A stretch of 64,000 nt of DNA. Source: Hyphomonas chukchiensis. Its GTDB lineage: Bacteria; Pseudomonadota; Alphaproteobacteria; Caulobacterales; Hyphomonadaceae. Both the position numbers and the translations under genes were made by a program. The stretch covers positions 1 through 64,000 of the forward strand of contig NZ_AWFG01000017.1 of assembly GCF_000682695.1 (NCBI RefSeq). Direction: 5' to 3'. Shown here one piece after another: positions 1 to 64,000 of this stretch (the first letter of the stretch is position 1; each line of letters starts with the position of its first letter). The notes under the pieces are model-generated. The model saw only the letters and a list, made by a program, of their open reading frames with translations, searched no databases and was not told the origin of the DNA.

Positions 1-728
1 ATCCGATAGCCGGGCACATAGGCATTGACCTTTGCAACCATTGCTTCGATTGAGGCCTCAATTGTCGGCTCATCTGCGCCACTAGAGAGGGTGAATACCG
101 TATCGCGCATGATCATCGGAGGCTCCGCCGGGTTCAGGACGATTATGGCTTTGCCTTTCCGGGCTCCTCCAACCTCTTCTATACCCTTTGAGGTGGTCTC
201 GGTGAATTCATCAATGTTGGCCCGCGTTCCCGGCCCGGCTGACTTGGAGGCGATGGAAGCGACGATCTCCGCATAGTGGACTGTCGCGACGGATGCTACT
301 GCTGCCACGATTGGGATCGTCGCCTGCCCGCCGCAAGTGACCATGTTGACATTTGACGCATCCAGATGCGCGTCACCATTGACGACGGGTATGACATACG
401 GCCCGATCGCCGCAGGCGTGAGGTCGATCATCACCTTTCCGGCGGACGTGACGACTTCATTGTGCCGCTTGTGTGCGCCAGCAGATGTCGCATCAAAGAC
501 AATTCCGATTTCGGGCCACACGTCGAGCTTAACGAGACCCTCAATTCCTTCATGCGTGGTCGCGATACCCATGCGCTTTGCCCGGGCAAGGCCGTCCGAG
601 TCGGGATCGATCCCGACCATCGCGCCCATTTCGAGACCCTTTGACTTGCGTATGACCTTGATCATGAGGTCAGTTCCGATATTTCCGGATCCGATGATCG
701 CAACCTTGGTCTTCTTGAGAGTTGTCAT
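1..728 (-). CDS. mhpF: Acetaldehyde dehydrogenase (acetylating), partial at the window edge
   Basis: Oxidises acetaldehyde with NAD+ and CoA to acetyl-CoA, the last step of the 2-hydroxypentadienoate (lower meta) pathway. I translated the minus strand from the ATG at 728-726. The product begins [18 protein letters not shown], with the dinucleotide-binding GSGNIG at residues 13-18 and the catalytic cysteine at residue 132 in VTCGGQAT, the same position as in DmpF. About 242 residues are visible. The family is about 300-315 aa, so roughly 60-70 C-terminal residues lie left of the window. It sits 12 bases downstream of the hydratase gene in the same orientation, so the two are probably co-transcribed. 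The partner 4-hydroxy-2-oxovalerate aldolase would be expected just beyond the edge (inference). Confidence 0.95.
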
Positions 729-740
729 TTCCAATGTCTC

Positions 741-1529
741 CTATTTCGCCGCAATTGCGAGGCGAACCGACCCAATACCTTCGATATCTGCTTCAAACAG
801 ATCACCAGGCTCCATTGAGGCCATCGGGCCAAGAGCACCTGTCAGAACGACGTCGCCGGCCTTGAGAGGTGCTCCGAGCTCTGCGCATTTTCGTGCGAGC
901 CAGAGTGCGGCGTTTAGCGGATTTCCAAGGCACGCGATGCCGGCGCCATATGAAACCGGGCGTCCATTGCATTTCATCACCATGCCAGCATTGACGAGAT
1001 CAAGCCCATGCAGTGCACGAACAGGACCGCCCAGGACATATAGGCCTGATGAGGCGTTATCCGCGATCGTATCCGAAATGCGGATATCCCAGTCCTTGAT
1101 ACGACTGCCCACAATTTCGATGGCAGGCACGACGTGGTCTATGGCTCGGATCAGTTCGCTTGGCGTTGTATCCTGCGCGTTGATGTCCCTGCCGAGTATA
1201 ACGGCTATTTCAGCCTCGGCCTTGGGTTGTTGAGTTGCTGACAACGGAATTTCATCACCGTCGCAATATTCCATATCCGCATAGAGGACGCCAAAATCGG
1301 GCTGGTCTACGCCAAGTTGATTTTGGACTGCCGCTGACGTCAGGCCAATTTTCCGGCCAACAATCCGTCGCCCTGCGGATACCCACCGGGCTGTGTTGAT
1401 CGCCTGGACCTCGTATCCGGCTTGCGGATCAAGACCAATGAGATCACGCACTGGCGCGCAGTAGGTTTGTCCAGCGTGTGCGTTGAACAGTGCATCCGCA
1501 GCCTTTTGAATTTCATCTCTGGAGATCAT
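741..1529 (-). CDS. mhpD: 2-hydroxypenta-2,4-dienoate (2-keto-4-pentenoate) hydratase
   Basis: Adds water to 2-hydroxypenta-2,4-dienoate, the product of the meta-cleavage hydrolase, to give 4-hydroxy-2-oxopentanoate. The 262-residue product from the ATG at 1529 matches the usual 261-269 aa of MhpD/DmpE/TesE. Visible signatures are GRKIGLTS (58-65) and the acidic metal ligands Glu105, Glu107 (KAEAEIA) and Glu138 (PAIEIVG). An open frame runs on to 1613, but that would leave only about 20-30 bases to the divergent regulator gene and add a non-family leader, so the inner ATG is preferred. No strong ribosome site is visible. It is transcribed away from the IclR gene, with acetaldehyde dehydrogenase directly downstream. 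Confidence 0.93.
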   Translation of the reverse strand: MISRDEIQKAADALFNAHAGQTYCAPVRDLIGLDPQAGYEVQAINTARWVSAGRRIVGRKIGLTSAAVQNQLGVDQPDFGVLYADMEYCDGDEIPLSATQQPKAEAEIAVILGRDINAQDTTPSELIRAIDHVVPAIEIVGSRIKDWDIRISDTIADNASSGLYVLGGPVRALHGLDLVNAGMVMKCNGRPVSYGAGIACLGNPLNAALWLARKCAELGAPLKAGDVVLTGALGPMASMEPGDLFEADIEGIGSVRLAIAAK

Positions 1530-1617
1530 GGTCTGGTTCGCGTCCGTAAGTAACTTGGAATGTAGATCGCTAACTACGCGATATACTTGACACTGCAATC
1601 CGAGGCAGGCCAATTGC

Positions 1618-1632
1618 TATCACAATGTGATA
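1618..1632. promoter_or_regulatory. Perfect 15-bp palindrome, candidate IclR operator
   Basis: TATCACAATGTGATA has 7-bp perfect arms around a single central base. It lies in the divergent spacer between the hydratase gene (minus) and the IclR regulator (plus), about 14 bases before the preferred GTG start of the regulator. A TTGACA hexamer lies upstream on the plus strand at 1587-1592 without a convincing -10. A 15-bp palindrome between a regulator and its divergent target suits an IclR operator, but binding is inferred. Confidence 0.5.
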
Positions 1633-1645
1633 AATGGAGATCCGT

Positions 1646-2401
1646 GTGACACGATCCATGTCTTCCTTCGACAAGGCGATGGCCTTGTTCGGAGCACTTG
1701 TTGCGCAGGACGGTGTATTCGAATCAGACGCAATGAGTGTCCAGCTCGGGGTGCCGGAATCGACTCTGTACAGGCATCTGAATGCCCTCCATTCGGCCGG
1801 GCTCATCTGCCGATCCAGACGTGGACGATATTTGCCCAACCCAGTTTTTCTGAAGAAGTTGGAGGGGTACACACCACATGCAGTGCTGTCGGAACTAGTA
1901 CGGCCCTTTTTGGACCAACTAAGTGTCGCGTTGGAAACCACGACCCACTTTGGCCTTCTGGAGAACGACATGGTTACCTACCTCGCGAAATCGGTATTTG
2001 AAGGAGAGGAGGTGTTCACGCGCGAGAACGGGCAGCTGGAGGCGTACTGTTCTGCTATCGGCAAGGTGTTGCTCTCGCACATGACGGTCGACGAGCAACG
2101 GGCGTATATATCCAGCGGGCCCTTTCCAAAGCTAACGGATAAAACGATCACGGATCCAGCCGCAATCGAACGAGAACTACATCGCACGCGCAACAAGGGA
2201 TTCGGCGTCGACGATGGCGAGGTTCACAACGCACTTTATTGCATCGCTGTGCCAGTCTTCAGTTCGCGGGGAATAGTCGTGGGCGCAATTTCTAGTTCAT
2301 CTAGCCAGAGGTGGGCGAGTCCTAAAGAACAGCGTGATCGCCTGATTCAGCTCAACGGGGTAGCGCAGTCAATCTCTTCCACTTTAGGGGCCGGCGCATG
2401 A
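1646..2401 (+). CDS. IclR-family transcriptional regulator
   Basis: Probable ligand-responsive regulator of the divergent hydratase/aldehyde dehydrogenase operon, as MhpR (also IclR family) regulates mhp genes in E. coli. The N-terminal winged helix-turn-helix is at about residues 20-55 (ESDAMSVQLGVPESTLYRHL), and the C-terminal effector domain fills the rest (YCSAIGKVLLSHM, then CIAVPVFSSRGIVVGAIS). Length is 251 aa from GTG 1646, usual for IclR. The start is a choice: ATG 1634 has no ribosome site and directly abuts the palindrome, whereas GTG 1646 is preceded by GGAG (1636-1639) at 6 nt spacing; ATG 1658 is a further option. Effector identity is not visible. Confidence 0.9.
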   Translation: MTRSMSSFDKAMALFGALVAQDGVFESDAMSVQLGVPESTLYRHLNALHSAGLICRSRRGRYLPNPVFLKKLEGYTPHAVLSELVRPFLDQLSVALETTTHFGLLENDMVTYLAKSVFEGEEVFTRENGQLEAYCSAIGKVLLSHMTVDEQRAYISSGPFPKLTDKTITDPAAIERELHRTRNKGFGVDDGEVHNALYCIAVPVFSSRGIVVGAISSSSSQRWASPKEQRDRLIQLNGVAQSISSTLGAGA

Positions 2402-2421
2402 TCATGTGGAGATGAGAGCTC

Positions 2422-2449
2422 AAAAAAATGGGAGCCGCTTAGGCTCCCA
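2422..2449 (-). terminator. Intrinsic terminator-like hairpin facing the minus strand
   Basis: TGGGAGCC (2429-2436) pairs perfectly with GGCTCCCA (2442-2449) across the loop GCTTA. Read on the minus strand, the stem is followed at once by seven T (2428-2422), the layout of a rho-independent terminator. On the plus strand there is no T-run. No minus-strand gene lies immediately to the right, so it may simply shield iclR from antisense transcription. Confidence 0.6.
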
Positions 2450-3017
2450 GAGTTTGGCGGAGACCTAGCTCCGCCGGAGGAAACAGACTGGTTGTCGTAT
2501 CTGTTGTACGTTCCCTGACCTTGAATGGCAGTGAAGTTCAACCTGACACGACACATTTGAGTTGTGCCGCGATCCGGTTGCGCGTCAACCTGGCCGGATG
2601 CGAATGAGCGGCATCGCTCTCACATTGTGAAACTTTATGGAATCTGAGCACTCGGGTGGAACAGGATTGGAATTCTGTACGCCTACCCATGATATTTATG
2701 TGCCGAGAATATTCCCGAAAGCGGCCAATGCGCGAATAATCGGACATGTGGGAACATGGACTGCGTTCTGAGCGTTCCCGAACAACCGATAGAAATAAGC
2801 GAGTATACGGAACAAAAATCTCGGAGTCGGGAAATGGCTTTTCGACATCCGGGGCGGCGAGCACTGCTCCAATCCGGGAGTCAGGTGCACTAAGTTGCGC
2901 TGGCGTCTGTTCCGTATGGCGAAATTAACAGCGGCATCGATAGCACAGTTGCCTTTGGCCACATGCAGATTTCGATCCTTGCTACGGAATTTGAGCTCGC
3001 GCTGTTCGTAAATAAAT

Positions 3018-3065
3018 ATTGACACAATCAAAAAAATCATTTTTTCTCAAAAAAAGAACAAAATC
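3018..3065 (+). promoter_or_regulatory. A/T-rich promoter/operator box before the dihydrodiol dehydrogenase operon
   Basis: TTGACA at 3019-3024 is followed by a long A/T tract with runs of A and T. An ungapped comparison with the segment at 15356-15403 upstream of the GntR gene gives about 70% identity over about 45 bases, including TTGACA and AAAAT.ATTT. The box is about 85 bases before the SDR start. It may be a shared promoter and operator of the catabolic operons (inference). Confidence 0.45.
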
Positions 3066-3103
3066 TTGCACCTCAAGCAAGGTTGTTAGGGAGGTACTTA
3101 AAT

Positions 3104-3886
3104 ATGCCAAAACTAAGCGGCAGTTCCGTTTTGATTACGGGCGGAGCCACGGGAATTGGTCGGGCGGTGGTCCATCATTTTGTCGAGGAAGGTGCCAGAC
3201 TGTGTGTTCTGTGCGTCAATGACGAACAGGCGAGTTCGTTGCGGGGTGAGTTCGGGGCTGAGGTTGAAACAGTAATTGGGGATGTGCGCAGTCTGGCAGA
3301 CAATCAGCGCGCTGCGGCCCTTGCCGTGGAGAGATTCGGTGGACTGAACACCTTTATCGGCAATGCAGGGATATGGGATTTTATAACGCCTCTGGAAGCG
3401 CAGGATGAAGAAAAGCTCGAAAGAGTCTGCGATGATATTTTTGGTGTGAATGTAAAGGGGTACGCGCTCGGAGCGTACGCGTGTCTTCCTGCGCTTCGCC
3501 AGTCTAAAGGGTCCATAATTTTCACGGCCTCTAGCTCAAGCTTTTTTACGGGCGGAGGTGGTCCGCTATATGTGGCATCGAAACACGCTGTGATTGGACT
3601 CATCAAGCAGCTTGCGAAGGAAGTCGCGCCAGACGTTAGGGTTAATGGCGTAGCTCCAGGAGGTACGATTACCAATCTTTCCGGGTCGCCCTCATCCGAG
3701 CACGCAAAGTCCCAGATGGCTGAGATTCCAGAGATCGACAAACTTCTCGAGGGCATGACACCGCTCGGATTTGCCGCAAAGCCTGAAGACCATGTAGCGC
3801 TATATGCGTTGCTTGCCTGTCCGGTGTCGGCTCGATACGTCACAGGCACAACCATCTTGTCCGATGGCGGTATTGGCGTGGGCTGA
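3104..3886 (+). CDS. bphB: cis-2,3-dihydrodiol dehydrogenase (SDR family, BphB type)
   Basis: Oxidises the cis-dihydrodiol made by the ring-hydroxylating dioxygenase to the catechol, with NAD+. The 260-residue short-chain dehydrogenase has the cofactor motif TGGATGIG (12-19), NAG at 87-89, serines around 142-146 and the catalytic pair Tyr156/Lys160 in YVASK. GNAGIWDF and RVNGVAPGG are typical of BphB/HcaB-type enzymes. ATG 3104 is preferred over TTG 3083 because AGGGAGG (3088-3094) sits 9 nt before it. Unusually it is about 13 kb from the dioxygenase genes and heads the transporter operon. Its exact substrate cannot be read from sequence. Confidence 0.88.
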   Translation: MPKLSGSSVLITGGATGIGRAVVHHFVEEGARLCVLCVNDEQASSLRGEFGAEVETVIGDVRSLADNQRAAALAVERFGGLNTFIGNAGIWDFITPLEAQDEEKLERVCDDIFGVNVKGYALGAYACLPALRQSKGSIIFTASSSSFFTGGGGPLYVASKHAVIGLIKQLAKEVAPDVRVNGVAPGGTITNLSGSPSSEHAKSQMAEIPEIDKLLEGMTPLGFAAKPEDHVALYALLACPVSARYVTGTTILSDGGIGVG

Positions 3887-3958
3887 CCCAGCCTGAACGC
3901 GTTCACCAACTAAGTCGAAATTGTGCCAGCAGTGCTGGCGGTCTTTTGGATCAAATCT

Positions 3959-5050
3959 ATGAACCTGCCGGTCTTCAAATTCGCTCATGCTGCCGCTGCT
4001 GCTGGGGTGCTTTACTTCTCCCAACCTGGGGCGCTGGCAGAGCAGGCCGTTTTATCGCCCCCCGACATAAGCCCTCGGTCAAATATAGAGATGCCAACTG
4101 ACGGACGTGTACGGTTTGTTCCTGATAATTTATTTGCCGTCGATTTTGTCTCTGATTCTGTGGGCTGGGCGGGGGGATACTACGGGACACTACTGAAGAC
4201 CGAGGATGGAGGAGGGCACTGGAAGCGCGAGCCCTTGCCGTTTACGGACTTAATTAGGCGAATCGACTTTGTGGACGAGGCCGTCGGCATTGCTGTCACG
4301 AGTAGAGGCAAGATCCTGAGGTCTGAAGACGGGGGAGCGCATTGGGAAGTTGTGCATGTTGAGCCGGGCATTAACTTGCGAGATGTCTACTGTCTCGACG
4401 CCCAGACAGCTTGGGTCGTCGGACATGAGGCTACAGTGCTTCACACGTCCGATGGCGGTAAAACGTGGCAAACTCAGGCGTTATCCGGATATCAGGGGCG
4501 TGATCTACCGAGATTGAATGGCATTACACGTCTCGAGGACGGGCGGTTGGTTTTGGTTGGGGAGTTCGGCCTGATAGCGTCGTCAATCGATGATGGATTG
4601 AGCTGGGAGGTGCTGGACGCGCCCGATGCCTCGGTCACATTCACAGCGGTAGATGCATGGCGTTCGGAGGCGCTAATATCTGGGCTTGGCGGCAAGCTTA
4701 CAATGGTTCGATTTGGTTCGGACAGTGACGTTGAAGGGGGCTCGGAACGCTTAGAGGACCGTGTCCCGACGATCACAGCTTTGTCCTCGGGGACAGATGC
4801 GCATTTGTTCGATCTAACATTAGACCAAGATGGTGACGGAGTGATCGTAGGCCAGGGCGGGGTGGTCCGTGTAAAAGCTGGATTGCCTGTATCGGAATTG
4901 CTGCCCCTGGAGAGTAAGCCAGGATTCCTTTGGTACGGAGGAATCTCAAAAACATCTGAACACGGATGGTATATTGTCGTTGGGGCGAACGGTGCCGTAC
5001 TAAAAACCGAATTCGATGTCTCAGATCCGGAGCCGTTAGTGCGGTGGTAA
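3959..5050 (+). CDS. Ycf48-like / BNR-repeat beta-propeller protein, exported
   Basis: A 363-residue exported protein starting with a signal peptide (MNLPVFKFAHAAAAAGVLYF, cleavage likely after GALA). The body is built of photosystem-II-stability-like repeats with TEDGGGHWK, SEDGGAHWE and TSDGGKTWQ at about 30-45-residue spacing, plus a decayed copy (SIDDGLSWE). No photosynthetic role is implied: this protein recurs next to MMPL transporters with DUF1302 and DUF1329 partners, as here. A GTG at 3923 would add 12 residues ahead of the signal sequence; ATG 3959 is chosen because the signal peptide starts there. Likely periplasmic, perhaps a scaffold for the transporter that follows (inference). 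Confidence 0.8.
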   Translation: MNLPVFKFAHAAAAAGVLYFSQPGALAEQAVLSPPDISPRSNIEMPTDGRVRFVPDNLFAVDFVSDSVGWAGGYYGTLLKTEDGGGHWKREPLPFTDLIRRIDFVDEAVGIAVTSRGKILRSEDGGAHWEVVHVEPGINLRDVYCLDAQTAWVVGHEATVLHTSDGGKTWQTQALSGYQGRDLPRLNGITRLEDGRLVLVGEFGLIASSIDDGLSWEVLDAPDASVTFTAVDAWRSEALISGLGGKLTMVRFGSDSDVEGGSERLEDRVPTITALSSGTDAHLFDLTLDQDGDGVIVGQGGVVRVKAGLPVSELLPLESKPGFLWYGGISKTSEHGWYIVVGANGAVLKTEFDVSDPEPLVRW

Positions 5051-5096
5051 CAGGAGAAGTTCGCTTGTTGCAAATTCAATCAAAGGCTCAAATTCA

Positions 5097-7424
5097 GTGG
5101 TAAGTTATATTTCGAATTTCGTCATAAGATTTCCCAGAATCATTCTGGCAATCGCTTTTCTGGTCACATCGGGGGCGGCTTATTTCGGCGTGACAGGTGT
5201 CTCGTTGAAGGTCGTTCTCGAAGATATGCTGCCTGCAAACCATTCGAATGTCGAACTCTATAAGGAGTTCCGGAGTCAGTTTGGTGGAGTCAATAATGTC
5301 CTTGTCGAAGTCGAAAATATAGCAGGCGACATCTACAATTCGGACTTTCTTGAAACGTATCGGGAAGTATCAGACGAGTTCTATTTTCACGATAACAATA
5401 TCCGCCCTCTGTTTGAGGCGGCCAATCTCCGGAAGACGAGATCGGTGGCCGGCGGGGAGGGGCAAATTCTGGTTAGTCCTCTTATGTGGCCGGAAGTGCC
5501 CCGCTCTGAGTCTGATATGGAGCATTTCAAACAAATCGTCAGGGGGCAGTTTCTCGGCTCATTGGTTTCACTGGATGAGCATTCAATGCTTATTTCTGCC
5601 GAGCTTTCAGAGGAGGTGGATTCTCGGGAGTTCGTCGCCTTTATTGACAATCTAAAATCAGAATTCTCGACGAAAGATGTAAAAATATCAGTCGTTGGCA
5701 GACCCGTACTTCTGGGTACGGTTAAGAAATATCTGCCTCAGATGCTGTTGGTTTTTGCGGCGTCTGTGCTGGCTATCGCTGCCGTCCTACTTTTCTATTT
5801 CAGATCCTGGGTTGGCGTTGCTGTTCCAATGCTCGTGGCCTTCGCTGTCACGATTTGGGGCTTTGGCGTCATTGGCTTGGTCGGTTACAATCTTGATCCC
5901 CTGTTGCTCCTGCTGCCGTTTTTCGTCTTCGCCACTGTCTTATCCCATTCAGTTCAATTCGTTTCGCGCGTTTTCGATGAAATCGAAAATAGTGCCACCA
6001 TGCGTGATGCAGTAAAAGAAGGCCTTGAGCGCCTTCTGTTCCCGAGCACTGCGGCTGTGATTACCGATGCAGCTGGATTTACGGTTCTGGCTCTGGTGAC
6101 TATCCCAAGCATACAGTCGCTTGCCTTCATTTGCACGTTTTGGCTTCTAACGCTGACCCCGGGAATTATTGTTGCTGCGGCGTTCATGGCGGTCCTTCGG
6201 AAGCCGACAAAATTCCGCACCACCTTACCGGGTCAAGCCGCACTAGCCAAAATATTTGGGCTGAAAACGTCCAGATATGTATTCCTCCCGGCTTTTGTCG
6301 CTGCGTTGATTGCGGGCATTTTCATTTCGCAGGGGCTAAAAATAGGTGACGCAGAAGGGAGCCCGATCCTGTGGAAAGATTCCCAATACAACAAAGATGT
6401 CAAAAAAATCAACTCAAGCTTTGACCGTGTCGGTACGGATGTAATGCAGGCCTATTTCTCCGGTGATGGAGAGATCATGCTAGATCCGCGTGTGTATCAT
6501 CAGATCGAAGCATTTGATCGCTATATTTACGAACGAGTTCTTCCGGCAACTCGCGCACAGAGCCTTGTTCCGATTGTAAAAAATATCAACATGGTTTTGT
6601 GGGAAGGGGGCCCTTCATACCAAACAATTCCTGATACAGAAGAAGAAATAGGATTTAACATTTACATGTTCCGGTCTGGCGGTGAGCCAGGAGACTTTGC
6701 CGCCTATACGAACCCGGAATGGAGCATCGGTAAGCTCTCAATTTATACGGGGGAGCATAGTGCTGACACCGTGAATGCGTTGATGGCGGCGGGCCAAGAA
6801 TTTCTAAACACCTATCAGTTTTCAGATGGGGAGCCGCGTGTGAGGTTCGCCGGCGGACAGATCGGCATAATTAAGGCGAGCAACGACGAGATCGAGCATA
6901 AAGAAAATGTGCTCCTTATTGCCATTATCATCGTTATCGCAGTTAACCTGCTCTGGCTATATCGATCACCCGCAGTTGCAGTCGTGATCATACTTGTACT
7001 GACGACATCTCACTTTATCACCATGAGTGTAATGACGCTTATGGACGTGGGGATGAACTTGAATACGCTCCCGCTTGCTGCGTTGGGTTTGGGCCGTGGT
7101 GTTGATTACAGCATCTACATGGCAGACCGGATACGCGACGAAATGAGGCACGGCCATGAATTCGCGAAGGCGACGGGCCGGGCGTTCAACACGTCTGGTA
7201 TTGCCGTGATAGTTACGGCACTGACGATGATACTGCCGCTATTGCCGTGGTACTTCCTGTCTCCGATCAGGTTCCAAGCCGAGATGGGCGTTCTGTTGGC
7301 GATCATCTTGATGTTCAACATGGTGGGGGCGCTCACTGTTGTGCCTGCAGCAATCGGCTTGCTGAAGCCGCGGGGATTTCCGTTTAGCACACAGAAGAAA
7401 ATAGTCAGGGCGATGGTTGGTTAG
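5097..7424 (+). CDS. MMPL/RND-superfamily transporter
   Basis: A 775-residue inner-membrane protein with the duplicated RND layout: an N-terminal helix (about 9-30), a periplasmic domain (about 35-205), five or six helices (about 208-365), a second periplasmic domain (about 400-600) and a second helix bundle (about 605-765). The second bundle contains GLGRGVDYSIYMADRIRDE, an MMPL-type motif. It is shorter than HAE1 pumps (about 1,040 aa) and closer to sterol- or lipid-handling MMPL proteins. Start is GTG 5097 with only a weak AAGG upstream. It lies between the Ycf48-like gene and the DUF1302 gene. Probable role: moving a hydrophobic compound across the envelope. Direction and substrate are unknown. 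Confidence 0.85.
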   Translation: MVSYISNFVIRFPRIILAIAFLVTSGAAYFGVTGVSLKVVLEDMLPANHSNVELYKEFRSQFGGVNNVLVEVENIAGDIYNSDFLETYREVSDEFYFHDNNIRPLFEAANLRKTRSVAGGEGQILVSPLMWPEVPRSESDMEHFKQIVRGQFLGSLVSLDEHSMLISAELSEEVDSREFVAFIDNLKSEFSTKDVKISVVGRPVLLGTVKKYLPQMLLVFAASVLAIAAVLLFYFRSWVGVAVPMLVAFAVTIWGFGVIGLVGYNLDPLLLLLPFFVFATVLSHSVQFVSRVFDEIENSATMRDAVKEGLERLLFPSTAAVITDAAGFTVLALVTIPSIQSLAFICTFWLLTLTPGIIVAAAFMAVLRKPTKFRTTLPGQAALAKIFGLKTSRYVFLPAFVAALIAGIFISQGLKIGDAEGSPILWKDSQYNKDVKKINSSFDRVGTDVMQAYFSGDGEIMLDPRVYHQIEAFDRYIYERVLPATRAQSLVPIVKNINMVLWEGGPSYQTIPDTEEEIGFNIYMFRSGGEPGDFAAYTNPEWSIGKLSIYTGEHSADTVNALMAAGQEFLNTYQFSDGEPRVRFAGGQIGIIKASNDEIEHKENVLLIAIIIVIAVNLLWLYRSPAVAVVIILVLTTSHFITMSVMTLMDVGMNLNTLPLAALGLGRGVDYSIYMADRIRDEMRHGHEFAKATGRAFNTSGIAVIVTALTMILPLLPWYFLSPIRFQAEMGVLLAIILMFNMVGALTVVPAAIGLLKPRGFPFSTQKKIVRAMVG

Positions 7425-7483
7425 ATTGAGGGCGATAGAGCCTGGCTGCGCATCGGAAAAAATAGAAAGTGAGGGAGAGAAAG

Positions 7484-9406
7484 ATGAACACCAAGAATAA
7501 AAAAACTAAAACTAAGTCGCAAAAGCTATGCCTGCTCGGGGCTACAGCATTTTCCACAGTCCTTATGATGCCGCTAGCAGCGAATGCCGAGTCATTGGCT
7601 GAAGCGCTGAACCTGCCCGACAATGTCTGGGTGGGCGGACGTCTGACGCAAGGGACGGGCGTCTATTTTGACCGGTATGGTGGTGGAACTGGAGTGGGGC
7701 CCTCCCAGTTTGTAGCGCAGCTTCAGGCTGAGTGGACTCCCAATAGCAATGTGACGGTTGTTTCCGATTTTTGGCTGCGCGGCGATTGGTACTATGATCT
7801 TGATGACGGAGATTCAATCGGACCTGGCACGCAAGACTTTACTAAGGGCCCTCCGTTTCTAGATCGCTTTGATTTTTTACTCTCGCAGGATGGGGCGCTC
7901 ACGCTTCCTGAACCGTTTGGTAATAGCGGTGAAGAAAATCGCATACTCGATGATTTCGAGCAGGATGTGATTAGAGAGCTGTCGATAGCGTTTGCTGATT
8001 CAGAGGGACGCGCGTCTCTAAAAGTCGGAAAGTTTCAGCGAGGGTGGGGGCAAGCAGATGGTCTGCGCCTTCTTGATATTCTGAACCCACAGGATCTCCG
8101 CCAAAGGAGTATATTTACAGACACCGAGGATTTGCGGATACCTCAGTGGAGTGCTGCCCTATCTTTGGATATTGACCAGCTTGGGTTGGCTGCTCCTTTT
8201 GAGGGGCTAGGACTCAAGGATCCATCACTGGAAGTGATCTACACTCCGGTGGTACGCCATTCCGAATTCATCGTGAATAATCCCACGCCGAATTCCAGCA
8301 CGTCCGGAGGGCCCTTCGGACTGCCCTTTCCGAGATTGGTGGAAGGGCAGTCCGGTTTTGGAATGCCTTTGTTGGGAGCAAAGCTGTCGGACAAGGAAAC
8401 AGACGACTGGGAAGATTCCGAGGTCGGCATGCGGCTAAAATTCGATGTCCTTGGCGGGCAGGGGACAGTTAATGGTTTTTACGGTTTTCAGGATCTGCCG
8501 ATCGTCGTCAACACCGGTGCAACAGTTCATATTGGCACATTTATCGGAGATCCAAATGCAGCGGGCGTTGTCAATGTGCCCATTGATCTCCCAACCACCA
8601 TAGGTGCGATGAATGCGCCGGGTCAGTACGTTGATTTCATCCAGTCTCTAGCAGCTGGGACTGCGGCGCCAGGGGACTTTCCTTTAATTCCGTTCGGCTG
8701 CCTTGATATTCTGGATCCGGCGGCGGGAGGGGTGCCGTGTTCTATTACTGCAGATTTTGACCTCGATTACACACTCCGGCAAAAGACCGTCGGTTTTTCA
8801 TTCACACGCGATATGACGGAGTTCCGATTCGGTAGAAAGGATGTCTCTCCGGTACTGCGTTTGGAGGCGGCATACGAGTTTGACAAACCCTTCAACAAGG
8901 GGGTGATTCAGAACCCCTTTGTGCCCGGGCGGATGACCGTCGGCACACCAGCTCTCATCACTACCCGTGACGACACAATCGCGAGACGAGATCAGCTGTC
9001 TGTCCTGGTCGGATTTGATTATAATTTCTGGGTGCCGGGGTGGGAATCGCAGCGCAGTTCGATTTTTATGACAACTCAGTTTTTCGAGATCCATACCGAA
9101 GATGCTGATGGGCTCCTGTTTCAGGCGCCTTACGCGCTTACAAATGTTGAAGAGAACCAGGAATTCATAACTCAGACGTACACGAAGGGTTTCTTAAACG
9201 ACAAAGTGACTCTGGATGGCTTGGCGATCTGGGACATGGATAAAGGTGGCGTTGCGATAAGGCAGAGAATAGATTTCTCCGTAGGAGGAGGAAATTGGAA
9301 GCCCAGAATTGAAGTGGGCTACTTTAGCGGGAAGGATGAGCAGGGCCTTTTGGGGCTCTATAACAAATCGGACTACGTTGAGTTTTCTCTGACCTACCAA
9401 TTCTAG
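7484..9406 (+). CDS. DUF1302 outer-membrane protein
   Basis: A 640-residue exported protein with a Lys-rich N-terminus, hydrophobic core (LCLLGATAFSTVLMMPLA) and cleavage likely at ANA. The mature part has alternating amphipathic strands and ends with an aromatic residue (YVEFSLTYQF), the usual C-terminal signature of an outer-membrane beta-barrel. Composition and neighbours fit DUF1302, which nearly always travels with DUF1329. ATG 7484 is chosen because AGGGAGAG lies 5-6 nt upstream; a GTG at 7469 sits before that site. Suggested role: pore or channel for a lipophilic compound, working with the upstream transporter (inference). Confidence 0.82.
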   Translation: MNTKNKKTKTKSQKLCLLGATAFSTVLMMPLAANAESLAEALNLPDNVWVGGRLTQGTGVYFDRYGGGTGVGPSQFVAQLQAEWTPNSNVTVVSDFWLRGDWYYDLDDGDSIGPGTQDFTKGPPFLDRFDFLLSQDGALTLPEPFGNSGEENRILDDFEQDVIRELSIAFADSEGRASLKVGKFQRGWGQADGLRLLDILNPQDLRQRSIFTDTEDLRIPQWSAALSLDIDQLGLAAPFEGLGLKDPSLEVIYTPVVRHSEFIVNNPTPNSSTSGGPFGLPFPRLVEGQSGFGMPLLGAKLSDKETDDWEDSEVGMRLKFDVLGGQGTVNGFYGFQDLPIVVNTGATVHIGTFIGDPNAAGVVNVPIDLPTTIGAMNAPGQYVDFIQSLAAGTAAPGDFPLIPFGCLDILDPAAGGVPCSITADFDLDYTLRQKTVGFSFTRDMTEFRFGRKDVSPVLRLEAAYEFDKPFNKGVIQNPFVPGRMTVGTPALITTRDDTIARRDQLSVLVGFDYNFWVPGWESQRSSIFMTTQFFEIHTEDADGLLFQAPYALTNVEENQEFITQTYTKGFLNDKVTLDGLAIWDMDKGGVAIRQRIDFSVGGGNWKPRIEVGYFSGKDEQGLLGLYNKSDYVEFSLTYQF

Positions 9407-9458
9407 AGAAACATAACGATAACGCAAAGATGTCTGGTTCTTGATGATGGAGAAGAAA

Positions 9459-10874
9459 ATGAAACGGTTAAGCTTGAAAAGCTTTCTGATCGGAGCGACG
9501 GCGCTTATGGCAGTTGCGACTGCAGCAACGCCCGTAGCGAATGCACAAGAAGATTATATCGAGCGCTGGAAGGCGTTTGCCAAGGAGACGGGCTTGCCCG
9601 AACACAAAGCCTGGGCTGATATGCTTGACAATGATGAGACCCGAAAACTTGAGAAAGAGTGGAAGGATTTCAGAGGTTACACGGCCTCGAGCCTCATAGA
9701 GGACGCCGATATTCCGGGCGAGCTAAAACCAGGGTTAATCATCACGAAAGACAACCTGGCGTCAATGCCTTGGTTGTCAGACTATCTTCCAAAGTTCTGG
9801 ATTGATCGGCTCAATAGTGAGTGGATGGGTGTCAAGGGTATCCGCATTGTTCCCACGAACCATTATTATATGCAGAAAGCTCTGCTCGATGCGACCAAGA
9901 AGCTGGGCAAAGATCCCTTCACGATTAATGAAAAGGGTGAGCTGGTAGACAGGGACGGAAAAAATGGCGTTCTCACAAAGAGCGGATTGCCTTTCCTGAC
10001 ACCAAAAAATGGTGATGAACTAAACTGGTTGTTCAATGCGCACGGCGTGGGAACAGAAGATCTCTGGTTCAACCCGGTACTGATGACCGGCTGTAGCTCC
10101 AGCAATAAGGTCGAACGCTCTTACACAGGCAATATTTGGTGGCGCAAGATGGCGGGTAGAGTTGGTAAAACTCCGCTCGGTAATGTTCCGGGATATGAAG
10201 GTGTCACCGAAGCGGGTTCTTTGCTACTAACTTCGCCTAGGGATGTGCGAGGATTAGCCGGTGTCCGACTTCGGTACGCGGATGCTGACAAAGATGACAA
10301 CTTCAGGATTTTCATCCCTACGCTCCGTCGTACTCGCACTCTTACTGGTACCAATGGCCAAGATCCAATTGCTCCGTCTCTGGAGCTCACTTGGGACGAA
10401 TGGCGTAGTCAGTGGACCAAAACTGATAAACGCAAATTCAAGTACACCATGGTTAAAGAGGGCTTCGTATTAGCCGCACCGGAGGTTGGTGCAGCATACG
10501 ATCCTTATCGTCCGGATGAGGCGCATTGCGCTTTGACGGGAATTGTTGACATGGAGCTGAGGCCGGTATGGGTTTATGATATCGATGATCTCACCAACAG
10601 CTACCAGTACTCCAAAAAACGCATTTGGGTAGATAAGGAACTCTACTATACCCAGTGGATGGAAATGTACGATCGTCGGGGTAACCTATGGCGGACTTGG
10701 GACGATTCACGCTGGTGGCAGCCCACAACGGGACGCGCAATGTGGCGTTCACTGATTATTCCAAACTTGATTTCACAACGGCACACGATACTCAGCATGT
10801 CGTCGGATTGGGAGAAAGTTGATCAGATGGACAATTCTTTGTTCGACGTCGATAAATTGAGAGACAAACGCTAG
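9459..10874 (+). CDS. DUF1329 family exported protein
   Basis: A 471-residue protein with a clear signal peptide (MKRLSLKSFLIGATALMAVA, cleavage near ANA) and a mature part rich in Trp, Tyr and Asp, with GCSSSNKVERSYTGNIWWRK in the middle and a Trp-rich C-terminal half. DUF1329 proteins are LolA/LolB-like in predicted fold and accompany DUF1302 barrels. ATG 9459 follows GGAG by 6 nt; TTG 9441 and the ATGs at 9444 and 9447 lie on or before that site. It ends the four-gene transport set, and a stem-loop follows the stop. Likely periplasmic or peripheral to the outer membrane. Confidence 0.82.
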   Translation: MKRLSLKSFLIGATALMAVATAATPVANAQEDYIERWKAFAKETGLPEHKAWADMLDNDETRKLEKEWKDFRGYTASSLIEDADIPGELKPGLIITKDNLASMPWLSDYLPKFWIDRLNSEWMGVKGIRIVPTNHYYMQKALLDATKKLGKDPFTINEKGELVDRDGKNGVLTKSGLPFLTPKNGDELNWLFNAHGVGTEDLWFNPVLMTGCSSSNKVERSYTGNIWWRKMAGRVGKTPLGNVPGYEGVTEAGSLLLTSPRDVRGLAGVRLRYADADKDDNFRIFIPTLRRTRTLTGTNGQDPIAPSLELTWDEWRSQWTKTDKRKFKYTMVKEGFVLAAPEVGAAYDPYRPDEAHCALTGIVDMELRPVWVYDIDDLTNSYQYSKKRIWVDKELYYTQWMEMYDRRGNLWRTWDDSRWWQPTTGRAMWRSLIIPNLISQRHTILSMSSDWEKVDQMDNSLFDVDKLRDKR

Positions 10875-10882
10875 TCACTCTC

Positions 10883-10911
10883 GGGTTGGCATTCATCAAG
10901 ATTGCCAACCC
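10883..10911 (+). terminator. 9-bp perfect stem-loop after the DUF1329 gene
   Basis: GGGTTGGCA (10883-10891) pairs fully with TGCCAACCC (10903-10911) around an 11-nt loop, 8 bases after the stop codon. No T-run follows, so it may be a partial or factor-dependent terminator, or an mRNA-stabilising hairpin separating expression of the transport genes from the ligase gene. Confidence 0.45.
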
Positions 10912-11049
10912 GCACGTGCTGCCGAGCTACGATTCACACCGAAGAAAATTGGAACTATTCCGTCTTGGTCACAGGCCGGAAACTGGTTGTGCGGTTGTAA
11001 AGAACATAGTGGCGGCAAGGCGGACCCGGCAGTATTGGAAGACATTCTT

Positions 11050-12936
11050 ATGGGAAGTTATAGAACGACATACCAGAAATGGGAATCGGCACCTGATAAG
11101 TTTTGGGAGGCAGCGTCTCATGCCGTGGAGTGGTATAGACCTTACGACGTACTCAGAGAATCGAAAGATCATGCGACCCGTTGGTTTGTCGGCGCCGAAT
11201 GCAACATATGCTGGAATGCTTTGGACCGTCATGTGCGCGATGGCCGTGGAGATGATCTGGCGTTGATTTACGATAGCGCAATGACGGGAGCGGTGCGGAA
11301 GTATACTTATTCTGAACTACTCGATGAGGTTGGTATACTTGCGACCGTGCTAAAAGAGCGTGGGGTGAATGCCGGCGATCGGGTCTTGATTTACATGCCA
11401 ATGGTTCCCGAGGCTGTGATTGCGATGCTTGCGACGGCGCGCATCGGAGCAGTCCATGTGGTCGTATTCGGGGGGTTCGCAGCTAGAGAGCTTGCCACTC
11501 GAATCGAGGACGCGACGCCAAGAATTGTGTTGTCAGCGTCCTGCGGGCTCGAGCCTGGTCGTATCGTTGAGTACAAGCCTCTCCTTGATGAGGCGATCAG
11601 GCTCAGCCCGCACAAACCTGAGTGTTCAATCATTTTCCAGCGTTCTAGCAGGACGTGCGAGCTTGAGCATGAGCGGGACTTCGACTGGGCCGCCCTGGTT
11701 GAAACCGCAAGAACGGCTGGCGAGAGAGCCGAATGTGTGAGCGTGGCGTCTACCGACCCGCTATACATTCTGCATACATCGGGGACGACTGGAAAGCCGA
11801 AGGGTATCGTCAGGGATCACGGGGGGTATGCGGTCGCTCTCAAATGGTCGATGGAATATGTATACAATGTCAAACCGGGAGAGGTGTTCTGGGCCGCATC
11901 GGATGTAGGATGGGTCGTCGGTCATTCGTATATTGTGTATGGTCCGCTTCTTAACGCCAGTGCGACGATACTGTTTGAAGGAAAGCCGGTCGGAACACCA
12001 GACGCTGCAACCTTTTGGAGGGTGATTGAGCGGCACCGGGTTAATACGCTCTTTACGGCACCCACGGCGTTAAGGGCGATTAAGAAAGTCGACCCAGCAG
12101 GCTCATTATTTTCCGGTTACGATCATTCCGGTTTCAGACAGCTGTTCCTTGCGGGTGAACGAGCAGATCCTGACACGATCCAGTGGGCAGAGCGTCTCCT
12201 TGATGTGCCAGTCGTAGATCACTGGTGGCAGACTGAAACAGGGTGGCCGATCGCAGCCAATCCGTTGGGAATAGAACAGCTGCCAACAGAATATGGTTCT
12301 AGCACAGTTCCTATGCCTGGATTTGATGTTCGCATTGTGGATGAGAGCGGTTCTGAAATGCCGCAAGGTGGGCACGGAGCTATTGTCATAAAGCTGCCGC
12401 TTCCACCGGGGTGTTTGCTGTCACTGTGGGAAGACGATGAGGCATTTCTAAAATCATACTTTGAGGAATACCCCGGATACTACAAGACCGGGGATGCCGG
12501 ATATATAGACGATAAGGGCTACATCTTCGTCATGAGCCGCGTTGACGACATTATTAACGTTGCGGGTCATCGCCTGTCCACTGGTGCAATCGAGGAAGTG
12601 GTGGCGGCGCATCCAGATGTCGCGGAGTGCGCCGTTATTGGAGTTGCAGATTCTTTGAAGGGAGAATTACCAATTGGGCTCATCGTTTTGAACGATGGGG
12701 TCACGCGTGCAGAGGAAGAAATTACGAGAGAAATCGTAAACTTGGTGAGAACCGAAATTGGTCCGGTAACTGCCTTCAAGCGCGTCATCGTTGTCGATCA
12801 ACTTCCAAAAACAAGGTCGGGAAAGATTCTACGGAGAACGATCAAGAGCATTGCGGAGTCGCAAGACTATGTAGTTCCGGCGACGATCGATGACCCGCAG
12901 GTATTGAATGATATCACTTCAGCCATTGCTCGGTAG
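11050..12936 (+). CDS. prpE: Propionyl-CoA / acetyl-CoA synthetase (PrpE type)
   Basis: Activates a short carboxylic acid to its CoA thioester with ATP. The 628 residues from ATG 11050 equal the usual PrpE length. Motifs seen: the AMP-binding loop TSGTTGKPKG (243-252), WWQTETGWPI, YKTGDAGY, and the catalytic lysine Lys592 in TRSGKILRR. GGAAGA sits about 7 nt before the ATG; a TTG at 10987 would add a 21-residue non-family leader. Inside an aromatic island it is well placed to activate the acid released by the meta-cleavage hydrolase (acetate, propionate or isobutyrate, depending on the arene). That role is inferred; the housekeeping reaction is family knowledge. Confidence 0.88.
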   Translation: MGSYRTTYQKWESAPDKFWEAASHAVEWYRPYDVLRESKDHATRWFVGAECNICWNALDRHVRDGRGDDLALIYDSAMTGAVRKYTYSELLDEVGILATVLKERGVNAGDRVLIYMPMVPEAVIAMLATARIGAVHVVVFGGFAARELATRIEDATPRIVLSASCGLEPGRIVEYKPLLDEAIRLSPHKPECSIIFQRSSRTCELEHERDFDWAALVETARTAGERAECVSVASTDPLYILHTSGTTGKPKGIVRDHGGYAVALKWSMEYVYNVKPGEVFWAASDVGWVVGHSYIVYGPLLNASATILFEGKPVGTPDAATFWRVIERHRVNTLFTAPTALRAIKKVDPAGSLFSGYDHSGFRQLFLAGERADPDTIQWAERLLDVPVVDHWWQTETGWPIAANPLGIEQLPTEYGSSTVPMPGFDVRIVDESGSEMPQGGHGAIVIKLPLPPGCLLSLWEDDEAFLKSYFEEYPGYYKTGDAGYIDDKGYIFVMSRVDDIINVAGHRLSTGAIEEVVAAHPDVAECAVIGVADSLKGELPIGLIVLNDGVTRAEEEITREIVNLVRTEIGPVTAFKRVIVVDQLPKTRSGKILRRTIKSIAESQDYVVPATIDDPQVLNDITSAIAR

Positions 12937-13028
12937 GCGCGTATCCGGCCTCACCACAATGGCAAATGTCTTGGCGGCCCACGGATGAGTAATTTTTGAA
13001 TCTGGAATTGACGCCAGAAAGGGAAAAC

Positions 13029-14012
13029 ATGAAAGCTTATATCTACGAGAATACAGGGCCAGCTGCGGACGTATTGACGCTGCGGGAGATGGTGATGCCG
13101 GCGCCTGGGGCCGGCGAAGTTCGGGTGCGGTTAAAATGGTCGGGTGTGAACCCTTCTGATGTCAAAACCCGCAGTGGGCACATCCCCTCCACAATCCCAT
13201 TTCCACGCATTCCTCATAGTGACGGAGCCGGACTGGTTGATATGATTGGTGATGGCGTTGACGATTTTCAGCCGGGCGATGCGGTTTGGGTCTGGAATGC
13301 CGCATGGAACAGAAGCAATGGAACTGCCGCTGAGTTCGTTGTGCTGCCTTCTGAGCAGGTCGAGCATATGCCGGACGGGCTGGCGCTTGAGAACGGTGCA
13401 TGTCTCGGCATTCCTGCAATGACCGCCTGTCATGCCGTCGCAACTGACGGAGGAGTTCGAGGGCAGATTGTCCTCGTCGCGGGTGGCGCAGGTGCGGTTG
13501 GCCATTACGCGATTCAGGCGGCAAAATTTTGTGGTGCCAGAATTGTCATTGCGACAGTCAGCAGTGAGGAGAAGGCGGCCCTAGCGAGGCGCGCAGGAGC
13601 AGATTTTGTATTCAACTACAAAACAGACACGCTGGTCGAAGAAATCAACAAGGTTACGGACCATCGGGGCGTCGACCGGATAATCGAAGTAGACCTGGCT
13701 GCCAACATTCAAACAGACGTGGCGATTATGAAAGAGGGGGGGCTGGCCGTCATCTATGGCAGCAGTCAAAAAGAAATCGCTTTACCTTTCTCGCCGTCAA
13801 TCGGACGCAATATCTGTTATCGCTTTTTCATCGTGTACAAATTATCCAGGTCAGATAGGCAAAGAGCCCTGTTGGTGCTCCAAGACATGCTTAAGGACAA
13901 GAACGTCCTGCATAATATTGCAAAAAAGGTGAGCTTTGCAAATCTCGTGGAAGCCCATGAACTGGTTGAGAGCGGAGCGTTGCCGGGCAATGTCGTTTTG
14001 AGAATTGAATAG
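13029..14012 (+). CDS. Quinone-oxidoreductase-like medium-chain dehydrogenase (zinc-free MDR)
   Basis: A 327-residue NAD(P)H-dependent oxidoreductase of the quinone oxidoreductase branch. The N-terminal GroES-like domain has GEVRVRLKWSGVNPSDVKTR and PRIPHSDGAGLV; the Rossmann domain has VLVAGGAGAVGHYAIQAA. No structural-zinc cysteine cluster is visible. ATG 13029 follows AAGGGAA by a few bases; an in-frame TTG at 12996 is less likely. It may reduce quinones or alpha,beta-unsaturated carbonyls formed from catechols and ring-fission products (inference). It belongs to the same plus-strand run as the ligase and hydrolase genes. Confidence 0.82.
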   Translation: MKAYIYENTGPAADVLTLREMVMPAPGAGEVRVRLKWSGVNPSDVKTRSGHIPSTIPFPRIPHSDGAGLVDMIGDGVDDFQPGDAVWVWNAAWNRSNGTAAEFVVLPSEQVEHMPDGLALENGACLGIPAMTACHAVATDGGVRGQIVLVAGGAGAVGHYAIQAAKFCGARIVIATVSSEEKAALARRAGADFVFNYKTDTLVEEINKVTDHRGVDRIIEVDLAANIQTDVAIMKEGGLAVIYGSSQKEIALPFSPSIGRNICYRFFIVYKLSRSDRQRALLVLQDMLKDKNVLHNIAKKVSFANLVEAHELVESGALPGNVVLRIE

Positions 14013-14146
14013 TTCGGCGGAGAGCTATGCTGTCAAGTTATTTGGAGCAGCAGGATACCTCCCGAGGGGCTTTCCGGACTTGCTTTTTGGAGCCGGCCTT
14101 CACGGACGCACAGAGACAATTTTGATTTCTGATTTCGGAAAAAATC

Positions 14147-15187
14147 ATGCAACAAAGAAGCTCACAATTCTTGACTGTCGGCTCTGCCCGAATTCACGCC
14201 GTGTGCGAAGGCGAAGGCCCACTAGTCATACTCGTTCACGGCTTTCCGGAGTCCTGGTATTCGTGGCGCCACCAGCTTTCAGCTTTAGCCGAGGCCGGTT
14301 ACCAGGCCGTTGCCATTGATCTAAGAGGCTATGGGCGATCATCCAAATTCTTGGACTCCGAATATTATCTGATCAAGTCTGTTGTCGAGGACATCGTGGG
14401 TGTGGTCAGGGCGTTAGGTGCCTCAAGTGCCGTTGTCGTTGGGCATGACTGGGGGGCAATGATTGCCTGGACAGCGGCCTGGTTGCATCCTGAAATCTTC
14501 CGTGGCGTTGTGGGGCTTGCAATTCCTTTCTCTGGGCGCGGGCTAATTGCTCTGCCTGGCTCTCCTTTCGGTGAACGCTCTCCAGAAGATATTCATAAAG
14601 AATTGGCTGGACCAGACCAACAATTCTATCAGGACTATTTTGGTTCGCTGGCACCGGCCATACGGGAATTCGAAGAAGATTCGGGTGGTTGGATACGTGA
14701 CGTTCTGTGGGCCTTTTCAGGCGAGAGTATGAAGGCTGCGGGTTTTTCTGGCCTTTTGGACTTACCGCAAGTGGACATCATACGTGCGAGCGCCCTTAGT
14801 ATACCGTTTGGTGCTCGAATGCGGGACAAAATGCATGCGCCCGCCGATCTTCCGGTCTGGTTGAGAACGGATGATTTGGAGTTCTATACGCAGGAGTTCG
14901 AGCGGTCAGGAATGATAGGGCCTTTTTCCTATTATCGAAGTATTCAAAACAGTTGGGAGCAGCTTGAGTCACATGACGGCACTCAGCTTCGCCCACCTGC
15001 GATGTTTATTGGAGGAGAGTGCGATGTCACGACAGGATGGGGACTAGAGGCAATTGATCGTGTAGGCGAGTTCGTTCCGAATTATGTCGGGTCACACATT
15101 CTGTCCGGATGCGGTCATTGGATCCAACAAGAACGGCCTGAGGAAGTAAATGAATTGGTTTTGGGATTCATGAGAGAGCTTGTTTGA
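14147..15187 (+). CDS. Alpha/beta hydrolase, epoxide-hydrolase type
   Basis: A 346-residue alpha/beta hydrolase with the HGFPESWYSW loop (31-40), DLRGYGRSS (59-66) and nucleophile elbow VGHDWGA. The nucleophile is therefore Asp101, as in soluble epoxide hydrolases and haloalkane dehalogenases, not serine. The general base is probably His324 in GCGHW. HGxP and the WG after the nucleophile favour epoxide hydrolase over dehalogenase. No such step is needed in the standard dioxygenase pathway, so it may clear arene oxides or act on a side-chain epoxide such as styrene-oxide-like compounds (inference). A 134-bp gap separates it from the upstream oxidoreductase. Confidence 0.85.
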   Translation: MQQRSSQFLTVGSARIHAVCEGEGPLVILVHGFPESWYSWRHQLSALAEAGYQAVAIDLRGYGRSSKFLDSEYYLIKSVVEDIVGVVRALGASSAVVVGHDWGAMIAWTAAWLHPEIFRGVVGLAIPFSGRGLIALPGSPFGERSPEDIHKELAGPDQQFYQDYFGSLAPAIREFEEDSGGWIRDVLWAFSGESMKAAGFSGLLDLPQVDIIRASALSIPFGARMRDKMHAPADLPVWLRTDDLEFYTQEFERSGMIGPFSYYRSIQNSWEQLESHDGTQLRPPAMFIGGECDVTTGWGLEAIDRVGEFVPNYVGSHILSGCGHWIQQERPEEVNELVLGFMRELV

Positions 15188-15206
15188 GGCGCGCTACGCG
15201 GAAGTG

Positions 15207-15222
15207 CGCACGCTAACGTGCG
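15207..15222 (+). terminator. Terminator-like stem-loop after the epoxide-hydrolase gene
   Basis: CGCACG (15207-15212) pairs with CGTGCG (15217-15222) around CTAA, extendable by one G-T pair, followed by the T-rich TCTGTATTAT. It is the likely end of the operon begun at the dihydrodiol dehydrogenase gene. Confidence 0.45.
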
Positions 15223-15355
15223 TCTGTATTATCTCCCGAGTGAACATTTTATCAGGCGCTTGGGCAAAGGATAATGAACACGAATTTTCGGGCGTGCGTG
15301 GGACTCTATGGCCCAGACGGAATGCTGAGAAATTGGGGAATGCATCCTGAATTTT

Positions 15356-15404
15356 GTTGACATAAGAAAAAAAATAATTTTATTTGATAAAAAAGAATAA
15401 TCCA
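15356..15404 (+). promoter_or_regulatory. A/T-rich promoter/operator box before the GntR gene
   Basis: TTGACA (15357-15362) is followed by a nearly pure A/T stretch, with TTATTT at 17-bp spacing as a weak -10. Without gaps it resembles the box at 3018-3065 before the dihydrodiol dehydrogenase operon. It lies about 70 bases before the regulator start and would suit autoregulation by the GntR protein (inference). Confidence 0.45.
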
Positions 15405-15427
15405 AGGTGAGGAAGAGGCTATCAATC

Positions 15428-16165
15428 ATGTCCACGGGTGAAATGTTCCAGCGTCGGACGGAAACTGAGTCCGAATCAGACGGGCCTCGGAGCCTGATTG
15501 AGTCGACTTACGAGCAGTTGAGTCTCGATATTGTACACGGCAAGTATGGGCCGGGTGACAAGCTGCGACTTCAGCCACTAAGTGAAAATTATGGAGTGAG
15601 TGTTGGCACTGTGAGGGAGTCGTTATCTCTCCTCGTGTCGGATGGGCTCGTCCTTACTCAATCCCAAAAAGGTTTTCGAGTGGCGCCGATGTCGCTTGTT
15701 GATTTCGAGGATTTGACCAAGGCGCGGGTCCTGCTGGAAGCATCAGCGTTGCGGGATAGTATCGTATCCGGGAAAGATGACTGGGAAGGTCGGGTTGTCC
15801 AAGCATATCACCAACTGTCCCTTGCGGAGAAAAGGCTCGAAGCTAATCCAATCGCAGGATTCGAGATATGGGAGCAGCGCAATCAGGAATTTCATGATGC
15901 GCTCGTATCGGCTTCTTCCTCTCGCTGGGTGCAGAAGTTCCGAGTTATTCTCTACAAGCAAGCGGAACGCTACCGGCGGTTGTCTACAGCCAGTCGAGTA
16001 AGCCCTGGCGTGTTGGCTCATTCTGAACACGAGAAGATTTTCGAGTTGGCCATTGCGCGTGACGCCGATGCGGCGGTTGAGGCGCTATCTTTTCATATTT
16101 GGTCAGCCGTAGAATTCTTGAAGGGGCGTGGTCTGATTTTGGAAAGTCCGGACAAGGAAGGCTAA
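15428..16165 (+). CDS. GntR-family regulator (FadR/FCD subfamily), BphS-like position
   Basis: A 245-residue regulator with an N-terminal winged helix (LIESTYEQLSLDIVHGKYGP, then LSENYGVSVGTVRESLSLLV) and an all-helical FCD effector domain (about residues 95-235; the HSEHEKIFELAIARD region supplies metal/ligand histidines typical of FCD). ATG 15428 is preceded by a purine-rich GAGGAAGAGG about 10 nt upstream; TTG/GTG-type extensions lack this. In some biphenyl degraders (KKS102, Tn4371) the regulator BphS, also GntR family, sits directly before the dioxygenase genes as here. So it is probably a repressor released by a pathway intermediate (inference). Confidence 0.9.
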   Translation: MSTGEMFQRRTETESESDGPRSLIESTYEQLSLDIVHGKYGPGDKLRLQPLSENYGVSVGTVRESLSLLVSDGLVLTQSQKGFRVAPMSLVDFEDLTKARVLLEASALRDSIVSGKDDWEGRVVQAYHQLSLAEKRLEANPIAGFEIWEQRNQEFHDALVSASSSRWVQKFRVILYKQAERYRRLSTASRVSPGVLAHSEHEKIFELAIARDADAAVEALSFHIWSAVEFLKGRGLILESPDKEG

Positions 16166-16189
16166 TTCTGCCGGCAGGCCTCATATTAA

Positions 16190-17614
<1,425 letters not shown>

Positions 17615-17728
17615 GGAGGTCTGTGAGCGGATCACCCGTTTCGTAGGCAGAGCGAAGTGCGCTCAACCGATAGTTCTATTAACCCTCGCGAATAACGGGC
17701 GCATAAATCGCGCAAATTGGAGATAATT

Positions 17729-18626
<898 letters not shown>

Positions 18627-18627
<1 letters not shown>

Positions 18628-19856
18628 TGCAGAGTTTCGCGATCATAGGTGCGGGTCTGGCGGGGGCGACAGCGTGTCGGTCGCTCAGAGACCAGGGGTT
18701 TGAGGGAAAGATTTTCCTCTTTGGCGACGAGCCGTATGAGCCATATGATCGACCCTCTTTGTCCAAGTCTGCTTTAGCGACCAAATCTGCCCCCCCTTTG
18801 TTAATGGGTTGTAATTGGAGCGAAGAATTCAGGGTCGAGAAATGTCTGGGAGTTCGCGTTGAAACAATAGACTTGCCCTCGATGCGTATTGAGGTGAGCT
18901 CTGGCTCGGACCTCAAGTTTGACAAGCTCCTTTTTGCCACTGGGTCTCGGGCGCGGTCTCTGCGTCTAGATGCGCATAGCGAGACGCCGGGACTTTACTC
19001 ACTGCGGACACTTGACGATTGCGTGGCTCTACAGGGAGCAATCTCCCCTGGGGCACAAGTCATCATCATCGGGGGAGGCCTCATTGGATGTGAGCTTGCC
19101 ACTACAATTCAGAAGATGGGTGCAAAGGCGATTATCCTTGAGACTGCCAATGAGCTCTTGTTGCGTGTTCTGGGCAAGACAATAGGCTCGTGGTGTCGAG
19201 AGGAATTGGAGGCCATAGGGGTTGAAGTCCACACGGGCGTCTCAATTACTCATGTAGATCTAGACCCCTCGTTCCGGGAAGTACGATGCGGCGACGGAAG
19301 AAGATTTTCTGGTGATCTGGCAATCGTCAGCGTTGGTGCGGAGCCGGTCACCGCTTTAGCAGAGCATGCTGGATTGGCGTGCGCGAGGGGCATCATTGTA
19401 AATTCAGTTGGTATGGCTTCAAGCGACACGGTGTACGCAGCGGGCGATGTCGCAAGTTGGCCTCTCAGGAGCGGAGGGCGCCGCAGTCTGGAGACTTATC
19501 TGAATTCTCAAAACCAGGCGGCTGTGGCTGCGGGAGCAATGCTCGGAAAGGGTGAGCCAGCACCGCAAGTTCCGATTTCTTGGACGGAGATAGCGGGGCA
19601 TCGGATACAGATGATGGGCGAAGTCACTGGTCCTGGCGATGTCGTCACTCGGGTTGATCCCGGAGGGACCGGAATGACGGTGTGTCGATTGAATGGTGGG
19701 GAGCTTCAATCTGTTGTTTCAATAAACCAGCCGGCAGATTTTTCTTTCGCATCAAAAATCATTGAACGGAGGATGCAGGTAGATGCGAAATCAATTCGTG
19801 ATCCACTCATTCGTATGAAAGACGTTTTCAAATTGGCGGCAAAGACGGTCGCGTGA
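18627..19856 (+). CDS. bphA4: Ferredoxin--NAD(+) reductase component of the dioxygenase
   Basis: FAD enzyme passing electrons from NADH to the ferredoxin. The 409 residues match BphA4 (about 408). The FAD-binding GAGLAG is at 8-13, the NAD-binding GGGLIG at 149-154, and the second FAD motif at VYAAGDVASWP. DEPYEPYDRPSLSK near residue 35-47 is the typical substrate-side motif of this reductase group. The start ATG at 18627 overlaps the ferredoxin stop (TGATG); an in-frame TTG at 18624 is less likely. Confidence 0.94.
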
Positions 19857-19907
19857 AGTACAATAAGTACGGATACACACTAAAATCAAAAAGACAGGGA
19901 GAAGACA

Positions 19908-20786
19908 ATGAGCGTTAAGAAGTTGGGATATCTGGGTTTTTCTGCATCAAACATTGATGCGTGGCGGGATTACGCAACCGGAACGTTAGGGCTAATGGAT
20001 GCTGGGACGAGAAATGACACTCTCTTTCTGAGAATGGATTCTCGAAATTGGCGGGTTGCAGTCCATCCAGGTGCGGCAGATGATCTTTTGTATGCGGGGT
20101 TCGAAGCTTCGAATCGAGCCGAGATGCTTGAGATCGCTGAAAGACTAAAGGAAATGGGTATCTCCGTCGAGCAGGCCGATTCCAAGCTGTTGGCGCAACG
20201 GGGAGTGATTGATTTGGTATCCTGCCTTGATCCGTCAGGGATCAAGATTGAGGTGTATTATGGTGCCAGCGAACTCTACGAAGAGCCGTTTATTTCGCCT
20301 ACGGGTGTATCTGGATTTCTAACTCAGGATCAGGGACTTGGGCACTATGTCCTGAGTGTTGAAGATATTGAACGTTCTTTGGATTTCTACATCCGTGGAC
20401 TGGGAATGGAGCTATCCGACATCATCGACTGGCAGGTCAATCCGGACGTGAAGCTTCAGGTGAACTTTCTCCATTGCAACAGGCGCCATCATAGCCTGGC
20501 ATTAATCCAAGCGCCCGCCTCCAAGAAGTTACACCACTTTATGCTGGAAGTAAGCTCGTTCGATGATGTCGGGCGCGCATATGATCGCGTGTCAGAGAAG
20601 AATGAGATCGTGATGACGCTCGGTCGGCACACAAATGACCACATGTATTCGTTCTACGGCGTCACGCCTTCCGGCTTTGCTGTCGAGTATGGATGGGGCG
20701 CTCGACCCATCGAGTCAGATTGGTCTGTCGTCCGATATGACAGCATCAGCATGTGGGGACATAAGTTTATGGGCACAGGAGCTTGA
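19908..20786 (+). CDS. bphC: Type I extradiol catechol dioxygenase (2,3-dihydroxybiphenyl 1,2-dioxygenase type)
   Basis: Cleaves the substituted catechol next to its hydroxyls using Fe(II). The 292-residue, two-domain vicinal-oxygen-chelate protein has its iron ligands exactly at the positions known for LB400 BphC: His146 (GLGHYVL), His210 (KLHHFMLE) and Glu260 (FAVEYGW). Active-site His195, His241 and Tyr250 are also kept. A GGGAGAAG ribosome site precedes ATG 19908. The gap from the reductase gene is only 51 bases. The side-chain pocket cannot be read well enough to fix the substrate. Confidence 0.95.
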   Translation: MSVKKLGYLGFSASNIDAWRDYATGTLGLMDAGTRNDTLFLRMDSRNWRVAVHPGAADDLLYAGFEASNRAEMLEIAERLKEMGISVEQADSKLLAQRGVIDLVSCLDPSGIKIEVYYGASELYEEPFISPTGVSGFLTQDQGLGHYVLSVEDIERSLDFYIRGLGMELSDIIDWQVNPDVKLQVNFLHCNRRHHSLALIQAPASKKLHHFMLEVSSFDDVGRAYDRVSEKNEIVMTLGRHTNDHMYSFYGVTPSGFAVEYGWGARPIESDWSVVRYDSISMWGHKFMGTGA

Positions 20787-20852
20787 GCGGCGCGTCCGCA
20801 AAACTGATCCAAATCCGTCCGACCCCCGACGCTGCATTTAGGAGATTCTAGC

Positions 20853-21707
20853 ATGGCCATTCAGATCGTATCTGAAGATACCAACCCAGAGATCGCACGT
20901 AACATTGAAGTTCACGGTGTAAAGACGAACTATCATGATCTCGGCGCTGGGAAACCGCTCTTTCTGATTCACGGATCAGGGCCGGGGGTTTCAGCTTGGG
21001 CAAACTGGCGATTGGCAATGCCAAATTTTAGTGAGGTGGCCAGAGTAATTGCTCCTGATATGCTCGGGTTCGGATATTCGGAACGTCCGGGAAAAGACTA
21101 CTATAATATGGAAAGTTGGCTCGACCAGGTTGTTGGGTTGATGGACGCTCTTGATATTGAACGGACCGATCTCGTAGGCAATTCCTTCGGGGGTGCGATT
21201 TCTCTTGCGATGGCCATTCGACACCCGGATAGAGTTCGGCGCATTGTTCTGATGGGAAGCGCGGGTTTGGCGTTGGGGCTGAGTGAGGGACTTGACCAGG
21301 TTTGGGGGTATTCTCCATCCATTGAAAATATGCGCCGTTTGCTGGATATCTTTGCATATGATCGAAGTTTGGTAACGGATGAGCTTGCTGAACTACGGTA
21401 CAAAGCAAGCATTCGTCCGGGTTTTCAGGAGTCATTCTCAGCGATGTTTCCTGCGCCTCGGGGGAGATGGCTGGAGCACTTGGCAAGTGATGAACGCGAT
21501 ATCCAGAAAATTCCTCATGAGGTTCTGGTTATTCATGGGCGTGAAGACGTGGTTGTGCCGCTGGAAAATGGCCTGCGGCTGTCGCAGTTAATCAAGAGGT
21601 CTCAGTTGCATGTCTTTGGAGAGTGCGGGCATTGGGCGCAAATTGAACATGCTGCGAGATTTGAAAAACTCGTCATGAATTTCATTCAGGAGGCGGAAGA
21701 AAAATAG
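20853..21707 (+). CDS. bphD: Meta-cleavage-product hydrolase (BphD/TodF/CumD type)
   Basis: Carbon-carbon hydrolase that splits the ring-fission product into 2-hydroxypenta-2,4-dienoate and a carboxylic acid whose size depends on the original side chain. The 284-residue alpha/beta hydrolase has the oxyanion loop HGSGPGVSAWANW, nucleophile Ser111 (VGNSFGGA), acid Asp232 (HGREDVVVP) and base His260 (ECGHWAQIE), a complete triad. It starts 66 bases after the extradiol dioxygenase stop behind AGGAGA. Last recognised step of the upper operon; its products feed the hydratase at the left end and the PrpE-type ligase. Confidence 0.93.
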   Translation: MAIQIVSEDTNPEIARNIEVHGVKTNYHDLGAGKPLFLIHGSGPGVSAWANWRLAMPNFSEVARVIAPDMLGFGYSERPGKDYYNMESWLDQVVGLMDALDIERTDLVGNSFGGAISLAMAIRHPDRVRRIVLMGSAGLALGLSEGLDQVWGYSPSIENMRRLLDIFAYDRSLVTDELAELRYKASIRPGFQESFSAMFPAPRGRWLEHLASDERDIQKIPHEVLVIHGREDVVVPLENGLRLSQLIKRSQLHVFGECGHWAQIEHAARFEKLVMNFIQEAEEK

Positions 21708-21763
21708 GTGCGGTGCGTCGTTAGTGCGAAACGAAAATATCTAAAATTCGTATGCTGCAATTG

Positions 21764-21778
21764 ACTTAATAATTAAGT
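21764..21778. promoter_or_regulatory. A/T palindrome overlapping a -35-like hexamer before the small exported protein gene
   Basis: ACTTAAT and ATTAAGT form perfect 7-bp arms around one base, and the left arm overlaps TTGACT (21761-21766). It lies about 30-45 bases before the start at 21808, so it could act as an operator over that gene's own promoter. Confidence 0.4.
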
Positions 21779-21807
21779 TCGAACAAGGACTAAAAAGGAG
21801 TGGTAAA

Positions 21808-22101
21808 ATGTTGAAAAAGTTTGCTTTGATTGCCTCTGGTTTTGCGGCCCTGTATTGTGCGAGCGCGCAAGCGGAGGGCCGAGATGATTTGCAGCGCGTC
21901 TGCGTAACGGTTTCTGTTGCTGACGGTTTGAGCGAGGAGGAGAGTCAGGATTTTTGTGAGTGCTTAGCAACAGGCGCTGAAGAACAAGGACAAGAGTCCA
22001 TTGACGAGCTTGTTGAATCGGCAGGAATACCGGATCGGCAAGCGCGCATCAATGGGCTGTCCGAAACGTCTCAGAAAATCGTGGCGGTATGTGCTCCCTA
22101 A
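21808..22101 (+). CDS. Small exported cysteine-containing protein, unknown function
   Basis: A 97-residue product with a signal peptide (LKKFALIASGFAALYCASAQA, cleavage likely after AQA), leaving a mature acidic protein of about 75 residues with four cysteines (VCVTV, FCECL, VCAP). They could form two disulfides in the periplasm. Two acidic stretches (SEEESQD, EEQGQESIDE) suggest helices. A strong AAAAAGGAG ribosome site precedes the ATG. I recognise no family. It follows the hydrolase gene after 100 bases with its own promoter-like palindrome, so it may be separately regulated. Confidence 0.7.
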   Translation: MLKKFALIASGFAALYCASAQAEGRDDLQRVCVTVSVADGLSEEESQDFCECLATGAEEQGQESIDELVESAGIPDRQARINGLSETSQKIVAVCAP

Positions 22102-22240
22102 ACAGGTTCCAGTATAAGAGTCTTCGCCTTGGCTAGCTCTGCTTCTGAACAAGCTGTCCGAAGCATGAGTTATTACGCATTCGATTGGTCTTGCCGCTGT
22201 GAGGCCGGCTCTCTTCGGGGAAATGTAGACTATTGTTCTT

Positions 22241-22786
22241 GTGCAGAAAACTTCAATCGGGTCCGGGCGAGTGACTGTTGTCGCGGCATTGGCGAGAAAT
22301 GCGGTAGGCGATGACAAAGCTGACGTGCCTGTGGGGAGGCTCTCATCTGCCGCCGTCGATATTCTTTTGGGCCTTTATACTGCGCAAACAAGGATGCTTG
22401 AGAATGGTTTCCGCAATGACGTAGCAGTCTTGGCTGTATGCACTTTGCTTGCCAATCTGATCGACGGGTTCGTTGCCGCCGAACTTGGTAAGCCGTCCTT
22501 GTCTCTCGTTCAGAAAGGCTGGCATCTTCGGAGGCGCGAATTGTTGCTCGCGCGTCCGAACGTCGAATCCCGCAAGGTCGGCGCGGCTGCTAATCGATTG
22601 ACAAATGATTTTCGCAAAAGCCTCGAAGCATCCGCAGGCGCGAATGGATTAGCCAGAGAGCTAGCAGCTATCTGCCTGGCAGTCATTAGCGAATATCATG
22701 AGCGGGGCGAACCGGGCTCGTGCTTCGCTGAAGCCGAGGGAGCGCTCAGCCAACTCATCCGCGCATTCAGTGAAGGTGTTGCTTGA
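22241..22786 (+). CDS. Hypothetical protein, mostly helical, possibly truncated
   Basis: A 181-residue open frame starting at GTG 22241. Residues from about 33 onward read like a helical soluble protein (SSAAVDILLGLYTAQTRMLE, then LAAICLAVISEYHERG). No ribosome site is obvious and no domain is recognised. It lies near the island edge just before the decayed insertion sequence, so it may be the remnant of a longer gene, for example the effector half of a regulator. That is only a guess. The coding nature itself is uncertain. Confidence 0.45.
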   Translation: MQKTSIGSGRVTVVAALARNAVGDDKADVPVGRLSSAAVDILLGLYTAQTRMLENGFRNDVAVLAVCTLLANLIDGFVAAELGKPSLSLVQKGWHLRRRELLLARPNVESRKVGAAANRLTNDFRKSLEASAGANGLARELAAICLAVISEYHERGEPGSCFAEAEGALSQLIRAFSEGVA

Positions 22787-23027
22787 CAGAATCAGTATGC
22801 GGATAAAGAAGGGGCTGGAGCAACCTCTATTGTTTGAATTCAATCGATAGAAAAGAGACGTTGATAAAGCTCAACCATTGACGGGATCTGACGAAAGTGA
22901 TCCGGCAAGTGCTTTAGCTATCTTACAATGGTGACGCGCTTACCGATCAAATCTTGGGCTCTTGTACGTATCTAAACAAATCAAAATGGATTTCTCGTGG
23001 CCCAGTACCTCGGTAGATGGCGTGCAC
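22787..23027. other. Spacer before the decayed insertion sequence
   Basis: No gene, repeat or strong promoter is visible. The stretch is A/T-richer than the chromosome to the right and probably belongs to the island. Confidence 0.4.
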
Positions 23028-23232
23028 ATGAATTCCTTTAATGGATCGCTCCGGGATGAACGCCAACGGGTTCGTTTCCTTGACCGTAGCAATACAGCTA
23101 CTTGAGACGTCGAGAATGGACTACAGTGAGAGGAGACCTCATACGGCTCACAATGGGCAATCTCCTGCCGAGTTTGCCCGCAACGTCGGCCTGTGCCATG
23201 CTGGCAAGGCCAAAATCGCTGCTGGATTTTAA
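23028..23232 (+). pseudogene. IS3-family transposase (OrfB) C-terminal remnant, frameshifted
   Basis: Two frames carry pieces of one IS3-type integrase-core C-terminus. From 23031 one frame reads NSFNGSLRDE. After a frame change near 23055-23062 the other reads MNANGFVSL, then MDYSERRPHTAHNGQSPAEF, to a stop at 23230-23232. In working IS3 OrfB proteins these segments are continuous (ESFNGxLRDECLNxxWF, then WRxDYNxxRPHxALGxxTPxEF). The glutamate expected before SFNG is Asn here and a few codons are missing, so the fragment is dead. The rest of the element is absent. It marks past transposition at the island edge. Confidence 0.75.
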
Positions 23233-23316
23233 CACCAAGGCCGGACTACCAGAGCCAAGCACTTCATCGCTGCTGTATTTTAGCACCACGACTGGGCCAC
23301 CAGAGCCAGGCATTTC
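23215..23316 (+). repeat. 51-bp imperfect tandem repeat at the end of the IS remnant
   Basis: Two adjacent copies (about 23215-23265 and 23266-23316) both begin ATCGCTGCTG and continue through ATTTTA.CACCA, CCAGAGCCA and CA.TTC. They differ at scattered positions. A diverged third stretch (about 23317-23370, with TGGACCAGTCCGATTGG) may be the terminal inverted repeat of the lost IS3 element (inference). Confidence 0.6.
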
Positions 23317-23419
23317 AGAAACCGCCAACTCTAACTTTACGGGTGGACCAGTCCGATTGGGCAAGCGAGGAAGACATGACGACAAGCGCCTAGTTCCGAT
23401 GCCAGAGTGATGACATTTG

Positions 23420-23520
23420 CGGTTTACACGTGGTGCCAACGAGCCTTGTTTTTAATACGGAAAACCTGATGCGGTTTACAGAGAACTCCATGTAAAATAA
23501 GAAAAAGTGCGTCGTTTACA
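23420..23520 (+). repeat. Three direct copies of a GTTTACA motif leading into the att site
   Basis: TGCGGTTTACA occurs at 23418-23428 and again at 23470-23480. A related TGCGTCGTTTACA ends at 23520, inside the tRNA anticodon loop. Regular short repeats beside a tRNA scar could be integrase-binding sites of the island (inference). Chance is possible for a 7-mer. Confidence 0.35.
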
Positions 23521-23559
23521 CCGAGAGGGTCAGCGGTTCGAGCCCGTTACCGCCCACCA
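23512..23559 (+). other. 3' half of a tRNA-Val(UAC) gene: island attachment-site scar
   Basis: Reads as a tRNA from mid-anticodon stem to the end: anticodon loop TTTACAC (23515-23521, anticodon TAC), 3' stem strand CGAGA (23522-23526), variable loop GGGTC, T stem AGCGG/CCGTT enclosing TTCGAGC (23532-23548), acceptor strand ACCGCCC (23549-23555), discriminator A and encoded CCA (23557-23559). Only three base pairs of the anticodon stem form; upstream, the D arm and 5' acceptor strand (expected GGGCGGT) are absent. A 3' fragment of this kind is what tyrosine-recombinase islands leave at the end distal to the intact tRNA. Its plus orientation places the island to the left. Confidence 0.82.
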
Positions 23560-24033
23560 GTATCTGCTGCAGATTGCAGCTCGTTTCCTGTCTCATCTCA
23601 AACGCCTTTGCCAGCGCCCTTAACAGGGTTCGGCTTGGTTCTGTTCCGGCTTTCGGAAGAATGTCGTGAACGCCGCAGTGCCGTGAACCGCGTTGCCCGG
23701 TCACGCGCCTTTGCGACAATGGGCGGCCCTTGCTTGCGTGCGCAATTACTGGGCCCGATCAGGATACGGACATCTCCGGCAGGTGAATTTGCCCCCGCAG
23801 CTATCAGCCCCGGCATCCGCTTTCTTGACGACAGCTTTCATGGAGCAGCGCGAATTGGATGGATTCACGCAGACCGTATTGCTGACCAATGCCCCCAAGT
23901 CCGCTGCTGTGGAATAGCGCGTTAAAAAAATTCATTATCACAAGAGTGAAGATTATTGACAGCGTGAGCGATTTGTTCTCCAACGGTGTCTGAAAAGCGC
24001 GACAAGCCGCTTTCACCAAGGGAGGATAATCCA
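23560..24033. other. Spacer between the att scar and the TonB receptor gene
   Basis: No convincing gene on either strand. It opens with a small hairpin, GCTGCA (23566-23571) and TGCAGC (23575-23580) around GAT, placed like a tRNA terminator but without a clear T-run. TTGACA at 23956-23961 is a plausible -35 for the receptor gene, with no good -10. Confidence 0.45.
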
Positions 24034-26310
24034 ATGACTCTACGTTCCATGGCGTCCGTATATGCGATTTCTATCGCTATTCTGGGAGCGCCCGCTTTTG
24101 CCCAACAGGTATCGCCCGCTGATGAGGCGACGAGCGATTCGACCGTCGACGAGGCGCGTCAGGATACCATCATCGTGACCGCGACCCGGCGGGAGCAGAG
24201 CCTGCAGGACGTGCCGCTGGCCGTCACGGCTTTCCAGCAGGAAGCGATGTCTGAAAAAGGCATCGTCAGCTATGACGGTCTTGCCCGCGAAACGCCAGGC
24301 ATCGTCCTGAACCAGCCGACCGCCAACTTCAACACAATCACCACGCGCGGTATCGCCACCAATGGTTACGGCGCCAACCTGCAGGCCGCGACCGCGATTT
24401 ATATCAACGAGCTTCCGATCTCCTCGAACGGCAACTCGACCATTCTCGACCCGACCCTGTTCGACGTGGAGCGGGTGGAAGTGCTGCGCGGGCCGCAGGG
24501 CACGCTGTTCGGCGCCAACTCGCTGTCCGGCGCCGTGCGCATCCTCACCAAGAAGCCCAACCCGAACAAGTTCGAAGCGTCCACGCTGGTCGATTTTGGC
24601 CTGACGGATGGTGATGCCCTTCGTCAGCGCTACAACGGCATGGTCAACGTACCACTCGTATCCGACGAACTGGCGCTGCGTGTCGTTGGCTTCTACCGCG
24701 ATGAGGATGGATGGGTCGACAACCTTGGCACCGGCATTAAAGGCGCGAACTCACTGAAAGCGGTCGGTGGCCGCGCGCACCTGCTGTGGGAGCCGACCAG
24801 CAAATTCGACATCGGCTTGCTCATTATCCGCGAGGACAACGAACCCGCAGATTCGAGCCTCACCAACCCTGACCGGGGCGATTTCATTCGCTATACGGAC
24901 CGTCCTGACCTCTTCCAGTCCGACATGACCAGCTACAACCTGACAGCCAACTGGGACATGGACTTCGCGACCCTCACTACTTCCTCGAACTACTCCAAGA
25001 TCGACGGGAAGTTCATCGTCGACCTGGCGGGCACGTTCGGCGGGGGCATTCCCTTCGCGCTCGATGCGGTCGGCCATGATGAAAACTTCGTGCAGGAAGT
25101 GCGACTGTCTTCCGCGGATGGCGGAAACTGGGACTGGATCGTCGGCGGGTTCTACTTCAACAAGCGCCGCGACATCGACTATGATTACCGCTCCTCGCAG
25201 GAATTCCTCGACACGCGCGGCCTGACGGGCCTGCCCGATGAGTATTACTATCGTTTCAAAGGGTATTTCGACGCCATCGAATCGGCTGCCTTTGGTGAGC
25301 TTACCTACCACTTCTCCGACAAGCTGTGGGCGACCGGCGGCCTGCGCTATACCGAGACATCGGTGCAGTCCCATACGCTTGGTGGCGGCTACAACTCCAA
25401 CTATCTGACCGCCGCGCTCCTTGGCTTTACGAACACGGCCCTGACGGTCACGCCGGTGGTCGCAGCGGACGGTCTCAAGGTTGAAGCCGACAACGTGTCC
25501 TACAAGGGTAGCCTCTCCTACAAGCCGATGGACAATCTGACGACCTATGCGTCGGTTTCGACGGGCTTCCGCTCGCCGGTGGCAAACGCCCGTGCCGGTC
25601 TTGCCAGCGGTGTGGACCCGAACGACATCATCATCCCGAACGGGGCGGATTCGGATAAGCTCACCAGCTATGAAGTCGGCATGAAGGGCGCCTTCTTCGA
25701 TCGCAAGCTGACCGCGAATCTCGCCGCCTACTACATCAACTGGGAAGACATCCAGGTTCAGGCCAACCGCCTGTCCGACCAGGCGCAGTTCGCGACCAAT
25801 ATCGGCAAGGCCGTCAGCCAGGGCATCGAATTCGAGCTTGGCTATTATCCCGGCAATGGCTTCAGCATTTTCGCGAACGGCTCGCTCAGCGACACTGAGA
25901 TCACGGACCTGACCGATGAGGAAGCCGCGATCTCAGGGGCGGAAGAGGGTCTGCAACTCGCCATGCCTGACTTCCAGGGTGCCCTCACGGCTCGCTACGA
26001 TTTCACGATCAGCGACAAGGACGCCTTCGTGACCGCAACGGCCGCCTATGTCGGTGACTTCCCGGCCATGCTGCCGAACGTGCCCGGTCAACCGGGCGTT
26101 CCGGCCGCGACCTTCGACTACACTGATGCATATACTGTCGTGAATGCGCAGGCGGGTATCTCGAAGGACGACTGGAAGGTGATTGCCTATGTCGAAAACC
26201 TGTTTGACGACAAATCCATCACCTACGTCCATCCGGAAGGCTTCCTCGACAGCCGCTATGCCCGTTTGCGGCCGCTCACTGTTGGTGTGCGCCTCAGCTA
26301 CGAATACTGA
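24034..26310 (+). CDS. TonB-dependent outer-membrane receptor
   Basis: A 758-residue receptor. The signal peptide (LRSMASVYAISIAILGAPAFA) is followed by a TonB-box-like IIVTATRREQSLQDVPLAV, typical of the large alphaproteobacterial receptor set, then the plug (about 60-170; VERVEVLRGPQGTLFGANSL) and a beta-barrel ending in RLRPLTVGVRLSYEY with a terminal aromatic. ATG 24034 follows GGGAGGA by 8 nt; an upstream frame from 23986 lacks such a site. As the first gene right of the tRNA scar it leads an esterase/ligase/esterase series, so it probably imports an ester-containing or hydrophobic nutrient rather than iron (inference). Confidence 0.93.
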   Translation: MTLRSMASVYAISIAILGAPAFAQQVSPADEATSDSTVDEARQDTIIVTATRREQSLQDVPLAVTAFQQEAMSEKGIVSYDGLARETPGIVLNQPTANFNTITTRGIATNGYGANLQAATAIYINELPISSNGNSTILDPTLFDVERVEVLRGPQGTLFGANSLSGAVRILTKKPNPNKFEASTLVDFGLTDGDALRQRYNGMVNVPLVSDELALRVVGFYRDEDGWVDNLGTGIKGANSLKAVGGRAHLLWEPTSKFDIGLLIIREDNEPADSSLTNPDRGDFIRYTDRPDLFQSDMTSYNLTANWDMDFATLTTSSNYSKIDGKFIVDLAGTFGGGIPFALDAVGHDENFVQEVRLSSADGGNWDWIVGGFYFNKRRDIDYDYRSSQEFLDTRGLTGLPDEYYYRFKGYFDAIESAAFGELTYHFSDKLWATGGLRYTETSVQSHTLGGGYNSNYLTAALLGFTNTALTVTPVVAADGLKVEADNVSYKGSLSYKPMDNLTTYASVSTGFRSPVANARAGLASGVDPNDIIIPNGADSDKLTSYEVGMKGAFFDRKLTANLAAYYINWEDIQVQANRLSDQAQFATNIGKAVSQGIEFELGYYPGNGFSIFANGSLSDTEITDLTDEEAAISGAEEGLQLAMPDFQGALTARYDFTISDKDAFVTATAAYVGDFPAMLPNVPGQPGVPAATFDYTDAYTVVNAQAGISKDDWKVIAYVENLFDDKSITYVHPEGFLDSRYARLRPLTVGVRLSYEY

Positions 26311-26331
26311 TCCGTTTGGGGGAGAGACGTC

Positions 26332-28035
26332 ATGCCGAGATCGAACAGGTCGTCGACTGAGGCGACAAGCGTAAGACATTTTGGGGCGGTGCTTGCGCTA
26401 TTGTTCGTATCGGCCGCGTCTCTTTTGACGGCAGCATGCGCAAGCGGATCTGCTGAGCCGGCCGGGAGCGTTGCCCTTGCAAACGCTCCTGTCGGTGCCA
26501 TTCGCGGAACGACAGAGGACGGTGTGTCGGTCTATCGTGGCATCCCCTACGCTCTGGCACCCACGGGAGAGCGTCGCTGGGCGCCGCCCGTGGCGGTTCC
26601 GGACTGGGCGGAACAGCGCGAGGCCTTGGCGTTCGGGCCGGCGTGTCCTCAGCCGGAATCACGACCCGGTAGCATATATTCAACGGAGCTGGGCCCCGTT
26701 TCCGAAGACTGTCTAAGCCTGAATGTCTGGGCACCGGAAGATGCCAGCAATGCCCCCGTATTTGTCTGGATTCATGGCGGATCGCTGACAACCGGCGCGG
26801 GCAGCCAGGACATGTATGATGGCGCCAGAATGGCGCGCGAACAGGGCCTGGTCGTGGTCACGCTCAATTACCGTTTGGGTATTCTGGGCTATCTTGCACA
26901 TCCCGGCTTGAGCGCTGAGTCCGCGCAGGGCATTTCAGGTAATTATGGCCTGATGGACCAGACGCTGGCGCTCGAATGGGTGAAGCGTAATATCGGCGCA
27001 TTCGGCGGCAATCCGGATAATGTCACGGTGGCCGGCGAATCTGCAGGTGCGCTCAGCGTTGTCCTGCTCATGACTTCGCCGAAGGCGAAGGGCCTGTTCG
27101 ACAAGGCCATTGCGCAAAGTGCGTACATGGTGACCATGGCTGCGTTGAAGGAAACCGCCAATGGCCTTCCGTCGGCGGAGTCTACAGGCGCCGAACTTGC
27201 GAAACGCATGGGCGCCTCAGACATCAAGGACCTTCGCGCGATGTCGGCAAAAGACCTTGTGTACAAGTCTGCGAAAGCTGGCTTCTTTCCGTTTGCCGTG
27301 ATCGATGACGTTTACCTGACCGACCAGATGGTCGCGACTTTTGACAAGGGCGAACAGGCTCCTGTCCCCGTTTTGGCTGGCTTCAATGAAGGCGAGATCC
27401 GCTCCTTGCGGTTCCTCTTGCCGCCGGCGCCAAAGCCTGATGCCTACGAGCCAGCCATCCGAAAGGGGTATGCTGATCTCGCCGAAGCATTCCTCGAAAT
27501 CTATCCTGCTGACAGCCTGGATTCGAGCATGCTCGCAACAACCCGCGACGCAATGTATGGATGGTCTGCAGAACGTCTTGTGGCCTCGCAGAGTGCCTTT
27601 GGGTATCCGTCATACTTCTATTTGTTTGACCATGGTTACCCGGCAGCCGACCGCGCCGGACTCCACGCATTCCACGCGTCGGAAATTCCCTACATGTTCG
27701 GAACGACCTCCGAGGCCGTCGCGCCATGGCCCGAAATACCGGATACGGAAGAAGAGAATGGCCTGTCGAAAGCGATGATGGCGTATTGGGCGAGCTTCGC
27801 TCGCGACGGCCGTCCTGCCGCGCAAGGCAGCGCGGCGTGGCCGGCCTACGAAGACAAGGCCACTGGCATGGTCTTCGCTGACGAGCCGCAACCGTGGCCC
27901 ATGCTTTCCCGAAACCGCTTTGACCTGCATGAGGAAGTGGTGTGCCGCAGGCGCGCTGCAGGCAATATTCCATGGAACTGGAATGTTGGAATCCTCTCTC
28001 CCCCTTTGCCGCCTAAGGATTCAAAATGCCAATGA
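26332..28035 (+). CDS. Type B carboxylesterase, lipoprotein
   Basis: A 567-residue carboxylesterase with a lipoprotein signal (LLTAAC, lipidated Cys36), so membrane-anchored in the envelope. The core has YRGIPYA, SEDCLSLNVW, oxyanion HGG (148-150), nucleophile Ser237 in VAGESAGA, and a catalytic His in LHAFHASEIPYMFG. It starts 21 bases after the receptor stop behind a GGGGGAGAG purine tract, and its end overlaps the acyl-CoA ligase start by 10 bases. It cleaves carboxylic esters; the substrate is unknown. It is a clear paralogue of the esterase at 29636 (shared ISGNYGL, ALEWV, GESAGALS, TSPKA.GLF). Confidence 0.92.
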   Translation: MPRSNRSSTEATSVRHFGAVLALLFVSAASLLTAACASGSAEPAGSVALANAPVGAIRGTTEDGVSVYRGIPYALAPTGERRWAPPVAVPDWAEQREALAFGPACPQPESRPGSIYSTELGPVSEDCLSLNVWAPEDASNAPVFVWIHGGSLTTGAGSQDMYDGARMAREQGLVVVTLNYRLGILGYLAHPGLSAESAQGISGNYGLMDQTLALEWVKRNIGAFGGNPDNVTVAGESAGALSVVLLMTSPKAKGLFDKAIAQSAYMVTMAALKETANGLPSAESTGAELAKRMGASDIKDLRAMSAKDLVYKSAKAGFFPFAVIDDVYLTDQMVATFDKGEQAPVPVLAGFNEGEIRSLRFLLPPAPKPDAYEPAIRKGYADLAEAFLEIYPADSLDSSMLATTRDAMYGWSAERLVASQSAFGYPSYFYLFDHGYPAADRAGLHAFHASEIPYMFGTTSEAVAPWPEIPDTEEENGLSKAMMAYWASFARDGRPAAQGSAAWPAYEDKATGMVFADEPQPWPMLSRNRFDLHEEVVCRRRAAGNIPWNWNVGILSPPLPPKDSKCQ

Positions 28036-29618
28036 TCGACGGTGCAATCCAGGATTATGCACTCACGCTCGACAAGTTTCTTGACCATGCCGCCAAATGG
28101 CATCCCCTGACAGAAGTTGTAACTGCACGCGCGGACGGCAGCATCGCCCGAGTTGGCTATGCCGGCTTGCGTAAGCGTGCCAAGCGCGTGACGGCCCTGC
28201 TTCATGACCTCGGCGTGAGGAAGGGCCACCGTGTCGCCACGCTTTCCTGGAACACACAGGCGCATATGGAGTGCTGGTACGCCGTGATGGGCATGGGCGC
28301 CGTGTGTCATACGCTCAATCCGCGCCTTACCAGCGAGCAGTTGGCCTGGATGCTTGGCCAGTCGGAAGCCGCGATACTGATTGTAAGCAGTGACTTGCAG
28401 CCACTGGCGGCAAGTATCGTTCAAAGCGCCCGCGGAATAAAAAATATCCTGGTGATCGACCACGCTGGGGGTGACGCGCTTGATGTCGTTGGTCTTCCGT
28501 ATGCCCAGGTTCTTGAAAATGCCCTCGTGGACGAGTCTGCCGATATTGCTTGGGGGGATTTTCCGGAAACGACACCGTGCGGCCTGTGTTTCACCTCCGG
28601 CACCACCGGTGCCCCGAAAGGCGTGACATATACACATCGCGGAAACTACCTTCACACCTTGCGTCAGTTACAGGCGGACGTGTCCGGCATGACGTCACAT
28701 GATGTTGTCCTGCCGGTCGTGCCGATGTTCCACGCCAATGCCTGGGGCCTGCCGTTTTCCGCCCCTGCGACCGGCGCAAAGCTGGTTCTTCCGGGGCGTC
28801 ATTCGGATGGCGAAAGCCTTGCTAATCTCATTGCGAATGAGGGGGTCACGATCGCGGTTGGGGTCCCGACCATCTGGACTGGGCTGATGGATTATCTCGA
28901 TGCGAAAGGCATGGATCTGCCTTCGCTGAACCGCATCATGGTAGGGGGCGCGCCGATGCATCCTGCATTGATGAAGCGGATCGAGGACCGCGGCATCTGC
29001 GTGCAAACGACATGGGGCATGACCGAGCTGTCGCCGCTTGGAACCGCTGCGCCGCCGGGCGACGAACGCTCGCCGGAAACAGCTGGCCGGCCGGCTGTGG
29101 GGCTCGACCTCATGGTGACCGATCATGCCGGGGAGCCTCTCGACATTCAGCGTGGTCAGGAGGGGCGCCTCTGGGTCCGGGGTACGTCCGTCGTCTCGCG
29201 CTATTTTGGGCAGACTGAAAGTGCCACAAAAAATGGATGGTTCGACACGGGCGACCTCGCCGTTCTCAGCGAGGGCGGCCAGGTATTCATTACCGGCCGT
29301 TCCAAGGATCTTATCAAGTCTGGCGGTGAGTGGATCAATCCGGCCGAGATCGAGACGCTCGTGTCACGGCTGCCCGAAGTGGCGCTTGCAGCCGTCGTCG
29401 GACGCGCGCATCCAAAATGGGGCGAGCGACCTGTCCTTATGGTCGAAATCAGGGAAGGATGCGAACTTACAGATGAAGCGCTTCTTGCCAGTCTGCGCGG
29501 CAAGGTGCCGAATTGGTGGCTGCCTGACGAAATCATTCGTCTCGGTTCCATGCCGCTTGCTGGTACCGGCAAGATAGACAAGCACAGCCTGCGTGACATG
29601 TGCGTCACATCGGCATGA
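28026..29618 (+). CDS. Acyl-CoA synthetase (medium-/long-chain fatty acid or aryl acid CoA ligase)
   Basis: A 530-residue ANL-superfamily ligase. It has the P-loop FTSGTTGAPKGV, the WGMTELSPLGT motif, WFDTGDLA, the hinge [12 protein letters not shown] and the catalytic lysine in GTGKIDKHSL. DWG/SGGEWI features and overall form are close to AlkK-type medium-chain ligases. The start overlaps the upstream esterase by 10 bases, implying translational coupling; it probably activates the acid released by that esterase. A paralogue lies at 52465. Confidence 0.92.
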   Translation: MPMIDGAIQDYALTLDKFLDHAAKWHPLTEVVTARADGSIARVGYAGLRKRAKRVTALLHDLGVRKGHRVATLSWNTQAHMECWYAVMGMGAVCHTLNPRLTSEQLAWMLGQSEAAILIVSSDLQPLAASIVQSARGIKNILVIDHAGGDALDVVGLPYAQVLENALVDESADIAWGDFPETTPCGLCFTSGTTGAPKGVTYTHRGNYLHTLRQLQADVSGMTSHDVVLPVVPMFHANAWGLPFSAPATGAKLVLPGRHSDGESLANLIANEGVTIAVGVPTIWTGLMDYLDAKGMDLPSLNRIMVGGAPMHPALMKRIEDRGICVQTTWGMTELSPLGTAAPPGDERSPETAGRPAVGLDLMVTDHAGEPLDIQRGQEGRLWVRGTSVVSRYFGQTESATKNGWFDTGDLAVLSEGGQVFITGRSKDLIKSGGEWINPAEIETLVSRLPEVALAAVVGRAHPKWGERPVLMVEIREGCELTDEALLASLRGKVPNWWLPDEIIRLGSMPLAGTGKIDKHSLRDMCVTSA

Positions 29619-29635
29619 AACCATGGAGGCGTGTC

Positions 29636-31270
29636 ATGACGGCCGATTTGAAAACATTGGCAGTGATCGCGCTGATTGCAGTTTCAGGATGCGTCCGATC
29701 CGATAATGCACATCCTGTCGCGGATGTTGCTGCCGACCCGACTGTCGATCTGAGGCAGGGGCAGCTTGTCGGCGTGCGGGAAGGAGACCTGGAGGTCTTT
29801 CGCGGCATTCCCTATGCAGGGGCGCCAATCGGGGATCTGCGCTGGAAAGCACCCTCGCCGCCGCCAGACTGGTCTGGTGTGCTGGATGCCACCGCTTTCG
29901 GCCCAAGCTGCATTCAGCCCCCCGTGCCCGAGCGCAGCCTCTATTATGACCCGCCGCATCAGACATCCGAAGACTGCCTGACCCTCAACATCTGGACGCA
30001 AAGCCGCTCTGCCAAAACACCGGTCGTTGTGTGGATACACGGCGGATCGCTGCGCATCGGGGGCAGCGCCCAGTCTATGTATGACGGATCGGAATTTGCG
30101 GGCAGGGGCGTTGTGTTTGTTTCCCTCAACTATCGTCTGGGAGCGCTTGGCTGGCTAGCGCATCCGGAGCTGAACGCTGAATCGCCCGACGGCATTTCCG
30201 GCAATTACGGGTTGCTTGATGAGGTCGCGGCGCTCGAATGGGTCAGAGACAACATATCTGCCTTCGGCGGCGATCCCGCCAATGTCACCGTGATGGGGGA
30301 ATCCGCCGGGGCGCTCAGCCTGACTTATCTTCTGACAAGTCCAAAGGCGGAAGGTCTTTTTCAGAAAGCCATTATCGAGAGCCCCAATAGCCGGAATTTC
30401 CCGGAGCTCGGTCAGGCTGCCTATGGCGCACGGCCGGCAGAGGAAATCGGCGCATCAACGCTAAGCGCAATGGGGTTCGCCAGTATCGAGGCCGCCCGCG
30501 AAGCGTCAGCGCAGGACATCACCGACAAGGCAGGCCAGGCGGGATTCATACCGCAGGGGACGATTGATGGCGACGTCCTTCCGTCCCAGATCGTGGATTC
30601 GTTCGACAAGGGTGCATTTGCAAAAGTGCCAGTGCTTGCCGGGTTCAATAGCGGTGAAGTGCGCTCCCAGCGCCTGTTCCTGCCGCGCAAGCCGGATGAC
30701 TATGAAGCGGCAATCGTGGAGCGGTATGGCGCGCTTTCGAGTGGTGTCCTCGCTCTCTATCCGGGGTCCGATGTAGACGCTTCCATGCTGGCCACGCTGC
30801 GCGACGCGATCTACGGCTGGGCGACCGAGCGGATCGTGCGCAAGCTGACAGAGGCGGATCAGCCAGCCTTTATGTACGTCTTCGATTATTGCTACCCGAG
30901 TGCCGAGAAGGCTGATCTCTGCGCGTTCCACGCGAGTGAATTGCCGTTTGTTTTTGGCGCTCTTGATCCGGATAAGCTGTCCCCCAACTGGCCGGTTCCT
31001 GACGGCGAGCATGACCAAACCATATCCAGCACCCTGCTCGACTACTGGACCTCCTTTGCTGCAACGGGGCAGCCTGAAAGCGCTACGGGCCCGGCATGGC
31101 CCGCTTATGGCGGCGATCAGGCTTACCTGAAGATCGGTCAGGAACTGGAAGTCGGTAAAAATCCCATGCCGGGCATGTTCGAATTGCATGAAGAGCTGGT
31201 GCGTCAGCGCAAGGCTGCCGGCGAGCCGTGGTTCCTCAATATCGGTCTTGGCGCGCCGCCATTGGAATAG
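29636..31270 (+). CDS. Second type B carboxylesterase, lipoprotein
   Basis: A 544-residue paralogue of the esterase at 26332, with lipobox AVSGC in LIAVSGCVRSD. It shares FRGIPYAGAP, SEDCLTLNIW, HGGSL, nucleophile serine in VMGESAGALS and CAFHASELPFVFG with the catalytic histidine. ATG 29636 is preceded by GGAGG at 6 nt; an ATG-type extension from 29600 overlaps the ligase gene and has no ribosome site. It lies 17 bases after the ligase stop and ends the plus-strand operon; the FG-GAP gene converges from the right only 13 bases away. Confidence 0.92.
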   Translation: MTADLKTLAVIALIAVSGCVRSDNAHPVADVAADPTVDLRQGQLVGVREGDLEVFRGIPYAGAPIGDLRWKAPSPPPDWSGVLDATAFGPSCIQPPVPERSLYYDPPHQTSEDCLTLNIWTQSRSAKTPVVVWIHGGSLRIGGSAQSMYDGSEFAGRGVVFVSLNYRLGALGWLAHPELNAESPDGISGNYGLLDEVAALEWVRDNISAFGGDPANVTVMGESAGALSLTYLLTSPKAEGLFQKAIIESPNSRNFPELGQAAYGARPAEEIGASTLSAMGFASIEAAREASAQDITDKAGQAGFIPQGTIDGDVLPSQIVDSFDKGAFAKVPVLAGFNSGEVRSQRLFLPRKPDDYEAAIVERYGALSSGVLALYPGSDVDASMLATLRDAIYGWATERIVRKLTEADQPAFMYVFDYCYPSAEKADLCAFHASELPFVFGALDPDKLSPNWPVPDGEHDQTISSTLLDYWTSFAATGQPESATGPAWPAYGGDQAYLKIGQELEVGKNPMPGMFELHEELVRQRKAAGEPWFLNIGLGAPPLE

Positions 31271-31283
31271 GTTTGTCTAAGGG

Positions 31284-32885
31284 CTATTCGTGACCGACCT
31301 TGTTGGGCGGTGTGAATGTCATCTCCGTCTCGTACGTGTCGATCCAGTTCTCCGGTGGCAGCGGCAGGGCGCGACTGTCTTCGGAGCGGCCAGCGGTGAA
31401 GGCAGGCCTTGGCTCGGCCGTGCGCACTTGCTCCAGCCAGAAGACGCCATCGTAGATGCCGCTGTTCCCGCGGGTCGCAACCCAGTCGATATCGCCGTCC
31501 TGGTCCATGTCGACAGGAACGAAGACATCGTACATGCCGCGCACGCGCCGGGATATGTCGTGGCGCTCCCAGTGCTCACGGGCGTCTCCCGGATTTTCGA
31601 ACCAGGCGATCCGGCCCACGCTGGAAGCTGCCGTGACCTGCGGACTGTCTTCTTCGCGCGACGCATCGGTGTAGGCACCCCGTAATATATTGAGCCCCGA
31701 ATAACCGCCCGTGATGGCATCAAGGTCGCCGTCCCCGTCAATATCGGCGAGCCCAATGCCGGCTACGATGTCTGGCAATGTGTCGCCGATGCGGAAAAAG
31801 GTCCACGGCTCATCAAGCTGTTGAGGCTGCTTGAGCCAACCCAGCCCGGCCACGAGCGGGCTTCCCGCAACCGGCTGGGGTGTTTCGTGGACAGCGACAA
31901 CAAGATCCTTGCGTCCATCGCCGTCAAGGTCGGCAAAGGCAGACTGGAAAGCGCTTGATGCGCCGCGCCAGTCGTCAGGCACAGGCATTCCGGCTACGAT
32001 GGCAATCGGATGCGGCTTCACGGTGAAACCCGACTCCGTGCCATTGCCGACCGTTTCCAGAATCGCCATCTGAAGATCAAGGCGTGCGGCCACGAGCACG
32101 TCCGTATCGCCATCATCGTCAATGTCGGTCGGCATGGCCGTATTGGGTACCACTTCCCGTGACAGGACCTGCTCATGCCAACTCGATTGGACAAGGGCAT
32201 CCCCCTCTATCCGGAAGAGGGAAGTCGGGCGCGCGGCGGTGGCCAGAGATGGATCAATGATATCGGCGCCGCCCTTGTTGGCCGCGAGCACATCGAGGTG
32301 TCCGTCCTGGTCCATGTCAGCCATGAACACCCGCAGCCACGAACCCCGCCCTTGGGTGATCGCGGGGATCATCCGTGGCCATGTCTCTTGGCGCGCCAGC
32401 TTTCCCGGGTTCTGGAGGTAGAGGAGATGGGCCTCTTCGCAGGCGGCAACCAGATCAGGCCAGCCATCACCATTGATGTCACCGATCGCGACATCCTCTA
32501 TGGCACCAACCTCGTCGCCAGCGGCGACCGTGACATTCACCCATTTGTCGGGATCTCCTGTCCCAAACGCGATGCGCAGGTGATTGGAGTCTTCATGTAC
32601 TGACGCGATATCGAGGAACCCGTCGCCATCAAGGTCCGCGACAGCGAGACCGTCGCCGCCCCTTATGGCTGTCCCACCATTCGTCTGCTGATCATCGATC
32701 AGGTGCTCGCGCCAGGAAATGTAAAGGCCATCCTTCGTACGTGCATCGCTTGGCGTGTCGCCAACCGTCAGAGACGTTTTGTTTGGCGCGCCGGTCTCAG
32801 GGACCTGACAGCTGGCCATCACAAGCAGGGCCGAGGCCATGAGTATCGGCCGGGCGAACACAGTATTCAGCATTATCTGTTTCAT
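31284..32885 (-). CDS. FG-GAP/VCBS repeat beta-propeller lipoprotein
   Basis: A 533-residue lipoprotein (LLVMASC near residue 26) with seven calcium-type repeats: DLDGDGFLDIAS, DINGDGWPDLVA, DMDQDGHLDVLA, DIDDDGDTDVLV, DLDGDGRKDLVV, DIDGDGDLDAIT and DMDQDGDIDWVA. This fits a seven-bladed integrin-like propeller on the cell surface or in the periplasm. ATG 32885 overlaps the MFS stop (ATGA), so the two are coupled; a longer frame to 32945 would lie inside the MFS gene. It may bind the same polymer or ester substrate as the neighbouring esterases (inference). No catalytic motif is seen. Confidence 0.88.
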   Translation of the reverse strand: MKQIMLNTVFARPILMASALLVMASCQVPETGAPNKTSLTVGDTPSDARTKDGLYISWREHLIDDQQTNGGTAIRGGDGLAVADLDGDGFLDIASVHEDSNHLRIAFGTGDPDKWVNVTVAAGDEVGAIEDVAIGDINGDGWPDLVAACEEAHLLYLQNPGKLARQETWPRMIPAITQGRGSWLRVFMADMDQDGHLDVLAANKGGADIIDPSLATAARPTSLFRIEGDALVQSSWHEQVLSREVVPNTAMPTDIDDDGDTDVLVAARLDLQMAILETVGNGTESGFTVKPHPIAIVAGMPVPDDWRGASSAFQSAFADLDGDGRKDLVVAVHETPQPVAGSPLVAGLGWLKQPQQLDEPWTFFRIGDTLPDIVAGIGLADIDGDGDLDAITGGYSGLNILRGAYTDASREEDSPQVTAASSVGRIAWFENPGDAREHWERHDISRRVRGMYDVFVPVDMDQDGDIDWVATRGNSGIYDGVFWLEQVRTAEPRPAFTAGRSEDSRALPLPPENWIDTYETEMTFTPPNKVGHE

Positions 32886-34225
32886 GGGATCAGCCTCGCC
32901 ATGTCCTGGCGGATGTTTTTTGCGGCCAGCACATAATGGATACACGCCCAGAGGGATCCGATAACGCCACAGATCAGCATCGCGCTTGCCAGCGGCGTCT
33001 CGAAGCCGGCGCTGAGGAATTGGTCGCTAAGCGCGCCAACGATAAGTGGGCCAAGGCCGAGGCCGATAAGGTTCAGGATGAAGAAGAGGATGGCGGATGT
33101 GAGCGCCCTCATGCGAATGCTGACCAGGCTGTGGGACACCGCGATGACCGAGCCGAGATAGGCCGCGGTCAGGAAATTGAAGGGCGCGGTCAGGAGCAGG
33201 GCCGTTCGGGCTGATCCGGATGTCAAGGCAATGATCAGAACGGGCACGATCATGAACGTGAGTATGGCGGGAATCCAGAGATACCAACGTATGTCCCGCG
33301 CGCCGAAGCGGTCGGCCATCCAGCCGCCGAAGAAAGAGCCGAAAGCGCCTCCGAATCCGCTGGTCAGCGCCATCCATGTGCCCACAGTGCCGAGGCTGAT
33401 GTCGAAATTCCGGAGGAAGTAGGAGGGGAACCAGTTGCCGATGCCATAGATCAGGAAGGCTTGCAGGCTGGCCGCCATGGCAATGTGCCGGAAGGAAACG
33501 TGGCTCCAGAGAAGTTTTACGACGTCCTGCAGGGGGGGCGTGGCGGTTTGCGTTTGCTCAGCCCCCTCGGACCAGCCGCGAACAGGTTCGCGAACGGTCA
33601 GACGGAAGACGATGGCGAGCAGGATGCCTGGTGCGCCAACGACAAAGAAAGCCAGACGCCAGCCAAACGCTTCCGCGATGCGGCTGCCTAGCGCAAAACC
33701 GAAAAGGATGCCGATATAGATGCCGATTGAGTAGACGGACAAGGCGAGCGCCCGGTTCTTCGGTTTGAAAATGTCGGAGAGCATCGAGTGCGCTGGCGGA
33801 CTGCCACCAGCTTCACCTACGCCCACACCGACCCGCGCAATGAGCAGATAGGTAAAGCTTGTGGCAAGTCCGCATACGGCCGTCATGAGGCTCCAGACAG
33901 TCAGCGCCCACGAAATGATGTTTCGGCGAACACCCTTGTCGGCCCATCGGGCAATTGGAATGCCGCAAATGACGTAGAAGAGGGCGAATGCAAAGCCGGT
34001 CAGAAGGCCCAGTTGCGTATCTGTGAGACCGAGCTCTGCCTTGATGGGCTCCTGCAGGATTACGAGGAGCTGCCGGTCGATAAAGTTGAATGCGTAGATG
34101 ATCGTCAGCACAAACAGGACGTAGATACGGTACTTCTTGCTTTGGTAAGGTGTGCCCTGAGCTGTACCCTCCATATCGTGTCGAGTCGGAGCCAGCTCCG
34201 CCTGTGGGGTTGCATCTGATTTCAC
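32882..34225 (-). CDS. MFS transporter (spinster-like)
   Basis: A 447-residue twelve-helix permease. The N-terminal half has FNFIDRQLLVILQEPIKAEL, LGLLTGFAFALFYVICGIP, ARWADKGVRR (loop 2-3) and GVGEAGGSPPAHSMLSD, all typical of the spinster-like group common in Sphingomonadales and Hyphomonadaceae. It forms a two-gene operon with the FG-GAP lipoprotein (ATGA overlap) and is convergent with the esterase operon. Probably imports a product of the esterase reactions; the substrate is not deducible. Confidence 0.9.
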   Translation of the reverse strand: MKSDATPQAELAPTRHDMEGTAQGTPYQSKKYRIYVLFVLTIIYAFNFIDRQLLVILQEPIKAELGLTDTQLGLLTGFAFALFYVICGIPIARWADKGVRRNIISWALTVWSLMTAVCGLATSFTYLLIARVGVGVGEAGGSPPAHSMLSDIFKPKNRALALSVYSIGIYIGILFGFALGSRIAEAFGWRLAFFVVGAPGILLAIVFRLTVREPVRGWSEGAEQTQTATPPLQDVVKLLWSHVSFRHIAMAASLQAFLIYGIGNWFPSYFLRNFDISLGTVGTWMALTSGFGGAFGSFFGGWMADRFGARDIRWYLWIPAILTFMIVPVLIIALTSGSARTALLLTAPFNFLTAAYLGSVIAVSHSLVSIRMRALTSAILFFILNLIGLGLGPLIVGALSDQFLSAGFETPLASAMLICGVIGSLWACIHYVLAAKNIRQDMARLIP

Positions 34226-34716
34226 GTTTCACTCCCTGATGTTTCGTTCTCTTTTGGTGATATTCGAAGCGGGATCATCAGATCGCGCGCGGCTCACTCT
34301 TGTTTTATGTGTTTTGGAATGGTCGCACGCGCGCCCGGCTCTGGTCGGAGCAGGCATTGGGGCTCACCATCAGATTCATGATCATTGTCGGTGTGACAGC
34401 TGACCCTATATCTCCTTCCCGCCATGATATTCACTCAGGAGAGAGTGAAGTCAATTGAATCGTGAGGAATTCGCGAGTATGGGAATGAATGACCAATGCG
34501 ATGTGAGGCTACGCCGGGTGAAATGCCCGAAGTCGTCTGGGCTGTAGCGCCTTGGCTGTGTATAAGGCTCGGTTCTGCGCCGCGCTTCGCGCGACGCCAA
34601 AGGATTGAACAAGGAAGATGGAGAGTTGGTCAGGGATGATGCGTAATCATCTGCTCATGGACCAGCGGTTGACGTGAGTTGATCAGCCAACCTATCCTGA
34701 AAGAAAGGATGCCACG
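34226..34716. promoter_or_regulatory. Divergent promoter region between MFS and TetR genes
   Basis: No gene is visible in 491 bases. It must hold the promoters of the MFS/FG-GAP operon (minus) and tetR (plus). Near the right end GGTTG (34667-34671) and CAACC (34688-34692) form outer arms of a 26-bp imperfect inverted repeat, about 25 bases before the TetR start: a weak candidate for a TetR operator. A CGCGC/GCGCG hairpin near 34580-34595 has no T-run. Confidence 0.4.
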
Positions 34717-35385
34717 ATGTCGAATACCAAAGCCGAGCGACCGAGTCGCAGCAAGGCAGAACAGCGCGCGGAAAGCATCGAGCAAATCCTTGACGCAGCG
34801 GAATATCTGTTTTCCCGGAACGGTCTGCACGGCGTTACGCTTCGTGACGTCGCCAAACGGGTCGGCATCCACACCACCCTGGTTCACTATTATTTTCAGG
34901 ACAAGCAACACCTTTTCGAGGCCGTATTCGCGCGCAGGGCAGGTGTAACCAGCGAAGGGCGCATGAAGGCCCTCAATGAGTATGAGGCGGCTGCGGGTGA
35001 CAACCCCACCGTGGAAGGGGCACTTCACGCTTTCCTCGATACGGACCTGGACCTGTACTATGAGGGCGGCGAGCAATGGATGCACTATGCGGCCTTCTGC
35101 GCCCGGGTCAGCAATACGCCTGAAGGCGCAGAGCTGATGGACAAGCATTTCGATCCGGTTGTGTTGAAATTGGTGAGCATCCTGAAACGCGCGCTGCCCG
35201 ATTATTCCGAGGAAGATATTTTCTGGGGATATCACTTCGTCACCGGCTCGTTGATGAACACTTTGGCCTGCACGGGTCGAATTGATCGCTTGTCAGGTGG
35301 TGTGTGCAAGTCTGAGGATTTTCCCGCGGTGAAGAAACGCATGGCGCGGTTCATGGCGGCCGGCTTCATGGAACTCGGAAACTAG
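34717..35385 (+). CDS. TetR-family transcriptional regulator
   Basis: A 222-residue regulator. N-terminal helix-turn-helix: ESIEQILDAAEYLFSRNG, then TLRDVAKRVGIHTTLVHYYF. The rest is a helical ligand domain (FCARVSNTPEGAEL, FWGYHFVTGSLMNTLACTGR), reminiscent of TetR proteins over fatty-acid or lipid genes. AAGGA precedes the ATG. Divergent from the MFS/FG-GAP pair and downstream of the esterase operon, so it probably controls that module (inference). Confidence 0.9.
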   Translation: MSNTKAERPSRSKAEQRAESIEQILDAAEYLFSRNGLHGVTLRDVAKRVGIHTTLVHYYFQDKQHLFEAVFARRAGVTSEGRMKALNEYEAAAGDNPTVEGALHAFLDTDLDLYYEGGEQWMHYAAFCARVSNTPEGAELMDKHFDPVVLKLVSILKRALPDYSEEDIFWGYHFVTGSLMNTLACTGRIDRLSGGVCKSEDFPAVKKRMARFMAAGFMELGN

Positions 35386-35454
35386 CGCGGGATTGCCACC
35401 GCGTCCTGATGGTGCATATGCGCCGCGCTCAGATACGGCTTGATATGGCCCGTC

Positions 35455-37113
35455 CTAGGTCTCGCTCGGTTCTGGCGGGCTGATGGCGGCCTTGGATGGC
35501 GAATGCATATCGGCAGAGACCTGCCGCTCGATCAGGCGGTGCACGACAGGCTTCTGTCCGTCCTTCATCAGGCGCCTTATGGCATCGCCAATGTCGGCGT
35601 CCGCCTTGGTGCGACGCTGGGTGTTGCGCACATAATCGAGCCAGGTCGGCACGCGATAGCGCTCCACCCATTTGTCCGGATCGTTGAGGTCGCGCGCCAG
35701 GGTCCACCGGAACGCGCCGTCGCGGCGGCAGATGCGCCGCCGTTCACGCATCGCGGTCAGGAATTCGGGGATATTGTGTTCGGCCACCCTGTACTCGACC
35801 ATGATGACGATCGGCCCGCTGCGCTGCTCGATTGGCAATGCGATATCCGGCTCTTTCCAGCGTCCGAGCGGGTCGAGATCGATGTCCTCCACCTGCGGCA
35901 GCTTCACGAAGAGGCCAATGAACATGCCGAACGCCTGGAAGCCCGCCGCCGCGAGCAGGGCATCCCGCACGCCATAATGTTCCGACACATAGCCGAACGC
36001 CGCGCTGCCAAGCGCCATGCCGCCGAAGGCCGCCATCTGGTAGATGGACAGGCTGCGGGCGACCACCCAGCGCGGGGCCGACAGCTGGATCGCCACATTG
36101 AACGTGGAGAGCGCCAGCACCCAGCCGGCCCCGGCGATCATCAGGGCCGGAATGGTAAAGATCACCGTTCCGCTGAAGGCGGCGCAGGTAACGCCAATGA
36201 CAAGCGCCGTCGAGGACAGGCGGATGATCCCGTCGGTCGAGAGGCGGGCCCGCAGGCGGCGGCTTGAAAATGCACCCAGAACCGCTCCAATGCCGAACGC
36301 GCCGAGCAGGCCACCGTAGACCAGCGGGCCGCCTTTGAGCAGCTCCTTCGCAACCAGGGGCATCAGGGCCGGCACAGCGCTGGCGGCAATCGCGAAAAGT
36401 GTCGCCCGCAGCAGTGTGATCTGGATCTTGGGGGAAAGTGAAACGTAGCGAAGCCCCGCCAGGATCGCGATGGATATGGGTTCGCGTGGCAACAGGCGTT
36501 TCGTCTCTGGCGGCTTCCATTTCGACAGCACGAAAATCAGGCCGAGATAGCTGAAAGCATTGACCATGAAGGCCGCTGCAGCCCCCGCCGTGGCAATGAT
36601 GATGCCCCCAATGCCGGGCCCGACACTGCGGGCGATATTGAAGCCCATGCTGTTGAGCGCCACGGCGCTCGGCAGGACAGGGCGCGGGACCATGTCGCCC
36701 ACGGAGGCCTGCCAGGCCGGACTGTTGAAGGCCGTGCCGCAGCCGATCAGGAAGGTGAAGGTCAGCAAGAGAGCGGGCGTCAGGGCGCCCGACCAGGCAA
36801 ACAGGGTGAGGCCGACCGAGACAACCAGCATGAAGCTCTGCGTGCACAGCATCAGGATACGCCGGTCCAGATTGTCGGCGAGGGCACCTGCCCACAGCGA
36901 GAACAGCATGATCGGCAGGGCGGTCGAGGCCTGCACAAGGGCCACATCTGTGGGCGAGTTCGACAGTGTCGTCATCAGCCATGCCGCGCCGACCGACTGG
37001 ACCAGACTACCGAAATTGGACGCAAGATTGGCCAGCCAGACATTCCGGAAAATCGGGATGCTGAAAGGAGAGGGCGGCGCTTTGGCTAAGGATTCGGGCG
37101 ACATCTGTTCCAC
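35455..37113 (-). CDS. MFS_3 / EntS-type exporter with C-terminal alpha-beta barrel-like domain
   Basis: A 552-residue transporter. Residues about 15-405 form twelve helices (FRNVWLANLASNFGSLVQSVGAAW at the start, GALADNLDRR loop, GTAFNSPAWQASVGDMVPR), typical of the MFS_3 exporter family (enterobactin exporter-like). Residues about 430-535 are soluble, beginning GPIVIMVEYRVAEHNIPEF and resembling a dimeric alpha-beta barrel. This tail is common in the long form of the family. ATG 37113, with ATG 37104 as an alternative. It stands alone between tetR (convergent) and the RND operon; its export substrate is unknown. Confidence 0.87.
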   Translation of the reverse strand: MEQMSPESLAKAPPSPFSIPIFRNVWLANLASNFGSLVQSVGAAWLMTTLSNSPTDVALVQASTALPIMLFSLWAGALADNLDRRILMLCTQSFMLVVSVGLTLFAWSGALTPALLLTFTFLIGCGTAFNSPAWQASVGDMVPRPVLPSAVALNSMGFNIARSVGPGIGGIIIATAGAAAAFMVNAFSYLGLIFVLSKWKPPETKRLLPREPISIAILAGLRYVSLSPKIQITLLRATLFAIAASAVPALMPLVAKELLKGGPLVYGGLLGAFGIGAVLGAFSSRRLRARLSTDGIIRLSSTALVIGVTCAAFSGTVIFTIPALMIAGAGWVLALSTFNVAIQLSAPRWVVARSLSIYQMAAFGGMALGSAAFGYVSEHYGVRDALLAAAGFQAFGMFIGLFVKLPQVEDIDLDPLGRWKEPDIALPIEQRSGPIVIMVEYRVAEHNIPEFLTAMRERRRICRRDGAFRWTLARDLNDPDKWVERYRVPTWLDYVRNTQRRTKADADIGDAIRRLMKDGQKPVVHRLIERQVSADMHSPSKAAISPPEPSET

Positions 37114-37164
37114 ACGCTATTGGTAGTAGCGGTGGCGCAGATCGCAAGAATCTTTGTGCGATAC

Positions 37165-40100
37165 CTATTCTGCAGCAGGCAGAATCCGGCCCTTTTCATT
37201 CTCATTGTCAGCCTGTTCGCGGGCAGGCGCGGACGGCCTGCGAAGGACCACCCGCCGTGTCCAGCGGCCCACGCGGTGGGGCACAAGCAGCCAGACCGGC
37301 GTTACGAGCAGGATCATGAGCGTCGAGAAGGCGAGACCGAAGACGACGGCTGTTGCCAGCTGGGTCCACCATTCCGAGGAAGCGCTGCCATAATTGATGG
37401 CGCCGGCACCGAAGTCCACATTGAGCTGGAATACCATGGGCAGCAGGCCGCAAATGGTCGTGCCCGTGGTCAGCAGGATGGGGCGGATGCGCTGGGCGGC
37501 CGTGGCAATTGCAGCGTATTCGGGCGTGCGTCCGTCGCTTCGCAGGCGATTATAAGTATCGATCAGAACGATATTGTTGTTCACGACGATACCCGCCAAC
37601 GCGACGATGCCCGTGCCGATCATGAGGACCGAGACATAAGGCAGGACAAGCTGGATGCCGACGAGGACACCGGCCGTCGAGATGATCACGGCGGTCAGCG
37701 TCAAGATAACCTGCCAGAAATTGTTGAACTCCCAGAGCAGGATGACAGCCATCATGAACAGGGCTGCTGCGGCAGCGCCAGCAAAGAACGCCCCGGCTTC
37801 AGCAGAGTCTTCGTCTGCACCTTCAAAGCGGACTTCCACATCGTCCGGAATGTCCTGCTGGGCAATCCAGTCCTTCAAGCCGGCGACGATGGCGGCCCCT
37901 TCGCCCTGGACCTTGGCATTGGCGCGCACATCGACGACGCGCTTGCCGTCTCGTCGCTCAATCGAGCTCACCCGTGGGGCAGGAACGCGTTTGACGAACA
38001 GCGAGAGCGGCACGTTTCCGCCAGGCGTGGCGATGCGCAGCTGGTCGATGGCCGACGCACTGCGGTCGCCTTGCGGGAAGCGGACGCGGATGTCGACTTC
38101 ATCGGGCGCATCGTCGGGCCGATAGCGGCCAACGAGGATACCATTGGTGATGAGCTGAACGGCGGCGCCGACCTGTGACACGTCCACGCCGAACTTGCCG
38201 GCCTCGGCACGGTCGACTTCGAGCTGGTATTCAATGCCGGGCAGGGGACGGGTATCGTCGATCTCCTGAACCGTGTCCATGCTGTCGAGCTTGTTGCGCA
38301 CCAGGGCAGCGGTTGCGGCGAGGGCCGGGCCATCTTCCGAGAGAAGGGCGATCTGTACGTCCTTGCCTGCTGGCGGACCCTGTTCGCGGGCCTGGATCTG
38401 GTATTTCAAGGCGGGCACGGTCGAGAGGCGCTCGCGCACGGCGGCCAGCGTCTTGCGGCCATCATGCACGCCGTCATCGGTGGCGAGGTCCAGCAGGATC
38501 TGGCCAATCGTGTCGACAGGCGCACTGCCGCCATCGCGGCTGAAGCCGTCGCTGCCGGGGCCGCCGGTGCGGGTGGAAATGTCCTCGATGCCGTCAATAT
38601 CGCGAATGGCGGCTTCGGCGCGCTTCACGAGGTCAGACTGCTCGCTGGCTGAAAGGGCGCCCTGAGCCTGGATGAAGACATAGGCCTGCTCCGGCTCGAT
38701 ATCGAGGAAGAGTTCCGACTTGTGGGTTGTGCTGCCAAACCACATGAAGATCAGGACGACTGAGCCGATGGCGACACCTGTCACCATCAATGGCCGGGCA
38801 ATCAGGCTCTTGACCAGTTTCACATAGCCGCCGAGCCAGCCCTTGGCGAGTTCCGGGTCGGCATCGGCCGCGAGCGCGGCGAGATCTTCATTGGTGCCGC
38901 TCGGGCGGGCACCGATCACAGAGCCAAGCACAGGCAGGAAGATGAGCGCCATCACGAGCGAGGCCGTCAGCACGAAGATCAGCGTGATCGGCAAATAGGC
39001 CATGAACTTGCCGGGCATCGAGTTCCAGAACAGGAACGGCACGAAGGCGGCGAGTGTTGTCGCGTTGGACGCCACAACGGGCCAGAACATGCGCTTGCCG
39101 GCGAGGGCATAGGCTTCCTTACGGTTGAGGCCCTCAGCCATTTTCCGGTCGGCGTATTCCGTCACGACGATGGCACCATCGACGAGGATACCCACCGCGA
39201 TGACCATGCCGAACATGACCATCATGTTGATCGTATAGCCAAAGGCGCCCAGGATCAGGAAGGCCATGACGAAAGAGGCCGGGATCGAGATGCCGACCAG
39301 AAGGGCCGAGCGCCAGCCGAGGGCGGCGACACAGATGATCATCACAAGCATAACGGCGGCAACGATCGAGCTTTGCAGCTGGCCGAGCTGTTCGCCGATC
39401 ATTTCCGACGCATCAGAAGTGACCTGCGCGCGGATTATCGACGGCCAGGATTTTTCCTCCTCGGCAATTGCGCTACGGACGAAATTGGCGGTGTCGAGAA
39501 TGTTGGCGCCGGTGCGTTTGATGACTTCAACCAGGATGGCCGGCTGGCCGTTGAATGTGGCGTAGCTGGTCGCGTCCTTGTATGTGCGCCGCACCTGCGC
39601 GACATCCGACAGGGTGACGACCGAGTTGGCCGTGCGGCGGATCGGCAGGTCCAGCGCGTCCTTCGCTGTGCGGATCAGGCCGGGCACCTTGACGGCGAAG
39701 CTGCCTTCGCCGGTATCAATCTGGCCGGCGGGCACCAGCTGGTTATTGGCGGAAACGACCTGCAGGATTTCCTGATAGGAAATATTGTAGGTCTCGAGCT
39801 TTACCGGATCGACGATGATTTCCAGCACGTCATCGCGGCGCCCGACGATGCGGGCCTCGAGGATGCCGGCGTCGCGTTCGAGCCGGTCCTGAAGGTCTTC
39901 GGCAATGTCGTTGAGGCCGCGTTCAGGGGCGTCGCCGTACAGGTTCACGATCATCATCGGGAACTGGGCGGCGTTGAATTCGGTGATGATCGGCTCGCGC
40001 GCGTCGGCGGGGAAATAGCGCTTGGCCATGTCCACCTTGTCCTTCACGTCCAGCACGGCCTGGTCGATGTCGGTATCGATCTCGAATTCCAGCACAAGCT

Positions 40101-40371
40101 GGCCGGCGCCTTCAGCGCCATAGCCGCGGAAAGTCTTCAGCCCTTCGAGTGACTGGATTTCCTGTTCGATCGGTTTGACCAGCAGGCGCTCGGAATCTTC
40201 CGGCGTCACACCGACCAGCGGCACCGTGATGCTGACAAAGGGGATCTGGATGTCCGGGTCAGCTTCCTTGGGCAGGCCGATATAGGTGACTGTGCCGGCA
40301 ATGATGGCGCAAACCAGAATGGCGAGCACCATGCGTGCCCGCCCGATGGCGCCGTCAATCAAGCTGTTCAT
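37165..40371 (-). CDS. RND efflux permease (HAE1-like)
   Basis: A 1,068-residue proton-driven pump subunit with the duplicated layout of twelve helices and two periplasmic domains. Helix 4 reads GILVDGAIVVTEYADRKM: AcrB has two aspartates here (407 and 408), and only the first is kept. The second half contains VVNNNIVLIDTYNRLR, the HAE1-type helix 10 motif. The start ATG overlaps the adaptor gene's stop (ATGA), so the pair is translationally coupled. No outer-membrane channel gene is adjacent; a TolC-like protein encoded elsewhere would be needed. Confidence 0.92.
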   Translation of the reverse strand: MNSLIDGAIGRARMVLAILVCAIIAGTVTYIGLPKEADPDIQIPFVSITVPLVGVTPEDSERLLVKPIEQEIQSLEGLKTFRGYGAEGAGQLVLEFEIDTDIDQAVLDVKDKVDMAKRYFPADAREPIITEFNAAQFPMMIVNLYGDAPERGLNDIAEDLQDRLERDAGILEARIVGRRDDVLEIIVDPVKLETYNISYQEILQVVSANNQLVPAGQIDTGEGSFAVKVPGLIRTAKDALDLPIRRTANSVVTLSDVAQVRRTYKDATSYATFNGQPAILVEVIKRTGANILDTANFVRSAIAEEEKSWPSIIRAQVTSDASEMIGEQLGQLQSSIVAAVMLVMIICVAALGWRSALLVGISIPASFVMAFLILGAFGYTINMMVMFGMVIAVGILVDGAIVVTEYADRKMAEGLNRKEAYALAGKRMFWPVVASNATTLAAFVPFLFWNSMPGKFMAYLPITLIFVLTASLVMALIFLPVLGSVIGARPSGTNEDLAALAADADPELAKGWLGGYVKLVKSLIARPLMVTGVAIGSVVLIFMWFGSTTHKSELFLDIEPEQAYVFIQAQGALSASEQSDLVKRAEAAIRDIDGIEDISTRTGGPGSDGFSRDGGSAPVDTIGQILLDLATDDGVHDGRKTLAAVRERLSTVPALKYQIQAREQGPPAGKDVQIALLSEDGPALAATAALVRNKLDSMDTVQEIDDTRPLPGIEYQLEVDRAEAGKFGVDVSQVGAAVQLITNGILVGRYRPDDAPDEVDIRVRFPQGDRSASAIDQLRIATPGGNVPLSLFVKRVPAPRVSSIERRDGKRVVDVRANAKVQGEGAAIVAGLKDWIAQQDIPDDVEVRFEGADEDSAEAGAFFAGAAAAALFMMAVILLWEFNNFWQVILTLTAVIISTAGVLVGIQLVLPYVSVLMIGTGIVALAGIVVNNNIVLIDTYNRLRSDGRTPEYAAIATAAQRIRPILLTTGTTICGLLPMVFQLNVDFGAGAINYGSASSEWWTQLATAVVFGLAFSTLMILLVTPVWLLVPHRVGRWTRRVVLRRPSAPAREQADNENEKGRILPAAE

Positions 40372-41444
40372 CGCTGCGCTCCAGATGCCATGACCGGTTT
40401 AACCTTGACCCCTTCATTGAGGTAGTCCTGCCCCATCGAGATGATGCGAAGCGTCTCCGGCAGCCCAGTCACCCAGGCCCCGCCGGGGCCTTCATCGACA
40501 ATCTGTACCGGTGCGAAGCTAACCGTATTGTCGGCTTCGACATAACGGATGCCAAGCTCTCCGCTGTCGGACAGGGTCAGCAGCGCAGGCGAAATGAGTG
40601 TGGCCGGCGCCGTGCCCAGCGGAACCACGAGCGAGGCAGAGACACCGGCGGCTAGCGTCGCGTCGCCGGCCTCGATCTCGGCTTCAATGATGAATGTCCG
40701 GGTCTGGTCATTGGCCGTGCGGGACACATAGCGGATGCGGGCCGGATAGGATTCGCCGCTGGCAAGCTTCGCCGTGGCTTCCATGCCGGGCTTCAGCTGG
40801 ACGGCATAATCTTCGGCAACTTCGGCGACGACAATGACCGGAGTCATATCAACCAGCACACCGCAGGCGCCGCCGGGGCCGAGATAGTCGCCCGCTTCGG
40901 CAAGCTGGGTCTCGAACACGCCATCGAAAGGCGCCCGTATCTGGGTCTTGTCGAGTTCGACCTTGGCCGAGTTGAGGGCCGCTTCGGTGGCGTCGAGCGA
41001 TGCTTTCGCGGCGGCTTCCTGGTTGGCCGGGGTCAGGCCCTTGGAGGCCAGCGTGCGGGCGGCCTCATAATCGATATAGGCGGAGTCGCGACGGGCCTGG
41101 GCCTCACTGACGCGGGCAGAGCGGGCCTCGACATCCAGGCCGCAAAGCAGGGCGCCCTTGCGCACAAAGCTGCCTTCCTTGGCCGGTGTGGAGACAACAG
41201 TGCCAGTCGTGCCGGCCTTGACTGTGACCGACTTGTCCGGGGCCGTGCGGCCCTTGGCTTCCAGCGTGATTTCGTGCGGCGTGCTGGAGACCTCCTCCAC
41301 AATCGCGTCAGGCGTCTTTGCCGAGGAGTCGACCATTGCGGCTTCTGTCTGCGAGCTGATACTGCCGCGCATGACGCTGCGGATGCCGAAATAGGCAACG
41401 ATGATGACCAGAAGGCTGAGAGCGATGTAAGCGGAACGGTTCAC
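40368..41444 (-). CDS. RND efflux periplasmic adaptor (membrane fusion protein)
   Basis: A 358-residue adaptor with an N-terminal membrane anchor (YIALSLLVIIVAYFGIRSV), a biotinyl-lipoyl-like strand pair (GRTAPDKSVTVKAGTTGTVV and KTQIRAPFDGVFETQLAEAG), and between them a helical hairpin (about 115-165; RVSEAQARRDSAYIDYEAAR). Followed by the beta-barrel and membrane-proximal domains. First gene of the two-gene operon, ending in an ATGA overlap with the permease. The spacer back to 41620 is A/T-richer and probably holds the promoter. Confidence 0.92.
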   Translation of the reverse strand: MNRSAYIALSLLVIIVAYFGIRSVMRGSISSQTEAAMVDSSAKTPDAIVEEVSSTPHEITLEAKGRTAPDKSVTVKAGTTGTVVSTPAKEGSFVRKGALLCGLDVEARSARVSEAQARRDSAYIDYEAARTLASKGLTPANQEAAAKASLDATEAALNSAKVELDKTQIRAPFDGVFETQLAEAGDYLGPGGACGVLVDMTPVIVVAEVAEDYAVQLKPGMEATAKLASGESYPARIRYVSRTANDQTRTFIIEAEIEAGDATLAAGVSASLVVPLGTAPATLISPALLTLSDSGELGIRYVEADNTVSFAPVQIVDEGPGGAWVTGLPETLRIISMGQDYLNEGVKVKPVMASGAQR

Positions 41445-41620
41445 GGGAGGATTACTTTCTGGGAGCTGACTATAGCCAATATAGGTCGGTACGTCGCCTG
41501 GATAAGCGCCGTTTCAACCTTAACTACACGAACAGCATTGAATTATGACAAACCGCGTGCGTCGTTTTGACGGTAGAGTGAAAGCTATGGTTAACAAGTA
41601 ACGTTAGGTAACGGTCGTCG

Positions 41621-42649
41621 TCAGATCCAGCGCCGCCACCGGAAGATGGCCAGCATGATGCCGGTTGCCAGCGCCAGGGAGCCGACGAGAATGGCAAAGG
41701 CCATCGGGCTGTTGACGCCCGGAAGACCGCCGACATTGACCCCGAACAGGCCCGTCACGAAACTGATGGGCAGGAACACCGCCGACAGGATGGACAGCAC
41801 GAACAGGCGCTGGTTCATCATGTCGGAGCGTTCTTCCATCACCTGCTCCTGCAGCACGATGGAGCGTTCACGTATGGCGTCCAGGTCTTCCGCCAGGCGC
41901 GTCACCCGGTCGACGGATTCGCGCAGGTAGAGCACGTCCGTATCCGTAAAGAACCCCGCCGCGCTGCCCTCGCGCACCAGTTGGGACAGGGCCTCGCGCT
42001 GGGGCACGATATAGCGGCGCAGGGCCAGGACCTTGCGCCGGAATTCGGACAGCGTGGCCCGGCCAAGACGGATGGAAGGATCGAGTATTTCGTCCTCGAA
42101 GCCGTCGCATTGCTCATCAAAGGCGGCGATTTCGGGCTCCATACGGTCCGTCAGCGCGTTCGCGAGGGCGGCAACAAGACCGCCCGTCGAGGCCGGTGCC
42201 TCACCGCCTTTGACAAGTGCCTCGACATCGCGCGCAGCCTGAACGCGGCGCGAACGCAGCGTGATGAGCAGGCTCTCGCTTGCCCACATGCGCAAAGCGA
42301 TCATGTCTTCCAGCGCCTCGCCTGCATTGAGGTTCACGCCGCGCAGGTTGATCAGGAAGCCATTGCCGTGGCGTGTCGAACGGGGCCGCGTTTCTTCCTG
42401 CAGCAGGGATTGCACGGCCACCTTGTCGATGCCGCTCTTGCGGTAGAGCCAGCCCTGCGCCTGCCGCGAGAGGCGGTTGAGATGCAGCCACACACGCGGA
42501 TAGCTGGTCAGCTGACCTGAAATCACGTCTTCCCATGTCAGGGGGGTGGCCGTGCCATCCGCTGCGAACCCGAAACCAAACAGAAACGGATCGATGCCGA
42601 GGACATCGTCCGAATCCGCATTGGTAACGGGGGCAGGTTCGATGATCAT
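41621..42649 (-). CDS. zntB: CorA-family divalent cation transporter, ZntB type
   Basis: A 342-residue protein: long N-terminal cytosolic domain (1-280) with extended helices (LRRYIVPQREALSQLV, TRLAEDLDAIRERSIVLQEQ), then two helices near the C-terminus separated by the pore motif GVNVGG. The GxN signature (GVN rather than the commoner GMN) and short polar tail (FRWRRWI) fit ZntB-like zinc transporters. Its ATG lies directly after the amidase stop on the same strand with no spacer, so the two are probably co-transcribed. Confidence 0.85.
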   Translation of the reverse strand: MIIEPAPVTNADSDDVLGIDPFLFGFGFAADGTATPLTWEDVISGQLTSYPRVWLHLNRLSRQAQGWLYRKSGIDKVAVQSLLQEETRPRSTRHGNGFLINLRGVNLNAGEALEDMIALRMWASESLLITLRSRRVQAARDVEALVKGGEAPASTGGLVAALANALTDRMEPEIAAFDEQCDGFEDEILDPSIRLGRATLSEFRRKVLALRRYIVPQREALSQLVREGSAAGFFTDTDVLYLRESVDRVTRLAEDLDAIRERSIVLQEQVMEERSDMMNQRLFVLSILSAVFLPISFVTGLFGVNVGGLPGVNSPMAFAILVGSLALATGIMLAIFRWRRWI

Positions 42650-44173
42650 CTAGAGCGCAACAACCCCTGGCAGTTTGTCGGCCCATGGGCGGGCCGCTTC
42701 GAGTTCCAGCGCCAGTTCGAAGAGGAGCTGGTCATCGCCGCTCTTGCCCGAGAACATGGAGCCGATGGGTAGGCCCGACGGCGACCATGACAGCGGCACA
42801 CTCATCGAGGCGGCGCCGGCCACGTTCATCGGTGCCGTAAAGGCGGCGAAGGTGATGACCCGCTCATAGAGCGTATCATAAGCGACCGTCGGTGCCTGCT
42901 CGCCCAGTTTCACAGCCGGGCTACCCGTCACGGGCGTCAGCAACAGGTCAATGCCCTGGTCTGCGAGGTCGGCATTATAGACCGCCTCAAATCCCTTGAG
43001 CCATTTCACGGTCGCTTCCATTTCATCCCTGCGGCTCATGAACATCTGGGTGAGGCCCAGTGTCCATGGCTCGACAATGTCAGGGCCGACCGGTTTGCCG
43101 GTATAGGCGCTGGCCTGTTGCGCAAAGTCCGCGGCGCCTGCGGCCCAATAGAGCAGGAACTTGTCGACAAATTCCTGGCCGGAATAGGTCGGTTTGTAAG
43201 CGACGATTTCGTGGCCCAGCTTGCCACACAGCGCGGCCACATCATCCAGCGCAGCTTTCGTTTCCGGAGCGACCGGCGTGCCGGCGGGAGCATCGGTTGT
43301 GAATCCGATCTTCAGGCGGCGCTTCAGTGGCTGCAGGTTGGCGGCCAGCGGCGCGAATGTGCCGTCATTCGTCTGCGTGTCGCGGAAGAGGCTGACGGAG
43401 TCGCGGACGGAAATCGTGACGGCGTGCTGCACCGAGATATCGATGGGCGGGCCTTCGCCTGCTTGCGCAGGCAGCTGGCCACGCGACGGTTTCAGGCCGA
43501 AGACGCCGCAGGTGCTGGCGGGAATGCGGATCGATCCGCCGCCGTCACTGGCATGGGCAAAGGGCACGACGCGGGCGGCGACGAGTGCTGCTGAGCCACC
43601 TGATGAGCCGCCAACGATGCGCGTCGTGTCCCATGGATTGCACGTTTCACCGGTCACCAGCGGTTCGGTCGAGGCCATCAGGCCCATTTCCGGGGAGGTG
43701 GACTTGCCGAGAACAACCACGCCTTCGGCGCGCCATTTCGCGGGCAGCGGAGAATCCGTCTCAGCGATATGACCTTTGAAGGCGCGGCTGCCATACATGG
43801 TTGGCGCGCCCTTCCAGTCATGCAGGTCCTTGATGAAGGTTGGCACGCCCTGGAACGGCCCGGCTGGCGTGTGACCCGCCTCGGCGCGGGCGGTGTCGTA
43901 GATTTCGGAGGCAATCGCATTGATCTGGCCATTGACGGACTGCGCCCGCGCAATCGCGGCATTCACCTGTTCGAGCGAGGTCGTCTGGCCCGAGGCGATT
44001 GCGGCGGCCATGGCCGTGCCGTCCATCCAGGCAGGGGATGTGGCTGCAGTGGCCATGTCGGTAGCTGGCGTGACGGCGGCTTGCGCTTGGGGGGATTGCT
44101 TGCAGGCAGCGAGCGTCGCCATCGCGGTTGCGCTGAGCAGCACCCCGCGCCGTGAAATCTGTTTCAATGTCAT
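42650..44173 (-). CDS. Amidase (amidase-signature family), Tat-type lipoprotein
   Basis: A 507-residue amidase hydrolysing an unknown amide. Catalytic triad by spacing against fatty-acid amide hydrolase: Lys115 (FIKDLHD), Ser190 (VGGSSGGS) and Ser214 (DGGGSIRIPAS). The N-terminus combines a twin-arginine motif (SRRGVLL, Arg8-Arg9) with a lipobox (TLAAC, Cys24), so it is probably folded in the cytoplasm, exported by Tat and lipid-anchored. Export is unusual for this mostly cytosolic family but known. Followed without a gap by the ZntB gene; preceded by a strong stem-loop. Confidence 0.92.
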   Translation of the reverse strand: MTLKQISRRGVLLSATAMATLAACKQSPQAQAAVTPATDMATAATSPAWMDGTAMAAAIASGQTTSLEQVNAAIARAQSVNGQINAIASEIYDTARAEAGHTPAGPFQGVPTFIKDLHDWKGAPTMYGSRAFKGHIAETDSPLPAKWRAEGVVVLGKSTSPEMGLMASTEPLVTGETCNPWDTTRIVGGSSGGSAALVAARVVPFAHASDGGGSIRIPASTCGVFGLKPSRGQLPAQAGEGPPIDISVQHAVTISVRDSVSLFRDTQTNDGTFAPLAANLQPLKRRLKIGFTTDAPAGTPVAPETKAALDDVAALCGKLGHEIVAYKPTYSGQEFVDKFLLYWAAGAADFAQQASAYTGKPVGPDIVEPWTLGLTQMFMSRRDEMEATVKWLKGFEAVYNADLADQGIDLLLTPVTGSPAVKLGEQAPTVAYDTLYERVITFAAFTAPMNVAGAASMSVPLSWSPSGLPIGSMFSGKSGDDQLLFELALELEAARPWADKLPGVVAL

Positions 44174-44228
44174 TTCCTCTCAATTTTTTAGCTAGGCGCA
44201 TCGTGAATTGCGCCGCCTTCAAGTGCAA

Positions 44229-44258
44229 GTGGCGCAAGTGCTGGAACACCTGCGCCAC
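44229..44258 (-). terminator. 12-bp stem-loop between sodC and the amidase gene
   Basis: GTGGCGCAAGTG (44229-44240) pairs with CACCTGCGCCAC (44247-44258) with one mismatch around a 6-nt loop. It lies about 30 bases downstream of the sodC stop and before the amidase start. The T-run is weak, so it may be a rho-assisted terminator or stabilising hairpin for sodC mRNA. Confidence 0.5.
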
Positions 44259-44285
44259 CGGGCCGAAAAACCGAGAAGGGGTCTC

Positions 44286-44873
44286 TTATTTGATGACGCC
44301 ACAGGCGACACGCGCACCTGCGCCGCCGATGGGCTGTGTCATGGCATCGTCTTCACCTTCATGGATGAGGAGGGCTGAGCCGTCTTCATCCTGCAGGTCA
44401 GACATCTTGGTGAGTGTGGTGAAGGCTTCATAGCCGGCCGAGCCGTCAGCGGCGGCCCAGATATTCGGGATATCGCCGCCCTCGGGGCCTTTCGGGTTGA
44501 GCAGGCCGTGACCGCCCTCAACCTTGCCGACATGGCCGCCGGAAAGCTTGAATGTGCCGACATCCGAACAGTCGCCCACGGCATGCAGGTGAAGGCCGTG
44601 CCAGCCAGGCGTGAGGCCGCCCGGCGCGATTTCAACACGGATCAGAAGGCCGTTCGGGCCGCCGATGAGATTGCCGGTGCCGATCTCGCTTCCCTCTGCG
44701 CCAATGATGGAAATGCTGGACTGCATCATGGACGGATAAACGCCCTCATCCGGCCCCGGCATTTCGGCGGGGGTGGGCAGGGGCTCGGCTGGCAGTTCCT
44801 GGGGCTGGGCAGCCTCCTGGCTGCAGGCGGCGAGTGAAAGGGCGAATAGGCCGATAGCGAACCGGTCAAGCAT
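44286..44873 (-). CDS. sodC: Cu/Zn superoxide dismutase, lipoprotein
   Basis: Converts superoxide to O2 and H2O2 in the envelope. The 195-residue product starts with a lipoprotein signal (FALSLAAC) followed by a Pro/Glu-rich linker. Metal ligands are recognisable: the HLH pair in GLHLHAVGDC, bridging His in SGGHVGK, a further His in GGHGLLNP, Asp in GGDIPN and the last His in LLIHEGEDD; the end GGAGARVACGVI is typical. ATG 44873 is 7 nt after GGAGA; ATG 44879 is too close to it. Divergent from tlyA with a 71-bp shared spacer. Confidence 0.93.
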   Translation of the reverse strand: MLDRFAIGLFALSLAACSQEAAQPQELPAEPLPTPAEMPGPDEGVYPSMMQSSISIIGAEGSEIGTGNLIGGPNGLLIRVEIAPGGLTPGWHGLHLHAVGDCSDVGTFKLSGGHVGKVEGGHGLLNPKGPEGGDIPNIWAAADGSAGYEAFTTLTKMSDLQDEDGSALLIHEGEDDAMTQPIGGAGARVACGVIK

Positions 44874-44944
44874 GGGCATGTCTCCTGTCGATATTTGGGG
44901 CATTATAGGGCACAACGCAGCAAATGCAGGGGAAGTTTCATGAA

Positions 44945-45673
44945 ATGAAAGACCGGGCCGATAAACTCCTTGTGTCCATGGGTATTTTTGACAGCCGGGC
45001 AGGCGCGCGTGCCGCCATTGAGGCAGGCGGCGTGACGGCAAATGGCGTTACGCTCACCAAGCCGTCGCAGATTATCTCCGCTGCCGATTCGATCATTGCC
45101 GAGGCCGCGCACCCCTATGTGTCGCGCGGCGGGCTCAAGCTTGCGCATGCGCTTTCGGCATTCGGTGTAGACCCGTCAGGCCGGCATTGCCTCGATATTG
45201 GGGCCTCGACGGGTGGGTTTACGGATGTCCTTCTACGGGCAGGTGCGGCGCATGTAACGGCGGTGGATGTTGGCCGGGAACAGTTCCACGCCTCCCTCCG
45301 GGGCGACCCGCGGGTGACCTCGCTGGAGGCGCAGGACGCGCGCGCGCTGACGGCGGACATGATGCCGGAGGCGCCGAGCCTGCTCGTCTGCGATGCAAGC
45401 TTCATCTCGCTGGAGAAACTGCTTGAGGTGCCGCTCAGTCTTGTGGCGCCGGGGGCGGAGTTTGTCGGCCTGTTCAAGCCGCAGTTTCAGGTTGGCCGCG
45501 AGAATGTGGGGAAGGGCGGGATTGTAAGCAATGTCGCCGAGGCGGACGCGGCGGCGGCGCGCTTCGACGGGTGGATGAATGAAAAAGGCTGGCCCATCCA
45601 TGCCTGGACGGCCAGCCCGATTTCAGGCGGCGACGGCAATGCCGAACGCCTGTTTCATGCCGTGAGGGCCTAG
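44945..45673 (+). CDS. tlyA: TlyA-family rRNA 2'-O-methyltransferase (hemolysin A-like)
   Basis: A 242-residue protein with an N-terminal S4 RNA-binding domain (DKLLVSMGIFDSRAGARAAI, about residues 4-60) and a C-terminal FtsJ-like methyltransferase (CLDIGASTGGFTDVLLRAGA with the SAM loop, VDVGREQ). In mycobacteria TlyA methylates ribosomal RNA; the hemolysin label is historical. ATG 44945 gives the standard family N-terminus; ATG 44924 would add seven residues. Often found beside the dxs gene, but not here. Its last 4 bases overlap the convergent glycine-zipper gene. Confidence 0.9.
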   Translation: MKDRADKLLVSMGIFDSRAGARAAIEAGGVTANGVTLTKPSQIISAADSIIAEAAHPYVSRGGLKLAHALSAFGVDPSGRHCLDIGASTGGFTDVLLRAGAAHVTAVDVGREQFHASLRGDPRVTSLEAQDARALTADMMPEAPSLLVCDASFISLEKLLEVPLSLVAPGAEFVGLFKPQFQVGRENVGKGGIVSNVAEADAAAARFDGWMNEKGWPIHAWTASPISGGDGNAERLFHAVRA

Positions 45674-46497
45674 TAGCCGCCGTAGAGCTCGTCGCCCTGC
45701 TGGCCGTTATTGGCGACCGGACGCCATGTCTCGGTCGGGCTGTTGCGACAGGCCATGACATGACCACCATTCATGTAGATCTGGCGGCATTCCTGTTGCG
45801 AATAGGCCGAATTGTCCTGGTAGCCGGAATAACCCTGATCATAGTCGGAATAGGACTGATCATTGTAGCCCTGGTTTCCATAGTCCGGACCCGGGTAGCC
45901 GGACGTCGGATAGGCTGAGGCCGGGTAGGTACGGGCAGGCGTTGGCGAGGCCGGATAGCGCGGCTGCTGCATCACTTCCGGGCCGCCATAGAGGCCATCG
46001 GTGGTGCGCGGAATGGAATCGCCCCGATAGGCGCCATTATAGCCGTTACCATTGTATCCGCCTGTTGGCTGGTAGGGCGTCGGGCCTGCGGACTGGCAGT
46101 CCGTGTTGCCCGCAGCGAGGCTGCTGCCCGCAAGTCCGCCAACGACCGCGCCAAGCACTGCGCCAACGGCGACTTCACCGCTATTGCTGCGGGGCTCGGA
46201 ATAGTAATAGCCGCCGCGGCCTCGTCCGCGACCATGGCCATGATGTCCGCGCCGGCCTGGTACATAGTAATAGTCGTCGCCGGCATCGATATTGTTGCCG
46301 ATGGCGCCGCCAACGAGCGCGCCGACAAGGGCACCGGCGACACCGCCAGCCATCTTGTCATTGCTGCGCTGGCGCTCGCACTGTGTGTTCTGGGGTGCGT
46401 AGCTGTTGTTATATCCATAGCCCTGCGCGGAGGCAGTGGCGGGAATGGCCAGCGCGGCCAGGGCTGCGGCGCCGGCGAGGAGCGATCGTTTCATCAT
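45670..46497 (-). CDS. Exported glycine-zipper protein with Tyr/Gly/Pro-rich tail
   Basis: A 275-residue protein with a signal peptide (MMKRSLLAGAAALAALAIPA, cleavage near ASA). Two glycine-zipper hydrophobic segments follow: AGGVAGALVGALVGGAIGNN (about 50-69) and VAVGAVLGAVVGGLAGSSLA (about 110-130), separated by a His/Gly/Arg-rich GRRGHHGHGRGRGRGG stretch. The last 140 residues are low-complexity Tyr, Gly, Pro, Ser and Asn, ending with two cysteines (ECRQIYMNGGHVMACR). The SD AAGGAGA is 6 nt before ATG 46497. Zipper segments suggest outer-membrane association; function unknown. Confidence 0.82.
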   Translation of the reverse strand: MMKRSLLAGAAALAALAIPATASAQGYGYNNSYAPQNTQCERQRSNDKMAGGVAGALVGALVGGAIGNNIDAGDDYYYVPGRRGHHGHGRGRGRGGYYYSEPRSNSGEVAVGAVLGAVVGGLAGSSLAAGNTDCQSAGPTPYQPTGGYNGNGYNGAYRGDSIPRTTDGLYGGPEVMQQPRYPASPTPARTYPASAYPTSGYPGPDYGNQGYNDQSYSDYDQGYSGYQDNSAYSQQECRQIYMNGGHVMACRNSPTETWRPVANNGQQGDELYGGY

Positions 46498-46615
46498 CGC
46501 GTGTCTCCTTCAGTGGCAGGCATGACGCTGCCAGATTGAGGGCCAATGTGGCAGGGCCAACCTGAACCGGACCTGAAGGCTGGACCCTTCTGCAGTGCCG
46601 CCCCATATTAGCCCC

Positions 46616-47689
46616 ATGGGAATTCTGGATACCGCCTCGAAGACCGCTGCCCGTGCCCGTTATGCGGCGCAACAGGGCCTGCGTTCGGCCTGGTATGGCG
46701 CGCAGATGTCGGCCGCGCGGCGCAGCGCGAACGGCTTCAACCGGCCCGGCGAACCCGAATTCCGGCCGACACGCGGCACGCCTGACATGGCGACCCTGCG
46801 AAAGGCCTATTTCCAGCTTTTCATACAGGACCGGTTGAATGTCGAAGCCGGCCTTTATCCCGCGCCGCAGGAGATGCGCGTGCGCGACCTGCCCAATGCG
46901 CTGAAATCGGCGCGCGCCTTCATGGCTGACGTGGCAGAGGTGGACAGGCGGCGGCTGGCGCGGGACGGAACCGAGATCCAGAACGACCTGCCGGAAGGCT
47001 CCAACCGCTATCCCGAATATTACCAGCAGAACTTCCACTACCAGTCCGGCGGCTGGTTCACCGACGAGAGCGCCGAACTCTACGATACGCAGGTCGAAGC
47101 CCTGTTCACCGGCACGGCGGACGCGATGCGCCGGGCGGCACTGGCCGAAATCTCGCGCGAGCTGAAAGGCCGCGACCAGCGCACGGTCAGCCTGCTGGAC
47201 ATGGCCTGCGGCAATGGCCGGTTCCTGTCGCGCGTGATGAACATCTACCCGCGCCTCAAGGCGAGCGGGCTGGACTTGTCGCCCAATTATACCGAGGCGG
47301 CGCGCAAGCGGCTGGCCCGCTGGCCGCATGTCAGCGTGCTGCACGAGGCGGCAGAGGCAATGCCACTGGCGGACGCGAGCCAGGACATGATCGTCTCGAT
47401 CTTCCTGTTCCACGAACTGCCGCCGGAAGTGCGCGGACCCGTGCTGGCGGAAGTGTCGCGGGTGCTGAAGCCAGGCGGCCTGTTCATCCTCGCCGACAGT
47501 ACACAGTTCGGCGACTATCCGGAGATGGACGGTCTGCTGGAATATTTCCCGCACGGCTTCCACGAGCCCTATTACGAGGGCTATCTCTCTTGGGACAAGA
47601 CGGCGGCGTGCGCCGATGCAGGCCTCGTGAAAGAGCGTGAGACGCTCGCTTTCCTCACCAAGGTAACGACCTGGCGCAAGCCCGGCTGA
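46616..47689 (+). CDS. Class I SAM-dependent methyltransferase
   Basis: A 357-residue methyltransferase. The N-terminal 130 residues are a Tyr/Arg-rich extension with QNFHYQSGGWFTDESAELYD. The Rossmann domain follows with motif I LLDMACGNGRFL (about 187-198), the acidic ribose-binding residue in ASGLDLSP, and FLFHELPPEVR then LKPGGLFILAD (motif for the post-VI region). ATG 46616 is chosen over GTG 46595 for lack of a ribosome site at the latter. Substrate not deducible; the methyltransf_11-like core often acts on quinones or lipids. Ends base-to-base with the convergent membrane-protein gene. Confidence 0.82.
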   Translation: MGILDTASKTAARARYAAQQGLRSAWYGAQMSAARRSANGFNRPGEPEFRPTRGTPDMATLRKAYFQLFIQDRLNVEAGLYPAPQEMRVRDLPNALKSARAFMADVAEVDRRRLARDGTEIQNDLPEGSNRYPEYYQQNFHYQSGGWFTDESAELYDTQVEALFTGTADAMRRAALAEISRELKGRDQRTVSLLDMACGNGRFLSRVMNIYPRLKASGLDLSPNYTEAARKRLARWPHVSVLHEAAEAMPLADASQDMIVSIFLFHELPPEVRGPVLAEVSRVLKPGGLFILADSTQFGDYPEMDGLLEYFPHGFHEPYYEGYLSWDKTAACADAGLVKERETLAFLTKVTTWRKPG

Positions 47690-48745
47690 TCAGAGGCCGG
47701 GCAGCTTGCCTGTGCCGATCAGCGGCATCAGGAAGGCCAGCAGGATGGAGATGATCAGGCCGAGGAAGGCCCGGCCCGCATCGCTCAGCACGTCGCGCAC
47801 GCTCTCACCCTTGTCGCGCAGGTGGGCGACATAGGCGTTGGCCAGCTCACGGCCCGCGAGCAGGCCGAGGAAGACCCAGGTCGTGCTCATCGGCACATTG
47901 CTCATCTCCTTGAAGACGAAGAGGATGATGCCGTAGAACACGTCGACGATTGTCGCTGCGCGCACATCCACCGTGTTGACCTTCGAGGATACGATTTTCT
48001 GTATCTCGCCGCCCTTGGTGGCAAAGATATAGGCCTGAATCAGGACCAGCAGGATGGTGCCGCCGATCACATAGGTCGGGTCGAAACTGACATGCGTGAC
48101 GCCGCCGGTGACCGTGACGGTGCGCGGCAGGTAGATGAAGATGTTGGCGAGATCCTGCATCAGCCATTGCGACCAGAGGAAGGTTGTCGACAGCCACTGG
48201 AAGCTGACCCAGTAGGGGAAGGGCAGCTCTTCCTTCGTGTCGAACACCCAGCGCTCGAATGTCCGCGAAATGACGATCCAGATGATCACGCCGACAACGA
48301 AGGCCACGACATAGCCGAGCGCCGACTTGACCAGCATGCTCTGCAGAACGCCCTGGCCGGACGCGCCGCCCGACAGGGCAAAGAGGGTGAGCACGAGGAA
48401 GGTGGTGGAGACCGGTATGCCGTAACGCGTCATCACCAGCAGCACGACCGGCGGCAGCGCGTGCCACCATTTGATGCCGGGCACGAGCAGGGCCGTGCGG
48501 TCGCCTTCGCCGGGGATGACGGACAGCTTGTCGAGCCGGTCATAAGCGACATCGCCATTCCCGTGAAAATAGCCATAGGCGATCACGAGCACCATGATCA
48601 GGCTGGCGAAGATCCACAGCACCCACCAGGGCCGTTTGGCATTCGAGGACAGGAATGTGCCCAGCGTCTGGATCGAGTCATTGGCCACAACCGCATAGGC
48701 GGCCACGGCAAAGCCGATGACCCCGAAGATTTCCACGCCACCCAT
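47690..48745 (-). CDS. Multi-pass membrane protein, PiT-like in part
   Basis: A 351-residue integral membrane protein with about eight hydrophobic helices. Near the N-terminus FAVAAYAVVANDSIQTLGTF resembles the ND..N..GT signature of inorganic phosphate (PiT) transporters, and later FKEMSNVPMSTTWVFLGLLAG resembles a second half repeat. The match is partial, so phosphate transport is only a suggestion. A soluble insertion around 70-90 (YDRLDKLSVIPGEGDRTALL) is unusual. Standalone gene, convergent with the methyltransferase gene. Confidence 0.7.
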   Translation of the reverse strand: MGGVEIFGVIGFAVAAYAVVANDSIQTLGTFLSSNAKRPWWVLWIFASLIMVLVIAYGYFHGNGDVAYDRLDKLSVIPGEGDRTALLVPGIKWWHALPPVVLLVMTRYGIPVSTTFLVLTLFALSGGASGQGVLQSMLVKSALGYVVAFVVGVIIWIVISRTFERWVFDTKEELPFPYWVSFQWLSTTFLWSQWLMQDLANIFIYLPRTVTVTGGVTHVSFDPTYVIGGTILLVLIQAYIFATKGGEIQKIVSSKVNTVDVRAATIVDVFYGIILFVFKEMSNVPMSTTWVFLGLLAGRELANAYVAHLRDKGESVRDVLSDAGRAFLGLIISILLAFLMPLIGTGKLPGL

Positions 48746-48839
48746 TTTTCCTGCCCGCCAGTCTGTTCAACTGGCACTTCAGTTAGCAGCTTGAAGCGGC
48801 GAATCCGATGGGAGGAATTTGAATAGAATGTGACAGGGA

Positions 48840-49931
48840 CTAGTGCCCGGTCTGGCCCCGGTGGCGCAGTTTCGCATCTGCCAGAACGCAGGCCATCATG
48901 GCCTCGGCAACGGGCACGGCGCGGATGCCGACGCAGGGGTCGTGACGGCCCTTGGTGCGCACGTTCACATCCTCGCCGTCGCGGGTGACTGACTTCACCT
49001 CGGTCAGGATGGACGAGGTCGGCTTGATGGCCACGCGCACGACCACATCCTGCCCGGTGGAAATACCGCCTGCCACGCCGCCATTATGGTTCGACAGGAA
49101 GCGGATGCCGTCATTGCCGCCGCGCATCTCGTCGGCATTCTCTTCGCCGCTAAGCGCCGCCGAGGCAAAGCCAGCGCCGATCTCGACGCCCTTGACGGCA
49201 TTGATGCTCATCATCGCGCCCGCCAGTTCGCCATCAAGCTTGCCATAGATGGGCGCGCCCCAGCCGGCGGGCACGCCGCTGGCATGGACTTCGACAATCG
49301 CGCCGGTGGACGAGCCCGCCTTGCGGGTTGCATCGAGGAAGTCTTCCCACTTCGCGGCCATCTCGGCGTCGGGGCACCAGAACGGGTTCTGGTCGACCAT
49401 GTCCCAGTTCCACTTGTCCCGGTCGATGGCGTGCGGGCCGATCTGCACGACCGCCCCGCGAATGGTGATGCCGTTGCCAAGTGCGCAGCGGGCCACGGCG
49501 CCAGCAGCGACACGTGCGGCGGTCTCGCGGGCACTGGAGCGTCCGCCGCCGCGATAGTCGCGCACGCCATATTTGGCGTCATAGGAGAAGTCGGCATGGC
49601 CGGGCCGGTAGCGGTCACGGATCTCGCCATAGTCCTTCGAGCGCTGGTCGGTATTCTCGATCATCAGCGAAATCGGTGTGCCGGTGGTGACGGGGCCGCC
49701 GGTGCGGTCATCCTCGAACACGCCGGAGAGGATTTTGACTTCGTCAGCTTCCTGGCGCTGGGTGACGAAGCGCGACGTGCCGGGGCGGCGCTTGTCGAGG
49801 AAAGCCTGGATGTATTCAGGTGTCAGGGCGAGGCCGGGAGGGCAGCCGTCAACCACACAGCCGAGGGCCGGCCCGTGGCTTTCCCCCCAGGTCGTGACGC
49901 GGAACAGATGACCGAATGTGTTGTGTGACAT
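48840..49931 (-). CDS. aroC: Chorismate synthase
   Basis: Last step of the shikimate pathway: 5-enolpyruvylshikimate-3-phosphate to chorismate, needing reduced FMN. The 363-residue protein shows the signatures [47 protein letters not shown] and RPKPS-like KPTSSI, with the usual length. ATG 49931 ([10 protein letters not shown]) is the family start; GTG 49943 would add four residues. Core housekeeping gene, divergent from pdxH across an 84-bp spacer, which supports this being resident chromosome. Confidence 0.97.
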
Positions 49932-50015
49932 GTTGTGCCGCACCCCTCGTTAAAGCTGGATGCCTCCTATATGAAAACATGAAGCCTAACAAACCCGGAA
50001 AAAGGCAGTTTTATC

Positions 50016-50669
50016 GTGTCCCCAGTCATCCCCCCTTCGCCCAGCGCTGCCGATTATGCTTCGGAGCGAGATCGTCCGCTGATCCCGCTGGTCGATAATC
50101 CGATTGCTTTCTTCCAGGACTGGATGGCCGAGGCGCGCGCGGCGGAGCTGAATGATTCCAACGCGATGTCTTTGGCGACGGTGGATTCAGACGGCATGCC
50201 GGACGTTCGGATCGTGCTGCTGAAGGAGATTTCGGACGCCGGTTTCTCGTTTTTTACGAACCTCCAGAGCATGAAGGGGCGCCAGCTGGCCGCCAATCCG
50301 AAGGCGGCGTTGTGCCTGCACTGGAAGAGCCTGCGCCGTCAGGTGCGCATCCGGGGCGACATTTCGCAGGTCTCCGAGGCCGAGGCCGACACGTATTTTG
50401 CTTCCCGCGCCGCGCAGAGCCGCATCAGCGCCATCGCTTCGGACCAGTCGCGCCCCTTGCCGGACCGTTCTGTGTTCGAACAGCGGATTGCCGAAGTCTC
50501 CGAAGTCTACGGTGACGGGCCGGACATTCCGCGCCCCGCATTCTGGGGCGGGTTCCGCCTGGCGCCGACAGAGATCGAGTTCTGGCAGGACCAGGCGTTC
50601 CGCATGCATGACCGGCTGCGCTACACGCGCGTCGGCGACAGCTGGACGACGACGCGCCTTTATCCCTGA
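50016..50669 (+). CDS. pdxH: Pyridoxamine 5'-phosphate oxidase
   Basis: Makes pyridoxal 5'-phosphate with FMN and O2. The 217 residues include MSLATVDSDGMPDVRIVLLKE, FFTNLQSMKGRQLAANPKAAL, RQVRIRG and the C-terminal PRPAFWGGFRL and RLRYTR motifs that define PdxH. The start is GTG at 50016 with AAGGCAG about 8 nt upstream; no ATG gives the full N-terminus. Convergent with the gene at 50674, 4 bases away. Confidence 0.96.
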   Translation: MSPVIPPSPSAADYASERDRPLIPLVDNPIAFFQDWMAEARAAELNDSNAMSLATVDSDGMPDVRIVLLKEISDAGFSFFTNLQSMKGRQLAANPKAALCLHWKSLRRQVRIRGDISQVSEAEADTYFASRAAQSRISAIASDQSRPLPDRSVFEQRIAEVSEVYGDGPDIPRPAFWGGFRLAPTEIEFWQDQAFRMHDRLRYTRVGDSWTTTRLYP

Positions 50670-50673
50670 GCCG

Positions 50674-51123
50674 TCAGACGATCCCGTTCAGCACGGACAG
50701 GAGCCGCATGTGCGGGTGGCCGTCGCTGGTCTTTGACCATGAGCTGCCATCGGCCGAGATCGTGGCTTTGACGCGCTGGCGATAGGCCGAGAAGCTCTCG
50801 AACTCGACGACGTCGACCGGCTCGTCAAAGTGCAGCGTGACCTCAAAGGCCGAGCCGCCGCCCATGTCGCGCACGGCGATGACGACGCCTTCGAACGGCT
50901 TCTTCAGGTAGAGCCCGCTGACGCGGTCGCCGACCTGGACCGGGACTTCGGGCAGGTTGGAGAGGCGCGCCGAGGCGGTGTTCCAGTCGCGATAGCCGAG
51001 CTCGGCCGCGACGCGCTCCAGCGCAGCGGAATGCGAGATGGGGTGACCGGCCAGTGTTTCCACGGCGCGGATTTCACGCGCACGGGCTTTCGCCTGTTCG
51101 CGCGTATTGATGGGGGGAGACAT
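50674..51123 (-). CDS. Glyoxalase-related small protein (Glyoxalase_8-like)
   Basis: A 149-residue soluble protein. The N-terminal part, QAKARAREIRAVETLAGHPISHSAALERVAAELGYRDWNT split over residues 10-50, matches the family usually called glyoxalase superfamily or glyoxalase-related in databases: a helical domain with HS.ALE..A...G.RDWNT. The C-terminal 90 residues look beta-rich (VGDRVSGLYLKKPFEGVV). Activity is unknown and glyoxalase function should not be assumed. Single gene, convergent with pdxH. Confidence 0.75.
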   Translation of the reverse strand: MSPPINTREQAKARAREIRAVETLAGHPISHSAALERVAAELGYRDWNTASARLSNLPEVPVQVGDRVSGLYLKKPFEGVVIAVRDMGGGSAFEVTLHFDEPVDVVEFESFSAYRQRVKATISADGSSWSKTSDGHPHMRLLSVLNGIV

Positions 51124-51327
51124 GGGATGAGATCCTTTACCTTCGTCCAGATGCGGTCACGTCAACGCGGGGGCTCGCCTTGCCGCAGGACCGCTGGAAG
51201 AGGTTCAGCATCCTGATAGGTACAGCCGCCTTGGGGCGCCTGTGAGATCTTCACCTTCGGGATTTTGTCCCGGCGAGCGGCTGGTGTCTCAAACCGCGCC
51301 CGCAAATACGCCGAGTTTACGCTTGCG

Positions 51328-52362
51328 TCAACGTCCGCATTTCTCGCGGGCGAGGTCGTCGGATTTGAGCGCGGCGGCGACGCGGTAGGGCTCATCGGTG
51401 GCAAGCAGGACGAGGCCATTGTCGACAAGGTCCTGGTATTCGCTGGCGTCGCCATCGGCCCAGTACTGGTCGTCGAGGCGTTCGCCCTTGCGGCCGAGTG
51501 TGCCGAAAGCGGGCTCGACACCTTCCTGAATGTCGCGGGCCCAGGCGGCATAGTCGGGGGATTCCGTGCCGGTCCAGGCGACGAGGCGGGTGCGGTCGAC
51601 GCCCCGGGCTTCAAGGCGGCCAATGTCGCGTGAGCCCTTGGCACCGGCGGTCATCATCAGGCCCGGATCGGCAGCCGCAATCTCGGCGGCTTCGTCGTCG
51701 GAATAGGAAATGAGGAGCACATTGTCGCCCGCCCCGGCGGCACGGACGGCAGTTGCGATATTCCTGAAACTGGTGGTCGGCTTGCGGTCGAGTTCAAGGA
51801 TCGCGCCGGACTGTTTGGCCCAGAGGAGGACGTCGGTGAGCTTGGGCGGATGGAAGTCGGTGCGCTGGTTGTCGTCATCGACCATGCGCAGGCCGGCAAG
51901 GTCCGCCCAGTCGGTGTCGGCGACATAGCCGTCGCCGGTGGTCGTGCGGTTGAGGCGGTTGTCATGCATCAGCAGCATCACGCCGTCACGGCTCTCGGCG
52001 ATGTCGACTTCGAAGACGCGGATGCCCTCGGCGAAACCGTGCTGGAGCGTTTCGAGCGTGTTTTCCGGATAGCCCGGCGCCGGGCCGCCGCGATGGGCCG
52101 CGATGAGCAGGCCCTTGTTCTCGCGCACGCAGTCGAAATAGGCTGGCAGGGGAAGCTTCTTCAATTCGGACAGGCTTATCGAATTGGAACCGGTGTCAGA
52201 ACTGCGTGTGCCGCAAGTATCGGGGAGTGGTTTGCCTGTGTCCGGATCGAGATCGCAGGTGTAGACTTGCCCTTGGGTCGCTTCCGGATTTTCACTCTGT
52301 GTTACCTCGGGACTGCATCCGACGGTCAGCAACATTCCGCAAAGTAACGCAAATCTCAACAT
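51328..52362 (-). CDS. Glycerophosphodiester phosphodiesterase family lipoprotein
   Basis: Cleaves glycerophosphodiesters, releasing an alcohol and glycerol-3-phosphate, in the envelope. The 344-residue protein has a lipobox (LLTVGC, Cys16) and the GDPD motifs AAHRGG, ENT, VFEVDI (metal E-x-D) and LLMHDNRLNRTT with the second catalytic His. A 30-residue Cys-containing stretch (CDLDPDTGKPLPDTCGT) follows the signal, possibly a disulfide. Single gene, divergent from the acyl-CoA ligase. The 204-bp spacer left of it holds no gene I can support. Confidence 0.92.
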   Translation of the reverse strand: MLRFALLCGMLLTVGCSPEVTQSENPEATQGQVYTCDLDPDTGKPLPDTCGTRSSDTGSNSISLSELKKLPLPAYFDCVRENKGLLIAAHRGGPAPGYPENTLETLQHGFAEGIRVFEVDIAESRDGVMLLMHDNRLNRTTTGDGYVADTDWADLAGLRMVDDDNQRTDFHPPKLTDVLLWAKQSGAILELDRKPTTSFRNIATAVRAAGAGDNVLLISYSDDEAAEIAAADPGLMMTAGAKGSRDIGRLEARGVDRTRLVAWTGTESPDYAAWARDIQEGVEPAFGTLGRKGERLDDQYWADGDASEYQDLVDNGLVLLATDEPYRVAAALKSDDLAREKCGR

Positions 52363-52464
52363 GGGTGCGACTCCTCATCCTTGCATGGCAGCAATACCGC
52401 GAATAAAGCAGGGGGCAACGCAGAAATCGTCGCCTGTCTGAGGCGCACCCATGGAGGAGACCCG

Positions 52465-54090
52465 ATGCTCGGCATCATGCAGGACTGGCCACTCACGGTT
52501 AACAAGATCCTTGAACACGCGAACACGATCCACAGTGACCGTGAAATCGTCACGCGCCGCGTGGAGGGCAATATTGTCCGCACGACCTATGCCGATCTCT
52601 TCAATACGTCGAAACAGGTCTCCAATGCACTGAAAGACCTGAATATCGGCATGGGTGACCGGGTCGCGACGCTGGGCTGGAACTCCGAGCGCCACATGGC
52701 CTCCTGGTATGGCACGATGGGCATTGGCGCGATCCTGCACACGATCAACCCGCGCCTGCACCCCGAGCAGATCGCCTGGATCGCCAACCATGCCGAAGAC
52801 AAGGTGCTGATTTTCGACAAGACATTCCTGCCGATTGTCGAGGCCATCAAGGACCACCTGCTGACGGTGAAGACGTTCGTCATCTATGCCGATGCCGACA
52901 CGATGCCGGAAAACTCGCTGGGCGCGATTGCGTTCGATATCTGGGTTGATGGCCGCTCGACCGAGTGCCGCTGGGGCGACTTCCCGGAAGAGACCGCGTG
53001 CGGGCTTTGCTACACGTCGGGCACGACCGGCAATCCGAAGGGCGTGCTCTATTCGCACCGCTCAAACGTGCTGCACACGCTGATCACGATGTCGAAGGAT
53101 GCGATGGGCATGGGCGCCGCTGACTCTGTCATGCCGGTTGTGCCGATGTTCCATGCCAATGCCTGGGGCCTGGCCCTCAGCTGCCCGGCGACGGGCGCCA
53201 ACATGGTGATGCCGGGCGCGCAGATGGATGGCGCGTCGATCTATGAGCTGCTCGACACCGAGAAGGTCTCGATCACGGCGGCTGTGCCGACCGTGTGGCT
53301 GATGCTGCTCAACTACCTTCAGGAAAACGACCTCAAGCTGCCATACCTCAACCGCGTGCTGATCGGCGGCTCGGCGATCCCTGAGAAGATCCTGCGGGCC
53401 TTCGAGGAAGATTATGAAGTGGACGTGGTCCACGCCTGGGGCATGACCGAAACGTCGCCGCTCGGCACGCTCGGTTCGCTGCCGCCGCACCTGATCAAGG
53501 CCGATATCGACACGCGCATGAAGCAGAAGCTGAAGCAGGGCCGTCCGCCTTTCGGCGTCGAGCTGAAGATCGTGGACGATGCCGGCAAGACGCTGCCCCG
53601 CGACGGTCGTACGTCCGGCAAGCTGATGGTGCGCGGCCCGGCGATTGCGTCCGGCTATTTCAAGGGTGATGGCGGCGACGTGCTGTGTGATGAAGGTTTC
53701 TTCGACACGGGCGATGTGGCCAATATCGACCAGTATGGCACGATGACGATTACCGACCGCGCCAAGGACGTGATCAAGTCCGGCGGCGAATGGATTTCCT
53801 CGATCGATATCGAGAATATCGCGGTCGGCCATCCGAAAGTGGCGAACGCCGCAGCCATCGGCATCTACCACCCGAAATGGGATGAGCGTCCGCTGCTCGT
53901 GATCCAGCCTGCGCCGGGCGAAAAGCCGAGCAAGGAAGAAGTCCTGAAGTCCCTCGAAGGCAAGATCGCCAAATGGTGGACGCCGGATGATGTCGCCTTT
54001 GTCGACGAGATCCCGCTGGGCGCGACCGGCAAGATCAACAAGCTGGCCCTGCGCGAGACGTTCAAGGACTACAAGCTGCCAACCGCCTGA
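52465..54090 (+). CDS. Acyl-CoA synthetase (AlkK-like medium-chain fatty acid CoA ligase)
   Basis: A 541-residue ligase. It has [67 protein letters not shown] and catalytic lysine in [12 protein letters not shown]. It is close to AlkK/DmdB-type medium-chain or methylthiopropionate ligases; exact chain length cannot be read. GGAGGAGA precedes ATG 52465; an upstream frame from 52381 lacks one. It is paralogous to the ligase at 28026 (shared VRKGHRVATLSW-like and NPRLxxEQ.AW segments). Stands alone; a weak hairpin follows. Confidence 0.93.
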
Positions 54091-54106
54091 GGCATTCGCG
54101 GCAGCA

Positions 54107-54131
54107 CAAGCGGCGCCCGTGACGGCGCTTG
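54107..54131 (+). terminator. Hairpin after the acyl-CoA ligase gene
   Basis: CAAGCG (54107-54112) can pair with CGCTTG (54126-54131), or CAAG...CGCC with GGCGCTTG using a bulge. It is about 17 bases after the stop; the following TATGTAG is only slightly T-rich. Confidence 0.35.
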
Positions 54132-54167
54132 TATGTAGGGCTGAATTTTACGAACTGCACTGCCGGG

Positions 54168-54542
54168 TCAGGAATCCGGCAGCGGCAGGGCGATGGCCTG
54201 TACGGACGGATGGCGTGGCAGGCGGACCGAAGTGGCGCGCGTCTGCGCCAATTCAGACATGAATTGTACGAAGGCGGGCACAGGGTCTTCGCCGCTGAGC
54301 GCGGCGGCGAGCTGTGGCGAGGCATGAGCCGGCTGCGGGCGCACATGCGTGCGGTCGCGCGATTCCAGATCGATCCAGATCAGGTGGACACGCCCGGAAG
54401 GGGTCACGCCCCAGCGGTAGAGATAGCCGCGCCCATAAGTCAGCCTGATCCATGCGAGCAGCACCTGATGCTGCAGCCATATCCACGGCCAGATCGGCAC
54501 GAGATTGGCAGGCACATAATCAGGGGGCGTAAGCAGGGACAT
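54168..54542 (-). CDS. Hypothetical protein
   Basis: A 124-residue open frame beginning MSLLTPPDYVPANLVPIWPW, Trp/Pro-rich at the N-terminus, then LYRWGVTPSGRVHLIWIDLE, which looks like a beta-rich segment, and a C-terminal helical part. No family is recognised and no signal peptide is seen. The even composition and lack of overlap with another gene favour it being real. Convergent with the acyl-CoA ligase gene. Alternative start one codon upstream at 54545. Confidence 0.5.
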   Translation of the reverse strand: MSLLTPPDYVPANLVPIWPWIWLQHQVLLAWIRLTYGRGYLYRWGVTPSGRVHLIWIDLESRDRTHVRPQPAHASPQLAAALSGEDPVPAFVQFMSELAQTRATSVRLPRHPSVQAIALPLPDS

Positions 54543-54699
54543 CACCTGCCATCATAAGCCCGGGCGCCCGGTGTCGGAGAGATTTTCCCGATATGCCGTG
54601 ATTGTTACTGACCGCGGCCAGAAAACTGTTGGATAAGGGCGGGGGCGACAAGTTCGGCGGGTCGCGCTATCTGATGGGAAAATTGAGGGAGTTGAGGGA

Positions 54700-55575
54700 A
54701 TGGCAGACATGAATGATGCATCGCAGGACGCCGGCTGGCGCGGCAAGTTTGCGGGCTTTGCGCTCGGGCTTTCGATCTTTTCGGTGCTCTGGTTCGCGAT
54801 TGCGGCCGTGGGCACCAAGCTCGGCCTCTGGGGCTGGCAGTTCGGCCTTGGCAAGATGACGATTGGCTGGGGCCCGATGCTGCTGATGGCGGGGCTTGGC
54901 ATTTCGCTGATCGCGATTGTCATCGCGCTGATCAAGGCGCCGCGGAAACGGGCGCTGATGCTGGCGCTGGGCGCGCTGCTGATCTCGTCGCTCGCCTTCG
55001 GACGCGTGATTGCCTTCAAGGGCCAGGCCGAACGCCTGCCGCCGCTGCATGATGTGCAGACGGACTGGGCGAACCCGATCATGCCAAGCGAGGCCCTGCT
55101 GGCCGACAGGACATCGACGGGCGCGCTGAACCCCGTCGAAGCGGCGCCGGTTGTGCCGGAAGCCGCCGATGCGCGCTGGCCGGGCACGGGCGGACGCCTC
55201 GTTTCCGAAGTGCAGGAAGAAGCCGAGTTCGATCCGGCCAAGCAATCCTCGCCGAAGAATGCGCCTTATCCCGTGCTGGAAACGCTGGTCGAGCCTGCGG
55301 CCTCCTACGACATGGCCTATGAGGCGGCCCTTGAAGCCGTGAAGGCGCGTGGCTGGAAAGTCGTGACGGATGACGTCCAGTCCGGCAGCATCGAGGCGAC
55401 GGTGACCTCGTTCTGGTTCGACTTCAAGGATGACGTGATGATCCGCGTGATGCCCGAAGGTGAAGGCTCGCGCATCGATGTGCGGTCGATCAGCCGGGTC
55501 GGCCTGTCGGACCTTGGCGCGAATTCGAAACGCGTGAGCGACCTGCTCAACGAGATCCAGACTCGCCTGAATTAG
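54700..55575 (+). CDS. DUF1499 domain membrane protein
   Basis: A 291-residue protein with three N-terminal helices (FAGFALGLSIFSVLWFAIAAV; LLMAGLGISLIAIVIALI; ALMLALGALLISSLAFG) and a C-terminal soluble DUF1499 domain (about 120-290). The latter has NPIMPS, GWKVV, IEATVTSFWFDFKDDVMIRV and DVRSISRVGLSDLGANSKRV, the family signature. Function is unknown. The domain probably faces the periplasm. A short hypothetical gene lies divergent on its left; 23 bases separate it from the GNAT gene, so they may be co-transcribed. Confidence 0.85.
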   Translation: MADMNDASQDAGWRGKFAGFALGLSIFSVLWFAIAAVGTKLGLWGWQFGLGKMTIGWGPMLLMAGLGISLIAIVIALIKAPRKRALMLALGALLISSLAFGRVIAFKGQAERLPPLHDVQTDWANPIMPSEALLADRTSTGALNPVEAAPVVPEAADARWPGTGGRLVSEVQEEAEFDPAKQSSPKNAPYPVLETLVEPAASYDMAYEAALEAVKARGWKVVTDDVQSGSIEATVTSFWFDFKDDVMIRVMPEGEGSRIDVRSISRVGLSDLGANSKRVSDLLNEIQTRLN

Positions 55576-55598
55576 GCCTTTGGTCCGGGAGGTGGCTC

Positions 55599-56087
55599 AT
55601 GCGTCAGCCGGATGGCGATCTGACGGTTCGTGCCTATGTGCCGGACGACGTGCCACGCCTTGCGGAGATATTCCGCGAGGCCGTGGCGGCGATCGGGCCT
55701 GCGGATTATAGCGCGGCGCAGGTTGCCGCCTGGCTCCGGCGTGTGCCGTCAGCGGAAGGGCTGGCCGAGCGGCTGGGCGATGGACGGCGCGTGTGGGTGC
55801 TGGCGGATCAGGCCGGGTGCGCCTTTGCCTTTGTCGATCTTGAGCCGGACGGGCATGTGGACCTGCTCTATGCCTCGCCAGCCATTGCCGGGACCGGCGT
55901 TGTGGCGGGGCTTGTGGCACACCTTGAGACGCATGCGCGGGACGCGGGCATGGTGCGTCTCTATGCCGAGGCCAGTGCGGCGGCGCGGCGGTTCTTCCTG
56001 AAGCGGGGATATGCTGTATCGGAGCGCCGCGATTTCCAGATCGACGGCGTCGAGATCCATAATTTCGCGATGGAAAAGCGGCTCTAG
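55599..56087 (+). CDS. GNAT-family N-acetyltransferase
   Basis: A 162-residue acetyltransferase. RAYVPDDVPRLAEIFREAV opens the fold, the central strands include GCAFAFVDLEPDGHVDLLYASP, and the acetyl-CoA-binding turn is around AGTGVVAGLVAHLETHA (a variant of the Q/RxxGxG/A loop). The C-terminus FFLKRGYAVSERRDFQIDGVEIHNFAMEKRL is standard for this group of small-molecule acetyltransferases. Its last 4 bases overlap the convergent oppC gene. Confidence 0.85.
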   Translation: MRQPDGDLTVRAYVPDDVPRLAEIFREAVAAIGPADYSAAQVAAWLRRVPSAEGLAERLGDGRRVWVLADQAGCAFAFVDLEPDGHVDLLYASPAIAGTGVVAGLVAHLETHARDAGMVRLYAEASAAARRFFLKRGYAVSERRDFQIDGVEIHNFAMEKRL

Positions 56088-56995
56088 CGCTCTTTCGGAT
56101 CGAGCGCGTCGCGCAGGCCGTCGCCGATGAAGTTGAGGCAGAGCAGCGTGACCGCCATGGTGAGCGCTGGCGCGAGGAGCATCCACGGCTTCTCGCCCAT
56201 GGTCTTGGCACCTTCGGAGATCAGCACGCCGAGCGAAGTCAGCGGTTCGTTCACGCCGAGGCCGAGGAAGGACAGGAAGCTTTCCGCCAGGATCACGACC
56301 GGGATGGTCAGCGTGACATAGACGGCAACGGGGCCAATCACGTTGGGCAGGATGTGGCGCAGGATGATGGCGCGGCGCGAGACACCGGAGGCGCGGGCGG
56401 CCTCGATGAATTCCTTGCCCTTGATGGCGAGGGTCTGGCCCCGAACGATGCGCGCCATGGTCAGCCATTCGATGGCGCCGATGGCGGCGAAGATCAGCAC
56501 GATGTTCCGCTCGAACACGGTGAGCAGCAGGATGACGAAGAAGATGAAGGGCAGGGCGTAGAGCACGTCGACGATGCGCATCATGAAATTGTCGATGCGG
56601 CCGCCGAGATAGCCTGCCGTGGCGCCCCATGTGACGCCGATGACGAGGCTGACGGCTGTGGCGACGACGCCGACCATGAGCGAGATGCGCAGGCCGATCA
56701 TCAGGCGGGCCAGCAGGTCGCGGCCCTGGATGTCGGTGCCGAGGATGTGCCAGCCTTCGATTGTGGGCGCGATGGTGCGGAGATCGGATATCTCCTTGTA
56801 GTCATTGACCCAGACCATGGGTCCGAAGACGGCGATGATCACGATGACGCCGAGGATCCACATCGAGATGACGGCGGCCTTGTTGCGGAACAGGCGTGCG
56901 CGGGCATCGTCCCAGAGGGAACGGCCGCCGACAATGGCCTGGCGAACCGGTTCGATACGGCCGGTGGGGTCGAGCAGGGGGTCGATATCGGTCAT
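56084..56995 (-). CDS. oppC: Peptide ABC transporter permease (OppC/DppC type)
   Basis: A 303-residue permease with an N-terminal helix (VISMWILGVIVIIAVFGPMV) and the six-helix BPD_transp_1 core. The ATPase-docking EAA loop is at EFIEAARASGVSRRAIILRHILPN. TM region LAESFLSFLGLGVNEPLTSLG and the C-terminal FIGDGLRDALDPKER are typical of OppC/DppC. Start overlaps the oppB stop by one base (TGATG). Forms the second half of the oppB-oppC pair; no ATPase gene lies in view. Confidence 0.92.
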   Translation of the reverse strand: MTDIDPLLDPTGRIEPVRQAIVGGRSLWDDARARLFRNKAAVISMWILGVIVIIAVFGPMVWVNDYKEISDLRTIAPTIEGWHILGTDIQGRDLLARLMIGLRISLMVGVVATAVSLVIGVTWGATAGYLGGRIDNFMMRIVDVLYALPFIFFVILLLTVFERNIVLIFAAIGAIEWLTMARIVRGQTLAIKGKEFIEAARASGVSRRAIILRHILPNVIGPVAVYVTLTIPVVILAESFLSFLGLGVNEPLTSLGVLISEGAKTMGEKPWMLLAPALTMAVTLLCLNFIGDGLRDALDPKER

Positions 56996-57993
56996 CAGTC
57001 GTACTTCACTTTAGGGTCAAGCACCGCATAGAGCACGTCGGCGACGAGGTTCAGGAGGACGATCAGGCCGGCGTAGACGATGATCGCGCCCATAACGAGC
57101 GTGTAGTCGCGGTTGAGGGCACCGCTGACGAAATAGGAGCCGAGGCCCGGCAGGCCGAAAATCTTCTCGATGACGACCGAGCCGGTCATGACGCGGGCCA
57201 TGGCGGGGCCGGCATAGGAGATGAGGGGCAGCATGGCGGCCGGCAGGGCGTGGCGCATGATGACCTGGTTTTCCGACAGGCCTTTCGAGCGGGCGGTGCG
57301 GATATGGTTGGAGCGCATGGTCTCGATGATCGAGGCGCGCATCAGGCGCGAGATGATGGCGATCTGCGGCAGGGCGAGCGCGACGACCGGCAGGGTCATG
57401 TTGTGCCAGTTCATGCCGATATTGGGATATTCCCCGAGGCCGCCGACGGCAAAGATGCCGGCGCCCAGCGACAGGAGGAGGATCAGGATCGGCCCGGTCA
57501 CGAATGTCGGGATGGATATGCCCGCCATGGCGACGCCCATGACGGTGAAGTCTGCGGCCGTGTTTTGTCGGAGCCCCGCGAACACGCCGAGCAGCGTGCC
57601 AAGCCCGAGGCCAAGCAGCATGGCGAGCGAGCCGATGGTGAGCGAGATGGGCAGGCCGTCGGCGATCAGCTGGTTAACGCTCTTGCCCAGCGTCTTGTAG
57701 GACGGGCCGAAATCACCCTGGAGCACGCCGCCGACATAGTCGAAATACTGCTCATGGAGGGGCTTGTCGAAGCCGAACTTGGCCGCGATGGCCTGCTCCG
57801 TGGCGGCGGGCAGCTTGCGCTCGCCGTCGAAAGGACCGCCCGGCGCGGCGCGCATCATCAGGAAGGCCATGGTGATGATGGCCAGCATTGTCGGGACGGC
57901 AATCAGGAGGCGCCGGAACGTATAGGCCCATGGAACGCGGCTGAGAGCTCTCTGGAGGGATGACAAGGGCGGGAGACTTTCTGTTGATAACAC
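56995..57993 (-). CDS. oppB: Peptide ABC transporter permease (OppB/DppB type)
   Basis: A permease of about 332 residues. It has the N-terminal helix RRLLIAVPTMLAIITMAFLM, the extracytoplasmic segment with FGFDKPLHEQYFDYVGGVLQGDFG, the EAA loop SNHIRTARSKGLSENQVIMRHALPA and the ending VLYAVLDPKVKYD, all typical of OppB. The frame is open up to 58524, but that would overlap the plus-strand DUF442 gene. The family length is about 306-340, so a non-ATG start near 57993 (GTG) or 57966 (TTG) is needed. GTG 57993 is chosen for a weak GGGAT upstream; the exact start is uncertain. Confidence 0.88.
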   Translation of the reverse strand: MLSTESLPPLSSLQRALSRVPWAYTFRRLLIAVPTMLAIITMAFLMMRAAPGGPFDGERKLPAATEQAIAAKFGFDKPLHEQYFDYVGGVLQGDFGPSYKTLGKSVNQLIADGLPISLTIGSLAMLLGLGLGTLLGVFAGLRQNTAADFTVMGVAMAGISIPTFVTGPILILLLSLGAGIFAVGGLGEYPNIGMNWHNMTLPVVALALPQIAIISRLMRASIIETMRSNHIRTARSKGLSENQVIMRHALPAAMLPLISYAGPAMARVMTGSVVIEKIFGLPGLGSYFVSGALNRDYTLVMGAIIVYAGLIVLLNLVADVLYAVLDPKVKYD

Positions 57994-58098
57994 GGCGAAA
58001 TCCCGAAAGATTGCGCGTGCCGCTTGGAAGGTTGCGCCATCCTCCTTAGCTTGTGTACAGAGCCAATCAAGACTGCGGCAACATTCAGGATATTTCCC

Positions 58099-58509
58099 AT
58101 GGCAGACATTCGACGCGTAACCGACGCCTTTTCCGTCGCTCCGCAAATCTCCGAGGATGATGTGGAGGCGATTGCCGCCGCCGGTTACAAGACGCTTGTG
58201 GCCAACCGGCCCGATGGCGAGGGCGGCGTGGACCAGCCCCGCATGGGCGCAATCAGGGCAAAAGCCGAATCGCTGGGCCTCAGCTTTGCGGCCCTGCCAT
58301 TCTCCGGCGCACCGACGCCTGAAATCGTCGAGCGGATGGCCAACATCCTTAACGAGGCGCCCCAGCCGGTTCTGGCATATTGCCGCACGGGAACCCGCAG
58401 CATCACGGCCTGGGCCCTGACGCAGGCGGGCCAGGGCTCTGCTGATGATATCATTGATGCTGCAGCGGCCGCCGGATATGATCTGTCCAGTCTTGAGTCG
58501 CTGCTCTAG
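58099..58509 (+). CDS. DUF442 / TIGR01244-type phosphatase-like protein
   Basis: A 136-residue protein with dual-specificity-phosphatase-like topology: MADIRRVTDAFSVAPQISEDDVEAI at the start, ANRPDGEGG, then AYCRTGTRSITAW at about residues 92-104. CRTGTRS resembles a phosphatase loop but has four, not five, residues between Cys and Arg. The family is usually called beta-lactamase hydrolase-like and often sits beside sulfur or MBL-fold genes. CAGGA is 8 nt before ATG 58099. Divergent from oppB; the spacer holds both promoters. Confidence 0.85.
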   Translation: MADIRRVTDAFSVAPQISEDDVEAIAAAGYKTLVANRPDGEGGVDQPRMGAIRAKAESLGLSFAALPFSGAPTPEIVERMANILNEAPQPVLAYCRTGTRSITAWALTQAGQGSADDIIDAAAAAGYDLSSLESLL

Positions 58510-58656
58510 CGCGGGGAAGACCACTTGATGGCGCGTATTGTGATCAATTCTTCACAATTGCGCCGCAATAAGTGTGTTGTCAGTGATTAACCGCCGTGCG
58601 AGGCAGGCGGACCGAGGGTGCAGCCATCCGTTGTTCCCGCGACAGGAGTTGACCCG

Positions 58657-59595
58657 ATGTCAGAGCGTCTCTGGATCACGGATTTCAAGTATGACGAGGG
58701 TACGATCCTGGTGAAGAAGACCGGGCACCGGATCGTTCCGGACCTGTCGCTCCTGCACAGCATTTTCATCTGGTTCTGCTTCTATTTCTTTGCCCAGACC
58801 TGGCGCACCTGGCGCCGCGTGACGGGCCACAAGCGCCCGACCATCGCCTTCTTCCCTGACAAGCCGCGCCCCTGGTATTTCATCTGGCCGGTCATGCACG
58901 TCTCCGGCGCCAAGCTGATTGATGACGTTTCGACCGCCGACATCGTTTTCCAGTTCGATGATTCCACCGAAACCGACAATGCCGTGCCCGCCGTGAAAGA
59001 CGGCGCGCGCCTCGTCAATTTCGGCTGCCAGGATGTGTCCAAATCCACCGTGGCCGAAGTGTTCGAACGCGCCTCCGGCTATACGCTCAAAGTTGATCCG
59101 ACCACCCATCAGGGACGCATGGTCGAGAAATCCGAATTGAATGCGGCGCATGATGGCCGCGTGCTGGAAGGCCCGCTCGACGAGCCCGTCGAGGGCAAGG
59201 CCTATCAGCTGCTGATCGACAACGAGATCGAGGGCGGACTGGTCGAAGACCTGCGCTGCTGCCTCGTCGGCGGTCGGCCGACCGTGGTGTTCCGCAAGCG
59301 CCGTCCGCTGGAGCGCCGCTTCCTCAACGAGAATGTTGAAGTTTTGCTCGATGAGCCGGCCAATTGCTACACGGCTGATGAAATTGCCGTGATTGAGCGG
59401 TTTGCTGCAGAGCTTGGGCTGGACTGGGGTGGGGTAGACGTCCTACGTGACCGGATGTCCGGTCGAATATATATCGTCGATGCGAACAAGACCGACATGG
59501 GTCCGCCGGTGGCGCTCAAACTGGCCGCGAAGCTTCGCGCCACGCGCCGCATGGCACAGGCCTTTGCCGGGGCGTTCGCACCGAAAAAGCGCTGA
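58657..59595 (+). CDS. Conserved protein with ATP-grasp-like C-terminus
   Basis: A 312-residue protein without a signal peptide but with one hydrophobic stretch near residues 30-48 (LLHSIFIWFCFYFF). The C-terminal part, LGLDWGGVDVLRDRMSGRIYIVDANKTDMGPP (over about 260-292), has the acidic residues and DxNK of an ATP-grasp metal site. Upstream segments (AFFPDKPRPW, SGAKLIDDV, VNFGCQDVSKSTVAEVFERASGY) look like the pre-ATP-grasp and central domains. Role unknown: perhaps a carboxylate-amine ligase for a cell-envelope or peptide product. AGGAG precedes ATG 58657; GTG 58618 is too far upstream. Followed 36 bases later by the MBL-fold gene. Confidence 0.7.
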   Translation: MSERLWITDFKYDEGTILVKKTGHRIVPDLSLLHSIFIWFCFYFFAQTWRTWRRVTGHKRPTIAFFPDKPRPWYFIWPVMHVSGAKLIDDVSTADIVFQFDDSTETDNAVPAVKDGARLVNFGCQDVSKSTVAEVFERASGYTLKVDPTTHQGRMVEKSELNAAHDGRVLEGPLDEPVEGKAYQLLIDNEIEGGLVEDLRCCLVGGRPTVVFRKRRPLERRFLNENVEVLLDEPANCYTADEIAVIERFAAELGLDWGGVDVLRDRMSGRIYIVDANKTDMGPPVALKLAAKLRATRRMAQAFAGAFAPKKR

Positions 59596-59631
59596 CCGGC
59601 GCAAGCAAGGCGAAAGTTCAAGAGTTATAAA

Positions 59632-60543
59632 ATGGCAATTCCCTACGTCCGCGGCATCGAATTCGAATATGGTGAGGTCCAGCAGGTTTCGCCGCTGATC
59701 CGCCGTGTGATTGCGAACAATCCCGGCCCGTTCACCTATGTCGGCACGGGCGTCTACATTGTCGGCCATGGCGAGGTTGCGGTCATCGATCCCGGCCCGA
59801 TGGACGAGACGCATTTCGCGGCCCTCAAGAAAGCCCTCGAAGGCGAGACGGTGACGCACGTTCTGGTCACGCATGGCCACTCGGACCATTCTCCGCTCGC
59901 AGCGCCACTGGCCGAATGGGCTGGCTGCAAGACCTATGCAAAGAATTGCGGTGTGCCGACGGCCAAGGGCGAGCTGGGCAGTGCTGACGATCTTGGCTTC
60001 ATGCCGGATGTCATGGTCGGTGATGGCGACAGCTTCTCCGGCCCCGGCTGGACGCTCGATGTGATCGAGACGCCAGGCCATACCTGCAACCATCTCTGCT
60101 TCGCCCTGCGCGAAGAGAATGCCTGCCTCTCAGGCGACCATATCATGGGCTGGTCAACGACCGTTGTTGCGCCGCCCGATGGCGACATGGCCGACTATAT
60201 GGACAGTCTCGAGAAAATCCGTGTGAAGGGTTTCGAAACGCTGTGGCCGACGCATGGCGACCCTGTGCGTGGCAAGGATTTCGTCGACACGTTCATCACG
60301 GAATATGCCAAGCATCGGCGTTCACGCGAGGCCGCGATCCTCGAACATCTGCGGAATGGGGAAACCTCGATCCCGGCCATGGTCGAGATCATGTATGCCG
60401 ATGTCGAAAAGCGCCTCCACCCGGCCGCCTGCATGTCTGTGCTCGGCCACATGATCGCGCTGATCAAGACCGGTGTCGTGGTCTCGCCTGATGCCGCGCC
60501 CACCGTGCGGTCGCGCTTCGAACTCGTCCGCACGGCGGCCTGA
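59632..60543 (+). CDS. MBL-fold metallohydrolase (LACTB2/glyoxalase II-like)
   Basis: A 303-residue metallo-beta-lactamase-fold enzyme. The metal motif HGHSDH is at residues 81-86 (VTHGHSDHSPLA), further ligands in ETPGHTCNH and LSGDHIMGW, and the last His in PTHGDPV. The C-terminal 60 residues form the winged-helix-like domain (RSREAAILEHLRNGETSIPAMVE) found in LACTB2-like proteins, which fits RNase- or thioesterase-type activity. Substrate unknown. Plus-strand partner of the ATP-grasp-like gene; converges on the DUF3604 gene with 8 bases between stops. Confidence 0.88.
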   Translation: MAIPYVRGIEFEYGEVQQVSPLIRRVIANNPGPFTYVGTGVYIVGHGEVAVIDPGPMDETHFAALKKALEGETVTHVLVTHGHSDHSPLAAPLAEWAGCKTYAKNCGVPTAKGELGSADDLGFMPDVMVGDGDSFSGPGWTLDVIETPGHTCNHLCFALREENACLSGDHIMGWSTTVVAPPDGDMADYMDSLEKIRVKGFETLWPTHGDPVRGKDFVDTFITEYAKHRRSREAAILEHLRNGETSIPAMVEIMYADVEKRLHPAACMSVLGHMIALIKTGVVVSPDAAPTVRSRFELVRTAA

Positions 60544-60551
60544 GGCCCGGG

Positions 60552-62471
60552 CTACTCGCCAGAATAGCCCGCATACCAGATCGGCGATGACCAGGCGCGC
60601 TCTTGCAGCGTTACCGGCAATTCCGGATTGGGCGGCGTGCCATTGCGCACGGCATCCCAGGTTGACCAGCGGCAGGTCGGGTTTTCCAGCACACGCACAT
60701 AATAGGCCGCCTCAAGATCCGGCGCGAAATCCGGGTCCTGCCAGTAGGCTTTCAGTTCGCTCGCGCCGGTGCCGGGGTCTGTGCTGCAATCGGAAATGTC
60801 GACACTGGCGCCATTGTCCGGGCAGCGATGGGTTTGCGCGTCGGGAACGGCGCCGCCCGAGCAGGCGACGTCATGAATGGCCTCGTGCGTTTCTCCGCCA
60901 TCGGACCAGACCTTCACGACCTGGGCCCGCTGCAGCGGCGCGCTCAGCGGATCGCGGATGGCCCAGACGAGGAAGCCCGGGCCTGTATCGTCGCTGACCT
61001 TCTCAAGCTGGCCGCCCATCGGCACACCTTGCGCATAGGCCGTTTCCAGCAGGGCGGCTGAGCCCAGCATGTCGGGCGTGTAGTTCGTGCCGGCGAAGAA
61101 TCGCACTTTCATGCGCGGGCCGGACGTGCCGAAGGTTTCCTTGCGCCGCATGGCGTCGAAAATGGCTTCGCGTGTGTTTGATTCCGCCCAGACGCCGGCC
61201 AGGCCGCTGGAGCTGAACTGGGTCGCGGTGATTTGCCGTCTGGTGCTCGGGTCTTCGGCGCCCTCCCATGTCTGGGCGCCGTTTGGCGGAACCGACCGGC
61301 GGGCCTCAGGGCTCGCGCCGTCCTGGGGCGTCTTGCCCCAATGGAATTCCTCGACCAGCGAAGCGGCGGCGACATGCGTGTCGCTCGAGCTGATGAGGCC
61401 GAACTTGAAGGGGTTGAAGCCTTCTGTTTCCTGCAATGCCAGGCCAGCCTTGTAGGCGGGGCGGACAAAGTCGCCCGTACTGGGCGTCGACTTGACCGTG
61501 CTGCCGATGAAAAACTCGTACTGTTCGAAATCGGCCCATTCGTCATTGGGCGAAAGGCTCGGTGCGGTTTCCGACGTGCCCTTGACCTGTGACACTTCCA
61601 CAAGCGGCTCGTTGCGCATGCGCGTCGTGGCATAGCCGGCGGTCAGGGGTTCGCCCTTGTACGTCTGCAGGGCGAACATCTGGCCGTTCGAGGCATTCGA
61701 ATTGTGCGGGATCGCCAGAACGTCCCGGCCGTCTGCGCGCTGGGTCTCCATCCAGGCCCAAAGGTCTTCCGGATTGGTCGAATCGAGCGTCGAGAACAGG
61801 CGCGAGGGCGCCTCGCCCCGGAAGATGACGTTGCGGTGCAGGTTGGCGGCTGCCGCGGGGCCCTCGCCGGGAACCGGCAGCATGGCGGTGAACTCATAGC
61901 CCGAAAACGCGGTGAACTTGCCTGGCTCATTGTTGCGCTCCGCCGAGTCGATCGTCGCGGCCCAGACGGAATCGATGAGGTCGCGGTCGTAGATTTCCGC
62001 GATCTCCTCGCCCGTAACGACGGTCACGCCGACGCGCAGGAAGGATGTGCCGGGATCGGTTGCGTCCGCGCCGAACACCGATTGCGCCAGTTTCGTCTGC
62101 GAGAGAGGCGACGCGGGCGTGGCCATGGCCGGGACCACACCGAGATATTCGCCATGGTCGGTGACGGCGAGGAAGTCGAGCGGCGGACCGTCGAGCTTGA
62201 TGTCATAGCCCGCCGGATGCCGGATCGCCTCGCCCTTGGCGAAGCGGTAGGCATCATCGGGCGTCGCGCGGGTACCGAAGATATAGGAGTCAAAGGAATT
62301 GGCCGTATGGACGTGGACGTCGCCGAAATAGGCATTGCGCGTCGGGTTGGCGTCTATCGATGTCATGGCCGGGGGCGGCGTGGCCGCCTCAAGATCCGTC
62401 GTGATCTGCGTGCTGGGCGCGCATGCGGCCAAGGCGAGGGCGGGCAGGGCCCATCCCGTGAATTTGTTCAT
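60552..62471 (-). CDS. DUF3604 family lipoprotein (putative metal-dependent hydrolase)
   Basis: A 639-residue lipoprotein (ALALAAC) carrying DUF3604. Motifs: NAYFGDVHVHTANSFD, LDFLAVTDHGEYLG, LISSSDTHVAAAS and EEFHWGK, a His/Asp arrangement reminiscent of PHP-type phosphoesterases. C-terminal half also has RRKETFGTSGPRMKVRFFAG. Activity unproven. ATG 62471 is 6 nt after GGGAGGAAA; the upstream frame to 62597 overlaps the next gene and is not used. It lies between Opp-type genes, but an opposite-strand link is only positional. Confidence 0.85.
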   Translation of the reverse strand: MNKFTGWALPALALAACAPSTQITTDLEAATPPPAMTSIDANPTRNAYFGDVHVHTANSFDSYIFGTRATPDDAYRFAKGEAIRHPAGYDIKLDGPPLDFLAVTDHGEYLGVVPAMATPASPLSQTKLAQSVFGADATDPGTSFLRVGVTVVTGEEIAEIYDRDLIDSVWAATIDSAERNNEPGKFTAFSGYEFTAMLPVPGEGPAAAANLHRNVIFRGEAPSRLFSTLDSTNPEDLWAWMETQRADGRDVLAIPHNSNASNGQMFALQTYKGEPLTAGYATTRMRNEPLVEVSQVKGTSETAPSLSPNDEWADFEQYEFFIGSTVKSTPSTGDFVRPAYKAGLALQETEGFNPFKFGLISSSDTHVAAASLVEEFHWGKTPQDGASPEARRSVPPNGAQTWEGAEDPSTRRQITATQFSSSGLAGVWAESNTREAIFDAMRRKETFGTSGPRMKVRFFAGTNYTPDMLGSAALLETAYAQGVPMGGQLEKVSDDTGPGFLVWAIRDPLSAPLQRAQVVKVWSDGGETHEAIHDVACSGGAVPDAQTHRCPDNGASVDISDCSTDPGTGASELKAYWQDPDFAPDLEAAYYVRVLENPTCRWSTWDAVRNGTPPNPELPVTLQERAWSSPIWYAGYSGE

Positions 62472-62559
62472 GCTGTTTCCTCCCGCGTACCCTTTATCAG
62501 TACTTGCGGGAGAGAGTGACGAATTGGCCTTCGCTTGCCAAGGGAAAATCGAGGCGGCG

Positions 62560-63066
62560 CTATTGTTCCCGGCGAACCCGGAAGGCCATGCCGCCATCGA
62601 TCTTCATCTTGTAGCTGCCAAGAGCGGCAGCGTAGATGCGGGCTTCGGACGGGTTCTTGGGACGAATCCGCATGCCGTCATTCTGCACCCAGACCTGTCC
62701 GCCTTCGAGCGTGATGCGCAACTTGCCCGCAGCGTCGCGGCTGACCGACTTCACGGGCAGTGTCACTTCGTCGAACTTTTCCTGCGAGCCGTCGTCATTC
62801 TTGAACCCGAAAGAGCGCAGGGACGGCATGGAGAAACCGAAGGTTTCGCGCTTGGCCTGCTCGACCTGGGCCCGGGTGACCGTGGTCACTTCGCCAGCGT
62901 CTTCAGCAGCTTTGAGGCGTCCGACGGCGGCGTCATAGCACGCCAGGCGCTCGTCATTGCCGGTGATTTCGGCGCAGGCATAAACATCCCCGGTTGAGGC
63001 ATTTTCTGCAATGGCAGGCAGCGAAACAAGGCAGATCGCGGCAATCGCGCTCAGGAATCGGGTCAT
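62560..63066 (-). CDS. Exported protein with N-terminal RLACYD motif
   Basis: A 168-residue protein with a signal peptide (RFLSAIAAICLVSLPAIA) and then VYACAEITGNDERLACYDAAV, a two-cysteine motif recurrent in small periplasmic alphaproteobacterial proteins (a VasI-like type). The C-terminal half is beta-rich (LPVKSVSRDAAGKLRITLEGGQVWVQNDG, ending KMKIDGGMAFRVRREQ) and may form a small barrel. Function unknown. Divergent from the oppA-type gene with 112 bases between. Confidence 0.72.
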   Translation of the reverse strand: MTRFLSAIAAICLVSLPAIAENASTGDVYACAEITGNDERLACYDAAVGRLKAAEDAGEVTTVTRAQVEQAKRETFGFSMPSLRSFGFKNDDGSQEKFDEVTLPVKSVSRDAAGKLRITLEGGQVWVQNDGMRIRPKNPSEARIYAAALGSYKMKIDGGMAFRVRREQ

Positions 63067-63178
63067 TTCGGGGCGTCCTCCATAATCGTTTTGCGACGCA
63101 GGCTTCCCAAAGCTGCATCAGTCTGGCAGCAGTGTGGCAAATCTGGCGAGAGCCGGGAAGCCACCGGAGACAGGAAAC

Positions 63179-64000
63179 ATGCTGCTGAAATCCCTGATGA
63201 GTTCGACCCTCGCCGCTGCTTTGGCGTTCACACTCGCTGCCTGTGGCGGCGGCGGTGGCCAAGCGGCCGACGATGTGCCGACCCTGCGCAGGGGTATTTC
63301 AGCCAAGGTCGATACGCTCGACCCGCACAAGTCCTCGGCCCAGTGGGAGAACATTGTCATCGGCGACATGATGGTCGGCCTGATGACGCACGATCAGGAA
63401 GGCAAGCCGGTCAACGGCATGGCGGAGAGCTATGAAACCAGCGAGGACGGTCTCGTCTGGACCTTCCATCTCGGCGACTATGTCTGGTCGGACGGCGAGC
63501 CGGTGACCGCGGGCGATTTCGTCTATGCGCTGCGCCGCATACAGAGCCCTCAGATCGCGTCGCAATATGCCTCGCTCCTTTTCGTGATCAAGAATGCCTC
63601 CAAGGTGAATGCGGGCGAATTGCCGCCCGAGGACCTCGGTGTGCGGGCCATTGATGACAAGACGCTGGAAATCACGCTCGCCTATCCGGCGCCCTACATT
63701 CTGGGCCTGCTGACCCATTACACGACCTATCCGGTGCCGCAGCATGTCGTGGAGCAATACGGCGACGCCTGGATCCAGCCCGGCAATATCGTGACCAACG
63801 GGCCCTACAAGCTCGTCTACTGGCGCACCGGCGACCAGCTCGTGTCGGAGAAGAACCCGACAGGCTTCGGGGCGGCGGATGTCTGTTTCGACCGCATCGT
63901 CTATTACGAGCTCGAAGACCAGACGGCCGTGGAGAACAAGATTGCGGCGGGCGAAATGGATATCAACAATGCCTTTGACGGCGCCCGCAAGGCCGAACTG
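63179..64000 (+). CDS. oppA: Peptide ABC transporter substrate-binding lipoprotein (OppA type), partial at the window edge
   Basis: I translated the plus strand from ATG 63179, 274 codons to the edge with no stop. It starts with a lipoprotein signal (AFTLAAC at about residue 21-22) and shows the SBP_bac_5 features: RRGISAKVDTLDPHKSS, YETSEDGLVWTFHL, WSDGEPVTAGDFVYALRRI and NGPYKLVYWRTGDQL. The family is about 530-550 aa, so roughly half is missing. Binds oligopeptides in the periplasm and may serve the OppB/OppC permeases about 5 kb to the left; more opp genes may follow to the right. A GGAGACAGGAAAC purine tract precedes the ATG. Confidence 0.93.
   Translation, partial: MLLKSLMSSTLAAALAFTLAACGGGGGQAADDVPTLRRGISAKVDTLDPHKSSAQWENIVIGDMMVGLMTHDQEGKPVNGMAESYETSEDGLVWTFHLGDYVWSDGEPVTAGDFVYALRRIQSPQIASQYASLLFVIKNASKVNAGELPPEDLGVRAIDDKTLEITLAYPAPYILGLLTHYTTYPVPQHVVEQYGDAWIQPGNIVTNGPYKLVYWRTGDQLVSEKNPTGFGAADVCFDRIVYYELEDQTAVENKIAAGEMDINNAFDGARKAEL

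Follow-up and report, generated by a model that had tools for sequence, protein, structure and literature searches.

A displaced 3′ fragment of tRNA-Val as the probable right end of an integrative and conjugative element carrying aromatic-degradation genes in Hyphomonas

Introduction

Why should half of a tRNA gene stand at the edge of a cluster of aromatic-degradation genes? A first-pass annotation of the locus proposed that 48 bases, the 3′ part of a tRNA-Val gene, had been left behind at the right end of an integrated catabolic island, and predicted that an intact copy of the gene with a tyrosine integrase beside it would mark the other end. We analysed the 64,000-nucleotide window (positions 1-64000 of contig C17 in a 3.86-Mb draft genome of 106 contigs, labelled G000) together with the rest of its genome and related genomes. 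We assign a probability of about 0.93 to the reading that the 48 bases are attR of an integrative and conjugative element (ICE) inserted in the 3′ part of tRNA-Val(TAC). Judged by its sequence, the element is of a known kind, an ICE in a tRNA anticodon arm with an R7A-like backbone and aromatic cargo, and its ends are mapped precisely here.

Results

The fragment and its intact counterpart

23512..23559, + strand: putative attR, displaced 3′ part of tRNA-Val(TAC), 48/48 bases identical to the intact tRNA gene on contig C43

These bases correspond to the stretch from the anticodon stem to the CCA of a complete tRNA-Val gene with anticodon TAC, which ARAGORN called on contig C43 of the same genome; the exact identity bears out the original assignment. 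Since ARAGORN called 0 tRNA genes in the 64-kb window, 23512-23559 is a fragment. At our search threshold the repeat was found at two places in the genome, the window and C43:3536-3583 (minus strand, 0 mismatches), and outside it the C17 and C43 sequences are unlike each other on both sides; the chance expectation for an exact 48-mer is ~1e-22 if equal base frequencies are assumed. Pairing read by eye from the letters places the start of the repeat three pairs up the anticodon stem, with the two outer pairs lost, in agreement with the broken stem described in the first-pass annotation.

Of 37 same-genus genomes, 7 (G000, G003, G004, G014, G025, G031 and G036) match 40 or more of the 48 bases at a place apart from the intact tRNA, a count that leaves out G002 and G008, where contig ends or junctions truncate the copies, G006, in which the second copy is a nearly full tRNA, and G011, which has a 24-base match. 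Fragments of the same tRNA lie 12 kb from the intact gene in G036 (C1:3247001-3247040) and about 617 kb from it in G004 (C2:1308872-1308917), and may represent other elements or rearranged ends.

The left end and the integrase

On C43, a gyrase-B-type gene, an FMN oxidoreductase gene, lon and an NmrA-like gene are followed by tRNA-Val, a Fic gene, a tyrosine integrase gene and, at the contig edge, the C-terminal part of trbI. The intact tRNA with the same 48 bases and its neighbouring integrase gene, both foreseen at the outset, are thus present on one contig. The position of lon within about 1 kb of tRNA-Val held in 13 of the 13 loci compared. The integrase (374 aa) has a Phage_integrase domain at 44.4 bits (cut-off 27.1), and lambda integrase can be aligned to its catalytic half over an Arg and an HxxR motif; Tyr360 and Trp348, read by position, are putative active-site residues. 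In all six genomes picked for having the fragment or the element, some 2 kb separate the integrase gene from the tRNA. Four copies share 98-100% identity with the G000 integrase, and near-identical integrases occur in records named Hyphomonas, Hyphomonadaceae and Henriciella, the copy in a Henriciella metagenome-assembled genome (MAG) being 98% identical.

The cargo next to the right end

Window 1-23559 carries the following genes, all cargo except the last entry; names rest on Pfam unless otherwise stated.

1..731, - strand: acetaldehyde dehydrogenase gene (AcetDehyd-dimer), cut by the contig edge
741..1613, - strand: 2-keto-4-pentenoate hydratase-like gene (NCBIfam 346.4 bits, cut-off 350)
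1634..2401, + strand: IclR-type regulator
3083..3886, + strand: short-chain dehydrogenase (SDR)
3923..10874, + strand: YCF48-like, MMPL, 645-aa unknown and DUF1329 genes
10987..12936, + strand: acyl-CoA ligase (AMP-binding; best NCBIfam match propionate--CoA ligase, below cut-off)
12996..14012, + strand: zinc alcohol dehydrogenase
14147..15187, + strand: alpha/beta hydrolase
15407..16165, + strand: GntR/FCD regulator
16211..19856, + strand: ring-hydroxylating dioxygenase (alpha, beta, ferredoxin, reductase)
19908..20786, + strand: BphC-like extradiol dioxygenase (NCBIfam TIGR03213, 392.8 bits, cut-off 366.45)
20853..21707, + strand: meta-cleavage hydrolase, HsaD/BphD-like (NCBIfam below cut-off)
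22981..23266, + strand: probable insertion sequence (IS) remnant (rve_3-like at 23041-23229, 23.1 bits, below the cut-off of 26.5)

BphC was the sole protein to pass its NCBIfam cut-off among the 10 given (9 from the cargo); the dioxygenase alpha subunit and reductase came nearest to HcaE and HcaD, below cut-off, and the 645-aa protein (7469-9406, between the MMPL and DUF1329 genes) had no match in Pfam or NCBIfam. These assignments suggest a biphenyl- or phenylpropionate-like aromatic as substrate. An IS remnant left of the fragment, as first annotated, is likely in view of the weak rve_3 match, and stretches related to it occur in four genomes (G002, G014, G025 and G031).

A plasmid origin of the cargo was considered and set aside: window 1-23511 gave no megablast match in 72,556 plasmid records, and the integrase matched 11 of the same records, all at <60% identity.

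A complete element and an empty site

A single contig of G025 carries both repeats, equally oriented: that of the intact tRNA at C4:78649-78696 and the fragment at C4:138411-138458. They enclose an element of 59,762 bp, repeat to repeat, which holds the counterpart of window 1-23559 against its right repeat, at identities of 99.5% (1-14152), 99.8% (14153-23288) and 98.9% (23281-23565); between the last two segments G025 has an additional 1 kb or so, which includes a DDE_3 transposase gene. The proposed arrangement of tRNA and fragment flanking the aromatic genes is thus seen directly in this genome. As for the claim that everything left of 23.56 kb is one integrated element, G025 supports its unity, but the element extends beyond the window.

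Reading inward from the tRNA, the G025 element encodes Fic and the integrase (described above from C43, then located here), TrbI, CagX/TrbG-type, VirB8/TrbF-type and TrbL-type proteins, a TraG-type P-loop protein, TrbC, a TrbB-type ATPase, TraG, a DUF6932 protein, an HTH/M78 protein, a helicase-like protein, a DUF3363 relaxase, an S26 peptidase, a small HTH_17 protein, DUF736 and a RovC/DUF2285 protein. The hallmark genes of an ICE (relaxase, coupling protein and type IV secretion) are therefore all present. The trb/traG types matched were TrbI, TrbG-, TrbF-, TrbL-, TrbC-, TrbB- and VirB4/TraG-type; none of the frames scanned was recognised as TrbD or TrbJ. The relaxase matches DUF3363 at 370 bits and NCBIfam RlxS at 602.6 bits, below the cut-off of 850. 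Counterparts of traF, rdfS, DUF736 and DUF2285 were matched as Peptidase_S26, HTH_17, DUF736 and RovC_DNA-bd, the last of which we take to be DUF2285. A DmpG-like aldolase gene adjoins that for acetaldehyde dehydrogenase.

The right flank of the G025 element matches G003 directly behind the fragment and G019 directly behind the intact tRNA, and the two G025 flanks, joined without the element, align with G019 as one block, 6,135 bases long at 84%, that runs across its tRNA. As these alignments read, G025 and G019 differ by an insertion with rebuilding of the tRNA, a principle stated for genomic islands in the portion of the Islander paper drawn on here (PMC4383910). The predicted empty site in a relative therefore exists for the G025 flanks, but not for the window's own right flank: the site given is that of G025/G003, because window 23580-23921 matches nothing in 60 other genomes. 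In G031, ends of the same type are present, yet the 14 kb left of the fragment matches the window over no more than 145 bases; cargo therefore varies between elements.

The element in the window's own genome

Three pieces of the element were found in G000: the left end on C43, contig C58, of which 3,307 bases are 100% identical (rounded) to the G025 element, and the right part on C17. The only transfer gene joined to an end here is trbI, on C43. Contig C51 carries trb DNA with 95% identity to 1,727 bases of the G025 element; other trb-type sets, which vary in similarity, lie on C34, C44, C46, C49, C51 and C85. With several other trb sets in the genome the middle of the element cannot be placed, and their differing similarity indicates that the genome probably holds more than one conjugative element. 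Because the two ends lie on different contigs, we infer their pairing from G025 and from the sole two places found for the repeat: C43 and C17 would bound one element. The exact exchange point and the present mobility of the element we likewise infer.

A 33-base match of window 1-33 to C52 does not mark an overlap of contig ends. The length of C52 is 226,449 bases, and at the match it has a 95% paralogue of the aldehyde dehydrogenase and aldolase genes that overlaps the place where C17 starts, which may be why contig C17 breaks at that point.

The right flank

23560..37248: accessory stretch (TonB receptor, carboxylesterases, ligase, FG-GAP, MFS), with its first part at other places in G025 and G011
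37249..64000: block that follows tRNA-Val in G011, starting 3.1 kb right of the intact tRNA
44924: TlyA-like gene
48840: chorismate synthase gene
50016: PdxH-like gene

The first-pass annotation placed A/T-richer sequence left of the fragment and G/C-rich sequence with aroC, pdxH and tlyA to its right. GC contents of 0.518 (1-23559), 0.599 (23560-37248) and 0.630 (37249-64000), and the genes listed above, agree with it. Its division into island on the left and chromosome on the right holds for the fragment as the island's end, but is too simple, because the right side begins with a further accessory stretch, 23560-37248. From the fragment to 23921, at most 20 bases next to the repeat were matched among the candidates scored (at most 9 per genome) from 60 other genomes. 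G002 has the flank from 23922 to at least 31730, and G011 and G025 have it from 23927 or 23931 onward, in each case away from tRNA-Val. From 37249 onward the window and G011 are collinear apart from gaps. The tlyA gene of this G011-type block is about 1.5 Mb away from tRNA-Val in both G018 and G019; gene order has therefore changed within the genus.

A repeated anticodon-loop heptamer at both ends

23422..23428, + strand: GTTTACA copy, -90 from the repeat, candidate binding site
23474..23480, + strand: GTTTACA copy, -38 from the repeat, candidate binding site

The heptamer GTTTACA spans the anticodon loop, and the four extra copies at fixed places inside the two ends are in the anticodon-loop orientation. 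The 64-kb window has four copies (at 16603, 23422, 23474 and 23514); the 59.8-kb G025 element has eight, both strands counted, six of them within 150 bases of its ends. The -90 and -38 copies occur in seven of the eight right flanks read (G000, G025, G003, G031, two in G014 and one in G002), the -38 site in G031 and one G014 copy being GTTTAC, with the final A missing; G004, the eighth, has no GTTTACA copies. Similarity to the window in this region is no more than 75-83% for G031, G014 (C10) and G002 (C40). Several flanks in these counts are nearly identical and not independent. Left-hand copies stand at +45 and +57 in all six Hyphomonas-type left ends read, and the Henriciella left end has the same letters at these places. 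Across 3,000 dinucleotide-shuffled versions of the two flanks, each heptamer of the repeat was seen two times at most, versus the four observed; the test was post hoc, the heptamer having been noticed first, but was open to any heptamer of the repeat.

A misplaced junction

12682..12696, + strand: anticodon-arm-like site within the ligase gene, fused in G002 to the right inner end of the element

On contig C58 of G002, the right inner end of the element (facing window 23517) passes via TCGTTT into the ligase gene at 12683 rather than into a tRNA. The site, ATCG-TTTTGAA-CGAT, has a four-base stem and a seven-base loop, like an anticodon arm. Simple insertion of a second element copy into the ligase gene is not favoured, because in G002 the 5′ half of the gene was found once (in the intact gene, on C49) and the 3′ half twice (on C49 and at the C58 junction). 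We prefer a tandem duplication through the integrase, which is the probable origin of the junction; a 6-base microhomology or a misassembly is also possible. Behind the junction the G002 sequence departs from the window into what looks, by eye, like two insertion sequences.

Discussion

We propose that the integrase would recombine a 3′ copy of the tRNA on the circular element with the chromosomal tRNA gene at the anticodon arm. The element would supply the new 3′ half, leaving an unbroken tRNA at the left end (on C43), and the original 3′ half would be displaced to the right end, at 23512-23559.

How far this account extends to the right of the fragment depends on the accessory stretch. The fragment could instead be the junction between a newer element and the remains of an older one filling 23560-37248. 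That stretch has an intermediate GC content, and G011 lacks it between tRNA-Val and the conserved block. In G014 (C10, 613-1545) a fragment stands directly before the terminal part of a related integrase gene (65% across 110 residues), an arrangement that points to repeated use of tRNA-Val for insertion. Against such stacking, the family search of the genome gave no integrase match on C17, there is no second fragment on that contig, and the TonB block stands at other chromosomal places in G025 and G011; we consider stacked elements possible but doubtful. A different question is whether the element in this genome still has its transfer genes. A non-conjugative remnant that kept integrase and cargo and lost most transfer genes would agree with a left end that shows only part of trbI, the rest lying on unplaced contigs. 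Yet trbI is positioned as in G025, at a contig edge, and the likeness of C51 and the identity of C58 to the G025 element, the latter to its later part, argue against such loss, which we think unlikely.

It could also be argued that the fragment has nothing to do with the aromatic genes and is a decayed or chance piece of tRNA, given that tRNA gene fragments can persist after an element is lost. The exact 48-base identity, the empty site and the fact that in G025 these two ends enclose the same genes make this very improbable, and for the shared element the exact repeat and the G025/G019 comparison rule it out. We therefore retain the reading of 23512-23559 as attR of an ICE.

The fixed GTTTACA copies inside both ends are possibly integrase binding sites, or could serve a helper protein instead; in either case the repeated anticodon-loop heptamer predicts where integrase or helper would bind. 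A bolder and, in our estimate, rather improbable idea is that the integrase reads the anticodon loop and its own arm sites through this one heptamer, copies of the target loop acting as docking sites, and that it once used the anticodon-arm-like site in the ligase gene of G002 by mistake. The arm and core sites of lambda integrase differ; if the idea were true, the element, unlike that system, would contain the loop of its target several times over.

For this 60-kb catabolic element of Hyphomonas, both boundaries are now fixed. Since several species have nearly the same aromatic part and the Henriciella MAG integrase is so similar, a recent spread of the aromatic-degradation pathway among Hyphomonas-type bacteria becomes directly testable. 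No title among the matches listed in a title-level literature search describes such an element in Hyphomonas, and a description in print is possible.

Among known systems, the closest likeness in backbone is to ICEs of the ICEMlSymR7A type. The sections of PMC8627217 used here give the Mesorhizobium ICE backbone as trb, traG, rlxS, traF, rdfS and DUF736, and those of PMC10359603 describe DUF2285 as a regulator domain of these ICEs. The present element would share with them trb and traG, an RlxS-like relaxase, an S26/TraF-like peptidase with an adjoining small HTH protein, DUF736 and DUF2285, and the 3′ part of a tRNA as insertion site. It differs in its target (tRNA-Val(TAC) rather than phe-tRNA), its size (about 60 kb versus 502 kb), its aromatic rather than symbiosis cargo, a relaxase below the RlxS cut-off and a single DUF2285 frame. 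Degradative ICEs of the Tn4371 and ICEclc families likewise combine a tyrosine integrase and type IV transfer genes with aromatic, partly biphenyl, cargo, and two Tn4371 members measure 59.4 and 61.8 kb in the part of PMC9960961 consulted; their targets, compared by the description there, are in contrast tRNA-Leu and tRNA-Gly. Finally, the intact tRNA gene, the displaced 3′ fragment and the integrase inside the element correspond to the anticodon-centred class A of Islander, which accounts for 2083 of 3919 islands. From that class we see no difference of substance; the repeated anticodon-loop heptamer goes unmentioned in the portion of PMC4383910 cited above.
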